Assembly (NCBI GenBank): GCA_958298945.1
Contig: OY282610.1
Location: 33,673,667 to 33,737,666, forward strand
Length of the DNA: 64,000 nt
Reading direction: 5' to 3'
Source: Atherix ibis
Taxonomy: Eukaryota > Arthropoda > Insecta > Diptera > Athericidae
The notes beneath the pieces are model-generated. The model searched no databases, was not told where the DNA came from, and was given only the letters and a program-made list of their open reading frames with translations. The position numbers and the translations under genes are program-made. Positions 1-64,000 of this stretch are shown here, one piece after another (the first letter of the stretch is position 1; each line of letters starts with the position of its first letter).

Positions 1-506
1 CAAATCAATAATTGATTTTCATTTGTGAATTTTGAATTTTGCCAATTGAAATATTGAATTGTGTATGTTCGTTTATATACGAGTATTAAATGGGATTGGA
101 CGCAATTGAGAAATTCTCATTAATATTTAAATGAGAATCTAAAATGAATTCAACAAATCGAAATAAATAAATATAATAAATTTGTGTTAATTAATAAGAA
201 AGTGACCATATGACCATGACTATGTTTTGCTACTAACTAATCAACCAACCATCATCAGTTCATTTCTACGAAGACTAGTTATATCCATACACATACATAG
301 TCGAACTACTTCTATCCTGAAGGTAAGGTGTTGGAAAGAATACTTTACCATGAATTTGTATTAATTAATAAATGTTTGGTCTTTAAAATGTTGAAAAGAA
401 TAATTTAGAATCGCTTAGAATTGTATACCGAAGGGCCTGAAGGTCTTTTAAGAAGCCAGTATAGAGTCAGAAAGCCTAGATCAACGGTGGATCAATTTTT
501 ACACTA
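1..506. other. AT-rich intronic DNA of Shal, no gene seen
   Basis: No convincing ORF or repeat was seen. It lies downstream of the Shal exon on that gene's strand, so it is inferred to be part of the intron after that exon. Confidence 0.5.
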
Positions 507-1800
507 CGAGGGTCATTCAACAAGTACTTAGTCTCACCGCCCGATGGAACTGCTGTCACAAAAGAAATTTACCATCGTGCAGTACATTCTTTTAGTAGCC
601 TACTGTCAAAGTTTCAGTCGATTCCCTTCATTATTTTTGTTTTGAGAGCCTTTGAAAGCAAGCGTGTCGGTCGGTTGCACAAAAATGGAAAAATAACAAT
701 ATCGTTTGGTGATTAGATTCTTGTTTTTGGAAAGGAAAACGCGCAGCGAAATCAAAGATCGCTTGGATGCTGTATATGGCGACTCTTCTCCTTCGATGGC
801 GACCGTCAAGAATTAGTTCAACGAGTTTGTTCGTGGGCGCACGTCGGTTTTTGATGAGCCACGCCCAGGTGCCCCAAAAACGGTTGCTACGGAGGAAAAC
901 GTTAAAAAAGTCCACAATCTCGTGTTGGCAGATCGTCGATTGAAGGTTCACGAGATAGCTGAGACTGTGGGCATCGCAGTAGGAACGGTGCATCATATTC
1001 TACACGAAGAACTGGGCATGAGAAAGCTGTCGGCGGCGCGATGGGTGCCGCGTTTGCTCAAACCGGAAAACAAGCGCAACCGTAAGACCACATCGGTGAC
1101 GTGTTTGGCGCTGTTTCAGCGCAATCCAGCGGAGTTCTTGCGTCGTTTCGTGACCGTCGACGAAACATGGATTCACTGGTACACACCAGAGACCAAGGAA
1201 CAGTCGAAACAGTGGACTTCACCCGGAGAACGTGCTCCGAAGAAGGCGAAGACTGTTCGATCGGCCGGAAAGGTGATGGCCACCGTTTTCTGGGATTCAC
1301 AAGGTGTGATCCACATCGATTACCTCGAGAAGGGTAAAACAATCACAGGGCGCTACTATGCTGACTTATTGGGCCGATTTGACATCGAATTGTAGAAAAA
1401 GCGGCCCCGCTTTGCGAATAAAAAAGTGCTGTTCCACCAAGACAATGCGCCGGCTCACACCTCCGCTGTCGCCATGGCCAAATTGGTCGAATTGCGCTAC
1501 GAATTGCTGCCCCATCCACCGTACTCTCCAGATTTAGCCCCCTGTGACTACTTTTTGTTTCCAAACCTGAAAAAATCACTCGCCGGGAATAGATTTGGGT
1601 CCAATGAGGAGGTCTCGTCGCCACGGACGCCTATTTTGCTTCCCTCGAGAAAATGTATCTTTTGGACGGGTTAAAAAAGTTAGTGCATCGCTGGGCCAAG
1701 TGTATCGAGCTTGAAGGAGATTATGTGGAAAAATAAATTGCCACCTTTCCAAAATTTTCGTTTTTCTTTTGTAGGCTAAGTACTTGTTGAATGACCCTCG
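507..1800 (+). mobile_element. mariner element 1 (full length, 1294 bp)
   Basis: A 25-bp perfect terminal inverted repeat starts CGAGGGTCATTCAACAAG at 507-531 and is mirrored at 1776-1800. TA dinucleotides flank both ends (505-506 and 1801-1802), the mariner target-site duplication. The length is typical of mariner. Related termini are found at 3569-4847, 16190-16967 and 29317-30566. The perfect ends suggest a fairly young insertion, although its transposase is broken. Confidence 0.95.
685..1736 (+). pseudogene. mariner transposase, broken by stops and a frameshift
   Basis: This is a DDE/D cut-and-paste transposase of the mariner family. Reading from the ATG at 685 gives the helix-turn-helix region, then the WVPRLL linker signature, then the three catalytic Asp motifs: VTVDETW, HQDNAPAH and YSPDLAPCDYFLF. 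Lesions visible in the frame are a TAA three codons after the start, a TAG in place of the Trp of the expected KNWFNEF-type motif near 813, a TAG at about 1393 after DIEL, and a frameshift near 1610. The C-terminus ends with GDYVEK and TAA at 1734-1736. The catalytic residues survive, so the gene is recently dead rather than ancient. Confidence 0.92.
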
Positions 1801-3034
1801 TAGATGAATAAACTTGTATTTTTAATTTTCTGAATAAATTCCGGTAAATTCCGGAATAAATTCCGGTAAAAAGGTGGTATTTTAATTTCATCAATTTTCT
1901 CACTAATTAATTATTGTTCACTTTCCATATTTAAATTTCTAGTTTACTTGATATTTGAATAAAAAAAATCCTTTCAATCATAAGAACTGATAAAGAATAA
2001 CTAATGGACCCAAACAGTTGTCGCGAAATAATGTTTTTTTTTAAAAACATTTTTTTTCTTGAAAATAAGTGAAATTTTTCTCAATTTCATTATAAACTAG
2101 GTTTACCCTTGTACGTGGCCACACAACATAAAAAATTCACACCAATAAAAATATTCGTAAGAATGTGTGTGTTTCCAAACAATTGTCGGGTTTCGGGCTG
2201 TGTACATGTACACGTATATACGAAATGTTAATAAGAATAGAATATGAAATGTTTAAAAATAAACACTTCGAGGAAAATTAACGTTTTACCTAATTAAATT
2301 TGTACACAAATCATTTCAAGTGAAAAATTGAATTTCCACAATTAAGTTGATTTATGTAAACAAAAACAAATTCAGTAAATAATACCAGATGCTGTGAAAA
2401 AACTTAACATTTAATTATTTGCAAAACTAAGAATCTAATCGATCGACATAATAGCTATAATATTGTTGAAGTGGTAGTGAGCTGATGTATAGACATCGTA
2501 TATCCGTGAAAATAAAACCCGGTTCGCTTTTGGGGATTTCGTATTTCGAAAGTGATGGGGAGGGGGGGGGGTCTTATTGTATTTTATTTTAATAAATTTT
2601 TCTAGAATAAGTTTGAATGCTTTTGAAAGTGTGAAAGAGATCAAGGGTGAGAGTGAAAGTAATGAAATAATAGTCAGAGTAAGAGTGCCATTGATGGTGC
2701 GAATAGTAAGGGTAGTTAAGGAAAGACTTTAAACAAGTCACAATTATTTTTAGACGAAATTATAGGAAAAATCAGTTTGATGAGTAAAAGAAATGTTGTA
2801 TATTGTTTTGGTTTGTGAAAATTTTAATACCCATTAATTAATGGAAAATTAAATATTTCTTAACGTTAAGAAGGTGCAAGGATTTTAAGAGAATCTAAAG
2901 GCAAGCAGAAACCTCGGCTGTGAAAGATCGCTTTTTGGTTTTTCAAAATTCTTACAATCAACATAAAACTTAGAAGTGATTTTGTCCGAGCAGCTGGAAA
3001 AAAACTGTGGTAAGTTTAGTCAGGAGGAGACTTG
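1801..3034. other. AT-rich intronic DNA, no gene seen
   Basis: It contains a short G-run near 2560 and homopolymer tracts. A short imperfect direct repeat (AATTCCGG-type) lies at 1836-1870. No ORF here resembles a known protein. Confidence 0.5.
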
Positions 3035-3330
3035 TGAGCGCGGGACTTCATATACGAAAAGCATTCTTCCTTGATGAATCCAAATTCAAATTGAATGCTG
3101 GAAATGGAAAAATCAGAGGAAGCCTGAACAAAAGCTAATTGACGAGTGTCTATGAAGACTACCCCAAAAAAAATCAGAAGGTCCGAATATATTTGATCTG
3201 GGGATAAAGAAAGAGTTTGAATATGTTTCCTTATTATAAAGATAACACCAGACAAAATTCTCAAGGATAAATTGAAGGCCTACGTAAAAGAGCTTTTTCG
3301 ACGAAGGATAACATACAGTGCCATACTATG
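3035..3330 (+). pseudogene. Tc1-like transposase relic (middle region)
   Basis: Plus-strand translation around 3060-3210, allowing frame changes, gives FLDESKFKLNAGNGK followed by RKPEQKLI and LIWG. This resembles the Tc1-family segment around the second catalytic Asp (SDESKFNL ... VWR.P ... VWGC). Several frameshifts are needed and no terminal repeats were found. It may be the same type of element as the Tc1 C-terminal scrap at 5970-6117. The assignment rests on pattern reading alone. Confidence 0.4.
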
Positions 3331-3568
3331 AAAAATTCAGGTAACACCAATTTTATATTTGTTAATGAAGAATTATTTATATTCCTTTTGATAAGAAATA
3401 AAAATACAAATAGAGAAAGCCTAATTATTTTTTTTACATTTTTAATGTTAACGTAAAGGATTACTTCTTAGAGATTGACTGACATCAGTTTTGGTTTTAA
3501 GATAAAGGTGTAGTAAAAAGAAATCCATTATTTTTGCATTAAATTGAAGGTTTTATTTAGCATAGATA

Positions 3569-4847
3569 CGAGGGTCGTTCAATAAGTCCTTAGAAAAAGA
3601 TGGAAAAAAACGGTTTTTTAAAAAAATATTTTTTTATTTTTTAACATAATCTCCTTGTAGCTCTATACACTTTTCAACCGTTTTTCCAAAATGTTTATCC
3701 CGTCCAAAAAATAGGATTTCGGAAGTTCTGCAAAATACTTATCCGTTTGAGCAATGACATCCTCGTTGGAAGTGAACCGTCTTCAGCCAAGCCATTTCTT
3801 CATATTGGGGAAAAGAAAATAGTCACTCGGGGCCAAATCTGTGAATAAGCGGGATGATGCAACAATTCCATTCTCAATTCCACAATTTTGGTCATGGAAA
3901 CAGCGCAGGTGTGCACACGCGCATTGTCCTGATGCAAGAGGATTTTCTTCTTCTTCAGGTGGGGGCGTTTCTCTTTGATTTCCTCGCTGAACCGGTGCAA
4001 AAACGACGCGTAATACGCTCCTGTTATTGTTTTTCCTTTTACAAGTAGTCGATAAAAATGATGCCCTGCGAATCCCAAAAGACCGTGGCCATCACCTTGC
4101 CGGCCGATGGCACAGTTTTTGCCTTCTTCGGAGCCCGTTCACCCTTGAAAATCCACTGTGATGACTGTCTCTTCGTTTCTGGAGTGTAGTAGTGTATCCA
4201 GGCTTCGTCCACAGTGACATATCGACGAAGGAATTCGGCAGGATTACGATGAAAGAGTGCCAACATAGCCTCAGAGTCCACTACACGATTACGCTTATTC
4301 TCCTCTGAGAGCAAACGCGGCACCCATATTGCCGAAATTTTTTTCACAGACAATTTTCCATGCAAAATTGAGGCGACTGTAACTTGTGACACAATTTTCC
4401 CGTGGCCTCAACTTATTCGCCGATCGTTCAAAATCAGATCGTGGATTTTGTCGATGATTTCAGGAGTAGACACCTCAACTGGGCGTCCTGAACGATGTTC
4501 ATCTTTTGTGGATGAACGGCCACGTTTAAATTTATTTACCCAATTGTAAACCGTCGCAAACACAGGTGCAGATGTGCCATGAACTGCATCCAACTCGGCT
4601 TTGATTTCTTTCGGGCTTAAGCCTTTCAAATGGAGATGTTTGATGACAGCCCTAAACTCGCTTTTTTCCATTGTTATGCACAAATAAATGTCGTTAACTT
4701 TAATCGATGATAGAAATTGACCTCCGCTATGGATCGAGCTGAAATTTTGACAGCTTTCCTGTCGATAATGGTACTTACAAAAAAAAATCTTTACCGACAC
4801 TACGAGCGCAATATTGGGTTTTCTAAGGACTTATTGAACAACCTTCG
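3569..4847 (-). mobile_element. mariner element 2 (full length, 1279 bp)
   Basis: The left terminus is CGAGGGTCGTTCAATAAGTC at 3569. The right terminus is its inverse with two mismatches, ending at 4847. TA flanks are at 3567-3568 and 4848-4849. It belongs to the same subfamily as 29317-30566, and the two are closely similar along their length. Its right end directly abuts the mariner relic that starts at about 4850. Confidence 0.95.
3634..4671 (-). pseudogene. mariner transposase, three frame-disrupted blocks
   Basis: The start is the ATG at 4671 (MEKSEFRAVIKHLHLKG). The N-terminal helix-turn-helix half ends in a frameshift near 4410 after LNDRRI. The second block (about 4390-4040) carries WVPRLL and VTVDEAWIHYYTPE, with the first catalytic Asp. 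A second shift leads to the block with HQDNARVHT and the second Asp. A third shift corrupts the expected YSPDLAPSDYFLF motif, which reads as YSQIWPRVTI. The stop is at 3634-3636. At least three frameshifts make it inactive. The copy at 29317-30566 is a better-preserved relative. Confidence 0.92.
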
Positions 4848-4849
4848 TA

Positions 4850-5990
4850 GAATGATTCGATTTAGGTCAAATATGCACCGTTTTGTTCGATAACTTGTTG
4901 CCATTTTGGAGGTAATTTCATAATGCCTCTCTCATAGAAACCCTCGTCCCTATTGGCAAAAAACTGGGACAGTCGGTTTTCACAATCTTCTCTTCAGGCG
5001 AATTTTTCACCTGCAAAATCATTCTTCATAGACAGGAAGAGGTGGTAATCACTTGGTGCCAGGTTCGGACTATAAGATGGATGCATAAGAACATCTCAAC
5101 CAAGGTCCCGGAACTTCTGGCGAGTCACTATAGATGTATGCGGCTTGGCGTTGTCCTGATGGAACACAATTCCTCTCCTATTGGCCAAAGCTGGCCGCTT
5201 CTGGGCGATTGTCTCTTTCAGACGGTCCAATTGTTGACAGTATAGGTCCGAATTAATAGTTCGGCCGTAGGGGAGCAGCTCATAGTAGATGATTCCCTGC
5301 CAGTCCCACCAAACACACAGAAAAACCTTCCTGGCTGTCAATCCTGGCTTGACCACCGTTTGTGCCGGGTGACCGCGATTTGACCACGACCGTTGTCGCT
5401 TGACGTTGTCATAAGTGACCCACTTTTCATCACCAGTAACCATCCGCTTCAGAAATGGATCGATATTGTTGCGATTCAGCAACGATTCGCAGATGGAAAT
5501 TCGATCCATGAGGTTTTTTTGCGATAACTCGTGTGGCACCCATACATCGAGCTTCCTTTTGTATCCAGCCTTATTTAAGTGGTTCCGAACGATTTTTTGT
5601 GCAATGTTTAGCTCCTGGGCAATCGAAACAGTGCTAACGTGACGGTTGGACTCGACGATTTCCATTATTTTATCGATATTTTCGACAATTGGCCTTCCAG
5701 AGCGTGGTGCATCTTTGACATCAAAATTACCGGAACGGAATCGACGAATCCAAAATTGCGGATGATTGACTGTTACAGTATCAGGACCATAAACACTATT
5801 CACATTTTCAGCTGCCTGGCTTGCGTTTTCGCCTTTATCGAAGAACAAACTGTAAAAAATGGCGTATTTTCTCTTTGTTGGTGTCCATCTTTGACGCGTG
5901 CTAAAAAAATACTGTATCAGAAGCTTTTTTTAGTACGAAATTTTATCTTTCTAACGCCATCTAGTGCAACACAATCGCACTTTTATAACG
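4850..5990 (-). mobile_element. mariner element 3 (different subfamily, 5' end uncertain)
   Basis: This is a second mariner lineage, encoded on the minus strand. Its 3' end begins right after the TA that closes element 2. The other boundary is unclear: no matching terminal repeat was found, and a Tc1-like fragment follows. The coding part is described at 4862-5888. Confidence 0.75.
4862..5888 (-). pseudogene. mariner transposase (second subfamily), lightly damaged
   Basis: The ATG at 5888 starts MDTNKEKIRHFLQFVLR. A single extra base near 5847 then shifts the frame into DKGENASQAAENVN. A 250-codon open stretch (5096-5848) carries the DNA-binding region, WVPHEL, MVTGDEKWVTYDN with the first catalytic Asp, and HQDNAKPHT with the second. 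A TGA after RDLG at about 5096 replaces what should be Trp. The frame then continues through YSPNLAPSDYHLF, which holds the third Asp, and another stop after GEKFA. It ends with WQQVIEQNGAYLT and TAA at 4862-4864. There are about three lesions in 340 codons. Confidence 0.9.
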
Positions 5991-6117
5991 GGAGATACAG
6001 ACTCCTAAAGCAATCTATTGGCAAAATATATACATCGACATGGGAAAATATGGCAGAGTCTGTGAAAAGACGACGCTGTAAGGCAGTGATAAAAGCCAAA
6101 GGCGGACTAATATGGTA
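5970..6117 (+). pseudogene. Tc1-like transposase C-terminal scrap
   Basis: Plus-strand translation reads TWENMAESVKRRRCKAVIKA then KGGLIW and a stop at 6115-6117. The RRRCKAVIKAKGG ending is the conserved C-terminus of Tc1-family transposases (SMPRRxxAVIKAxGGxTKY). Only about 45 codons remain and no inverted repeats were recognised. Confidence 0.65.
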
Positions 6118-6218
6118 AAATATTGAATAGTAAAAAAAAAACTTAAATAAAACAAAGTTGTAACGGAAAATATATTAGGATTATTATTGATATGGTAAAA
6201 AAATTGTGTATAACTCAC

Positions 6219-7333
6219 CCGAGGGTTGTCATTGTGACAATTGTATACCAAAATGCGGCTGGTATTGATGTGAAATTAGTTCCTGTGACGTTTTTCTCAG
6301 CATAGAACATAACAGTTGCGAATATGATAATAGCCATGGCTAATGAGAAGACCAAGAATCCAAGCTCGGAAGCACATGATTTAAGTGTATAGCCAAGGAT
6401 TCGTAGACCTTGTGAATGTCGTGAAAATTTAAAAATACGAAACACCCTGAATACTCGCAGGGTAACAAATGCCCCGGACACATCGTCATTGTCAGTGATG
6501 CCGAGACCGATATAGTATGGCAATATGGCAACAACATCAATGATGCTCATAACACTGCGAACAAATTTGCATCTGTCAGGGGCGGCGAACAATCGCAACA
6601 GATATTCGGCGGTGAAGATCATAACGCAGGCTGTATCTAAGCAAAAGAAGACTATTTTATATCGTTCGCCACAGGGTAAGGTTCCGGCTCGGCCAGGTCT
6701 ATGGCCACATGGTACTGTCTCAACAACATTTGCCATTACGGAAACGGCAATGAAGAATCCTGTCACATAGTAGAAGACGAGCGCCGCTGTTGACGTGTGC
6801 GGATTCTCGAACGCTCGCCACATTTTTTGTCGAATGTTTGTCAATTGCTGTAAATTTTGATCACCATTTTCCGATAGTTTGTCATCCATTAATCGTTCGG
6901 CATTCTCACGTTTCCGGTCTCGATAATCCTCATAGCAGCAGTCACCGATCACATCGGGCATAATTCCGAAAAATGCTAGCTCCTCATCGTAGCTAGTTAA
7001 GCATTCGTGTTTTGGATAATGTAATTTTCCAGTACGATAATAATTTAGGATGTGTCGAAATATATCTGGATCACGATCGAAAAAGTACTCTTTACAGTCT
7101 TCGTCATAGAAAAATTCCCTTTCATTCGATCCAAGCAGGGTGTCGGGATACTTTTCTAATGTGTTACGCCACGTTTCGAAACGTCGCCCCGAAACATTAA
7201 TTAATAGTTTCTCATCATCTGTTTTACGGCGATCCTTTGGTATCGGCGGTGGCGGCAATGGATGTGTTGCAACTGGCACCCAACCGATGGCCGCCGCCCG
7301 TGCAAAAGGCAGCCAAGCGGCGACCGAGGCCAT
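6219..7333 (-). CDS. Shal: Shal/Kv4 voltage-gated K+ channel, first coding exon
   Basis: Partial: 372 codons of the A-type potassium channel Kv4 (Shal), a plasma-membrane tetramer that sets neuronal and muscle repolarisation and subthreshold currents. Start ATG at 7331-7333 ([20 protein letters not shown], the Kv4 N-terminal helix that binds KChIP proteins). The T1 domain is about residues 41-135, with the Kv4 zinc motif H105-x5-C111-x20-C132-C133. S1 is about 183-206, S2 about 225-250, S3 about 258-279. S4 is about 287-310 with R293, R296, R299, K302 and R305 at three-residue spacing. S5 is about 324-345 and the pore helix about 356-370. The exon ends inside the selectivity filter: TMTTLG with the Gly codon split (GG|), donor GTGAGT at 6218-6213. 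The YGD filter, S6 and cytoplasmic tail are not in the window, so the intron exceeds 6.2 kb. Confidence 0.97.
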
Positions 7334-8376
7334 ACTGTGTGGTGGAATGTTTTTGTTTTTCTTCTTTTTGTAATTTCAAAATTGTACACTTTTTCTAACA
7401 GAACAAATCCAAAAAAAATTCCAATTCACAAATATCAAAATCAATTAAAATCTCTCTTTTATCTAATCAAATTTAATTTTATTTTGGTTTTTATATTATT
7501 GTTGTTATTATTTATTATTTTTTTTTATTTTTTTTTTATCTAACTATGATTATGAATAGTTGACATTGACATAAACATGTATATGGCTCATCTACGTTCA
7601 AAAATGTTTATGCTAAATTATGTGAATTAACTATAAAAAATAAATTCCTATGCAATTTTTTTTTCATTAGAGTCTGATTAAAAATTCCCACACAAAATTT
7701 ATCTTTTATCGATCAATATTAGTTATTTAATCATGATTTCTTATTTATCTTCAATGGATATATTCATCCCAAAACTTTTTACATTTTGATTAAAATGTTT
7801 ATTAATTATTTTTTTATTGTATATAATTTAATATTATTTTTTATTGATTTTATTATCAAAGAAATATTTGATATTATAATTAATTTTATGCATAAACATG
7901 ATGGTTGAACATTTATTTTGATAGAACTACAAATGTTGAATTTCTTTATTAATGTCCACTGATGTAAACTCTTTAGATGTTCTGATATTCCTGAGATGGG
8001 ACTCCATTTTTTTAGTATTAGCTACTTTAGCAGACATTTTTAATTAAAATTTATTTGCAAGACAACAATTTAAAATACCAACAATGAATACTCGTTCTTT
8101 AACTATACCGATATATATATTATTATTATTGATATAAGTAACATTTATTAATAATAAATTATTGATTTTAGAATATTTTAATTATTGCTAATTATAATAA
8201 TGTTTGTCTTTAGAACGCTTACATAGCTATAGGCTATAATATTAAAAGTCATACACTTAAAATAAACACTTTTGTTTCTATAACATTTATTTCTAATATT
8301 AATTTCTATAATATCGACAAAGGAGTATACTCTTTTAATTTCATAAATATATATGTATAAATTATTTTTTTTTCCG

Positions 8377-8415
<39 letters not shown>

Positions 8416-9771
8416 AATTTCTAACACTCTCTATTATTGCAATTTTAGTATTTTTAGAATATTATTTAATTTGTAATTTCTTTAAATTTGCTTTTTTTTT
8501 ATTTGTAGATTTAAGAATTTCTTTTAATTTGAACAAATTATTTTTAACATTAACATATATTAATATAATGAAGATAACAGGATTAGGTATCGTTTTATAA
8601 TTTTTTTTTTTTTATATAAATTTAACTAGAATTGTCTTTTTGATTTTATTAAAAATTTATTTCTTTATATTTTCGATTTTATTCCATTTTATGAATTTTC
8701 CTTCCAATTTCACTCAAAAAAAAAATACAATAAAAAAATACTTTTCCTTTTTTTCCATTTCAGTAATTATGTACAAATCTGTTAAAAGAAAGAAAATATG
8801 GAAAATTTCTTGAACATAAATTATTAAATTATAAATAGTTTTTTTTTTTAAGTTCGCAAGTAAAAACTAAAAAAAAAACAACAATTTTTTTTTGAGGTTT
8901 TATTTTTTAACGAAAACTTTTTTCAGATTTTTTTCTTTTTTTTAATAGAAATTTTATTTGTTTTTAACATTCTATTCGAATATTTTTATATTTAAAAACT
9001 TCACTTGGTAATATTTCTATAAGAAAAAAACAACAACATATTTTAACGTACACTTTGAAAAGGTTTCCTTAAGCATTTAGCTTCTAAGAAGTAGAAAAAA
9101 AACAACAAATAATACATTTTCACTTAATAAGTAATGTTCATTTTAATAATATTATTAGAAGTAAAAAATTCAAATTAAAATAGAATTTTTTTTTTGTATT
9201 AAAATCAATAAGTTCAAATAATAATGAAAAGATTTCGATCGAATGTCAATCGTTAAAAACTGAAAATAAACTGAAAAAGCTCAACAGTTATCCTTTAGTC
9301 TCAAGTGCTTTAAGCTTATTTACAATAAAACTTAATCGAAGCTTTAATTTAATTAAGTTTTCGTTGTTGTTGTTGTTGTTGTTGTTGTTTTAGTTTAATT
9401 TTTTAGTTTTTAAATAACATTTATTTCTTCTATTTATAAAAAAGTACTTTTTTTTTTAAATTAATAATTAATTAGAATAATAACTTTGCACTGATATAAC
9501 CTAAAATGGACAATAATAAACAAAAATTTTTACTAATTAAAATTAAATAAAAATTCCGATTTACTACTGAATATGCTTTATTTTCTTTAAATTATCCAAT
9601 TTTTGGTTATAGAATTTACAGATAAACAATATAAATTATTGGCGGTTTTGATTTTAGTATAATTAATTTGAATTTGAATCAGAAATAATTTCGGCGGGGG
9701 TTTGAATCTCATATAAATTTTTACCAAAATGGTTTTGATACCGGATAAAAAAAGTATCGCCGCTTACCATA
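7334..9771. other. Shal 5' UTR/upstream DNA, AT-rich with microsatellites
   Basis: It contains the sequence just upstream of the Shal ATG, inferred to be 5' UTR or intron. It is followed by very AT-rich DNA with an (ATT)n tract at about 8381-8412 and a (GTT)n tract at about 9363-9389. No coding region was recognised. Confidence 0.55.
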
Positions 9772-10604
9772 CGAGGTCTGTTCAAAAAGTATCAAGAATT
9801 TTGAATTTTCGCAGGTTATGTTTATTCGATTATCGATTTTTTGTGGCGTTATGTTGGTACTCATATCTCTCACTTATACAGATAAGTTCCGCCATTTTGA
9901 ATGTTCAGTTAATTTTTGACAGCTGCTCATCGTCGATTTTCATCCAATTTTTGACCAAAAACAGTGACGAATCATGGGTTTATGGTTATGACGTGGAAAC
10001 CAAAGCTCAATCATCCCAATGGAAGCTGCCGGACGAGACAAGACCGAAAAAATCGCGCTCAGTTCGGTCGAATGTGAAGGTTTTGCTTACAGTTTTCTTC
10101 GATTGCAGGTGTGTGGCGCATCATGAGTTCTTGCCGCAGGGTAGAATGGTCAATAAGGAATATTACCTGCAAGTTATGCGCAAGTTGCGTGAAGCAATCC
10201 GCCAGAAACGTCCGGATTTGTGGAAGAACAAAAATTGGCTTTTGCACCATGATAACGCCCCTGTTCACGCATCGTTGCGTGTGCGCTAATTTTTGGCCAA
10301 AAGCAACACACTTAAAATACCGCAGCTACCGTATTGCCCAGATCTGGCCCCCTGTGACTTTTTGTTGTTCATGAAACAGATGCTTTGATCCATTTTTTGG
10401 AATGGGGAAAAATCGAAGACGAGCCAAAACACGTGCAACCAAAGCAGCTTTCAAAAATGAACTGAATATTCAAAATGGCCGAACTACACGTAATTGGCAT
10501 AAGTGAGAGACATGAGTACCAATATAACGCCACAAAAAATTGATAATCAAATATACGTAACCCGCGGAAATTCAAAATTCCCGATACATTTTGAACAGAC
10601 CTCG
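9772..10604 (+). mobile_element. mariner element 4, internally deleted with inverted 5'-end duplication (833 bp)
   Basis: The termini are CGAGGTCTGTTCAAAA at 9772 and its inverse ending at 10604, flanked by TA at 9770-9771 and 10605-10606. The right-hand 200 bp or so (about 10400-10604) is an inverted, diverged copy of the left 5' untranslated region. For example, GGCGTTAT..TGGTACTCAT near 9846 recurs in reverse near 10510-10535. This gives long inverted arms instead of the usual ~25 bp. The core is a truncated transposase. Confidence 0.88.
9962..10383 (+). pseudogene. mariner transposase core fragment
   Basis: This fragment of a mariner transposase joins the 5' UTR directly to the catalytic region. 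It reads SDESWVYGYDVETKAQSSQW with the first Asp, then FLPQGRMVNKEYYLQVMRKL, then LLHHDNAPVH with the second Asp. A TAA at about 10287-10289 interrupts the expected REFLAK after SLRVR. Reading resumes to DLAPCDFLLF with small changes, then the sequence switches to the inverted 5' end near 10385. The helix-turn-helix domain is deleted. It shares its left deletion boundary and its stop codon with the copy at 12976-13600. Confidence 0.85.
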
Positions 10605-12229
10605 TATGAATATAGTGCATGGTTTGACAGATCAGCGCCATTTTTTTTAAACATTTTTTTTTTATTCTTAGTTAATTTGAAAGAAATTATTTTATAAATT
10701 TATTACAATAGAAAAAATACGAAAATTCTAACAAATAAAATTTCATAAAAAAAAATCATTTGAACCTTTACTGATAATTATATAATAAATTAAAACAAAC
10801 AAAAAAACTCTGATCAAAACTTTATTTATACTTAAATAAAAATTGAAAATTTTCTTTTAAAAATTCATATTACAATAATATGTATAAATAGAAGTACTTG
10901 AATATGTTCACTTGAAATTGTTAATCGTCAATTAGTGCGTGTTTATTATAACTCTTGAAATCGATAAAATTCATAATAGAGTGTGCACTTTCGATTATTT
11001 TAACATGAATCAATTTAACTGACAAGCACATCATTTCAACTATTATTAATTTTTATTGATATTAAATTAGACAGTATTCGCTGTTTTATCGAACTAAGTT
11101 ACCATGTATTGTACAATATATTTTGTAGTAGAGCATAAATAAAATATGCTTTAGGAAGAATTATTGTTATTTTTAAGACACTATTTTGTAAAGACTGCGA
11201 ATATATATTTTCCATAATAAATTAATAACAATTACTATTATTTTATATTTTTATACATAAATAATGAGTAAACTTTTGATTAATCAATTACTGTAACTAG
11301 AATAGCGTGTGAATTTTCTTATAATCCATATTTTGTTATATAAAAATTAGAATTTTCTAATTATTGTCCTTGATAATAATTTTTTTATGGATTTTTTTTT
11401 TATAATTTTTTTTGTAAAAAAAATCCTTCAAAAATAGTGTTTTTTATTTTAAAAAATTTCCCAAATCTCGCTTATATTAAAAAAAATATATTAATTTAAA
11501 AAAAAATTAATATACTATTGAAAAAAAGCTTTCATTATTAGAAATAAATAGAAAGTTTTACATCCACTAGTGGTTATTTATTTATTTATTTATTATTATA
11601 ATGAAATTTTTTTTGTTTGATTGAAAACACAATTTTGTTTAGTCTTATTCCCATTGAACTTAAACTTGTTTATTTACTTTATCGAATAAAATTAGGTGGG
11701 AGGGGAAACCAAAAAAAAAACAAAAATAAAAACGAATATTTCCACTAGAAATTTGATCATAATTTCGTAGTTTGTGTAAATTGTTCTTTAAAGTGAAAAA
11801 TAATACAAAAAATTTTATAAACAAACCATGTAGTTCAGAATTTTATTGAAAAGTTCAAAAGTTTTTCACTGTTCTTGTTTATATTGAGCTATGGCAGATT
11901 CAACTGCAAATGACGTACATGCATTCAAAAATTGTTTATACTTGATGGTTCCTTATATCCACTCGTATAAAAATCGACTATGATATCGATTTAAGAACAA
12001 AACAATTTCTTAGAATCCAAAAAAAAAAACTAATAAAATTCAATTTTTTGATAATAAAAATAATTAGTTCTTAAGTACGAACAAATTTATTATTATTATT
12101 ATTATAAAAGGGACAAAATAAAGGGATTTTTATTAAAGATTTTTTTTTTATTGTAGTTTTTGGTATAATATTTTCATTTTTATTGCAGAAATTCTATTAA
12201 GACATCAACAGGACTATCTATTTTATACT
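10605..12229. other. AT-rich DNA, no gene seen
   Basis: It is very AT-rich, with homopolymer runs and short (ATTT)n tracts near 11575-11595. No transposon or coding signature was recognised. Confidence 0.5.
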
Positions 12230-12782
12230 TTGGAAACGACAACCTTATTTTTAATAATCTTTTTTTTAAAAAATAAAATTTACCATTTTTTCGTTATGTA
12301 TTTTTTGTATAAACTTTCAACACAAGTATTAATTCTATGCTTTTTAAAGCATTATTTTCTTCAGCGATGAGACACATTTCTCACTCGGTGAGAATATATA
12401 TCAATTAGCTAAATTTCCATAAATGAGGCTCTGACAATTCATAAGTGGCTATGGAGAAGCCATTGTATCAGCGAAAATCGACTGCCTGGCTTTGAAAATA
12501 AAGAAGCAGACACCGTTACCGTCTACCCTGTCTAAGCTTTATGACCGAACAAGCTTTTTTAAGCATACATTTTAACATTTAAATCTAAACCATATATAAT
12601 ATTACTTCAACATAACTTTTAATAGTTTTTTTTTTTTTTACAGAAATTTCCAACAACAAGCAATCTCAAAATTAAGTGTCGTGGGAAATTTTATATTATT
12701 AAAATTTACGATTTGACTTCGTTGGAGTTTTCTTTAAAAAAAAAACTATAAAAAGTAAATATATACGCGCAGATTAAAAAAA

Positions 12783-13654
12783 TACAAAAAGTATCACGAA
12801 TTTTGAATTTTCGCGGATTACGTATATTCGATTTTAGATATTTTTTTTGTGGCGTTATGTTGGTACTCATGTCTCTCACCTATGCTGATAAGTTCGGCCA
12901 TTTTGAATATTCAGTTAATTTTTGACAGCTGCTCATCTTCGATTTTTGTCAATTTTTTTACCAAAAACAACATCGCATTAACACTGCTAAGGAACTGTTG
13001 GACTCTGTCCGCGACGACTCAAATTTGCTCCAGAGGGTCATAATTGGTGACGAATCTTGGGTTTATGGTTATGACGTAGAAAGCAAAGCTCAATCATCCC
13101 AATGGAAACTGCCGGACGAGCCAAGACCGAAAAAAAAAACCCAAGTTCGGTCGAATGTGAAGATTTTGCTTACAGTTTTCTTCGATTGCAGGTGTGTGAT
13201 GTATCATGAGTTCTTGCCACAGGTTAGAACGGTCAATAAGGAATATTGCCTTCAAGTTATTCGCAAGTTGCGTGAAGCAATCCGCCAGAAACGTCCAGAT
13301 TTGTGGAAGAACAAAAATTGGCTTTTGCACCATGATAACGCCCCTGCTCGCGCATCGTTGCTTGTACGCTAATTTTTGGCCAAAAACAACGCACTAATAA
13401 TGCCGCAGCCACCGTATCCCCTAGATCTGGGAGAGCCCCATGAAAGGACGACGCTACGCTACGATTGAGAAGATAAAGACGGCATCGAAGGAGGAGCTGA
13501 ACAACATCACAAAAAATGATTTTTTGAAGTGCTTCGAGGATTGGAAAAATATCTGGTGGGGATTACTTCGAATGGGACAAAATAGATATTCATGAATAAA
13601 TAAATAATTTTTGAAAAAACACAAATATTCGCGATACTTTTTGAACAGACCTCA
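12783..13654 (+). mobile_element. mariner element 5, deletion derivative
   Basis: This is the same family as element 4. The right terminus reads GATACTTTTTGAACAGACCTC at 13634-13653. The left terminus has lost the outermost bases and begins near CAAAAAGTATCACGAATTTT at 12785. The 5' UTR matches element 4 closely. The body lacks the transposase N-terminus and the third catalytic motif. Confidence 0.85.
12976..13600 (+). pseudogene. mariner transposase core fragment
   Basis: The reading begins inside the protein (NTAKELLDSVRDDSNLLQRV), continues through IGDESWVYGYDVESKAQSSQ with the first Asp and LLHHDNAPARASLLVR with the second Asp, and meets a TAA at 13370-13372. It resumes with FLAKNNALIMPQPPY and jumps, by a deletion that removes the third Asp motif, to PMKGRRYATIEKIKTASKEE and a tail that ends at about 13600. 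It is non-functional. The stop codon sits at the same place as in element 4. Confidence 0.85.
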
Positions 13655-13849
13655 TCATTAAAAATTACCCTCAAAAGGATCGAATCCTACAAAAAGTCTT
13701 ATTACAACTATTATATTTAAATTCATTTTATACATAATGACAAAATATATTTAATATAATTTAAGAAAAATATAATTAAAATTAATTTTTTTCAATATAT
13801 ACAAATAAACATTACTTTCCAAAGTATATATTGGATATTTATTTATTGA

Positions 13850-15220
13850 AAAAAGCAAGCAAAAAGCTTCCCATCTAAATAAACAAAACAACAGCAAAAA
13901 AAAAATATATTTAACTAAAGCTAAATGATTTGTTAAAAAGCTTCTTTTTTTTTTTTGTTGTTGTCAATAGTAAGAAATTTCGAAATGCTTTAAGAACCAA
14001 TATTCGAAAATATTGATTATTTGTAATTTTTCAAAGTGTTATTTTTGGTATTTGAATTATTCATTGTCAGATAACAAACAAGCGTTGTGTTTTTATTTGT
14101 CTTTTATTAATATTATTATTGGAAAAAGAAAAATATTGTAACAGATTTGGGGGATTTGGTGGGGGTGGCTGAGTCGGCTGGTTTTTTGACACAAAAAAGA
14201 TAAGCACATTTTAGCTTGTGAATGTAAATTTGTTCATTCTAACGATGAAAAAAACTTCATAAATCTAATAAAATATTATCAGTAATACAATTTTTTTAGC
14301 ATATTTAATCAATCATAAATAATAAAATGAAAATAGAAAAATCCTGAAACAATCATGAAATTAGAAAAAAAAAATATATTTAAGTAATTTAACAGTATTT
14401 TCATACTATAAGTGTAGACAAGAGACCAACTATTTATGCTTTTAATAGACTTTGACGAAAATCTTTTTAAAATACAAATCTAAAAAAAAAAATCAATCTA
14501 AAATCTATAAACAGATGTTCAACGTTATATTTTCTTTAATTTAATTCCTTATTTTTAATAAAAGATATTTATAAACAAACAAAAAATAATACTTTGATTG
14601 AATTATCAGAAAGAAATAAAATTGATTGAGTAATTTTTCATTGAGCTTTCATAAAGTATATATTTTTAGATAAATAAAAAGATATTCACAAAAAATTTGA
14701 ATTTATTTAAGCAGTTAAAATTAACAACCAAAAAAAAAAATATATATATATATTTTGAAACTTGCACAAATCAATCAACAATAAAAAGCAAATTTCAACA
14801 TTTGTTATCATCGTCAATTTTTTCTTTCTTTTGAATTAAATTAAAAATAAATTATTAAATGAACATTATAGAAGATATTTACAATTTGCTAAAAGATTTC
14901 TTTTCAAGTCTTAATAAAATAATAACAAATATTAAAAAATATATATTCTCATAATACTATCGGAAAAAGAATGGGATTCGACATTGACCAACTTTTCTGA
15001 AAATAGTCCTGATTTTCGTTGACTTTTTTTTTTGAAGTCAACATTTTTATTTTTTTCTTAAACAGGCATATTCGTTTTTTAGTTTTGAATATTCGACTCT
15101 TTTTGTTTTTAAAACAGTTAAAATTTCATTAATTTAAAGTTTTAAAATTATTTTCATTATTTTATAGTTCGGAAAGTACAGCCTTACTAAATATATGTAT
15201 AAAGAAAAGAACCAAACAGA
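13850..15220. other. AT-rich DNA, no gene seen
   Basis: It is mostly A/T homopolymers, with a short G-rich patch near 14147-14170. No ORF or repeat was assigned. Confidence 0.5.
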
Positions 15221-15224
15221 CAGT

Positions 15225-15410
15225 CTCGGCAAATAATGCGGTTTCTAAATGAACGTTCTAAACTTACTATAGACATCAAACGCGCTACTGAGACCAACAT
15301 GGGCTTACAGACTAGAACTCTTTGGCACTAATATAAGCCGTACGCTTCCCGTCGTTTTCAATATCTTCAGTCAAAAGTAGTTCGAATAATAATTTGATTT
15401 TAAAGTCGAA
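15225..15410 (+). pseudogene. jockey-like LINE ORF2 scrap (C-terminal region)
   Basis: One frame reads PTWAYRLELFGTNISRTLP then VVFNIFSQK and a stop. This resembles the 'LRPxWTYGIQLWGT...SN' segment downstream of the reverse transcriptase domain in jockey-clade LINEs. It is short and isolated. Confidence 0.45.
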
Positions 15411-15476
15411 TATATTTGTTATGTGGTGACTGTGTGTTGTTATAAGAAGTTACATTCTCACCTTTCCAATCATAAA

Positions 15477-16171
15477 GAGCTATCCTTTTTATAATTTGGA
15501 AAATTGTCGTTAGACAGCTATTTAAGATACTTGCTTTAAAAGTATGCCATTTTGTATTGTGGATTATTTATCTGATTAGGTTTTTGGAATAACAGGCTTA
15601 AGATGCTGATTTTTAGATCAAATTTTTGTCATCGATGAGGTTTGTTTTTCGCCCGCTTGATACTTTAATAAGCAAAATTCTCATACATAAGGTTCTAAAA
15701 ACTCATAAATGACATTAAAGAAGCCATTGTATCTGTAAAAAGTCACCATCTGATGTGCATTTTGGTCTGAAGATGTTTTTGGAGCCTATATCTTTGAAAG
15801 TGAAGAAGGAGCAACAATTAAAATCCATTCGGAGATTTGGTGATGTTAATTGGCACCGCAAGATCGTGCCATTTGATGCCGTTTGACTTTTTCTTGTAAG
15901 ACTACATAGAACATTATATTTATGCAAACAATTAATAAACTTAAAAGCATTTAAAAACCAATATTAAATATCAGCTCAAAATATACGAAAAACCCATTGA
16001 AATTATCTCACCAGAATCGAGTCCTACAAGACGTCTTGGAGCAGCAATTTGAATAATATTATATTTTATACATAGTGACAAGAGCTATGCAATATTTAGA
16101 ATTAAAAATCTTAATTTTAAGTATATTTTATTTAAGATTACTCGTACTTTCCGAAGCACAAATTGAATGAA
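15477..16171 (+). mobile_element. DDE_3 transposon relic copy 2
   Basis: The left end is CTATCCTTTTTATAATTTGG at about 15480. The right end is TACTTTCCGAAGCACAAATT at 16145, inverse to the family's left end. The internal sequence decodes, with frameshifts, as GDVNW...LMPFDFFL, the remains of a GDxNWPPRSCDLTPLDFFLWGY transposase motif. The AAGCCATTGTATCTG block at 15720 and ATCGAGTCCTACAA at 16017 are shared with the other copies. It directly precedes mariner element 6. Confidence 0.65.
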
Positions 16172-16189
16172 TCTTTATATAAATTTCTA

Positions 16190-16967
16190 TGAGGACGGTC
16201 AAAATCACAGAAATGGCAGTTTTAGTATCAACGAAAGCATGTATATTTCCGATGAATACCATCTCTCAGTAGACAGCTGTCAAAATTTCAGCCATATTGG
16301 TTTAGGAACGATTGTATCAAAAAAAATTTGTAGGCTTCATATCGAAATAAATTAAAGCCAAGCTGGCTATAGTTAATAGCAATTCTGCGCTCTTATTTAA
16401 AATTGTTTCTAATTCGGTGAATGATTTCAAACGGGGTCGTACATCCACAAGTGACGAATAATTTTCGGGACGTCCTCTTGAAGTTAGTATTCCCAAAATA
16501 ATTGATAAAATGATGATCGATGATCAACTAGTAAAAGTGCAAGAATTTGTCAAGGTCATGGGCATATTACATGGCTCAGTGGTTTCTATTTGACACGAAC
16601 AATTGACAAAATGGATGCCGAGTTTGGTCACAGTGGAGAACAAACTCAATCGTGCTATCGATTCAATGGCTTGTTTGGCAATCTTAATGAATTTCTGGAT
16701 CGAAATATACCCCATTACACTCCAGAGACGAAAGAATAGTCGAAACAGTGGGTATCTGTAGGCGATCCGGCTCCGAATAATGCAAAGACAATGATGGTTA
16801 CGGTTTTTTTAATGCACATCATCTACATCGACTACTTGGAAAAAGGACGAACGATAAATGGAGTATATTATGCGTCCAGCTGAAAGGGGACTATGTTGAA
16901 CAATAAAAATGGATCAACTCTAAAAAATGTGTTTTTCTATCCTTTTGTAAGGAACTAGTGACCCTCG
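16190..16967 (+). mobile_element. mariner element 6, decayed and internally deleted
   Basis: The right terminus GTGACCCTCG ends at 16967, followed by TA. The left end is a decayed TGAGGACGGTC at about 16190 preceded by TA. Fragments of transposase can be read with frameshifts: VNDFKRGRTSTSDE, then SGRPLEVSIPKIIDK, then HYTPETKE, then YIDYLEKGRTINGVYYAS. The second and third catalytic motifs are deleted. It is older than elements 1, 2 and 7 of the same terminus type. Confidence 0.8.
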
Positions 16968-17194
16968 TATTACAATATGTTATATAGTAAATTTGAATGC
17001 ATCTTAAAGAAATTATACTTTATACATCAAGTATCTAAGAAAATATATTAAAAATTGCATATACGAACAACAACAAAAAATGTACTAAATTTATGCGCAT
17101 TCAAATAGTTTTTATTATATTTATTCTATTGACTCCTTTATGCAAAGTGCCTTATTAAATTTCAATTAATTTTACTTAAATTAAATATTATAAT

Positions 17195-17480
17195 CCTTAA
17201 AATTTCTTTTAACTATTTATTGCAAAAAAATGCTATAAACTTTTCATATTCATAAGTCAAAAAAAAATTATGATCCTTCAAATTTCTCTTAAATATTTAT
17301 AGCAAAAAAATGCTATAAACTTTTCAGATTTACAGTCAAAAAAAAAACAAAACAAAAAAAATTATAATCCCTAAAATTTGTTTAAAATATTTATAGCCAA
17401 AAAAATGCTATAAAATTTTCATATTTATAGGCAAAAAAAAATCCTTAAAATTTATTTTAAATATTTATAGCAAAATATTT
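17195..17480 (+). repeat. tandem repeat array A (~80-95 bp units, hairpin core)
   Basis: About three units share TTTATAGCAAAAAAATGCTA, ACTTTTCATATTTATAGTC and ATTATAATCCTTAAAATTT. The core TTTATAGCA ... TGCTATAAA is an inverted repeat. It is the same family as the array at 18786-19450. Confidence 0.85.
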
Positions 17481-18785
17481 TTTTTTAAATTAAGAAAAAT
17501 TGTACTCTTAATAAGAAAAAGAGTAAAAATTCCTTTTTTTTCGAAAATTAAAAACAATTTTCATCAAAGTCAATTTTTCAGTATTTAAAAATTAATAAAA
17601 TTTTATCTTCATTTTTAACATGATTTGTACTAATTTTAATAAAACAAAAAAAAATTGTTTTTAAAAAAATTAAAATAAATTCTGATAAGGGAAAAATTAT
17701 TTGAAAAGCTTGCAAAAATTTCACTCAAATTCTTTATGTGAAAATTTAACTAAATTTTATTACAGATAGTTTGATTGGAATTATAGACATTTATCCTTAA
17801 TATGAATAATCTGCAATAATCCTTATTATCATTTTAGAAAAAAATCTCATCTTAAACAATAAGAAATGGCACATTTTTGCAATAGATTATCTAGTATGGA
17901 TATTAGAATTTTTTAATTTTATAAACACACAGTCTGGCAGAGAATTTTTTTTTATTACGTTTTTAATAAATGAATAAAGACGCAAAATTTATGTTAGAGT
18001 TGACATTTTAATTTTACTTGTTTAAATAGTAAAAATGCAAACGGATGTATGCATGTGTGTGTACATGAAAATTTGGCACATTTCTTAGAGAATTTTCAAG
18101 ATTTTCATTTAATAAAATTCTTTAAGAAAAATTGTTCATTCGAAAATAATTCAAATATTTCATTAAAAATAGCCAACAATTAAACATTAAATATATCCAA
18201 TTCGAATTCGAGTAAAATCGATAAATATTTTGTTGGAAAAGATTTGTTTGTTTAGGTCCTTTTCTGGTATTCACAATTATTCTTCTTAACAAACAAAAAT
18301 TACTTTTTATTTTGATTAAATAATATCTTCTCGTGTAAAATATATAGAAAACAAAAACACTTGTTCTCTTGAAATTTATCTTCATTTTATGTTGGTAGAC
18401 TTTTCGGTACAATTTTAAGAACATTTCGTTTTTTTTAAATATTTTTAATTAACTTTAAACATATTAATTCTTAAATTCAATCAAATAGAATCGTGAGTTA
18501 ATGCTCGTAATTTAGAAGAAAATTTCAATATTTTTTAAATTTCAACTCGCAAAAGAAAAATCAATCAAATTGGCATGATAACACACGCGGAACCACACAA
18601 ACTTTATATACAGGCACCACCGATAAGGATGGAAATTTGTTGTTGTTTTTTTTTGTTGCCTTGTTATCAATATGAATGAACGAGAATCAAAATGACGCCA
18701 ATCCAAAGAGTAATCTGCCAATTAGCGATAATAAACGTTATTACATGAAGAAGAAAAATTCCATAAAATAATCAAATTTAACATC
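17481..18785. other. AT-rich spacer between the two hairpin-repeat arrays
   Basis: Single-copy-looking AT-rich DNA. It includes a slightly GC-richer stretch around 18580-18720. No gene was recognised. Confidence 0.45.
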
Positions 18786-19450
18786 ATAAGTCAACAAAAA
18801 AAACCTTATAATTTGATTTAAATATTTATAGCAAAATAATGCTATAAACTTTTCAGATTTATAATTAAAAAAAATTAATAATCCCTAAAATTTGCTTTAA
18901 ATATTTATAGCAAAATAATGCTATAAACTTTTCATATTTATAGTCAAAAAAAAAACAATACAAAAAAAATTATAATCCTTGAAATTTGTTTTAAATATTT
19001 ATAGGAAAAAAATTCTACAAACTTCGCAGATTTATAGTCAAAAAAAAATTACAATCCTTAAAATTAGTTTTTATTATTTATAGTAAAATAATGATACAAA
19101 CTTATCAGATTTATAAGTAAAAAAAAAACAAAACAAAAAAATTATAATCCTTAAAATTTTATAGCAAAATAATGCTATAAACTTTTCAGATTTATATATA
19201 AATAAAAAAAAAAATTATAATCCCTCAAATTTGTTTTTAATATTTATAGCAAAATAATGCTATAAACTTTTCAGATTTATAGTCAACAAAAAAAACAAGA
19301 AAAATTATAATTCTTAAAATTTATTTTCAATATTTATAGCAAAATAATGCTATAAACTTTTCAGATTTATAGTCAAAAAAAAACAAGAAAAATTATAATT
19401 CTTCAAATTTATAGCAAAATAATGCTTTAAACTTTTTAGATTTATAGCAA
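18786..19450 (+). repeat. tandem repeat array B (~8 units of ~75-95 bp, hairpin core)
   Basis: Cores such as TTATAGCAAAATAATGCTAT recur near 18830, 18908, 19152, 19247 and 19338, with diverged units in between. Each is followed by AAACTTTTCAGATTTATAGT, an A-rich run and AATTATAATCCTTAAAATTT. Unit length varies mainly through the A-rich linker. Confidence 0.88.
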
Positions 19451-20759
19451 TAAAAAGTTATAGAAACACTATTTAATTATAGAAGAAACTATATTTAATC
19501 ATATTTAGTGAGTAATTTTTCTACAGAACTTTTGATAGAATTTTTTTCACTTCATTTAATTGAAATGTTTTTGTGAAAAAGGACATTTTATTGATAAGAA
19601 AAAATGCCAAAATCCAAGAAAGTTAAAATCTTTCCCTAAAATTTCATTTTTATCCAATAATGAATATTAATTTTTCCAGCAATAAAAGGAGAAACATGAA
19701 TAATTTAGAATATTTATTACCATGTTTATGAGTTTATAATACATGTTGGCTGTATGCCAAAATCCACTTAATAATGCCATTTATATAGTTTTTTTTTTTT
19801 TGATTGTTTTTCTCTTTCTAATCATAAATGTGCATTTTTGCTCATCAAAAATAGTTTATTTAAAATAGAATTTTTATATTGTTTCAAAAAGAAAGCAACC
19901 CCGATTTAAAAAAGAAAGTCTGTATGGAATTAATTTTTAAATAAAAGTTGAAACATTATTAACAAATTTGATCAATTATATAATTAACAAACAAAAAAAA
20001 ACAAATATTATTTTTTTAGTAAATAAACAATTTAAAAGAGATATATTCTTTTTATAGCAAAAATACATTCGTACACATATGAACACAAACAATTTGATAT
20101 TTGAAATAATTCTCCTTTCGATGTGTCCTTTCCGCTTTTATAATCTACCTACCTACCTTATAATGCAAAAAAAAAACACTCAAGGATAAATATCAATAAT
20201 GGCCCTTCCAAAATTATTATTAATAAGAAAATATCAAAATTAAAAAAGAAAAACAATTATTAAGAGAAGATGATAATAAAAATAACAATAAAAAGAAATT
20301 GTAAAGAAGAAAAAAAAACTACTTATATGGTGCCTAAGAAAAGAGATTTGAGTTTTTGCATCCTACAACATAAAGTTACTCACATTTTTAAGGGATGATT
20401 TTTTTTTTATCACAATTACTCTCATCCATCGTATATATTATCATATAGAATTTGAGCTGATTGATTGATTATAGTGGAAAATATTATAGAAAGGATACCA
20501 AATAATTGTACTCGATTTGTGGGATATAATAGTAATAAAATCTTCCATAAGGATTGAGATTTTATAATATTTTTTCTTCGACTATAATTTTTGTTATTTT
20601 TTTTTGGTTTGGTTTTTTTTGTTTTTTTTTGCAAAGATAAAAGGAAGAAAACAAGCTATCGAAGAATTGTCGAAGAACACAAAATTCAACTGTCAAAAAT
20701 TTCCCCTCTTTTCATGTTTTCATGTTCACATACAATTTGTTGAAATTAATTTTCTTTTT

Positions 20760-20800
<41 letters not shown>

Positions 20801-21888
20801 TTCTTCCCTCCACCCTCTTCACCATTCACACTTCCTAATAAATTAATTATTTAATTCATATTTTTTTCCCTTTTATCTTTTCTTTATTTAATGATAGGGC
20901 ATTACTAAAAGACCAAAAATACTCTTACACTCCTAATAGACACATTACTAACAGTTACGAGAAATTCCAATAAAATGTTTATTTCCTTTTTGTTTGTTTT
21001 TTTTTTTTAATACAATTCACAAATGAGAAATTTATTATATTTTTTTTTATAGATACTTAATAATTAGTAGATTTTCTTTTGCTAGTTTATATAATTTTCC
21101 AAGATCAATTAGTAAGTCCTTTTCCTTAAAAGCACACATGTATTTATTTGATTTTTTTAAAGAAAAACTGATATTTAACTGGTAGTTTTCTATTATTTTT
21201 TTTCTTTTCTTAATACTCTTTATTTAGTACACACTAAAGAGGTATGGAAATTTATTAATATTTTTATACTTGACCACAGTTATTTTTTTTTAAATTTATT
21301 TATTTGAATTTCTTTGATTCAATTTTAACAAACATATTTTTATACATTTCGATTATAATTATTTTATTAAAATGCAATATAATCAAATTTTTTTTTTTTA
21401 AATTTATAATCACAAACACTTAAAGTGGATCAATTTTCTTATCAATAAATATTAATATAAGTCATATATTATATGGAAATTTCTATTGTAGGTGTTTTTT
21501 TTTTTTTTTTTTGATCAATAATATTATGTATCTATTTTTTTTTTTGTAAGAGTTTTTTATTTAAAAACAAAAAAATCATAATCAAAATCACTATTAAAAA
21601 CGTTAGGACACCATTTATCACTTTGAATATTCATATTATTATATTGGTTTTTTTTTCTTTCGTTAATATACTTTGATATGTAATAGGAATCCCGAAAAAC
21701 CACCCCCTCAAAAGGGAATGCAAAAGAGAAAATGTCGATTTCAAAATTTTCCTTTTCGATTGTTAATTACCACAAAGTGATTAATTGTGTGTTGTTTTTT
21801 TTTTTTTTTCAACTACCCTTATTATTATTATTATTATTATTATTTATGGTTACTTTTCCTTTTGTTTAATTTAATAAAGTAAGAATGA

Positions 21889-21920
<32 letters not shown>

Positions 21921-21986
21921 GAAATTTTTCCTTTAGGATTAAACTCACTCAAACATATATGAACCAAATTTGAATATTATTTATTA

Positions 21987-22022
<36 letters not shown>

Positions 22023-23640
22023 GTGATTATTATTGTAATTATTACATTTCTATTAAAAACAGATGAAGAAAAAACAAGATGAAAAAAAAAACGAAGATCT
22101 ATAATTTTTTTGCGGAATTTTTTTTTACTTTATTTATAAGAACGATATTTTTTTATTTTTTTTTTATTATTTTTTTTTTGTTAGGTTTTGTCATTTAAAA
22201 TGTTACAGAAATAAAATGGAAAAAACACACAAAGGAACAAACGATTAAAACACCATTTTTGCTTGAGGAATTTTCAGACTGAAAAGTGAAAAACCTCTAT
22301 GGTAAAATTCTATATACATTTGTGTTTGAAATGTTGTACTCTTCTCTATCTCCTCTCTATTTAATCAATCTAACTAGCTATCTATGTATGTATATAAACA
22401 TTTCACCTACATACACATATGCATATGGATATTTTTTTCTTTCTTCAAATACTAATGTGTGTACAATTTTACACATTATATGAATAGGCAAATATTTTAT
22501 GTACACGGTATATGTGTATGTGTTTGTGTTCGATTAAGTAAAAATCCACATAATACATAGGAGAATTTTTGCCATCGTTTATATGAATATATTCATAAAA
22601 TATGTCAACGAGAAAATAATGGCTTCGTCTGTGGGGCACATGGACACAGGGGTTGATGATAATAGAAGAAATTGGTCAAAAGTGCATGAAATTGATCAAG
22701 ACTAATAAAAAAATTTCGCAACAATATTGAACAAATCAACAACTTCCCTCTCCCACCCCCTCTTTAAAAAAAAAAAAAACCCAACCAACCCCTTTCACCT
22801 ATGGAAAAAAAAAAAAAAAAAAAATAACAACGACATTAATAGTGAATAAATTATTTGCAAAAATGCGAAAAAGAAAAAATTTATATTTTTTTATAATTTC
22901 ATTTTTTGGATTTGTGTAGATATGATAATGAAAAAATTTCTTTTTTTATAATAAAGTCACAAACGTTATTAGTAGTATTGGTAGTAAACTCCTGACTACA
23001 TAAAAAAAAAAACTCATATCAGAGCAGAGAGCTTTAAGTTTGGCAGTTTTTCCGCTTTTTATCTTTGTATACACATGTTACACATATCTTATTATTTTAT
23101 ATTAGAATAATTTATTATGTGCGTATACAATTAATATACATATATGTATGTATATGAGCGTGTGCATGTGGTATGTATTTGTGGAAATAGTAAAATTTAT
23201 TAACTGCTGCTTCACATTCTCTAAACCATAAAAAATCTCCCACTTTCCTTAAGTTTTCGAGAAAAAAAATATAATCACCAAAAATAATATACGAGACAGG
23301 ATTGCAGGAGAGTAAAAAAAAAACAAAAAATAAAAAAAAAATTTGTTATTATTTTTTATTCTTAAAGAGTTCAGTTTATATAAGCCGGAACATTCGGATT
23401 GTTTACAAAAATTTATAAAGAAATACAACAACAACAAAATATTGAAGAGAAACAACAAAAATATTCACTTTTAGGAAAATTGAAAAATCAAATAAATTCC
23501 AAGAGGAAAAATTCGATGAAAACAAAATGCAAAACAAACAACAGCACACTGAGCACACTGCGTGGTCATTTTCCCGATTAGAATGTATTCACAAATAATA
23601 TACGCACGCATACACATGTATTTAATCATATAAAGTTAGA
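19451..23640. other. AT-rich microsatellite-bearing DNA, no gene seen
   Basis: It contains a (CT)n tract at 20764-20797, (ATT)n tracts near 21820-21845 and 21990-22022, an (AAT)n tract near 21890-21915, and long poly-T/poly-A runs. Short ORFs here are made of these runs and are not credible genes. Confidence 0.55.
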
Positions 23641-23644
23641 ATAT

Positions 23645-23880
23645 TTGTTATGGCTCTGCTCCTGCTTTGATCGTATTTGTAAGCACACCGAACATACCAA
23701 AGCTGCTACTCGCTGGGCAAGAGCACAAACGTATTTTCCTCACGATGGTAATGCCGAATTTTCCACCACTTCGCACCAACCGCATTGTTTGAAAAGAGAA
23801 AAACTGCCGCCGCTTTTGCGTTTAGAGTTTGGCTTTTAACAAATCAGTGGCGGTCAACAGTTTTGAAAATAAATCATATA
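23645..23880. promoter_or_regulatory. GC-richer island, possible non-coding exon or promoter
   Basis: This short block has balanced base composition inside an AT-rich desert. On the minus strand it includes a splice-donor-like TTTGGTATGTTC near 23691-23702. Because Shal is transcribed from right to left, it could be an upstream non-coding exon of Shal. This is inference only; no protein signature was seen. Confidence 0.2.
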
Positions 23881-24699
23881 AACTTGAATTTTCTATTTTA
23901 CACAGCAAAAAAAATTTCAAACTTAACATTATGAGCAGAAAAAGTTATAAAAAAAAGTCCTACAAATTTTTTATAATTATTCTATTGTATTTATAATAAA
24001 ATATAGATTGAAACCAACAAAAAAAATAGAAACGATGGAACTAAAAGAATAGTTTTTCTTTTTTTTACAAATTTTGTTAATCCGTCAAAAAAAAAACAAC
24101 AATTATTATTTTAAATCTTACATAAAACGACAACTGATTTTTATTTTTATTATCAATTTTAATATATGCATATACATATATATTTTCAAAATAAGAAGTT
24201 TATATTGAAATGTCACAGAAATAAGAATTTCTAACCTAAGAAAGAGATTTTGTAGACGTTTTTCTTTAGCTCTTACAAAAAAAATTGTTTTTGTGGGATG
24301 GGGGTGAGGGGGTGAGGTTTGAAGTTGTAACTTTAAATGAATAAAGACAATTTCACTTTCCTTACTATAAGAAAACTGACAGCCCTTATCTACACATATT
24401 ATACTATATATTGATTGTAATAAAAATGTCACTTTTTTTTTTAATTGCTGTCAGTTTGATTTTATAGAAATTTCAATCAAAAAAAATTTTACTACAAATT
24501 TTTTAATCAGAATATTTTTGTTTAATATTAAAAATCAATATAAATATTTTGAAATAAATGATAAAAGAAGAGAAAGAAAACAATTAATTGACAAATTAGA
24601 AATTTAAAAAAATAAAAAAACAATAATTTTTTGTTATAAAAAATTAAAAAAAAAAAACAAAGACAACAAAGAAATTTAATATTTTAACGGATATTTGAA

Positions 24700-25375
24700 A
24701 TGATACCGGTGAATATGTGTATAAAAAGGTTGTTGGCTACTGAATTCTAAGAAAATGCATTTGCCCAGGTCACGGGCAGCGTACACGAAAAATATCTGCT
24801 CTCAGTCAGCTTATGCGCCAACATCGCATCTCGTAATAACAGTGTCCCTAGCCTAGTACAGGCGCACATTTCCGACCGACTTTTCAAATGTTAGCTGCCA
24901 TCACTTTTTACTAATTACTATCTCCTTCGTATTGCGGTGCTCTTTTGATAAAGTTCTGTTTTTGGCACAGAAACTCTTATAAAGACTGCGAGAGAAAAAA
25001 TGTTTTTCTAAGGTTGGAGAGTGACAGAGACGTGGTGAGAGAATCCAATTGTAAAGACGAGCTGCTCAGATGTGAATGCGGGAGACAGAAATGCTAAACT
25101 CGCACTTGCCACTAAACCGGAAATGCCAAGGTGCGACGATTACGTCGACTGCAACGACAGCTATAGCCCAAAAAGTAACTCTATTAAGCCAGATTATGTC
25201 CAGATTTCAAGGCCATTCCACAATTTCTTTCGAATTGCTTACTCTTTTTCTTTTCTTTCCTACTATGGCTTTCTCTATTCCATTTCCTTTGCATAGGCTT
25301 AATTTTTGAATGTGCTTCTCCCACGTTATATATTGTACAACAGAAAACAAACGCCACAACAGTACTTACTCTCAA
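24700..25375. other. GC-richer block upstream of a LINE relic, unassigned
   Basis: It contains a TATAAAAAGG at about 24720 and a TATAAAG at about 24977. Overlapping small ORFs at 25072-25309 have no recognised relatives. It could be a promoter region or the 5' part of the LINE that follows. Confidence 0.25.
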
Positions 25376-25379
25376 ATAT

Positions 25380-26790
25380 ACGAACGTTAATTAACGAAAA
25401 AACGAAAATGGCAAAGCTCCAGAATGCCTAGCCATAAAAACAAACTAAACCAATTACAACGGGAAGTTTCTACAGAAATACAAAAATATCAAACTGAACG
25501 CTACGAACAATAAGTCATTATGGACAATAACAAAATGAATTCTATCTTATAAAAGTACCTCTCAACCACTGCGATAAAACGATGGTACCTGGGCAAAATC
25601 GGACATTCAATACAAAAGGCCGATTGCACTCCACACAAGCACCGTAGAAGATAAAACGCACTCACAGAAAATTTATGACAAACTCACAATTCCATTTTCT
25701 GTGAGTCATCGTCCCGAAAATTTTACCCCATCCATAATTAAAAATAGAATACATAAACTTCCCAATAAAAGAGTCCCTGGTTATGATTTGATAACACCTC
25801 CTACCATCAAACAAATCTCCAAAAAAAAACTGTCGTGTTTGTAACCTACATATTCAACAGTATTCTTCGTATTATCAATATTCGCTTACTATGGAAATTT
25901 TCAATTTCCCCCAAAAAACCCGTAAATTCCCCATTCTCGTATAGACCTATCAGCTTGTTACCAATCTTTGGAACATTTTTTTGAAAAACTCCTCTTAAAA
26001 CGCCTTTAAGCTATCCTTGAAGATGCTAAAATTATTCCCGATCACCCATTCGGTTTCCGATCGGAATACTCCACAACCCAACAATATCATCGTGTGGTTG
26101 ATTACGTTGCGCCCTCTCTTGAGCGAAAAGAGTACTGTCCAGGTGTGTTTCTAGATATATCACATAGTTTTGATCGAGATTGGCACCCTGGACTGCTCTG
26201 GAAAGTCAAGAGCTTCCCACCCTCCACATACTTACTTATTTTAAAAGCATATCTCTTCCAACGTCATTTTCAAGTAACAGTTAATACTGACCATTCCGAA
26301 ATATCCCCTATCACAGCTGGTTGTTCCTCAAGGAAGTGTTCTTGGTCCAATCCTATACAATATTTGTAGCTAATTGCTACCTTTGATGATGACACCACTA
26401 TTCTTGCATCACACATCCAATATCAAAATCGCTTTCAGAAACCTAAAATCCCATATCAAAAATCTCCAAGACTGGTTTTACAAATAAGCAGAAGAATGTA
26501 CATGTTACCTTCACCATCTGCAAAGATCCCCCAATGCCAAAATATATCTTAATGGCGACATTATTCCATCTACCAAGGCTTCCTATTCCTATCGCATCCA
26601 ATCCGTTCAGTCCAAAATCCCCCGAAAAATTGTTAATGCCCCGTTCTATGTTTATAACAAAGCTATTTATCGTTATAAAAAGTTTCATTATCGACTATCC
26701 TATAATAACTCTCATTAAAAAGCTTTCCCCTGTTACCTTCCCTATTTACACTCGTCAACGTTTAAAGAGAAATTGACCAAGAGATCTTTT
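25380..26790 (+). pseudogene. jockey-like LINE, reverse transcriptase ORF relic
   Basis: With multiple frameshifts the plus strand reads NDGTWAKSD, PNKRVPGYDLITPP (the 'PGxDxI' start of the jockey RT domain), YRPISLLPIFG-like sequence near 25945, DHPFGFRSEYSTTQQ, FLDISHSFDRDWHPGLLWK (the RT 'AFDxVWHxGLL' region), and DDDTTILAS. It ends with a C-terminal IPRKIVNAPFYVYNKAIYR and TFKEKLTKRSFAVL. No endonuclease domain is present, consistent with 5' truncation. It is one of three jockey-like copies, the others being minus-strand at 32455-34210 and 35910-38020. Confidence 0.8.
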
Positions 26791-27667
26791 GCGGTGTTAA
26801 TATAATATGACTCGTTAGGTAGAGAAACACCGATGCGTGTTTACTGTCACATGTTCCTAAGACCAAGGTTGATTCCGGTTATACTTTCGGGTCTTGGCAA
26901 ACCTGCGTACCTGAGCTGGCTTAGCGGTGCCTAGGGATTTACAAGGTTCCTTACTCCGAATCACTGGTGGGAGATACTGGTAATTATCTCGGGCGTTATC
27001 ACTGCTTATGACAGTTGAGGTTTAGATAGGGCTAAGCAATTTAGGAAATCTAAAATTAAGCAAATTTAATTGATTTTTTTTGTTGAATAATCAATTAATT
27101 TTCTTGAAATATTTGCAAATTTTCATATTTGAAGTTCTTTTTTTAATTTATTTTCCATTTTTCAAAGGATTCAGTATTAATGAAAGTAAATACCTCTAAC
27201 TTGATCTAAATTATATATTTAATTTTTGTTTAATATATTTCTTTCTTTGTTTGTAAGATGCGGTCGACATAAAAAACCGCAGGGGCCATAAAAAAACCCC
27301 GCCACGACCATGAGGCCTTTTCGCGACTGCATGTTACGTGGGGAAAATTTATCCATATTTGTAAGGAAAACTAAGAGTATTGATATTTTGTTATGTATTA
27401 TGGAGTAGATTGGTTTGTTTGAGAAAATTAAATAGATCACTTGGACCCAGGAGCCCCACAATGGAATGAATCCCTTTCGAGAAGTAATTCTGGATTAGAT
27501 GGCATTCGTTTAGATTGTGAGCTGACTTTTAATATTTGAGAAGATACTAAATTATAACTAATTATTAATAATATCTAAAAGACAAAAAAATATATATTAT
27601 AAAAAAAAAAAAATAATACCAAACCAACTCTAAGTGTCGTCAGAAACAATGAAAAGCAGATTTGTAA
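26791..27667. other. region after the LINE, unassigned
   Basis: 26813-27040 is GC-richer and may be the LINE 3' tail or a short interspersed element. 27240-27500 has a second GC-richer patch with no recognised protein. The remainder is AT-rich. Confidence 0.3.
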
Positions 27668-28440
27668 GGGATTATCCATTTTATAATTTGGAAAATATAA
27701 TATTATTTTTTTAAATTTTTTAAATAAATATATATTAATTAGAATAATATTTATTAATAATGATATTTGCCATTTTATATTATAAATTATTAAATTAACT
27801 ATATGAGTGCATGCGAGAAAAGCAAGGTTTAGACGCTGATTTTTCAAAGAAATTTTTTTTAGCGATATGCTCATTTCTTTTTGGATGTATACATCAATAA
27901 CTACGAAAAAAAACATTTTAAAATTCTTAAAAAATATACCGATTTAGTCCTGGAATAATAAACTTTTGAATAAACTTGTTTTTATCTGAAAAGCCCGTAA
28001 GTGACCGCGAAAAGTGACTGTCTGGCTTTGGATGTGAGATTGAACCTTTGGTGGGTTCGAAGGTTGGTAAAGTGGTATCCTGACATACAGAAAAGGGAGA
28101 AGTATATGATCAAAAAGAAGATTTTAATAAAATTTCATAAATAAAATTAAAAACATTTAAACCGAATAGAAAAGTAACAGGAAATGAGAAAATAAAACAG
28201 AAAAGGATTAAAATATGTGTGGAGCTGACCGATGACTGAAGTGGGGGAAAACTTGATGTTGAGTCTCTCTGTGGTAATGTCCCAAACCATCCTCCTATTA
28301 ACGGCAACGATGATCTGTCTTCACTGCATCTTTTAATTCAAATAAAAATTAACGGATTACAACAGTCCCGATATGTGCGAAAAACTCATCGAAAATTACC
28401 TCAAAAGGATCAAGTCCTGCCCAAAGTTTTTATTATAATG
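27668..28440 (+). mobile_element. DDE_3 transposon relic copy 3, disrupted
   Basis: The left end is GGATTATCCATTTTATAATT at 27668. The left half runs to the GCGAAAAGTGACTGTCTGGC block at about 28005. About 330 bp of unrelated sequence follows, then the family's right half resumes (CATCGAAAATTACCTCAAAA at 28386). The right end is replaced by a Helitron fragment. Confidence 0.55.
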
Positions 28441-28990
28441 CGACAATATTTTTGGATTTTCCATTTGTTATAAAAACGTATAAATTTTTTGGCATTCCAA
28501 TTGTGGAGCAAGCAACGTATTAGTTGACATTTGCTAAATTCAATCCAGAAGCACTTAGCAATTGTCCTTTGACTTTATTGATTATAATTGCGGATGCAAG
28601 CAACACTGAAAACTGTAGTCACTTGAAATTGATGTCTACATTCGGTAGGGTGGGGGAGGGGGGGGTGAATTATTGAAATACTCGGAGTCAGCATATTTTC
28701 TCCTTTAGATTAACCGCTGATAATTGTTGCTTCCAGAACATTCGGGAATTAGTTTTTTAAAGGCAAGTCTGATCCAGTTGCACAGTCTCGGCGGTTATAA
28801 ATTCCGAATGAACATTATTGGTGTACCAATTTTTAAAGTTAAAATGTCCAGATGGCTCCAATGAATTTAGAAACTCGGTTGGATTATTAACAGCTTCATC
28901 GCTATCTATATAACTAGGATCAACCGTACTTGTATCCGATCTTTTATTTTGTTGGCGTCATCATTCTTCATCCGTAAAACCAAGTGTTAT
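28441..28990 (-). pseudogene. Helitron Pif1-like helicase C-terminal relic
   Basis: Reading the minus strand from about 28910: AVNNPTEFLNSLEPSGHF, then LIPNVLEATIISG.SKGEN, then LQFSVLLASAIIINKVKGQ, then GLNLANVN.YVACSTIGMPK, then NLYVFITNGKSKNIVAL. This order and wording match the end of Rep-helicase proteins of Helitrons (NYPTEFLNSL ... LIEATILTG ... FKRLQFPVRLAFAMTINKxQGQ ... LYVACSRVGKP). Frameshifts and stops are present, and a few residues between LAN and YVACS are missing. No Helitron termini were identified. Confidence 0.75.
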
Positions 28991-29316
28991 TCTTAAAGTT
29001 TCTTGTAATATTTGAGAAAACCAAATTTATAGTCTGAATTATACCTTAAAAAAAAATTGTGGTAATAAAAACTTATAAAAAACTGCAAATAAATTAATTA
29101 TTTTTAATTATTAAAAAAAAAAATGCAGGAAAAAAACCAATAAACGAAAGAAAAAAATAATTTTTTTTAAATAGTTTCACTACAGCGCCATCTTGGCGGG
29201 CAGTTAGAGCAAAATGGGTAGAGTGAAAAGATATCCTTATATACAAATTTGCATGATGATCCATTGAGCAGTTTAGGAGTCTATCGGAAGTTTACAAATA
29301 AATATTTATCTTTGTA

Positions 29317-30566
29317 CGAGGGTCGTTCAATAAGTCCTCAGAAAATCCAAGAAATTGCGCTCGTAGTGTCGGTAAAGATTTTTTTTTTGTAAGTAGCATT
29401 ATCGACAGGAAAGCTGTCCATTGCGTAGGTCAATTTCTATCGTTGATTAAAGTTAACGACATTTATTTGTGCATAACAATGGAAAAAAGCGAGTTTAGGG
29501 CTGTCATCAAACATCTCCATTTGAAAGGCTTAAGCCCGAAAGAAATCAAAGCCGAGTTGGATGCAGTTCATGGCTCATCTGCACCTGTGTTTGCGACGGT
29601 TTACAATTGGGTGAATGAATTTAAACGTGGCCGTTCATCCACAAAAGATGAACATCGTTCAGGACGCTCAGTTGAGGTGTCTACTCCTGAAATCATCGAC
29701 AAAATCCACGATCTGATTTTGAACGATCGGCGAATTAAAGTGCGCGAATTAGTTGAGGCCACGGGCATATCACAAGGTACAGTCGCTTCAATTTTGCATG
29801 AAAAATTGTCTGTGATAAAAATGTCGGCAAGATGGGTGCCGCGTTTGTTCTCAGAGGAGAATAAGCGCAATCGTGCAGTGGACTCTGAGACTATGTTGGC
29901 ACTCTTTCATCGCAATCCTGCCAAATTCCTTCGTCGATATGTCACTGTGGACGAAACCTGGATACACTACTACACTCCAGAAACGAAGAGACAGTCATCA
30001 CAGTGGATTTTCAAGGGTGAACGGGCTCCGAAGAAGGCAACAACTGTGCCTTTTGGGATTCGCAGGGCATCATTTTTATCGACTACTTGGAAAAAGGAAA
30101 AACAATAACAGGAGCGTATTACGCGTCGTTATTGCAACGGTTGAGCGAGGAAATCAAAGAGAAACGCCCCCACCTGAAGAAGAAAAAAATCCTCTTGCAT
30201 CAGGACAATGCGCGTGTGGACACCTGCACTGTTTCCATGGCCAAAATTGTGGAATTGAGAATGGAACTGTTGCAGCATCCCGCTTATTCACCAGATTTGG
30301 CCCCGAGTGACTATTTTCTTTTCCCCAATCTGAAGAAATGGCTTGGCGGACGACGGTTCACTTCCAACGAGGACGTCATTGCTCAAACGGATGAGTATTT
30401 TGCAGAACTTCAGAAATCCTATTTTTTGGACGGGATAAAATTTTTGGAAAAACGGTTGGAAAAGTGTATAGAGCTAAAAGAAGATTATGTTGAAAAATAA
30501 AAAATTTTTTTTTTTTAAAAACAGTTTTTTTCCATCTTTTTCTAAGGACTTATTGAACGACCCTCG
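29317..30566 (+). mobile_element. mariner element 7 (full length, 1250 bp, nearly intact)
   Basis: The termini CGAGGGTCGTTCAATAAGTC at 29317 and GACTTATTGAACGACCCTCG ending at 30566 are near-perfect inverses. TA flanks are at 29315-29316 and 30567-30568. It is the same subfamily as element 2. The only obvious coding lesion is one 28-bp deletion. Confidence 0.96.
29479..30500 (+). pseudogene. mariner transposase with a single 28-bp deletion
   Basis: The ATG at 29479 starts MEKSEFRAVIKHLHLKGLSP. The N-terminal bipartite helix-turn-helix DNA-binding domain is intact. WVPRLF and VTVDETWIHYYTPE (first catalytic Asp) follow. Compared with element 2, 28 bases are missing at about 30054, between GTGCC and TTTTGG, which shifts the frame. 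The second half is open again at 30087-30500 with HQDNARVDT (second Asp; the usual His-Thr is Asp-Thr) and YSPDLAPSDYFLF (third Asp), ending EDYVEK and TAA. It is a recently active copy, inactive now unless the frame were restored. Confidence 0.93.
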
Positions 30567-32454
30567 TATATATAAATTTATAATGGCAAGATTTAAGCAA
30601 TATAATGAATTAAAAAATTTATAAAATTTATACTATAAATATATAAATTTTTTTATATTTACTTTTTAACCTACAAATTGGATATTTCTATAAAAAAAAT
30701 TTTTATTTTTTTTAATAATGCCAATATTGAATAGTTTGAATAATTTTCTTACATAGCAATAACTAAAGTAAATTTATCATATTTTGCAAGGATATATGAT
30801 GAAAGAATAGAGAAAGAAAATGTAAAAACCATAGAAAACGTAATGCTGAGTCATTATTAGAAATTACAGTTTAAGAACCAAACAAGTGCTTTTCACAAAA
30901 AATATATAAAAGCTTGAAAATTTTCTCTTATTTATTGGATAGCATAAATTGTCCCAACAACGTACAAGGATATTTTTATCCTATAAATTGCAAAAACTTT
31001 CAGCTAATATGTGCGAATTTTCTACAATTTAAAATCCATTTTTGGAAAAAACATACAAAAAAAAAACTGATTAAAAAAGGAAAAATAAAATCAGTACTAC
31101 CAACCAACGAATAACATTTATACTAAAAATAAACTTTCCCTACAAGTCATTAATATATTATGGCGTTTTTTTTCCTCTCTAAATACTTAAACAAGTTTAG
31201 TTTTTTTTTGTACTACCTCTAACAACCCCCTCCCACATCCCTCCCCGCTACACACGTGTTCCCTAGATTTTATTTTATTCTCAAGTTTGATAAAAACCAC
31301 CCATCATTCTTTTTGTTTATTTTATATATTTTTTGTGTGTTTGTTAAAAGCATTGCCATTAATTTATAAGCAATTTAATACGGCCGATATACTCGTATGT
31401 ACGTATTTTATATACAAAAATTACGGGTGAAATTTTACCCTTAGCCAAAAATCTTTATACGTGCACGTGCGAGTATATATTATACAATTCCACTTAATTC
31501 CATGTTGTTAGTTAAAGTACTGCAGGTAGGCGCAAATTATAGTATTTGTTGTTTTTTTCAAGTATGATATGCGACCACAATTGGAAAAATATTTCTCTTT
31601 TTATTGTAGGTATATGTGCATGAGTTGGTTCTTTGCGGTATTTTGAAAACTTTTCGAACCATTGACAAAATAATACGAGTATAAGTGAAAGGTTGAAAAT
31701 ACCTGCATTAGGTTCACCATACACTTAATATCATACTTAGTGGAATTTTAAAATATTCAAAATGAAATTGAATAACGAAATGGTTTGGGAAATTGTCATA
31801 AACTTAAGACTATACATGCAAAATAATAGTTTTTACAGGTACAAGAACAAAAATGAAAAAACAAAGACAATATTCATTTTATTGTTTGGAAAAAATAACT
31901 CGGTCATTTAATATTTATTTAAGAAATATATTTTTTATTTTAAATTCATTTTAAATTCTTTACAAATTATTGTTGAAATTTTATAGCCTTTATTGCACGA
32001 ATATAGATTTTTCAAAAACAATCGTTTTAAAATTTACTCATTTCTTTGAAGAATATTGATTATATATATTTGAAAATTGAAAAAATAAAAAAAAATTGCG
32101 AAAAAAGCAAGTTTCACATCATAAAATATGAGCGAAAAGGTAAAAAGTTTATTTTTGATTGATCGGAAATCATATATTGCGTGAGTCGATAATGCAGTTT
32201 TTTTTTTCGAACAGTTCGCACCAGTACGGGACAAGGTATTCATTCGGTCGCATTATCGTTGACAATTCAGTTTAAACTAATAACTCTGCATCATTTTTTT
32301 AAAAATTTTAAATAAAAATAACTACAATTGTATTGTAACAAGCAGATATACATAATATTTTAATTAACAATCTTATGGCTCATTAAGTGGGATTAAAAAC
32401 ACCCATCGGCGCTTCTCCAACTAACGGAAGTTAGATTGCTTTAGAAAATCTCTA
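30567..32454. other. AT-rich DNA, no gene seen
   Basis: It holds poly-A/T tracts and a C-rich patch near 31220-31245. No coding or transposon signature was recognised. Confidence 0.5.
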
Positions 32455-34210
32455 GACCAATGTATCTTAAGTCTCTGATGAGTGTTTCTGGAGAGGGCAG
32501 TATAGGACAATTCTCTCACACAAGTAGATTATGATGATAAGATAAACGGGAGTGAAATTTTTGGTAGTGGGAAATGCACAGGTCCTGAACAAAGGAAACA
32601 TTTAGATCACGATGTATTACGGAGGATCTTGGATTGTAAGACCTGGGGACACGATAGGAATTGGAACGTTTCGTTGAACCCCAAAGTTCAATTCCATAAG
32701 TCCAAATAGGTTTTATAATATTTAGTTTCGAACATTTGTCCAGTAGTCTAAGAAGTTGTAGGTAACGTCTAGTGACTTCAAGTTTTTTTAGTACTAGCAA
32801 GTGGGTTCCATGTTAATCTTTTGTCCAGGTAAAGTCCCAAATAACGTACTTTATCATATTGTGGAATCATATTGCTCTTAAGGTATAAAGAGCTAGGTTT
32901 CCCTTGACAAAGTGTGAAAGTAATGTGAGTACTCTTTTCTGTTCATTCATCTTTTTAAACCAGGATTGAAGATTGTGGATATGAGATTGTAAATTGTTGG
33001 AAGCTATGTCAGGATTTTTATGAGTGTCAAGTATGGCCGTATCGTCTGCATAAGTAGCAATGATAGTATTAGTATCAGATGAGATGTTATATTATATAAA
33101 ATGGGACCAAGAATACTACCTTGTGGGACTCCGGCTAGAATAGGATATATTTCCGAGTATTCTGAGTTATGTTAATTGCAGCTTAGAAATGACGTTGGGA
33201 GAGATATATGGTAAATTTATGATATGTTAAAGGAGTCCACGATCAGAAGCTCCTAAGCTTTTAAAAATACTACTGGGCAATACTCTTTTCTCTCAAGAGA
33301 GGATGAAATGTGAATAATTTTTTCATTAACTAGGACTGGGTAGAGTCGTTTCAATAAGAGTTTTTGCAAAAATCTTACCACAAATTGATAGGATGCCGAG
33401 AGATCTATAGGAAAAAGGAGAATTATGGGGATTTATCTGGTTTAAGAATCATGTTAATGACAGAAAATTTCCCGACTAAGAGAAAATAGGTTATGTGCAG
33501 GATACCATTGAAAATGTATGTAATTAAAACTAAAGCTTTTTGGGAGATTTGCTTCCGGATAGGAGCTGTTATTAGATCATAAGCAGGAGCTTTTTTATTG
33601 GGAAGACGCAGAATAATAGATTTCATTTTCGAGGGCCTCAAATTTTTGGGAGGAAGACACATAGGGACTAGGAACGTTATTTCTTCGATAATTTTGTTAG
33701 TATGTGATTTGTCTTCTATATCAGCACGTGAAGCAAATGTATTTCGGCTTTTTCGTCATTTTGTTTCAGTGAGTGTGTATTCAGCTTAGGTTGAAGTCTG
33801 TTAAGTTTCTGTTTTAGTTGAAAAATTATGTTGTTTTGGTTGTGTAATATTATAAGAGATGGAAGGTCATTTATAGCATCAATAATGTCGTTTGCTATTT
33901 TCAACATTCATTTAAGTCAATCTATTTTGCCATTTATGAGCCCAGGATGAAGAGTTTTTAAGTTTGGCTTAGAATTAAGGGTAAGGAGAGCAGGACTATG
34001 ATCAGAGTTTAAATCGTAAAGAGTTTCAATACTAGAATTCATGTTAATTGTAGGAGTACTAATGAAGTAATCGAGGATATCAGGTCGTTTTGAACTAGAA
34101 GTTGGCCAAGATGTTCGATTTGGAGGGGAAGTGGGAAGTTATTTGTTATGATGTATGGGATAGAGCTTCTTAAGGAATCTTTCCTCGTAGATTAGCAACG
34201 TGACAACCCC
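32455..34210 (-). pseudogene. jockey-like LINE relic, minus strand
   Basis: Reading the minus strand from about 34250: SGDNNIKHHQWGCHVAN, the jockey endonuclease motif 'GGDFNAKHxxWGC'. Next come PNKKAPAYDLITAPI (RT start) and ITYIFNGILHITYFLLVGKF. The 'VPQGSVLGPILYN' equivalent lies near 33090-33130. The C-terminal KLNIIKPIWTYGIELWGSTK ends near 32650. Endonuclease plus RT order is preserved over about 1.75 kb, but there are many stops and frameshifts. It is homologous to 35910-38020. Confidence 0.82.
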
Positions 34211-34439
34211 ATTGATGGTGTTTGATATTGTTATCACCACTCGCGATTGTTTTTATTGGGAGGAAAATGACATTTTGCGTCGTTCTATTATAAACTATTT
34301 GATATGATAACAAAAAGAAAAGAGGAAAATATTATATAAGTTTTGAATATTATCAAGAAAAAATATATCAAAATTATTCAAAATTTATAATTAGGAAAAA
34401 GGAAAAATGTATTTCATGACCAGAAAAAGGAAAAATAAT
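34211..34439. other. AT-rich spacer
   Basis: A short AT-rich stretch between a LINE relic and a DDE_3 relic. Nothing was recognised in it. Confidence 0.5.
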
Positions 34440-35466
34440 GGAATATTCATTTTTAAGTTTGGAAAGTATAGTCCTGTTATTTTATATTTATTTAATAAAT
34501 ATATTTTTTATAAATATTTTATTAAGCATAAAAATATGGCATTATTTAGTATAAAAATAGTATGAATTTTTTAACAACCAACAAATTTGTTTTATATTTT
34601 AAAAACTTTCAACAATAGTATTGTATCTGCCATAGCCATGTATAAAAAAGAAAATTGAGACTCATTTTTGCTTGTTGGTAAATAATGAGGGTCATTTTAG
34701 CTTGGTGGTAAGTAAAATTTCTATATATGGGACATTGAAAATACACAAATGACTATGGAAATGGCATTGTATTCGCGAAAAGTGTCATTTGGCCTATATT
34801 TCTATGGAAATGAAGAAAGAGAACGCTACGGCTGTATGATAACTAACCGTTTTGACCAGAAATTGATCATTTAAATCTGAAACAAATTTTGTATTTATTA
34901 GGTAAAAAGTTTCAAGGATATTCGTCATATTAATTGGCCTCCAAGATAGTGCGCCGTTGGTCTTGTAAATCAATGCAAAAACTCTATTTACGTAGACAAT
35001 CCTTCAACTTGCTAGATGCAAACATTTCGTCTTTTTTTTTTTAAAGCAATCTAATTAGCTCAATTCAACTAAATACCGACTAGTTAATTCTATTAGGAAA
35101 GCTGGCAATGCCAACTCACATGCAGCGTAATGTCGTCAAATGGTCTCATGGGCGTGGCGCTACAAAATGGCATCTGGGCTATGTGTGAGAGTACTTACAT
35201 ACAAACAAACGAATAATCTAAAAACTTAAAAGTATATAAAAATCAATATCTACCAGATAATGGCCGAATTACAGCTGGAAATGTGTAAAAAAAACCATCA
35301 AACATAACCTCAAAAGAATCGAGTACTGCAAGAAGTTTTGTTGCAGTCATTTAAATAATATTATATTGTACTTTATGCATAATGGCAGGGTTTAAATAAT
35401 AACTAATATATTAATTAAAATTTAATTTTAAATTTTTACTTATTAAAGCTAAAATTGGATTATCCA
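34440..35466 (+). mobile_element. DDE_3 transposon relic copy 4
   Basis: The left end carries AAGTTTGGAAAGTATAG at about 34456. The right end is AAATTGGATTATCCATT at about 35452. Internal blocks include GGCATTGTATTCGCGAAAAG (34761) and a decayed HINWPPR..CAVG (GDxNWPPRSCDLTPLD motif). YVDNPST and AACCTCAAAAGAATCGAGTA follow. About 1.03 kb; no open frame remains. Confidence 0.68.
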
Positions 35467-35909
35467 TTATATACAGAATATTTTAGGTAACATACGATAT
35501 TTAATTAAATAAATTATTTGGAACATATTAAAACTTTTCTTATACAATCAAAACTAAAAATAAAACATATTCTTAATAGTTTCTTTGCAATTTATCTATT
35601 GAACAAACTCAAAAATTCATTAATCATTTAATACAGTCTCATAGTTGACATTTAATTTTAATTAATTACATTCGAAGAAGCATAAACGAAGAAATATTTT
35701 ATTATTTTGATAAATGTTCTTCTATGAAGTCAAAACATTTCAATAATGTCCAGATCCAATTATAAGAAAATTGCTAAGAAATATTGTAGAAAGGAATATG
35801 TAATTAATTACAATTGAATAGTAATTTTACTATATGAATGGTTTTGGGGAGTAAACATCCATTGAAGGTTCACCTGCTACCGTGTCCTTATGTTAAGACT
35901 AAGTATTTT
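35467..35909. other. AT-rich DNA, no gene seen
   Basis: A short AT-rich region between a transposon relic and a LINE relic. Confidence 0.45.
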
Positions 35910-36172
35910 AATAAATCACACGACCAGTGATGCTTAGGTCTTCGATGGGTGTTTTTAGGAAAGGAAGTAGTGGATAGTTCTTGAACAAGAGGGTTAGTAT
36001 GATTTGAGATACGGGAATGGAACTTTTTATAACAGGACACATCCCCATCAAAAACAAATAGGACTTCAAGATCACGATGAATAACTGTATTGCGAACATA
36101 AAACGGAGCGTCGAAAATTTTACGGAGTATTTTTTATTGAAGGAATTGGATTCGACGGGAATTGGAAGGCTT

Positions 36173-36274
36173 AAAGTACTTTTATACAATGTCCTACTGA
36201 AACCCATCTTGACTTACGAGATCTAGTTTGTAAGTCCAGATGGGTTTCAGTAGGGCATTGTATAAAAGTACTTT
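36173..36274. repeat. near-perfect palindrome, 44-bp arms
   Basis: The left arm 36173-36216 and right arm 36231-36274 are reverse complements at 42 of 44 positions, separated by a 14-base spacer. The arm contains TACTTTTATACAATG and CTACTGAAACCCATCT. It lies inside the LINE relic; the right arm fits the LINE sequence and the left arm is its inverted copy. Confidence 0.92.
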
Positions 36275-36733
36275 GCTGTCTATAGTAAGTTTAGAACGTT
36301 TGTCTAGAAGTCAAAGTAGTTGTAGGTATCGTCTTTTTAGTTTTTATCTGGTGAGTCTTGTATTCGGGTTACATGTCAAACGTTTGTCTAAGTTCAATCC
36401 TAGGTGCTGAAGTTCGGTGTGTGGTCCTCTATAGGAGGACATGGTTCATGGCGGAGAGTAAAAGTTACGTGGGTAGATTTACGTTCATTCTTTATTATTT
36501 TATAATTATTTTGTTAAATTTCCTCCTATTAAATGAGATATATTTTTTTAAATAGCAAAAATCTACCAAATTCTGTAATCAAATTATTTTCGAATAAAAA
36601 TACAAAATAAACGAGGTAAAATAGTTAATATTAAAGATGATATTTATTTAATAAAAAATTATATTATGAATTATTTAACTAGCAGACAATGTGTTAAAAT
36701 TGTAAGAACGTAATGTGACTACGACTATATTAT

Positions 36734-37410
36734 ATATATTTTATTCAATAATGAGGTTCGCTTCTCACACGATATCCAAATGAGAAATTTTTTCCATATA
36801 TGGAGTATAAAAAACCCACATGTTATTATAGAAAAGCCATTGTATTTGCGAAAAGTGACTGCCCGATTGGCATTTCAGTCTGAAGGTATCACGATATATT
36901 TTATTCAATAATGAGGTGCGTTTCTCGCACGATACCCAAATAAGAAAATTTTTCCATATACGAAACACTAAAAACCCACATGTTATTATAGAAAAGCCAT
37001 TGTATTTTCGAAAAGTGGCTGCCCGATATTCATTTCAGTCTGAAGATATCACGATATATTTTATTCAATAATGAGGTTCGCTTCTCACACGATATCCATA
37101 TAAGAAATTTTTTCCATGTATGGAGTACTAAAAACCCACATGTCATTATAGAAAAGCCATTGTATTTGCGAAAAGTGACTGCCCGATTGGCATTTCAGTC
37201 TGAAGGTATCACGATATATTTTATTCAATAATGAGGTTCGCTTCTCACACGATATCCAAATAAGAAATTTTTTCCATATATGGAGTATTAAAAACCCACA
37301 TGGCATTGTGGAAAAGCCATTGTATTTGCGAAAAGTGACTGCCCGATAGGCATTTTAGTCTGAAGGTATCACGATACATTTTATTCAATAATGAGGTTCG
37401 CTTCTCACAA
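36734..37410 (+). repeat. 160-bp tandem repeat, four units plus a partial fifth
   Basis: The motif TTCAATAATGAGGTTCGC recurs with exact 160-bp spacing: ATGAGG starts at 36751, 36911, 37071, 37231 and 37391. Units are about 90% or more alike by eye. The unit includes GAAAAGCCATTGTATTTGCG, which is the transposase-derived block shared by the dispersed DDE_3 relics. The array therefore arose by tandem duplication inside a transposon copy. Repeating short ORFs on the minus strand follow from the repetition and are not a gene. Confidence 0.95.
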
Positions 37411-38020
37411 GATAATGCAAAGAAGATATTGGAACAGATTTGAATATGCAATATAAAATTTTTGTAGAGAATGGGACCAAGTAAACTTTCCTGTGGAACA
37501 CCAGCCAATATCGTAGAGATATTGGAGAGTTCGTAGGATTCGTTTACTTGGAAGTGTCGGTTGGAAAGGAATGATTTTAAGACTTTTCATTCTAAAGAAG
37601 ATCCAATGAAACCGACAACTCGATTTCACTGCTAGATAGTGGAGTGTTGGGAACGGAAACCGAATTGATGATTGGGAATTAAATTTGATGATTCGAATAG
37701 GGTATGTAACCGGTGGAGGACTATTTTGTCAAAGATTTATGAAAGGACTGGAAAGAGACTTTTAATAGGCGGCGGTTTATTGATTTATTGGGTTTAGGGA
37801 TCATTTTTATAATGGAAAATTTCCAGAGGATTGGAAAATATATTGTTCAGAGGATGGAGTTATATATAGTATAGTAAGGAAGGCTATTGCTCATTTAAGA
37901 AGTTGTTTTTGGAAATATATTGAAAGTGTTAACCAGAAGCTTTGTCTTTGGAAAGGAGTTTGATTAAATTGGCAGGAGTTATTGCCTTTTTAGGTAAATT
38001 TCATATTAAAATAGTTATTT

Positions 38021-39759
38021 ATTATTCAAACAAAATTTAAGATTAAAACTATTTGTACAGTAAAAAGGATCGAAAAAATATTATTCAATTATTATTACCA
38101 TTTCGACGATTGAGTATTTATATTTTTTTTGTAAATTAAAAACACTGAACCTGCGGAGTTGTGGCAAAATAATTATCCTTTAATATCGTGAAATTCTATA
38201 AAGAAAATTAATGTTCACTTCAAGAAACTTTATGCAATTGACTTGAAAAAGTATTCTTTTCGTAAAATAATTCGAATAGTTTCAATAGAAAAAATATTCA
38301 ATTAAAAATTTTAATTCATTTAATCATGAGAGAGAAAAAACAAATTATATTTATAATCCTAGAAACATTTATTATAGTTAATCAAAAAAGTAAAAAATAA
38401 ACTATCTACAAATAAAATAGAAATTCTCTCTTGAGATGCATAAACGCACTTTAAGTAATTAATTTGAAATTGAGGAAAAGTAGATAGTCAAAAGTCATGA
38501 ATGTGTGTGTGTGTGTTTTTTTTTAAATAAAACCCAATTGGGGTTAATGAAACGTTCAAAATTTATTTCACAACGCAACATTTGAAAATTTGTATATATC
38601 CGCAGCAAATGTGATTATAAAAGGAATTAGAAAAACCTACGTGACATGGATTATGTATTATACGAAAGAACTTTCATATGAAACTGGATAAACTTTCTAC
38701 TTTGCTGCTTGAGTATGAGTACTTTTTCGAAGAATTCAAATAACACTTAAAACATGCCATTGATTATCTTCAGCTTTTGACCTAAATAAATTGATCTGTT
38801 AACATGATAATGAAGAAAATTTTTAGCAGGCCATCATAATACGTAAGTGGCTTTTTTTTTAAGTACAAAACAAATGTTCAAATATTAGGCAAAAGAATCC
38901 TTGAAAAAGTTTTCAAACCCTACAGTTTTTCTTAATACGTTGCCAATAAATTTGCAAATAAACCGTTTCCTTTTTTTCTATTTCAAGCAAAGCAAAAATA
39001 ATTAATTTATTATTAATAAAAAGGAAAATAAAATATTAAGTTCGAGAATGAAAAATCAATCGATAAGTAGGCACTCATTAATCATTGGAGAGTACAGCAA
39101 ATATATGAACTTATCAGAAAATATAAATTTCATTATAAGAGCCCAAAAAAAAACCTCTTCTCTATATTAATATAAGCCTTTTAGACCTGCAGGATAAATA
39201 TTTTGGACTTTATTATTTTATTTTTACTGCAATCATACAGATTATTTTTTAGGTGGTAGTTCATTAAATATTGTATCTTAATACCATTGAATGTTTATAA
39301 TAATTGCTAAGAGTCTTCTTAAAATACTATAACAGACTTTGTTAAGAACAATTTGAAAAATTTCTAAAAAGATTTTGCGGAGTTTTCATTAATTTGTGTG
39401 AAAAAGTCAGAAAAAAAATTGCAAAAGAAAAAAAATTAAACATAAAATAATTTTTTTTATTAAAAATTAAACAACTTTTGTAAATTATATTCTAATTAAT
39501 GTAGTTGGTAGAAAAAACTAACCAACAAATTTTTTACCGCATTTGGCCATTAATATTTTTATAAAAACTTAGTTAATTAAATACTCAAAAGAGCTATTAA
39601 ATACAAAAATTAGCGTATTCAATAGCTGGGATCATACATTTAATTAATTGAAATTTGCAAATCAATATAGTAAAATTATTATTTTAGGAAATGAGCAATC
39701 AAAAATCGCAAAATTGAAATTTCATATTTAAAAAGCAGAAATAGAAAATAGAATCAAAA
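38021..39759. other. AT-rich DNA, no gene seen
   Basis: It has a short (GT)n near 38502-38516 and poly-A/T runs. No ORF or transposon signature was recognised. Confidence 0.5.
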
Positions 39760-41020
39760 ATTATTAAAATCACCAAATTCACCAAATTTAACAAAAACAC
39801 ATTAAAATCACCCAATTCACCAAATTCACCAAATTTACGAAAATCACAAAAATCGTAAAAATCATATCCACCAAAATTAATAAAATCACCAAAATGACCA
39901 AATTCCAAAATCACCAAAATCGTTAAAATTATCAAATTCACCAAAATCACAAAAAATCGTCAAAATCAAATCCACCAAATCACCAAAATCCCAAAATTAC
40001 CAAATTCCCCAAAATAATCAAATCCACGAAAACCACCAAAATCACCACAAACCAAAATCGTCTAAATCATCAAATTCACCAAAATAATGAAAATCACCAA
40101 ATCACGAAAACCACCAAATTCACCAAATTAACCTATTTCACCAAATTCACCAAAATCACAAAATTCACCAAATTCACCAAATTTACCAAAATCACCGAAT
40201 TCATCAAAATCACACAAGTCGTCCAAATAAACCCCTTAAAATTCCCAAATCCAAAAAACCACCAAAATTCCAAAATCACCAAAATCACTGAAATCGACAA
40301 AATTACCAAATTCACCAAAATCACAAAAATCATAAAAATCAAACCCACCAAAATTACTAAAATCATCAAAATCACCAAAATCACAAATTCACCAAACTCA
40401 CCTAAATCACCAAAACCACCAAATTCACCAAACTCACCTAAATCACCAAAATCACCAAATCCACCAAATTTACCTATTTCACCAAATTCACCAAAATCAC
40501 AAAATTCACCAAATTCACCAAATTTACCAAAATCACCGAATTCACCAAAATCACACAAATCGTCAAATTAAAATCCCCCAAAATAATCAAATCCACGAAA
40601 ACCACCAAATTAACCTATTTCACCAAATTCACCAAAATCACAAAATTCACCAAAATCACCAAATTCAGCAAATTTACCAAAATCACCAAATCTACCAAAA
40701 TCACACAAATCGTCAAAATCAAATCCACCAAAATTACTAAAATCATCAAAATCACGAAAATCTCAAATTCACCAAACTCACCTAAATCACCAAAACCACC
40801 AAATTCACCAAACTTACCTAAATCACCAAAATCACCAAAATCACCACAAACCAAAATCGTCTAAATCATCAAATTCACCAAAATCACAAAATTCACCAAA
40901 ATCACCAAATTCAGCAAATTTACCAAAATCACCAAATCTACCAAAATCACAAAATCCACCAAAATTCCAAAATCACCAAAATAACCAAATTCACCAAAAT
41001 AACCAAAATCGACAAAACCT
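39760..41020. repeat. degenerate TCACCAAA-type minisatellite, ~1.26 kb
   Basis: More than a hundred copies of a variable 8-10 base unit (TCACCAAA, TCACCAAAA, ATTCACCAA) run in one orientation. Higher-order segments of roughly 200-300 bp also recur: the run around 40430-40560 resembles 40120-40215, and 40615-40860 resembles both. Minus-strand ORFs rich in F-G-E-F-G-D or L-V-N-L-V-I are by-products of the repeat. Confidence 0.95.
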
Positions 41021-41604
41021 CCAGCAAAATGGGTTGTTTATATTTGAACACTGGTGATGAGCCTTGATCCAAATATCTAGTCCCACGTGACGATGCGGTG
41101 ACCTCTATCCATATATCCATTATCACGTGGCGGATCAATGATCTTGAACAATTATTCTTTATTCCTAATAGCCCGTGTCAGGTTAGAGACCTTTTTTTAT
41201 ATGTACTTTGGATCACGACTTCATTTGCTTGAACTAACTAAGTTAGTGGTTTAAGTACTATTACAATCTATTTAATTTAGTTTTTATTTATTGTATTAAA
41301 ACAAGATTATTATTTTTTTAATTAAAAAATGAATCTGAAATGATACTGTGTCCTCTGGATTAAATGGTTTAGAAATTCTAAGTTTAGTACAAATACTTTT
41401 TATTTCGAAACATTTCTTTTGGCAGTTTCTACAAACTTTTTATTCTTCAACTTTTGAACTTTTCAATAAGTGAAAATATTTATAATTAGTACGGTTGATT
41501 TTTTTTTTAAGGTAATATCCTAAAGTAAAATGTCAAAGATCTTCGATTATTGGTTAAACAAACGTTTTTTTTTTCATTAATTTTATCAGATAATATATAA
41601 ACCT
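41021..41604. other. spacer after the minisatellite, unassigned
   Basis: 41030-41220 is GC-richer and holds two partly similar CACGTG-containing segments near 41090 and 41134. The rest is AT-rich. No gene was recognised. Confidence 0.35.
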
Positions 41605-42009
41605 GGTTATTCATTTTGTAGTTTGGAAAGTAAAACTTTGTTTTTTATAATTTATTTTAATAAATATATTACTTAGTATATTATTTGCTTAGAAAATAAT
41701 TTGCCATTTTATATTAAATATTAATTATTTACAAAAACGTGCTTTAATATTTGCAAAAGATATACCGATTGGGTGCTGGAACAGCAAGGCTTTAAATGCA
41801 GATTTTTCGACAAAACAAAAAATTATTTTTTTCGAAAACCCAAAAGTGACTATTGAAAAGCTATTATATCCGGAAAAAGTGACTGTCTACTGTGTATTTT
41901 GTTCTAAACATTCTATTATTCCGTATTTCTTTAAAAATGAAGAAGTAAAGATGGCTAAGGTAAATTTTTAGCAAATTTGCTCTATGATAACTGACTTCTT
42001 TTAGCAATA

Positions 42010-43615
42010 ATTTAAAGATTTCTATTTGGACCATATTAAATTGATGCGCAGAAACCCACGAAGATCCATCCCAACAATACCGCTCACGATTATGGAGATC
42101 ACAACAGCAGTCAACAAGCTTAAGAACAGCAAAGCACCCGGACCTGAAAACCTGGCCCCAGAGGTTCTGAAGTTTGATCCGCCACTCCTGGCCTCGCTGT
42201 TGCATCCTATAATCGTAGAAGCCTGGACACAATGCCACTTCCCGGACAGCTGGAAAGAAAGAGTAATTATCACCATCCCGAAGAAAGGTGACCTTGGCGA
42301 TTGCAAAAACTGGAGGAGAATCACTCTTCTGAACACCATCCAGAAACTAATCGCCTCAATCATCCTGACTCGCATCACTCCAACAGTGGAAAGTGCCCTT
42401 CGCAACGAGCAGTCTGGCTTTAAACCAAACCGCTCCTGTGTTGATCACAACAACAGCCTAAGAATGATCATTGAACAGTCGAACGAATGGAACAGCCCGC
42501 TCTATCTTCTCTTCGTTGACTTCGAAAGAGCCTTCGAGATGATTTCTCATGACGCCATCTGGAGTGCTCTGGCTGAACTAGGTATCCCACAGGCCATCAT
42601 CGATCTCATCCGAGAACTATACCGTGAGGCCCCGTGTAGAGTGCGCTTCAAAGGACGAAACAGCGACCCATTCAACATCTCGAGAGGAGTCAGGCAGGGT
42701 TGCGTAATCTCGCCTATCCTCTTCATAATCGCCCCAGAAGTAGTCCTTCAACGCACTAACAACACAGCCAGCAACGGTGTACAGTAGATACTGCGTAAGA
42801 AACTCCACGACCTGGACTACGCCGACGACATATGCCTCATGTCCCACACCTTCAACAGCATTCAGGAGAAACTCTGCGAGAGGCCCTTGATGCTATACGG
42901 TACCCAAGTTGAAGATGTCGAAAAGTTCTGTTACCTTGGCAGCATGCTCAGCAAGGATGGTGGAACTGAAATAGACATCCAAACGCGCATCAACAAGGCG
43001 CGACAAGCGTACACCTCAACCACCTCTCCATAACACTCAAACTTCGAATATTCAGTTCAAACGTCAAGCCAGTCCTGCTGTACGCTTGCGAAACATGGAA
43101 AGTAACCGACAGCACGACTCGTAAGCCTCAAAAATTTGTGAACAGATGCTTGAGGCATATAAGCAAGATCTTCTGGCCGAACTGGATAACGAACGATGAG
43201 CTGCTTCTTCTCACGAAGCAAATACCCCTTCTTGCTGACATAAAACGCAGGAAATGGAGTTGGATTGGCCACATCGTGCGAAACCCACCTACAGACATAG
43301 CAAGGATGGCACTATATTGGAACCCACAGGGCAATCGCAGCAGAGGACGACCAAGGATCACTTGTAGAAGATCAGTCGAGCGCGAACACCCACAAATTGG
43401 CAAGTCATGGTCGGAAGTGAAAAGGCTAGCCCAAGACAGAAGCAGATGGAGAGAGTTCACAGAGTCTGTAGTGCCGCTATATGCTCCATAGGAGCGACAG
43501 TGTCTCATGTCTATGTGTATAAATGCATATATATGTGTTATGTACAATAAAAAATTGTACAATAACGTAGAAATGAAAAAACTGTCAAATAAAAAAATAA
43601 AAAAAATTTTTAATA
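42010..43615 (+). mobile_element. 5'-truncated RTE-like LINE insertion
   Basis: This insertion interrupts the DDE_3 copy around it. It begins inside ORF2, has no endonuclease domain, and ends in an A-rich tail (CAAATAAAAAAATAAAAAAA near 43585). This is the pattern of a target-primed, 5'-truncated LINE. The exact target-site duplication is not clear. Confidence 0.75.
42026..43491 (+). pseudogene. LINE reverse transcriptase (RTE-like), lightly damaged
   Basis: The RT domain runs from KLKNSKAPGPENLAPEVLKF through KNWRRITLLNTIQKLIA, NEQSGFKPNRSCVDH, LFVDFERAFEMISHDAIWSA (first catalytic Asp) and GVRQGCVISPILF. A TAG at 42785-42787 precedes LHDLDYADDICLMSH, which holds the catalytic YADD. An in-frame deletion follows this motif, as NSIQEKLCE runs straight into RPLMLYGTQVEDVEKFCYLG. 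A frameshift near 43018 leads to LYACETWKVTDSTTR, then WIGHIVRNP and WNPQGNRSRGRPRITCRRSV. The ending is that of RTE-type endonuclease-reverse transcriptases. It is far better preserved than the jockey relics, so younger. Confidence 0.88.
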
Positions 43616-44025
43616 AGATGGTCCCCAAACCAGACAAGATGAAAATTTTGGATTTATTGCATTAAAAGTTCTTCCCAGAAAGCTTAATTTGGGGTTTTAG
43701 TGATGTGAATTGGCGTCCAAGATCATGCAATTTGATACTCTTGGACTTTTTTTTTATTGTAAAGCTGTATCCAGGTGGATTTTTTTGTAAAGCTGTATCC
43801 GGACAGATAATTGTCGAACATTAGAGCTTTTGAACATTACTTAAATAGCATCGAGTCCAGTAAGCAGTCTCATAGTAGTTATTTAAACTGTTTTATGATA
43901 TATTAAATAACATACTCATAATGGCAGGATTTATGTTATAGAATTAATTCAAAAGTAAATCAAAATCATCTAATTACTTAATATGATTTTTTATTAGTTT
44001 TACTACTTACCAAACCTTTATTATT

Positions 44026-47000
44026 GAAAAAAATCGGTTAAAAAAAAAACTAAACGAAATAAAATACGAAAAGTTTTATCATAAATTTTTTATATTTTAT
44101 TTATTTTTTTTTAATGTTTTTTTTCTCATTTTTTTTTTATTTTCAATTTTATTACTTTTTCTTGGGTGCATGTGCAAATCAAACAAACTACAAATAGTCT
44201 CTTACAATTTAATATAATTATTATAATTACATAACTTTATTAATTATTTTTTGTTTTTTAAATTTTTCTTTATTTTCTTTCCCGCTTTTTTTTTTGGTTT
44301 TTTTTTTCTTTTGTTTCCTCCATTTTGAATTTGTTTATCTGCCATTTTATTTGTTATTTCTTATTAACTTTTATTTTTGTCAGTTTTATTATTGTTTCAC
44401 TATGATTATTATCATAAATTTATATTTATTATATGCTCGAAAATATCCCTTTTTAAATTCTTATAAATCAATTTAATTATACTTTTTGTTCAGTTTTCGA
44501 CTCGACTATTTTTTCCTAAAGTTTTTGAGAAACAAAAAAAGTTTCGTAATTTTCTTTTTTTTGTGTTTATTTGACACTTGTTTGTCTTTCTATCTTTGTA
44601 TATAATTTAATCTGGTTGTTTTTTTTTTTTAATTAAGTAAGTATCGATTGATTTTTAAGAAATCATACTAAAGTTTTGTCTATTACATTTTGTTTGTTAA
44701 TTTTTTTCTCCCTTAAACTTATCAATATAACTAAATTTTATTATTATTAAATATTTTCTTTTCTTTTTTTTTCGCTAAAAACTTAATTATTTTTTCTATA
44801 GGTTTTACTAGAATTTATTTTATATAATTTTTTTTTTGCTGGTTGACTCCGGTTATATTCTCCTTTCTATTCCTTTATTGTTGTTATTGTTTTTTTTTTT
44901 AACACTTAATCATGTTTACATATTATTTGCCCAAAAGATACTACAAATTATCTTTTTATGTTATTTAAAAATAAACTACTAATAAAATTATGTTCAAATT
45001 TCTACATAATAATTCTTAATAAAACTAAAAAATACCAATAATAATTTAGCCTTTTTTAATTTATCTAAAACTTTCTTTCAAATAAATTCTTCTCTTTTAT
45101 TTAAATAAAATCTGACCTAATTACACGATATACAATATTATAAATATGATCGTTAAGAATATATTGTATGTATCTGTCGTCTGGCTTCTGGAATAATTTT
45201 GTATAACACCACAAAATATTTTTTTTCCTTTTTTTTTGGTCATTATTTTGTTTAGATTTGATCAAATAATTCTTTTGATTAAGTACATCTTTTTCTTTTT
45301 TGGTTTCAACTAATTATATTAATTCTATTTATCCAAAAAATAAAAAAATAAAATAAAAATAGTACTTTTCCAAAGAAGAATTAATCGTGTTACCCCATTT
45401 CATTATTATAATTATGGTAATTTCTTATATATGAAAACAATAAAAAAACTGTTTTCCGAAATAATTTCAGAAATTTCTCCCCAAAAAATTATACATTATT
45501 TCAAAAATTTGTTGTTGTTATTCATTTTATGAATAAATGTAAACAGAAAGAAAAACTAAAAACATATTAAAGTTTTTAAAAAATTTTATTCGAATAAAAA
45601 ATATTAAAGAATTCTAACTTAAAAATACATAAAATAATTGCACTCGTGATAAAACTTCGATTCTAATAATTAATATAAAAGAAAAATAAGTTTTTAAACT
45701 AAAATTAAAAATGATTACTTTTATTATAAAATTTCAAAAAAATAGACTAGATATAAAAGTTTTTTTTTTTTACCAAAGTTGACTAGAACAATAAAAAAAA
45801 CCACCTTAATTTTGTTGCTTTTTTGTTTTTTTTTTTGTTTGATTAATTAATTGAACTTTTTTTATTAATAGCATTTTTTTTTTAAATAAAAAAAAAATCT
45901 AAATAAATATTTAATAAATAAAATTCAATTTTTTTTTTTTTTTGGTAAATAATTTTTGTGATTATATTTTTCTGTAAGATTCTTAAGAAAAAGTAAAATT
46001 AATAAACGAAAAGAAACTGCTCTTGTGATTGACATTAGTGATGGCCGCCATTATTAGGAAAAATATGTTCGCCATTTTGGAAATTTTCATATTTTTAAGC
46101 GGCAATTTTGAATTATAAATAATAATTCGCCTAAACTGAGTAAGTAATTGGCTTTATTTCCATTATGAAATTCTCTTAAGCAAAGAAAAATCTTTATAGG
46201 GAAAATTATTTAAAAAAAAAAAAAAAAAATTAAAAAAAAAACCCTACATATTATTAATCACATTATACGTTCATTAAAAATGTCTTTTTCTGTGTTTTTT
46301 AAAAATCGTTTTTTTTTCTTTACTAAAAATAAGACTAGATGTACAAAAAAAAAAACCAAAAATTCATGGATCTTTGTACAATGAATAGATAAAAAAAAAT
46401 TATTTTTTTTTTAAATATAAAAACAAAAGAATACCTTTTATCGTTAAATAACATTTTATATATTGTATGTAGTATTGTACCTTTTGATAATTTAAAAAGA
46501 AACTGCAAAAAAAAACAAACAGTATAAATGATTAAATAAAACTCTAATAAATTAAAAACAAACAAACAGAAGAAAAAAAACGAAAATTCTTTTTAAAATA
46601 AAGAAATAAATAAAAAATTTTTTTCAAAAAAAAATTAATGTTATTCTTTTAATTATTTTATAATAAGGACTAGAAGGATTTGTTGTATCATTTTCATTTC
46701 TGATTTAATCTTAATTTTTTACTATTATATACTATTTAAGCTTAATGACTTTTGTTTAAATTATAAAAATATAATAATTCTATTTTGGAATGTTTCTTTG
46801 GTTTTTTTTTGCTTTGGTGATGGAATTTTTTTTTCTCTTTTTGTTAATTTCTATTTTAAAATATATTTTTTTTATACCATTTTCAATTTAAAAACAAATA
46901 TGCCTAAAAGATATTTTATAAAAAGGTTATTTGTTTTTTTTTCTTCTTTATACTTTATTATTTCTAAAAAAAAAAAAAAAAAATTTCAAAAAATTAGAAC

Positions 47001-47318
47001 TGAACTTAATTGAATAGCAGTTATTTAACGCGGACAGAATAAAGAGAACTAATACGAGAAAAAGAAACAATTTTCGAAAAGTTCTTTTTGGTATTTGTGT
47101 TAAAAAATTATTCTGTTAATCGGTGTTTTTACTTTTCTGGTGACCTATTCTCTTATATTCATAATTTTTTTTTTGTCATATTTCTTAGTACTTAATGCAA
47201 AAAGTTATTTATACCAATTTTTATACCAATTTACCTTTTATTCGTACCTAAACCATTTTGCTGTTTTTTTTTTTTTTTTTTTTTTTTCATTTTTGCAATA
47301 ATAATAAAAATAATAATA

Positions 47319-47353
<35 letters not shown>

Positions 47354-47911
47354 CAGAGGTTTTCTATTAAATTTGCTTTAATTTGTTTTTGTTTTTCTTA
47401 TTAAATTTTTATTTCGCTTGAAAACTATACTTTTTAAAGGTTTTTGTTTTTTTTTTAAATAACAATATTTGGGTTTGTTTTTTTTTTCCTTTACTTTTTA
47501 TATACTTAAAATTAAATTATTTTACATATATTATATACTTACTTAGATTATTTATTTATTACTTACTAATCATATACTATTATTATTATTATTATTATTA
47601 TATTCCCATTTTTTGTATGTTTGAATGCGTATGCATTATTTTCATTCATTATAATAATAGTAATAATTATTATTTTTATTATTGTATTATTACTATTTTA
47701 ATTATTATTATTGTTTATTATAATGTATTGTATTAATTTTTTATTATTTATTTGCCATAAATCAATTTATTTCCATTTTGCTTTTGATTTGTGTTTTATT
47801 TTTATTTAAAACACTTTTTTTTCTTTTACTCATTCTTGTTCCTTTCAATAATTTTTTTACTCGATTATCTATCATTTCTAATCCTTTTTTCTACAATTTT
47901 TCTCATGATTA

Positions 47912-47955
<44 letters not shown>

Positions 47956-48422
47956 TTGTATATGCATAATATACCAATTATTATTATTATTAGTATTATC
48001 CGTTTATCATTGATTTACTTATGCGTATCTGATTTGATTTGATTTTTGTCTTTTCATTTATATGAACGCCTGTTTTTTTTATGTAAAATTGTTGGAATTA
48101 CATACAATATTTTGTTTGTTTTTGTTTTGTTTTTTGTTGTTGTTGTTGCTATTTACTTATTTTCTTTCATTTTTATGTGTATATATGTATATTTATGTAT
48201 ATAAGTTAATAATATTTTCTGTGTAATTTCTTTTCATGTATTTTACAATATTTATAAATATTTATATTTATATATTTATATATATAAATATATATATATA
48301 TATTTAATATGTATATGTATATACATATATATTCAAATATATTTATGTAATTTTTATATATGTATGAATGTATGTATATAGAATAGGGCGGGCTGTGACC
48401 GCAAGGCAAATAGTTTTTTTTC

Positions 48423-48456
<34 letters not shown>

Positions 48457-51198
48457 ATTTTTTTAGACTTTTATTATTATTATTATTTGTTTTTTGTTAA
48501 TTTTCTTCTTTATTTTTTTTTTACTCTACTATACATAGATTACTCATGTACTACTACTTACTATATATGAATTCTAATCATTAATTTACTATTTACTGGT
48601 TCAATTATATTTATTTATTTAATTAATTTTTTTTTTTTAAATATTTTGTTGTTGTTGTTGGTATATTATTGTAATCTTTTGATTTATTAACTTTTCTTGT
48701 CGGTACTTCCATTTTTAAAATAAATTACACATTGCAATTATTGTGATTTGATTTTTGTCAAATTTGAATTGATGGAATTATCTTTCTTGAATTGGGTTTT
48801 TTTTCTTCTTCTCACCATTTTAATTATGTTATAATCGGTCATACTAATAATACTCTATATATATATATATATTTTTTAAGTTGGTGATTTTATTTTCTAT
48901 TTAATAGTTAAAATTTTCAATTTTTGTCAATTTATAATTTATAGTTTTTCTAATCCAATTTATGATTTGTTCTTCTGTGTTTCTGTAAGGATGTGGTGGT
49001 AGTGGTGTTTTTTTTTAAGTGTGTAATTATTTATCAAAATATATTATTGCAATATTACCTGATATTTATGTATGTATATATATTAATACTATTTTCATTA
49101 TTTTTTTTTTTGGTTTCTTTTAGTACAGTTTACAGTTTATGTTTTAGTACATATTTTAATATATTTCTTTAGTACATTTTTATTAAGCATATTTTTATTA
49201 CAATTTTTTTAGTACAAATTTTTTTTAGTACATTATTTTTAGTACAATTTTTTTAGTACTTTTTTTTAGTACATTTTTTTTAGTAAAAATGGTTGTTATT
49301 AAGCAAATTATTATAAATTTATGCTAATTTTTCATAATATAGTTATTTTGACTGCACTTTTTTTTATAAGGAGGGTAGGGGGAGTGAGGGTAGAAAGGGG
49401 GGGGGGGGAGGGGTATAGCTGGCACTGGTATTTTTTTTTGAAAAAGATAAAATACATTCAAATAAAAAGATCCTAATAGATAATTAATCTAATCTGTTGT
49501 TAATTTTTTTGTTATGAATTTTTTTTTTTGTTTTTTTTTTTTGGTTTCTGTTTTTATTTTTAAATATCTGTTTTGTTACTCTACACAATAAATATAATAC
49601 AATTTTAATTAATAATTATTAATTTTCCTTTCTTTTTTCTTTATACTATATATAATAATTTATACAATATATTTTGCTACTATTGTTACTATTTTCATTT
49701 TTTTAGAGAAGTAAAAATTAAAAAAGAAAAGAAAAAAACATTTCTTGTTTTCTTTTTTATTCAAAGAAATTAATTAAGCGTACTAAAAGTTCATTTACAT
49801 TCATATATTATTTAAAAATAAAAACATTGTGTTTTTTTTTTTCATCCGTAGCTCTTGTTTTAATGTTTTCCGTTTCCTTTTTTGTTTTTGTTGTTTTTTT
49901 TTCTTTTTGCATATACACATTATTTTTATCGATTACTTTAACAAATCCAGTCTACGCTTTTATACAATAGTATTTTTAATTTTTTATTGATCAATCGGCT
50001 TTTTAATAATTTTTTTATTGTGAATTTTATTAAATATACATGTTTGCTAAATTTACTTTATTATTATTATTATTTATTAATTTTTGTTTTTCTTTTTATA
50101 AAAGAGATTTTTTTTCTTTTTGCTAAAATTTTCAATTTACTTTACTCAAAAGAAAGTTTTCTTCTTAAATATCTTTGACTAGATCTTTGATTTTTTTTTA
50201 AATTAATTTACAAAAAAGCAACAACAAACAAAAAAAAACAGAAACTCACATAAATTCCAATTGTTCCAACTTATTAAGATACTATTTTCCCTGTATAATA
50301 TGTATTTGTATTTTATGTTATTTATTTTTTTCTGTTTTTCAGTTTTTAAAAATAAAAATATCTACCCTTAATTTAAACAAAGTTAATTTGGACTATTTTT
50401 AATTAATTTCAATATTTTTTTTTTTAGGAAAACAATTTACTTAATAGTTTTTTTTTTTATTAATTTGAAATGGTATAATTTTCTTTTTCTATTTAAATTT
50501 AATAAATAATCCTTTCAGTAATTATTATTGTTACTTTTGTTAAATGTTCTGACAACAAATGTTTTTTTTATTTATATGCTTTTCCTTAATGAAAAGTTAA
50601 TTCTAAAGTAAATAAATGGAAACGTTCTTTATAAAGTAAATAGTTTTGTGCAAAAATATTTGAATAATAAAATAAATACCAAAAAATTTCCCTACTAAAC
50701 AAGGCGTGAATTCGTACTGATTTACTGATTATAATAAATGTAGAAGATTGAATTAAAAAATTCTTATATCATTTAAGCAATCTTTCTAACGTCGTTCGAT
50801 AGGAAATAATATATTTGGACTGCACTTCTATCGACTCTGGGGTTTTTTTTTTTTCTAAAAAATCTTTTATTATAAAATTGTGTCCTATACGATTCGTACG
50901 AAATTGTAGAGATTTTAGTAGAGATTCTCTCTAAACACGTTCAACAAATTCTGATGAATTATTTGTTAAATATAATTTTAAGATAATAAAAAAATAGGAA
51001 TTGCTGCTAATAAAGAATAATTGTATTCGAAATGAATTTTGTAACGTTTTTTTACGTCGATTAACCGGACTGTAACTCTTAAAACTCGTATTAATGCAAT
51101 TTTATTTGTGATTATAATTCTATTAGAATGGGGGTAGCCATGTATTTGGCGTAGAATTAGTTGAGTTTGAATTCAATTTTAATAAAAAAATATTATTA
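44026..51198. other. AT-rich intergenic DNA rich in microsatellites
   Basis: It contains long (ATT)n tracts at about 47318-47353, 47578-47600, 47918-47955 and 48425-48453. There is also (GTT)n at about 48137-48148 and 48649-48660, TATA-type repeats at 48240-48370, and a G-run near 49397-49412. No coding region was recognised; short hydrophobic ORFs come from T-rich composition. Confidence 0.6.
49120..49290 (+). repeat. TTTTAGTACA short-unit repeat
   Basis: TTTAGTACA or TTTAGTAC recurs at least eight times at variable spacing, with T-run linkers that lengthen and shorten. It looks like a degenerate minisatellite. Confidence 0.7.
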
Positions 51199-52406
51199 TC
51201 TTGTCAAGAAAGTAATTTCGTTTTTTCCCAACAGAGAAATTAATTGTATTTTTTCACAACCAACTTCACACTTAAGCCGCATAATCATATGTATTTTGAC
51301 AGCTAACATAGCAAGGCTATTTTGACAGCTGACATAGCTAGTAGTTTTTGGTTGATACCCTTTTAAATATGGAAAGTTAAAAACAGCATTTTTGTTACAA
51401 TATATTTTACTTTTTTAATATAGAAAAGATAAAAATGCTTTTCAATTTAGAAAGAAAAATATTCGATGTGTATAGAGAAGATGTGTTAAGTGAGCGACAG
51501 TGCCAAAACTAGTTTCCAAAATTTCGATCCGGCAATTTTGATCTCGATGATGCACCACGTTTTGGAAGGCCAGTTGAAGCTGATGAAGACACAATAAAGG
51601 TATTAATTGGTGCAAACCGGCGAATAACAACTTGTGAGATCGCTGCGAGATTAAATTTATCGAATTCGACCGTTTATGATCATTTGAAACGGATAGGTTT
51701 TATCTCAAAGCTTGACATTTGGGTTCCTCATCTACTTACGGAAAAAAATTTGTGCCGTCGCATTGACGTTTGTGATTTGCTTCTCAAACGCTAAGAAAAA
51801 ATGATTCATTTTTGAAGCGTATCAACACTGAGGATGAGAAATGGGTTGTTTACAACAATATTAAGACAAAAGATCCTGGAGTAGAAAAGATGAACCGGCT
51901 CAAAACACTTCGAAAGCCACTATTCAATAAAAAAAAAGGTTATGCTATCTGTTTGGTGGGATTTTAAAGGAATCGTTTATCAATTCTGAAGTGTACTGTC
52001 ATCAGTTGGACAAATTAAATGATTCACTTAAAGAAAAAAGGCCAGAATTGGTCAATAGGAAAGGTATAGTGTTCCAACAGGATAATGCGAAACCACATAC
52101 AAGTTTGACCACTCGGCAAAAGCTTTTAGAGCTTGGATACTGCCACATCCACCATACTCTTCAGACCTAGCACCTTCCGGCTATCATTTGTTTCGGTCTT
52201 TTAGACGGTAAAACGTTTAATTCAAATGAGGAGATCAAAAATCACTTGGATCAAGAACAAAAATTGTATGAGCCTGGAATCATGCTACTGCCAGAAAGAT
52301 GGCAATGGGTATTTAAAAAAAAAAATATTAATTCACTATAAGAAAGTCGTCTTTCATTTTTATTATTGTAAAAAAAAAAAAAAAAAATTACTTTCTTTAC
52401 AACCAA
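51199..52406 (+). mobile_element. mariner element 8 (third subfamily, ~1.2 kb)
   Basis: Imperfect terminal inverted repeats: left TTGTCAAGAAAGTAATTTCG near 51201, right AAATTACTTTCTTTACAACC ending near 52404. TA flanks are at 51197-51198 and 52407-52408. It lies just downstream of onecut on the opposite strand. Its subfamily differs from all the other mariners here. Confidence 0.85.
51435..52341 (+). pseudogene. mariner transposase (third subfamily), broken
   Basis: The ATG at 51435 starts MLFNLERKIFDVYREDVLSE. A TAG follows CQN after about 25 codons. The DNA-binding half continues with FRSGNFDLDDAPRFGRPVE and STVYDHLKRIGFISK, then KLDIWVPHLLTEKN. After a frameshift near 51790 the first catalytic motif reads INTEDEKWVVYNN. 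Part of the following sequence is deleted near 51975. FQQDNAKPHTSLTTRQ holds the second Asp. A further shift garbles the third motif before KTFNSNEEI and a TAA at 52339-52341. Confidence 0.88.
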
Positions 52407-52809
52407 TAGAAAAAATAAGAATAATATAAAAATTTGACATTGATGGGATTTTTATTTTGCTTCATAATTGCCAACAATAAGATTCAAGAAGGTGGTGGTG
52501 GTGCCCGATTATTGACAAAAGGGTGAAATAGAAATAATGATGATACGTTAGTACCCAATAAAGTTGGAATTTAGTAGAGTTGTGTAGTGTGCACACTAAA
52601 ATCACGTCGGCTTAGATTAGAATTATTTTTGTTTTCAAATTATAATAATTAAAATATTAAAATTGTTAAATTATGTTATTGAAGGGGTTGAATTATATAA
52701 TAAAAATATGAAGAGAAAAAAAAATAGTTTTGTTAATATATTAAAATATTAAAAAGTAGAAGTATCTATGTGAATATGAAATTCGAATAAATGGAAAATC
52801 TGCTTTGAT
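52407..52809 (-). other. onecut 3' flank / probable 3' UTR
   Basis: An AT-rich stretch downstream of the extended onecut frame. An AATAAA-type signal occurs on the minus strand at about 52449-52454, a plausible polyadenylation site. Confidence 0.35.
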
Positions 52810-52903
52810 TTACAATATCAATAATTGTCTACCAGTTAATCCATTATTGCTGCCAGTTTTTTGATGACGAAGCTGAAGATGATGGTGGTGATGAGAGGGA
52901 TTT

Positions 52904-52950
<47 letters not shown>

Positions 52951-53547
52951 ATGACTTTGATATTGATTGTTGTTAGGATTACTTTGATAATTCTGACATT
53001 GATTATTATTATTATTATTATTATTAAGCTGTTGTACTAAATTTATTCTATTATTTCTAGCAGTGGAATTAGGTTCTCTGGTGCTACAATTATTTTCACT
53101 TCCATTAAAAAAAGAACTTCCAATAAAAATATCACTATTACTTCTTTGACTATTTTCATTATTTTTCAAACTATTTAGATTTTTATGACAATGAGGTGAA
53201 CGAATATCCAAATCATCACGATTATGAATATCATCGATATTATCGTTTATAGTTGCACCTCGAAGAACTACAACACCACCATTACTACTATAACCTGGAT
53301 TATTGGTATCTAAAATTTTATTTCGATTTATTTCACTCTGTGTAACAATAACATTTGTTGATAATTGCGAATTATTTGTAACCGTTTGATTGTTTCTAAT
53401 CGCTTCTAATTGCTGAAGACTTTGGCCCCGTTGATCTAATACATCATCATCTGATTTATCAATATACCAAAATTGGTAATGATCCTTTTCGTATCGATTG
53501 ATTATTTTGACCGTATTGTTATTGTTTTTGTTATTAATATTGCATAA

Positions 53548-53582
<35 letters not shown>

Positions 53583-54175
53583 TATTATTGTTATTAAAAG
53601 TAATACTATTATTATTATTATTATTATTATTATTAGAATTAGAATTATGGAAATTTAAATTGCCATTTAAACGGTCACGCTTACTATTTTTTATACGAAT
53701 GATCGTTTTAATATTTGCGTCAATTTCATTATCATTATCATTGTCATTATTATGATCAAGAATACTATGGCCAATTTCTGTTGTAGCTATTATTGTATCA
53801 TCGCATACGGTTGGATTGTTAATATCATTAATATTTCGATTAATATCATCGCCATCATAATCATCAATATCTTCACCAACATCGCTATCAGCTGTATTAA
53901 TATTGTTATCAATACCATTGCAATTCGCAACATCATTGCCAAGAGCGTTATTATCGTCATCATCGTCCCCATCGCTAGCACGCTCCCCATCCCCATTATC
54001 ATCCCTGTCCTTACCCCTATCATCATCAACATAACCATCACCGTCACCATCATCTTCAACTTCATCTTCATCATCTTGAAGTACATAGTGCGAAATGCAA
54101 TTTTCTGTGGTATCATCTAATCGTACATTATCGCTATTGCTACTATTATTATTATCATTATTATTATTACTATTT

Positions 54176-54212
<37 letters not shown>

Positions 54213-54223
54213 CATTATTGTTG

Positions 54224-54254
<31 letters not shown>

Positions 54255-54338
54255 GATTACGATTACGATTACCATTACTAATACTATTATTGTTGTTGCT
54301 ATTATTATTATCAATACTATCATTATTATTATTATAAA

Positions 54339-54378
<40 letters not shown>

Positions 54379-54676
54379 TATACAACGACTCAAATTGTGA
54401 TGATGATGCTGATGATGTTCATGATCATTCGATTGTGTTTTAGACTGACCGTGCGTCTGTTCATGATTGTGATGTTGGTGTTGTTGATTATATTGTTGAC
54501 CTTTTGTCTGATTAACCTGACGATTCTGATGAGTCTGATGATGATATTGTTGCTGATCATGCTCATTGTGTTGCTGATGATGATGGCTATGATTCTGAAT
54601 TGATTCGTTTTGTTGTTGACCAGTACGTTGATTATGATTATGATTATGGAATTGTTGTTGTTGCTGCTGCTGCTGC

Positions 54677-54713
<37 letters not shown>

Positions 54714-55128
54714 GCTGGTGAATTTGTTGATTGTTTTGAAGATTCAAATGACTAATACTATTGTGATGGTTGTTACTATCATCTTCGTTAGGATGTTGCT
54801 GATGATGCTGTTGTTGATGATGATGATGATGATGATGTTGCTGGTGTGATGGTTGGCTAATATTTCTGCTAATGTCATTAATACTACTATTATTGCTATT
54901 AATAATTTGTACATGACTAGTATGTTCATTGAAATGTGTTTGCTGTTGTTGCGGCTGTTGAGTATGATTGTTATGATGGTGCGCATTTGAGTGATGATGA
55001 TTCTGCGACTGTTGTTGATGTTGTTGCTGCAGTTGGAGTTGATGTAAAAGCTGACGACCGCTATGGTGGTAATGATTATGCTGTATATTTTGATGATGAT
55101 TCAATAGTGATATTGGTGAGGTAGTATG
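52810..55128 (-). CDS. onecut: In-phase C-terminal extension of onecut beyond its TGA (772 codons)
   Basis: The codon after the onecut TGA is CAT, and the same frame stays open to TAA at 52810-52812. No ATG is needed: the first codons read HTTSPISLLNHHQN. The order is a Gln/His-rich segment (about 55100-54400) with a long Gln run (54716-54650), Asn runs (about 54380-54130), an acidic Asp/Glu segment (about 54090-53850), more Asn runs (53640-53545), then a complex stretch with VKIINRYEKDHYQFWYIDKS and GGVVVLRGATINDNIDD. Another Asn run, a Gln run (52960-52900) and the end LTGRQLLIL follow. Asn, Gln and Asp tracts suit transcription-factor activation or condensate-forming regions. It would be made only by readthrough of TGA-C or by splicing around the stop. 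The alternative is unusually open 3' UTR built on trinucleotide repeats. Confidence 0.5.
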
Positions 55129-55413
55129 TCACAACATGTCATCATGATCATGATCAGTATCACGATCATGATCCAAATCGAAATCATTGTCTTGACCCAA
55201 TTCAAGATCCATATCATTATCGTCATCCAGATCAAGTGAATGCGGATTTCCTGGCGATAAACCTGATTGATTTGAGTTTCTTGGATCCTCATCTCGCCAT
55301 TTATCCATTGATCGGCGACGCGCATTCATAAAGAAATTCCCTACTGTTGTGGGTTCCAGACCCAATTGTCTTGCTATCGTTACTTGCATCTCTTTTGAAG
55401 GCCTCTTCGTTTC
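55129..55413 (-). CDS. onecut: onecut coding exon 4: homeodomain C-terminal part and tail
   Basis: Acceptor TTTTAAG before GAA at 55413. It encodes ETKRPSKEMQVTIARQLGLE then PTTVGNFFMNARRRSMDKWR, which is helices 2-3 of the ONECUT homeodomain. The recognition helix has Phe at position 48 and Met at position 50 (NFFMNARRR), the class signature. An acidic, His-Asp-rich tail (LDLDDDNDMDLELGQ, DLDHDRDTDHDHDDML) ends at TGA 55129-55131. The next base is C, the leaky stop context, and the frame remains open beyond. Intron 3 is only 76 bp (55414-55489). Confidence 0.95.
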   Translation of the reverse strand, partial: ETKRPSKEMQVTIARQLGLEPTTVGNFFMNARRRSMDKWRDEDPRNSNQSGLSPGNPHSLDLDDDNDMDLELGQDNDFDLDHDRDTDHDHDDML

Positions 55414-55489
55414 CTTAAAATCATAATTAATTTTATTTAACAATTTAAATATACTAAAAAAAACACATAAAAATCTTTTTATTATTCAC

Positions 55490-55599
55490 CTTAAAAATAG
55501 CTTGCAAAGTACGCCTCTGAAGGTCTGTAAAAACTAAACGTGGTTTCTTCGGCGTTGGCATATGATCCGATTGTTGAGGATCCTCCCGTCTCCTGGGAT
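55490..55599 (-). CDS. onecut: onecut coding exon 3: linker and homeodomain N-terminal part
   Basis: It reads PRRREDPQQSDHMPTPKKPR then LVFTDLQRRTLQAIFK, with donor AAG|GTGAAT at 55490/55489. This joins in phase to ETKRPSKE of the next exon, completing the homeodomain. The acceptor used here follows AATTAAAG (exon start 55599). A second AG 15 bases upstream (exon start 55614) is also in phase and would add five residues; the sequence alone does not decide. The basic KKPR at the homeodomain start is likely part of the nuclear localisation signal. Confidence 0.9.
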
Positions 55600-55836
55600 C
55601 TTTAATTGAATTCACTTTTAAGAAATTAATGAGGAATCAAATATAATATGTACATCGAATTTTTGTTTTTTTGTTTTTTTTTTTAAAAAAAGTTATTGTT
55701 TTTTATTATTTTATATAAAATGTTCACGCTAAAAAAAATCATAGAAAAATCATTTAAAAAAAAAAAATTCCATAGTCAACTTAAATTTATTAAAATATAA
55801 TCAATTTAATTGGTAATTTCTAAAATAAATACTTAC

Positions 55837-55860
55837 TGCCTCTCTGTGGAATCTGAGCAG
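55837..55860 (-). CDS. onecut: onecut coding exon 2: 24-nt microexon
   Basis: Acceptor TTTTTCAG and donor GTAAGT flank 24 bases coding AAQIPQRG with split codons at both ends (phase 1 to phase 1). It joins MSALRMA of the CUT domain exon to the homeodomain linker, matching the usual 'MSALRxAA' continuation. Only this acceptor keeps the frame into exon 3. Skipping it would also keep the frame and delete eight residues, so an alternative isoform is possible. Confidence 0.85.
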
Positions 55861-56834
55861 CTGAAAAATTCAACATAAATAATTCATCAGTTTATTTAAG
55901 TTAATTATCGATTTAAAGAATATAATTATAATTAAAAACAATTGACACCAAACAAAATCAAATTACATTTATTATGTTCATTTATAGTATGAAATTAATA
56001 GAAGAAGAAAAAAAAACAATTTTTCAATAATTCCTAATGAAAATTTTATTTGAATATATCATTTTTGTTTTCTTTTCAAAAGTGCACTACATCAAATAAT
56101 GTGAATTTAAAATAAAAACTCAAATGCTAATTAAATTTTAAAAATAAAAACAAATTCCAAAATTTAACTTGACATGTCAGCAAATAAAAAAATTAAAATG
56201 GCGGAAAGAATTTGAATATTCCTCGAGGCACAACAAGAATATCAAAACAAGCTACAACTTAAACCCTGCAAAAGTTTTTGGGGGAAAAAATCTTCCGATT
56301 CAACAAAACGGTATAAATGTTTAAAAAAATTGAATAGAATTATTTATTGTACATATTTACATAAGCTTTATTTTTTTTTATATTTAATACTTAAGGATAT
56401 TTTTTTTTAATCCTTGGTTAATTTTGATTTTCTTATTTTTAAATTTTTTTTAGTCTGTTTGTTTTTTTTTTTTTTTTAACTCACTATAAGGTTGAAAGTG
56501 CAGTTGCTGTTGTTGTTAATGACCTCTCTTTATTTATGTTGCACCTCAGGTTAACATTGCGCATCTGGGTGTCTGCAATGAAAACAAGAGGAGGACTAGT
56601 CATGATTGCAGAACTCGATTTTCTTTTTCGTATAAGAAATATTATTTTTTTTACATTTTTTTTTTTTTATGTTAAAAGTTTGATTTATTTTCCCGAAAAA
56701 TGCTTGATTTTGTTTTTTTTTCATTTGAACATAAATTTAAAAAAAATTCTTTATTGAAATTTTATCATATAAACAATATTTGAAAGAAAATTTCCGTTCC
56801 CATACAATTAGGTAAGTGCTATTTATTATAAATG

Positions 56835-57702
56835 GGTTATCCATTTCGTTATTTGGAAAGTAACGTTTTGCCATTTTACAATATAGACTAATTAACTACT
56901 AAAAAAATTGTGTTTTTAAATTGTAAAAACTTTCAATAAAAATGGTTATTCTGTATTAAATACGTTTTTCGTTTTAAGAAGAAGCTAATTTCTCACTCGG
57001 TGGATATGCAACTAGGCAAAATTACCATATATAGGGCTCTGAAAGCCAACAAGTAATTATGGAAAAGCTATTATATCTGTAAAAAATAACTTTCTGTCAC
57101 GTATTTTGATCTAAAGATGTCTTTGGAAGGTATTTCTTTTAAAAATGCAGAAGCAGAGACCGTTACGGTCAATTCTAAGGGCTAGGGCCCGATACTTTTC
57201 ATACTGAACTTAAAGAATCTTCTATCTGGACTATATGTGGTTCGTAAAATATGGTACCATAAGCTACATAATACAATGAATTTCGGATTTATTCCGCGAA
57301 AATTTCCGAGAACGCGTAAGATTTTGAGATTTTGTGATGCCAATTTGATTCCAAGATCGTACAATTTGACGCCATTACACTTTTTATTGTAAACCTTAAC
57401 AAAAAAGCATGTTAACATAGATAATCTTCAAATTTTAGATCTTTCAAAAGCCAATTACTATCAAATAATGACCGTATTACAGCTGGAAAAAAGTGATGAA
57501 AAAAAGTCATCAAAAAATTATATCGAAAGTATCGAGTCCTACAAAAAAATTCTCATAGCAGCCATTTAAATATTTTTATAATTAATACATAATGGCACAA
57601 TATTTATGTAATATAATTAAATTAAAATTTAATATTGAAATTTGTATTAGAAATATAATTTTTTTTTCAAACTTTACTTTTCATTGCACAAATTGGATAA
57701 CC
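56835..57702 (+). mobile_element. DDE_3 transposon relic copy 6 (868 bp, both ends present)
   Basis: The left terminus is GGTTATCCATTTCGTTATTT at 56835. The right terminus is CAAATTGGATAACC ending at 57702; the two share GGTTATCC and an AAAGTAA block inside. Plus-strand reading with frameshifts gives FKNAEAETVTVN, LKNLLSGLYVVRK, DANLIPRSYNLTPLHFLL and SIESYKK. These match the FF.N..G.AVTVNG / LDHMWFQQDGAT / GDVNWPPRSCDLTPLDFFLW pattern of this transposase group. It is the best-bounded copy in the window. Confidence 0.75.
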
Positions 57703-59761
57703 TTTTAATAATTGCCTTTGGTTTCGTGTGTTATTAATTTTTATATGATTATTTGAAAACATTTAAAAATATTATTAAAAAGAGGTTAACATTTACAACA
57801 ACAGTCAGTCATACATTTATAGAAAAATTTTTTTTTTATTTAAATAATTGTTTTTTTTCCTTTTAATATTTTTTTTTTTAGTTTTTGTCTTAATTATGGA
57901 TGATTTTTTTTCCTTATAAGAATAAGAATAGCTTATTATCTACTATTGTATAAAATATCAAATAATTATAGAATAAGTTAATCAATTCCATTTTGAAAAT
58001 ATTTTATTCGTTTCTTTTTTCGAGACTAACCAAAATATTCATCTTTTTTTGAGATATCCTCCCGCAGGTTATTGAAAAAAACCAAAATAATTCTTTGTAA
58101 AATTGCTAAAAAAAAATCTTCAAATCACCAAGAACTGTTCACTATTTATTATTTACACTTATTATAAGAGTACTTATTTGATAAAAATAATACTTATTAG
58201 TAAATATTAATAAAAAGATAAAAATAAGTTTTTTTCTGTACTCTATAAAGGTAATTATTTAAAAAAAAATTGAAAAATATAAATTTACTAAAACACATTA
58301 GGACCTCTAAAAAATATAATGAATAAAATTTTGAAGGGGCAGATTTTTAACAAAACGAATTTTACCATTTATTGTAAAATCGTTCGTAATTAAAAAAATA
58401 TTTACTAGCTCCTTTTTATAAAAGATCATTTATAATAATAATAGTAACATTATTAAAAATAAAAAAAATAGAACTAATTTTCAATTTGATCTTAAAATAA
58501 CTTGTATCCAAATAATAACCCCTAATCGAATAGATATTTTTAAACGAAATTTGTACACGGTTCATTTGGAGTTGTTTCATCCCTTAGAAAATTGAAGAAA
58601 GAGGGAAAAAACCCAAAGAAAAAGCAATGGATAAAAATAAATATACGTAAAAGTAAAAAGAAAAAAACAACAACAAGAGAAATTAAAAGATAAAATCCCC
58701 GTGTTTGTTTATTACCATTAAATATGATAATTTAACTTATTCAGTGAATCCAATTCGTATCGTTTAAGTTGTCGTTTTGAATTTGCTTAAATGGTGCCAT
58801 CGCACGGTGTACCAACCAACCCTAATCAAACCACGAAATTGTTATGAAAAATATAAACCGACAATATTACAACCACCCACCAACCCCCCCTCCTTAACAC
58901 GCGCCACCCCCACCAGGCTCACGACTATACACACACCATTAAGTTCGATGAGGCCAATCTAAATATATATCTAATAATAGTAAGAAAATGAGCACATATA
59001 CATTCTGAATATATAGACAGAATGATTGAGACCGCAAAAGTTTTAACTGGAACCAGGTGATACACTTTCATGGTATTGATAGGCAAATATTGGACATGGA
59101 GACAGTCTTAAAGTGTTAAAGCTGAAAAGGAATGTACTCGCTTTCTTTCTATTGATGATGATTGGGTTAGAGTAGATAACAATTTATATGGAACGAACAG
59201 AATAATATGAAAAGTTATAGCCTATCAAACGTGCTGTTTAATATTGGAACGGTATGCTACCCGCAGCAGGGAAGCTTTAGCTTAAGTAAACATAGTAGAA
59301 GAACATCTGAGTGAATGGTATGAGCAGAGAAGTACGGAATATCTATGATATCATACACCACAGACACATACCATCAAATGCATACCAAAAAAAAAGAAAA
59401 GTCCCGGTCCTAAATACATAGTGTATAGATGAATCGACTACCACCACAATAAGACACTCAATTTTGAAAATGAAAGCTGCAGAGGAGGGACTCCTGTGTT
59501 ACCACTGCAATACGGAGCAACTCTACACGGCCATATAAAAAGGACTTTTCGTAACGTATGCTTAAAGAGTACTGATCAAATGCACTGGCAACACTGTCCA
59601 CTTCTATTATATGCATAAGACCAATACTATACCAAAGAATGGTAGCAATAATAGTAAATAATGGTAATTATATTAGAAAGCGCATGCGTCATATAGTTTA
59701 TTTGTGCTAAAAGGAAAGGGATCCTTCGAGTTCAAATCTAACCTTCCCCTCGCCATGAGAC

Positions 59762-60106
59762 TCATCTTAGATGTGTGTGTCCTCGCCAATAAAAGGGACC
59801 AATTCCCAACCGATTAGGGTTTTTGTGTTTTATTTTTATTTTACCGCGAAATGACGCCAAATAAGTAAAAATAACATTTTCGGAAGATTCGGTCCACAAA
59901 AATGGACAACAGACTACGCTGCCCAATGGCATAAAGTCCCAAAATGGATATGGCTGGGACTTTTTTGTGGAGATCGTATTCATTTGGTGGAGTTCGTTCT
60001 GTTCGTGGTGGATGTATGGCGCCGGCAGTGAATACGATACCGGTGTTATATAGTACCGCGTCATACCGTGCCACTTGCCATCATCAATGCAGAAGGCTGG
60101 GGCCAT
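59762..60106 (-). other. Unassigned 114-codon open stretch in onecut intron 1
   Basis: The frame has fairly complex sequence (MAPAFCIDDGKWHG ... FWDFMPLGSVVCCPFLWTES) in a GC-richer block, but no family was recognised. It could be a fragment of an unidentified repeat. No splice signals tie it to onecut. Confidence 0.2.
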
Positions 60107-60253
60107 ATTGGGGCGCTTCTATTTAGTATGTACGCAGCGCAGCACAGCGGTGGTAATGTTTCGAAATTGTATCAAAATAGAAACACATGTACTCTCAAAT
60201 ATATTACTGCATACATATGTACAATTATTTCTTGTACAATTATTATGTATAAA

Positions 60254-60279
60254 CGTGTGTGTGTGTGTGTGTGTGTGTG
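60254..60279. repeat. (GT)n microsatellite
   Basis: About 13 uninterrupted GT units within onecut intron 1. Confidence 0.95.
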
Positions 60280-61158
60280 TACTAGGAACAAAGTCATGCG
60301 GTCAAAATCGATTTTTCATTTTTGTGTCTTCTCTTTTTGCAGTTTGTCTTATTTTAACAATTATTATCGTAATTTATCGTTTTTGTTTTTCTCTTCGCTT
60401 TTGATCGTTAATTTTTCACACACACATACATACTAATAAATCCACAAAAATACAAAAATACTAATAAAGAAAATACATTTTTAACTTTGAGATTTTCTTT
60501 TTTTAATATTTTATCCTTTTTATTCTTTCAAATTAATTACCAATTATATAAGCAAAAGTCCTTCATCAATTAAAATGATATTTTGTATAGAAGAAGAAAA
60601 CAATTTGAATTTTTTTCCTAAAAAGCTTCCATAATGAAAATTCATTGAAAATTTAAAAAAAAATACTATTTTTCAATATCTTTAAAAATATTATCTAATT
60701 TCTATAAATTGTGTGTTTTTTCTAATTGGTAAAAGCTGCTTAATTAGAACGATAAGAAAGCTTTCCCTTGCAAAAAAAAAATGGTATACAAGATGAAAAT
60801 CGAGTCAAATATATGAATTTTCTCAATTTTCTATATAAAAAAAGGGAAAAAAAGGAAAAGAAAAAATTAAATTAATTGAAATTTTCTTAATGCAAAAATT
60901 GACTAAAAATGGCGGAGAAAAAAAAACGTAAAAACTGGCCAAAACGTGTCCTGCAGCAATACTGAACTACAAGTCAAACACTACATCCCAAACGCAACGC
61001 AAACTTTATAACAAATTTAAAAAAAAAAAATTGCAAATAACAACAACAAAAAAAAAACCAATCATTAAAAAGAAGAAGAAAAAGAAGAAAATGGAGAAAG
61101 GAAAAAAAACCAATAAGGGAAAACGTTTCGTTTGTAAAAGAAATTCGTTTTTATTTAC

Positions 61159-62956
61159 CTGCCATTCGAAGAGCTGACATCCGTTGATATTCGGGCTCCT
61201 GAAGCCATTTGTACATGCGTCGGAAGGTCTCCCTGCCCGATTTTAATTTTGACCAAGGTTTCGGATTCCTAAGCAGATCAGATAGAGTGCCTTGTGATCG
61301 GCACAGGACTCTTTGGGCAAAAATTGCTTGCGGTATACTGTATCGTTTCAACTCGGCCGATATCCTTTGGGCTAGCTCTTTGGTGTTGATCTCCTCAACA
61401 TCGCTGCTGATTGAATTCACTGTTACCGGTGTACTATTATTATTTGTATTCGAGTTATTATTATTATTCCCTGTCACTGTTTGTATTGTTGATGTGCCAT
61501 TGTGTGATGCGCCGCCGCCACCACCTCCACTGCCCAGATTCAGGCTTGATCTGGTCGATATGACCTGATGTTGTACTGGGGCATGGTGTATGGCAAGAAG
61601 TGGCGGGGAGGGTGATTGTACAACAACCGCTTCCCTGTGCACGTGCGATATTTGTACTAAACCCGGCGGCGTTGAATTCGGAAGTGGCGACACCACCGCA
61701 GAATGTGGCGCTATTGTCGTCAGGCCATTGATTGTTGCCAAATTGGTTGAACCAAAACTAGTAACGATCGTGTTGCCACCTGGCGAATGCAGCGAACCGG
61801 ATTGCGGGCTCAATGTCGGACTATGCTGCTGGAGGTTCTGCCGACTCAACATGTCACGATGTCCGTACGGAGATTCATAGCCTGACGGAGACATGCTCTT
61901 CTGTGGCGATTGTAAATCATTTTGACTATAAGAGCTCTGTGGCGAAAGCGGACTCGGCTGCTGTGACATACCAATACCGCCGAGCGTATTTGTTGGCGAA
62001 GAATAATTGTGCGGCGGCGACATGCCCATCGATGGCAACTTATCATAGTTATATGGTGAATTGACACCACTTAGACCAAGGCTTATTCCCATACTATTGT
62101 TCTGCATTACCGTAAATGAACCGCTCACGTTACTTGTATGGCCGTAAGCGAACTTTTCAGACATGGTGGATATCGGTGGCAACGGTTGCAGTGGTGTCAA
62201 AGTTGCATACGATGAATTTGGACTAAACCCCGGCGGAGACATCCTGCCGTTGACCGATGTGAGCGTCTGGTATGTGGGCTCGTGCAAGGCTCGGAAATCT
62301 GACGTGTCGATCATCTCTGATGATGGTGTCAATTTACCTGGACTGAGCAGCTGCGAATCTCTTGAGTCGTCTTGAGGCTGTACTATTACTGACAGAGCTT
62401 CGTGTCTGGCTTGGTGCTCCAGCGTCACCTCCACTTCACCTGGTGAAAGCTCTTCAGCTGCAACCACCATATCCACACCACCCTTGTGCTCCTGTTTTAT
62501 CAGCTCCAATCCATGACCGTGGGCTATTATTCGCGAATGATTTCCACTTGATGTGGCAACCGATAATGGACCCAATGTCACCGCTGATATGGCTGATTCT
62601 GTGCTAACACAGTCATCATTGGATGAGTGATGATGATGGTGGTGTTGCTGTTGCTGTTGGTGGTGATGATTGTGATTATGGACATGACTATGGCTATGAC
62701 TATGACTGTGATGATTGTTCAACTGCTGAGAGTGATGATTGTGATGGTGATGCTGCGACTGTTGCTGTAGATGATTGTGCCCGTTATTCGTTTGCTGATT
62801 ACTACTGTGCTGAGTTGATCCCAATTCATCGATTACAGTTCCGACCATTACAACCGTTCCATGGTGACTATTCGGATTCGGTGAATCAACAGACGTTTCA
62901 ACAACTAATGGCTCACTCAGTGATTGCTGTTCGATTATTTCACCGATCGATTCCAT
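61159..62956 (-). CDS. onecut: onecut coding exon 1: N-terminus and CUT domain
   Basis: onecut is the fly ONECUT-class (HNF6-like) transcription factor, a nuclear DNA-binding protein of neurons and photoreceptors. ATG at 62956 (MESIGEIIEQQSLSEPLVVE) is preceded in frame by a TAA 24 bases upstream, so the start is well supported. The exon gives 599 codons plus one base. A His/Gln-rich stretch lies at about residues 60-110 and a Ser/Pro-rich segment at about 220-400. A Gly run and Asn run lie at about 470-510. The single CUT domain is at about 518-599 (EEINTKELAQRISAELKRYS, QGTLSDLLRNPKPW, RMYKWLQEPEYQRMSALRMA). Donor GCAG|GTAAAT at 61158. Spliced through exons 2-4, the protein to the TGA is 738 residues (743 with the alternative exon 3 acceptor). 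Confidence 0.96.
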
Positions 62957-63429
62957 TGCTTGCTCTTCAAATTGAATTTATTAATTTTATTCTCAGCCTT
63001 TTGATTGATTCTAAACATTTGAACAATAAAAACAATTTTCAACAGTTGATTTTAGAAAAATTTCAATTTCCTTCTTCTCCTTTTCGATACTGTCCTTTTC
63101 TTTTGTCAAATATTTTTTTATCGTTTCCACCCTTTTGTTTTTTTATGCCATCATTTCTCTTCCATTGATAAAATTCTCCTGAAGATATTCAATTCATATT
63201 TTTTTGAAACTTTCACAAATTATCATGCTTCTTATTATTTTTACAAAAATTTATTAATGCATTTGCATAATAATAATAATTTCTTTTCGTATTTTCCACT
63301 TATTTATTAAAACATAATCGACGCGTTCGAATTTTCGATTAAAAGTAAATTCTTTACCTTATAAGCGCTTAAAAATTAATATTAGAACTTTAGATTATCA
63401 CAATTTCATGACTAAATTAGTTTTGGTTC

Positions 63430-63460
<31 letters not shown>

Positions 63461-64000
63461 TATTGTTTTTTTTTTTATATCTTTTTAACTTTAATAATTT
63501 CTTTTCTGTCTTTTGGAAATTTCTGTTTTTTACTCAATATTTCTTTTTATGTTAATATTATTATTATTATTATTAAATTTTATATTTTCATTTAATTTAT
63601 TTACATTAGATTTTAATTAATAATCCCCATTAATTATTTCATATTTGGAATGTACGAGAGTATGAACAATTTTTTTTTCCTTCTTCTTATGTACAATAGA
63701 GTAAAAAGCAGTTAATTTTAAATTATTTTTCTTCTTTTTTTTTCTTCTTTATAAATATATATTGTAATATAATAATTATTTTTTATTTATTTTATTTTAT
63801 ATTATATACAAGAATTTCACTTTTATTATTTTGAACATTCTTATTTAATTAGAAAGTAATTTCTTATTCCAAGTTTTCATCAGTAAACAATTTTCTAGTA
63901 GTGGTGATCATGTTTTCAATCTGAAATTAATAAAAATAAATATTTTCAATCTGAATATTTAATAATTAAATAAAATAGAAAATATTTTTTATATATTAAA
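62957..64000 (-). other. onecut: onecut 5' UTR / upstream region
   Basis: AT-rich DNA upstream of the onecut ATG, with (ATT)n at about 63430-63460. Stops occur in frame just before the ATG. No clear promoter or further coding exon was recognised. Confidence 0.45.

Follow-up and report, generated by a model that had tools for sequence, protein, structure and literature searches.

The last exon of the onecut gene in the fly Atherix ibis appears to carry a second coding frame behind its canonical stop, a TGA followed by C (55129..55131, minus strand) that we propose to be leaky. As the original prediction had claimed, an in-phase frame of 772 codons runs past this TGA to 52810; it extends from 55128 to 52813 (52813..55128, minus strand), contains no ATG, and is closed by a TAA at 52812-52810 (52810..52812, minus strand), where its three-base periodicity also ends. 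All positions are those of the window, the whole 64,000-nucleotide stretch of contig OY282610.1 that we analysed. Judging from the frame itself, from simulations and from periodicity, we hold that the extension is very probably protein-coding and that readthrough is the most economical way in, and we regard the two statements taken together as reasonably likely. On this reading, some ribosomes would decode UGA-C as an amino acid and go on for 772 codons to the TAA at 52812, which would give the CUT-homeodomain factor an intrinsically disordered, acidic tail rich in Asn, Gln, His and Asp. The mRNA would presumably be continuous through the extension, and the frame would be reached by readthrough and not by splicing.

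The onecut gene and its stop codon

The predicted gene upstream of the TGA is a complete onecut, with all of its exons on the minus strand. Exon 1 (61159..62956) starts from the ATG, includes the CUT domain (Pfam CUT, 1.5e-34) and has a 3' end that reads CGAATGGCAG before the boundary and GTAAAT after it. It is followed by a 24-nt microexon for AAQIPQRG (55837..55860), placed by in-phase splice compatibility, by exon 2 with the first part of the homeodomain (55490..55599), and by exon 3 (55132..55413), which leads to the canonical C-terminus DHDHDDML and is identified by Pfam (Homeodomain, 1.6e-6 for the open frame) and by the C-termini of relatives. One CUT domain and then a homeodomain, found with Pfam and in relatives alike, place the gene in onecut. 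The microexon lies between the two domains and may be used alternatively, because 81 of the 156 retrieved proteins with that end of the CUT domain continue with AQIPQR. With the microexon counted, the main protein has 738 residues and the predicted extended product 738 + 1 + 772 = 1511, in line with the isoform of about 1,510 residues that had been proposed. The CUT domain, the AAQIPQRG microexon, the homeodomain and an acidic C-terminus ending in D-M-L or similar are all features of insect onecut (HNF6 class), and the closest among 179 proteins compared are two entries from the sciarid Pseudolycoriella hygida, with 75% identity over 614-629 residues.

The bases directly 3' of the onecut TGA are CATACT, which gives it the preferred readthrough context of TGA or TAG followed by C. 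The age of the stop can be judged from related proteins. A protein search with onecut gave 344 onecut-like matches, 120 of them listed, and the homeodomain motif NARRR is found in 118 of these 120. The distance from NARRR to the C-terminus is at most 128 residues in all 118 (the maximum in insect onecut retrieved later is 129), and no insect onecut among the 118 is annotated past the stop; in this the A. ibis frame differs from the listed relatives (120 of 344 matches), which are annotated to the stop only and reach no farther than 129 residues past the motif. Among 152 retrieved NARRR proteins the C-terminal residues are VL in 43, ML in 37, LN in 14 and LL in 9, and the C-termini of a Ceratitis protein (P0078) and an Aedes protein (P0113) are among the few that look like gene-model errors. 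As judged by these C-termini, the TGA at 55131-55129 marks the C-terminus conserved among insect onecut proteins, and because its position coincides with that conserved end we reject a recent nonsense mutation. A second protein search, whose query joined the CUT-homeodomain part to the first 61 residues of the extension and which covered proteins of about 831-2644 residues, listed 94 proteins. Long C-termini occur among them in flatworms, nematodes, a horsehair worm, a copepod and other entries, and comparison by eye, without alignment, found no likeness between these C-termini and the extension.

Elsewhere in the window we observe a Shal-type (Kv4) potassium channel gene, represented by its first exon (6218-7375, minus strand), and several pieces of mobile elements. 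Mariner-like transposase pieces, on both strands, have Pfam support at 817-1392 (within 817-1395), 5099-5929 (within 5096-5929) and 29302-30105 (within 29302-30500), and further ones are recognised by eye at 4408-4830, 9717-10289 and 12926-13372. A retrotransposon reverse transcriptase (Pfam RVT_1) lies at 42011-43491, with a likely downstream piece, by eye, at 42970-43491. The region 39927-41057 is a short-period repeat array in which several frames, from both strands, stay open; they come from the repeats alone.

The open frame behind the stop

Across all six frames of the window the 772-codon extension is the longest stop-free frame, followed by onecut exon 1 with 608 codons. The longest alternative frames over the same DNA had been put at about 120 codons; the figure holds for the sense strand (108-118 codons) and fails for the opposite strand, where frames of 149 and 160 codons are found. 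The three opposite-strand frames contain 22, 88 and 39 stops, on which ground an antisense gene is rejected. Outside perfect trinucleotide runs there is no stop in 616 in-phase codons, compared with 22 in 611 and 134 in 612 codons of the other two sense phases. In Markov simulations of orders 1, 2, 3 and 5, the whole extension is open in 0 of 1000 sequences at every order, and the same is true of the complex stretch at 53050-53540, within which lie 156 non-repetitive codons (53053..53520, minus strand). The frame behaves like coding DNA, in line with the earlier claim of non-repetitive, coding-like stretches besides trinucleotide runs. Two further parts are weaker when taken alone: in the same four orders the first 136 codons are open in 24, 3, 7 and 41 per 1000 and the acidic piece in 0, 0, 0 and 23 per 1000.

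How many stops should such a sequence contain? Independent codon positions predict 15.6 in the extension, and a null model with three-base periodicity expects 5.1, with zero stops in 0.6% of 2000 simulations; for the 156-codon complex stretch alone this periodic null expects 2.05 and yields zero in 13% (P0 0.13). The extension offers 248 single-base routes to a stop, such that 5% neutral change would be expected to produce 4.6 stops (P0 0.01). For comparison, 200 kb of the same chromosome contain no frame of at least 700 codons. The longest there, with 683 codons, reads by eye as a bZIP exon, the next longest resemble reverse transcriptase or transposase, and among the frames with neither likeness, again by eye, the maximum is 236 codons. 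A chance open frame is rejected by the stop counts, the simulations and this 200-kb comparison.

Period-3 information, measured in 300-base windows, is 0.07-0.54 inside the extension, falls to 0.004-0.010 in the three windows that come next after the TAA and reaches values up to 0.028 farther on, and a cumulative score peaks 9 codons ahead of the TAA. The value of the complex stretch is reached by 17 of 3820 control windows. That of the last 468 bases of onecut exon 1, which are truly coding and low in periodicity, is reached by 1959 of 3820, and coding DNA is not alone in showing periodicity.

The repeats within the extension keep a common phase. All 14 trinucleotide runs of at least 12 bases stand in the N, Q or H phase, and pairs of like runs of this length share phase in 34 of 34 cases. 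The corresponding counts are 6 of 22 for window bases 1-52800 and 4 of 7 for the control; with runs of at least 9 bases the counts are 62 of 68, 14 of 44 and 19 of 33, respectively. An imperfect AAT array (54144..54378, minus strand; period 3, 78 copies, 80% matches, 0% indels) lies entirely in the Asn phase. In the two Asn-rich arrays, departures from AAT fall on codon positions 1, 2 and 3 in 8, 13 and 9 cases, with no third-position excess; they look as they would without selection and count against constraint at the protein level. In the two Gln arrays all 16 of 16 single-base variants are at codon position 3, a count in which slippage makes the variants non-independent.

The encoded tail would be acidic, with 86 D+E and 42 K+R and with Lys scarce. 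A fold model of the complex stretch, made from the single sequence, has a mean pLDDT of 30.8 and suggests a stretch that is disordered or not predictable. We find no known domain in the extension in Pfam (E up to 0.001) or NCBIfam (E up to 0.1), and a search of known proteins with the complex tail, over lengths of about 506-1610 residues and E values up to 10, gave no relative. Searched against its own genome, an assembly of 670 Mb, the complex tail has one match, itself, and a transposon or repeat family is not supported for it. The extension also contains CAGCAGCA, which the consulted part of PMC5100048 describes as enriched in Drosophila readthrough regions.

Comparable genes in this genome and in other flies

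A Pou search of the A. ibis genome gave 6 matches, and the end of the coding frame is readable at 2 of the 6 loci, L023 and L024. L023 (G000:C2:76699403-76702615), which we take to be vvl/drifter from recognition of its sequence, has the stop TAG followed by CAATCA and a second frame of 342 codons in which H, Q, N, S and G abound. Its second stop is doubled (TAA TAA), and periodicity past that second stop is still high, at 0.251. We regard L023, which lies outside the window, as a probable case of readthrough. L024 (G000:C5:82522446-82525658), a nub/pdm-like POU gene, has TGA followed by CCCTCA; its frame then stays open for 123 codons, with P, Q, S and H abundant. As a check of specificity we took the best 10 of 94 homeodomain matches, nine of which could be scored (L031 is without the motif). 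The second frames of these nine other homeobox genes measure 1, 4, 20, 5, 45, 9, 1, 0 and 8 codons, some of the readings, e.g. that of L030, probably running into an intron, and their stops are TAA in seven cases and TAG in two.

The closest parallel is Drosophila vvl/drifter (Dfr). Passages of PMC8417969 report that dfr readthrough is demonstrated in Drosophila, where it inserts glutamine and affects target genes, and describe the Dfr extension as disordered, rich in Gln, Asn, His and Ser, and with a composition more similar between flies than its sequence; an excerpt of PMC13170385 adds that dfr readthrough is promoted by a stem-loop. The likeness to onecut lies in a homeodomain factor (in Dfr, of the POU class) with a long 3' UTR and a disordered, low-complexity extension, and the same layout, TAG-C and 342 codons, recurs in the vvl-like orthologue of the A. 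ibis genome itself. The differences are that Dfr has a UAG, 286 codons, experimental evidence and a stem-loop, whereas onecut, a candidate, has a TGA, 772 codons and no stem-loop that we could find.

At the level of whole genomes, the part of PMC5100048 that we draw on states that TGA and a following C are favoured among Drosophila and Anopheles readthrough candidates, and that readthrough is abundant in Drosophila, Anopheles and most other insects tested, such abundance going undetected in Tribolium and Apis. The onecut extension resembles the PhyloCSF candidates of Drosophila and Anopheles in its in-phase second frame past a conserved stop and in its TGA with C; it differs in that those candidates rest on multi-species alignments and the onecut extension on a single genome. 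FlyBase has readthrough extensions as short as 4 and as long as over 1000 residues, most of them 8-300, according to an excerpt of PMC4528330. In the literature on onecut and readthrough, supplementary lists being outside our scope, we found no paper naming fly onecut as a readthrough gene, and the onecut passages of PMC13232516 and PMC5555453 contain nothing on fly onecut readthrough. The onecut extension is a new and unusually long candidate of a phenomenon already known in flies.

Routes into the frame and the meaning of the tail

The simplest route is readthrough, because the frame is without ATG and stands behind a deeply conserved stop. Its 772 codons include no ATG, no GTG and 7 TTG, and a separate cistron is therefore unlikely; with no ATG in the frame, an independent cistron is set aside. 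Composition leads one to expect 3.5-4.2 ATG, so that the absence of Met is mildly unexpected, and with merely this number predicted we dropped it as proof of selection. The first 27 codons past the TGA have an N/Q/H/D share of 48% in phase 0, compared with 12% and 4% in the other phases, and this restriction to phase 0 favours direct continuation past the TGA. There is no AATAAA or ATTAAA within the first 1.4 kb past the TGA. Motifs of the poly(A) type appear in the last part of the extension (ATTAAA at 53712, AATAAA at 53332, 53322 and 53047), and the first AATAAA after the second stop is at 52451..52456 (minus strand). No stem-loop was found 3' of the TGA (z from -1.45 to +0.37 over 12 windows; z 0.62 in a separate test). 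This fold test is weak, because the sequence after the stop of the vvl-like L023 also folds no better than its shuffles, though its energy over 80 bases is -12.2 kcal/mol compared with -4.2 kcal/mol for onecut.

Could the extension simply be untranslated 3' UTR, its long open frame made by slippage of AAT, CAA, CAT and GAT that started in the phase of the gene's D/H-rich end and owed nothing to selection on a protein? The segment is repeat-rich, its Asn arrays are without third-position excess, the repeat array at 39927-41057 is likewise open in several frames, and in the control 19 of 33 pairs of like runs of at least 9 bases agree in phase, which is above one third. We nevertheless consider this origin unlikely, since it must also accommodate 616 non-repeat codons with 0 stops, a sharing of phase among runs of at least 12 bases that is complete in the extension (34 of 34) and partial elsewhere (6 of 22 and 4 of 7), a loss of stops beyond the 3-periodic model (P 0.006) and a coding signal that stops at the TAA. 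Somewhat less likely again is that the extension is a coding exon to which alternative splicing gives access by cutting out the TGA, for instance by joining exon 2 to an acceptor within the extension and skipping exon 3, which would produce a CUT protein with half a homeodomain and a Q/N-rich tail. Here the evidence turns partly on splice-site scores from a weight matrix. Phase-0 acceptor-like sites lie at 55050, at 55026 and beyond, and exon 2 ends in phase 0; the site at 55026 scores 3.35 and the three real acceptors 2.03, -6.68 and -3.73. Because 55026 outscores all three, this matrix has no power to dismiss acceptors, and the acceptor-like sites, the poor scores of the real acceptors and the phase of exon 2 together make exon 3 skipping possible. 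Against splicing, the best alternative donors in exon 3 score -0.2 and -0.33 and lie within the homeodomain, compared with 3.1-4.5 for the three real donors. The region from the TGA to the first acceptor is moreover open, with the same composition as the rest, and such a tail is found in 0 of the 118 homeodomain proteins among the 120 listed.

Any other means of passing the TGA or of entering behind it, be it RNA editing of the UGA, selenocysteine or internal initiation at a non-AUG codon, would make the same frame useful, and 7 TTG codons are available for the last of these. We think all of them very improbable: the 772 codons hold 0 ATG and 0 GTG, no unusually stable structure lies downstream of the TGA, and no SECIS is seen when 51000-56000 is compared with Rfam at E up to 0.5, the sole match being a sub-threshold snoRNA family, by which a selenoprotein is rejected. 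For editing, the A concerned has a 5' G, a neighbour that ADAR disfavours.

Readthrough of the onecut stop, as the original prediction had it, is partly supported, by the coding-like frame, the TGA-C, the lack of an ATG, the conserved stop and the vvl layout; the prediction's reasoning from Drosophila is loose, given that the genome has 670 Mb and that this onecut is nearest to that of a sciarid gnat among the proteins compared. By analogy with what is reported for Dfr-L, the tail may tune activation or condensation. A bolder suggestion, which we offer tentatively and ourselves find rather doubtful, is that readthrough in this fly lineage allowed the 3' UTR to expand into a giant tail, free of Met, built from repeats, acidic and rich in Asn and Gln, with the leaky stop sheltering the birth of a condensate-forming activation domain in a neural regulator that is conserved in its other parts.

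If the extension is translated, it would to our knowledge be among the longest outside Drosophila and Anopheles, and the tail would double the onecut protein (772 residues next to the canonical 738). Onecut would then join vvl as a homeodomain factor with a long isoform set by the efficiency of termination and not by splicing, and would offer a case in which to study the origin of low-complexity activation tails from repeats in the 3' UTR.
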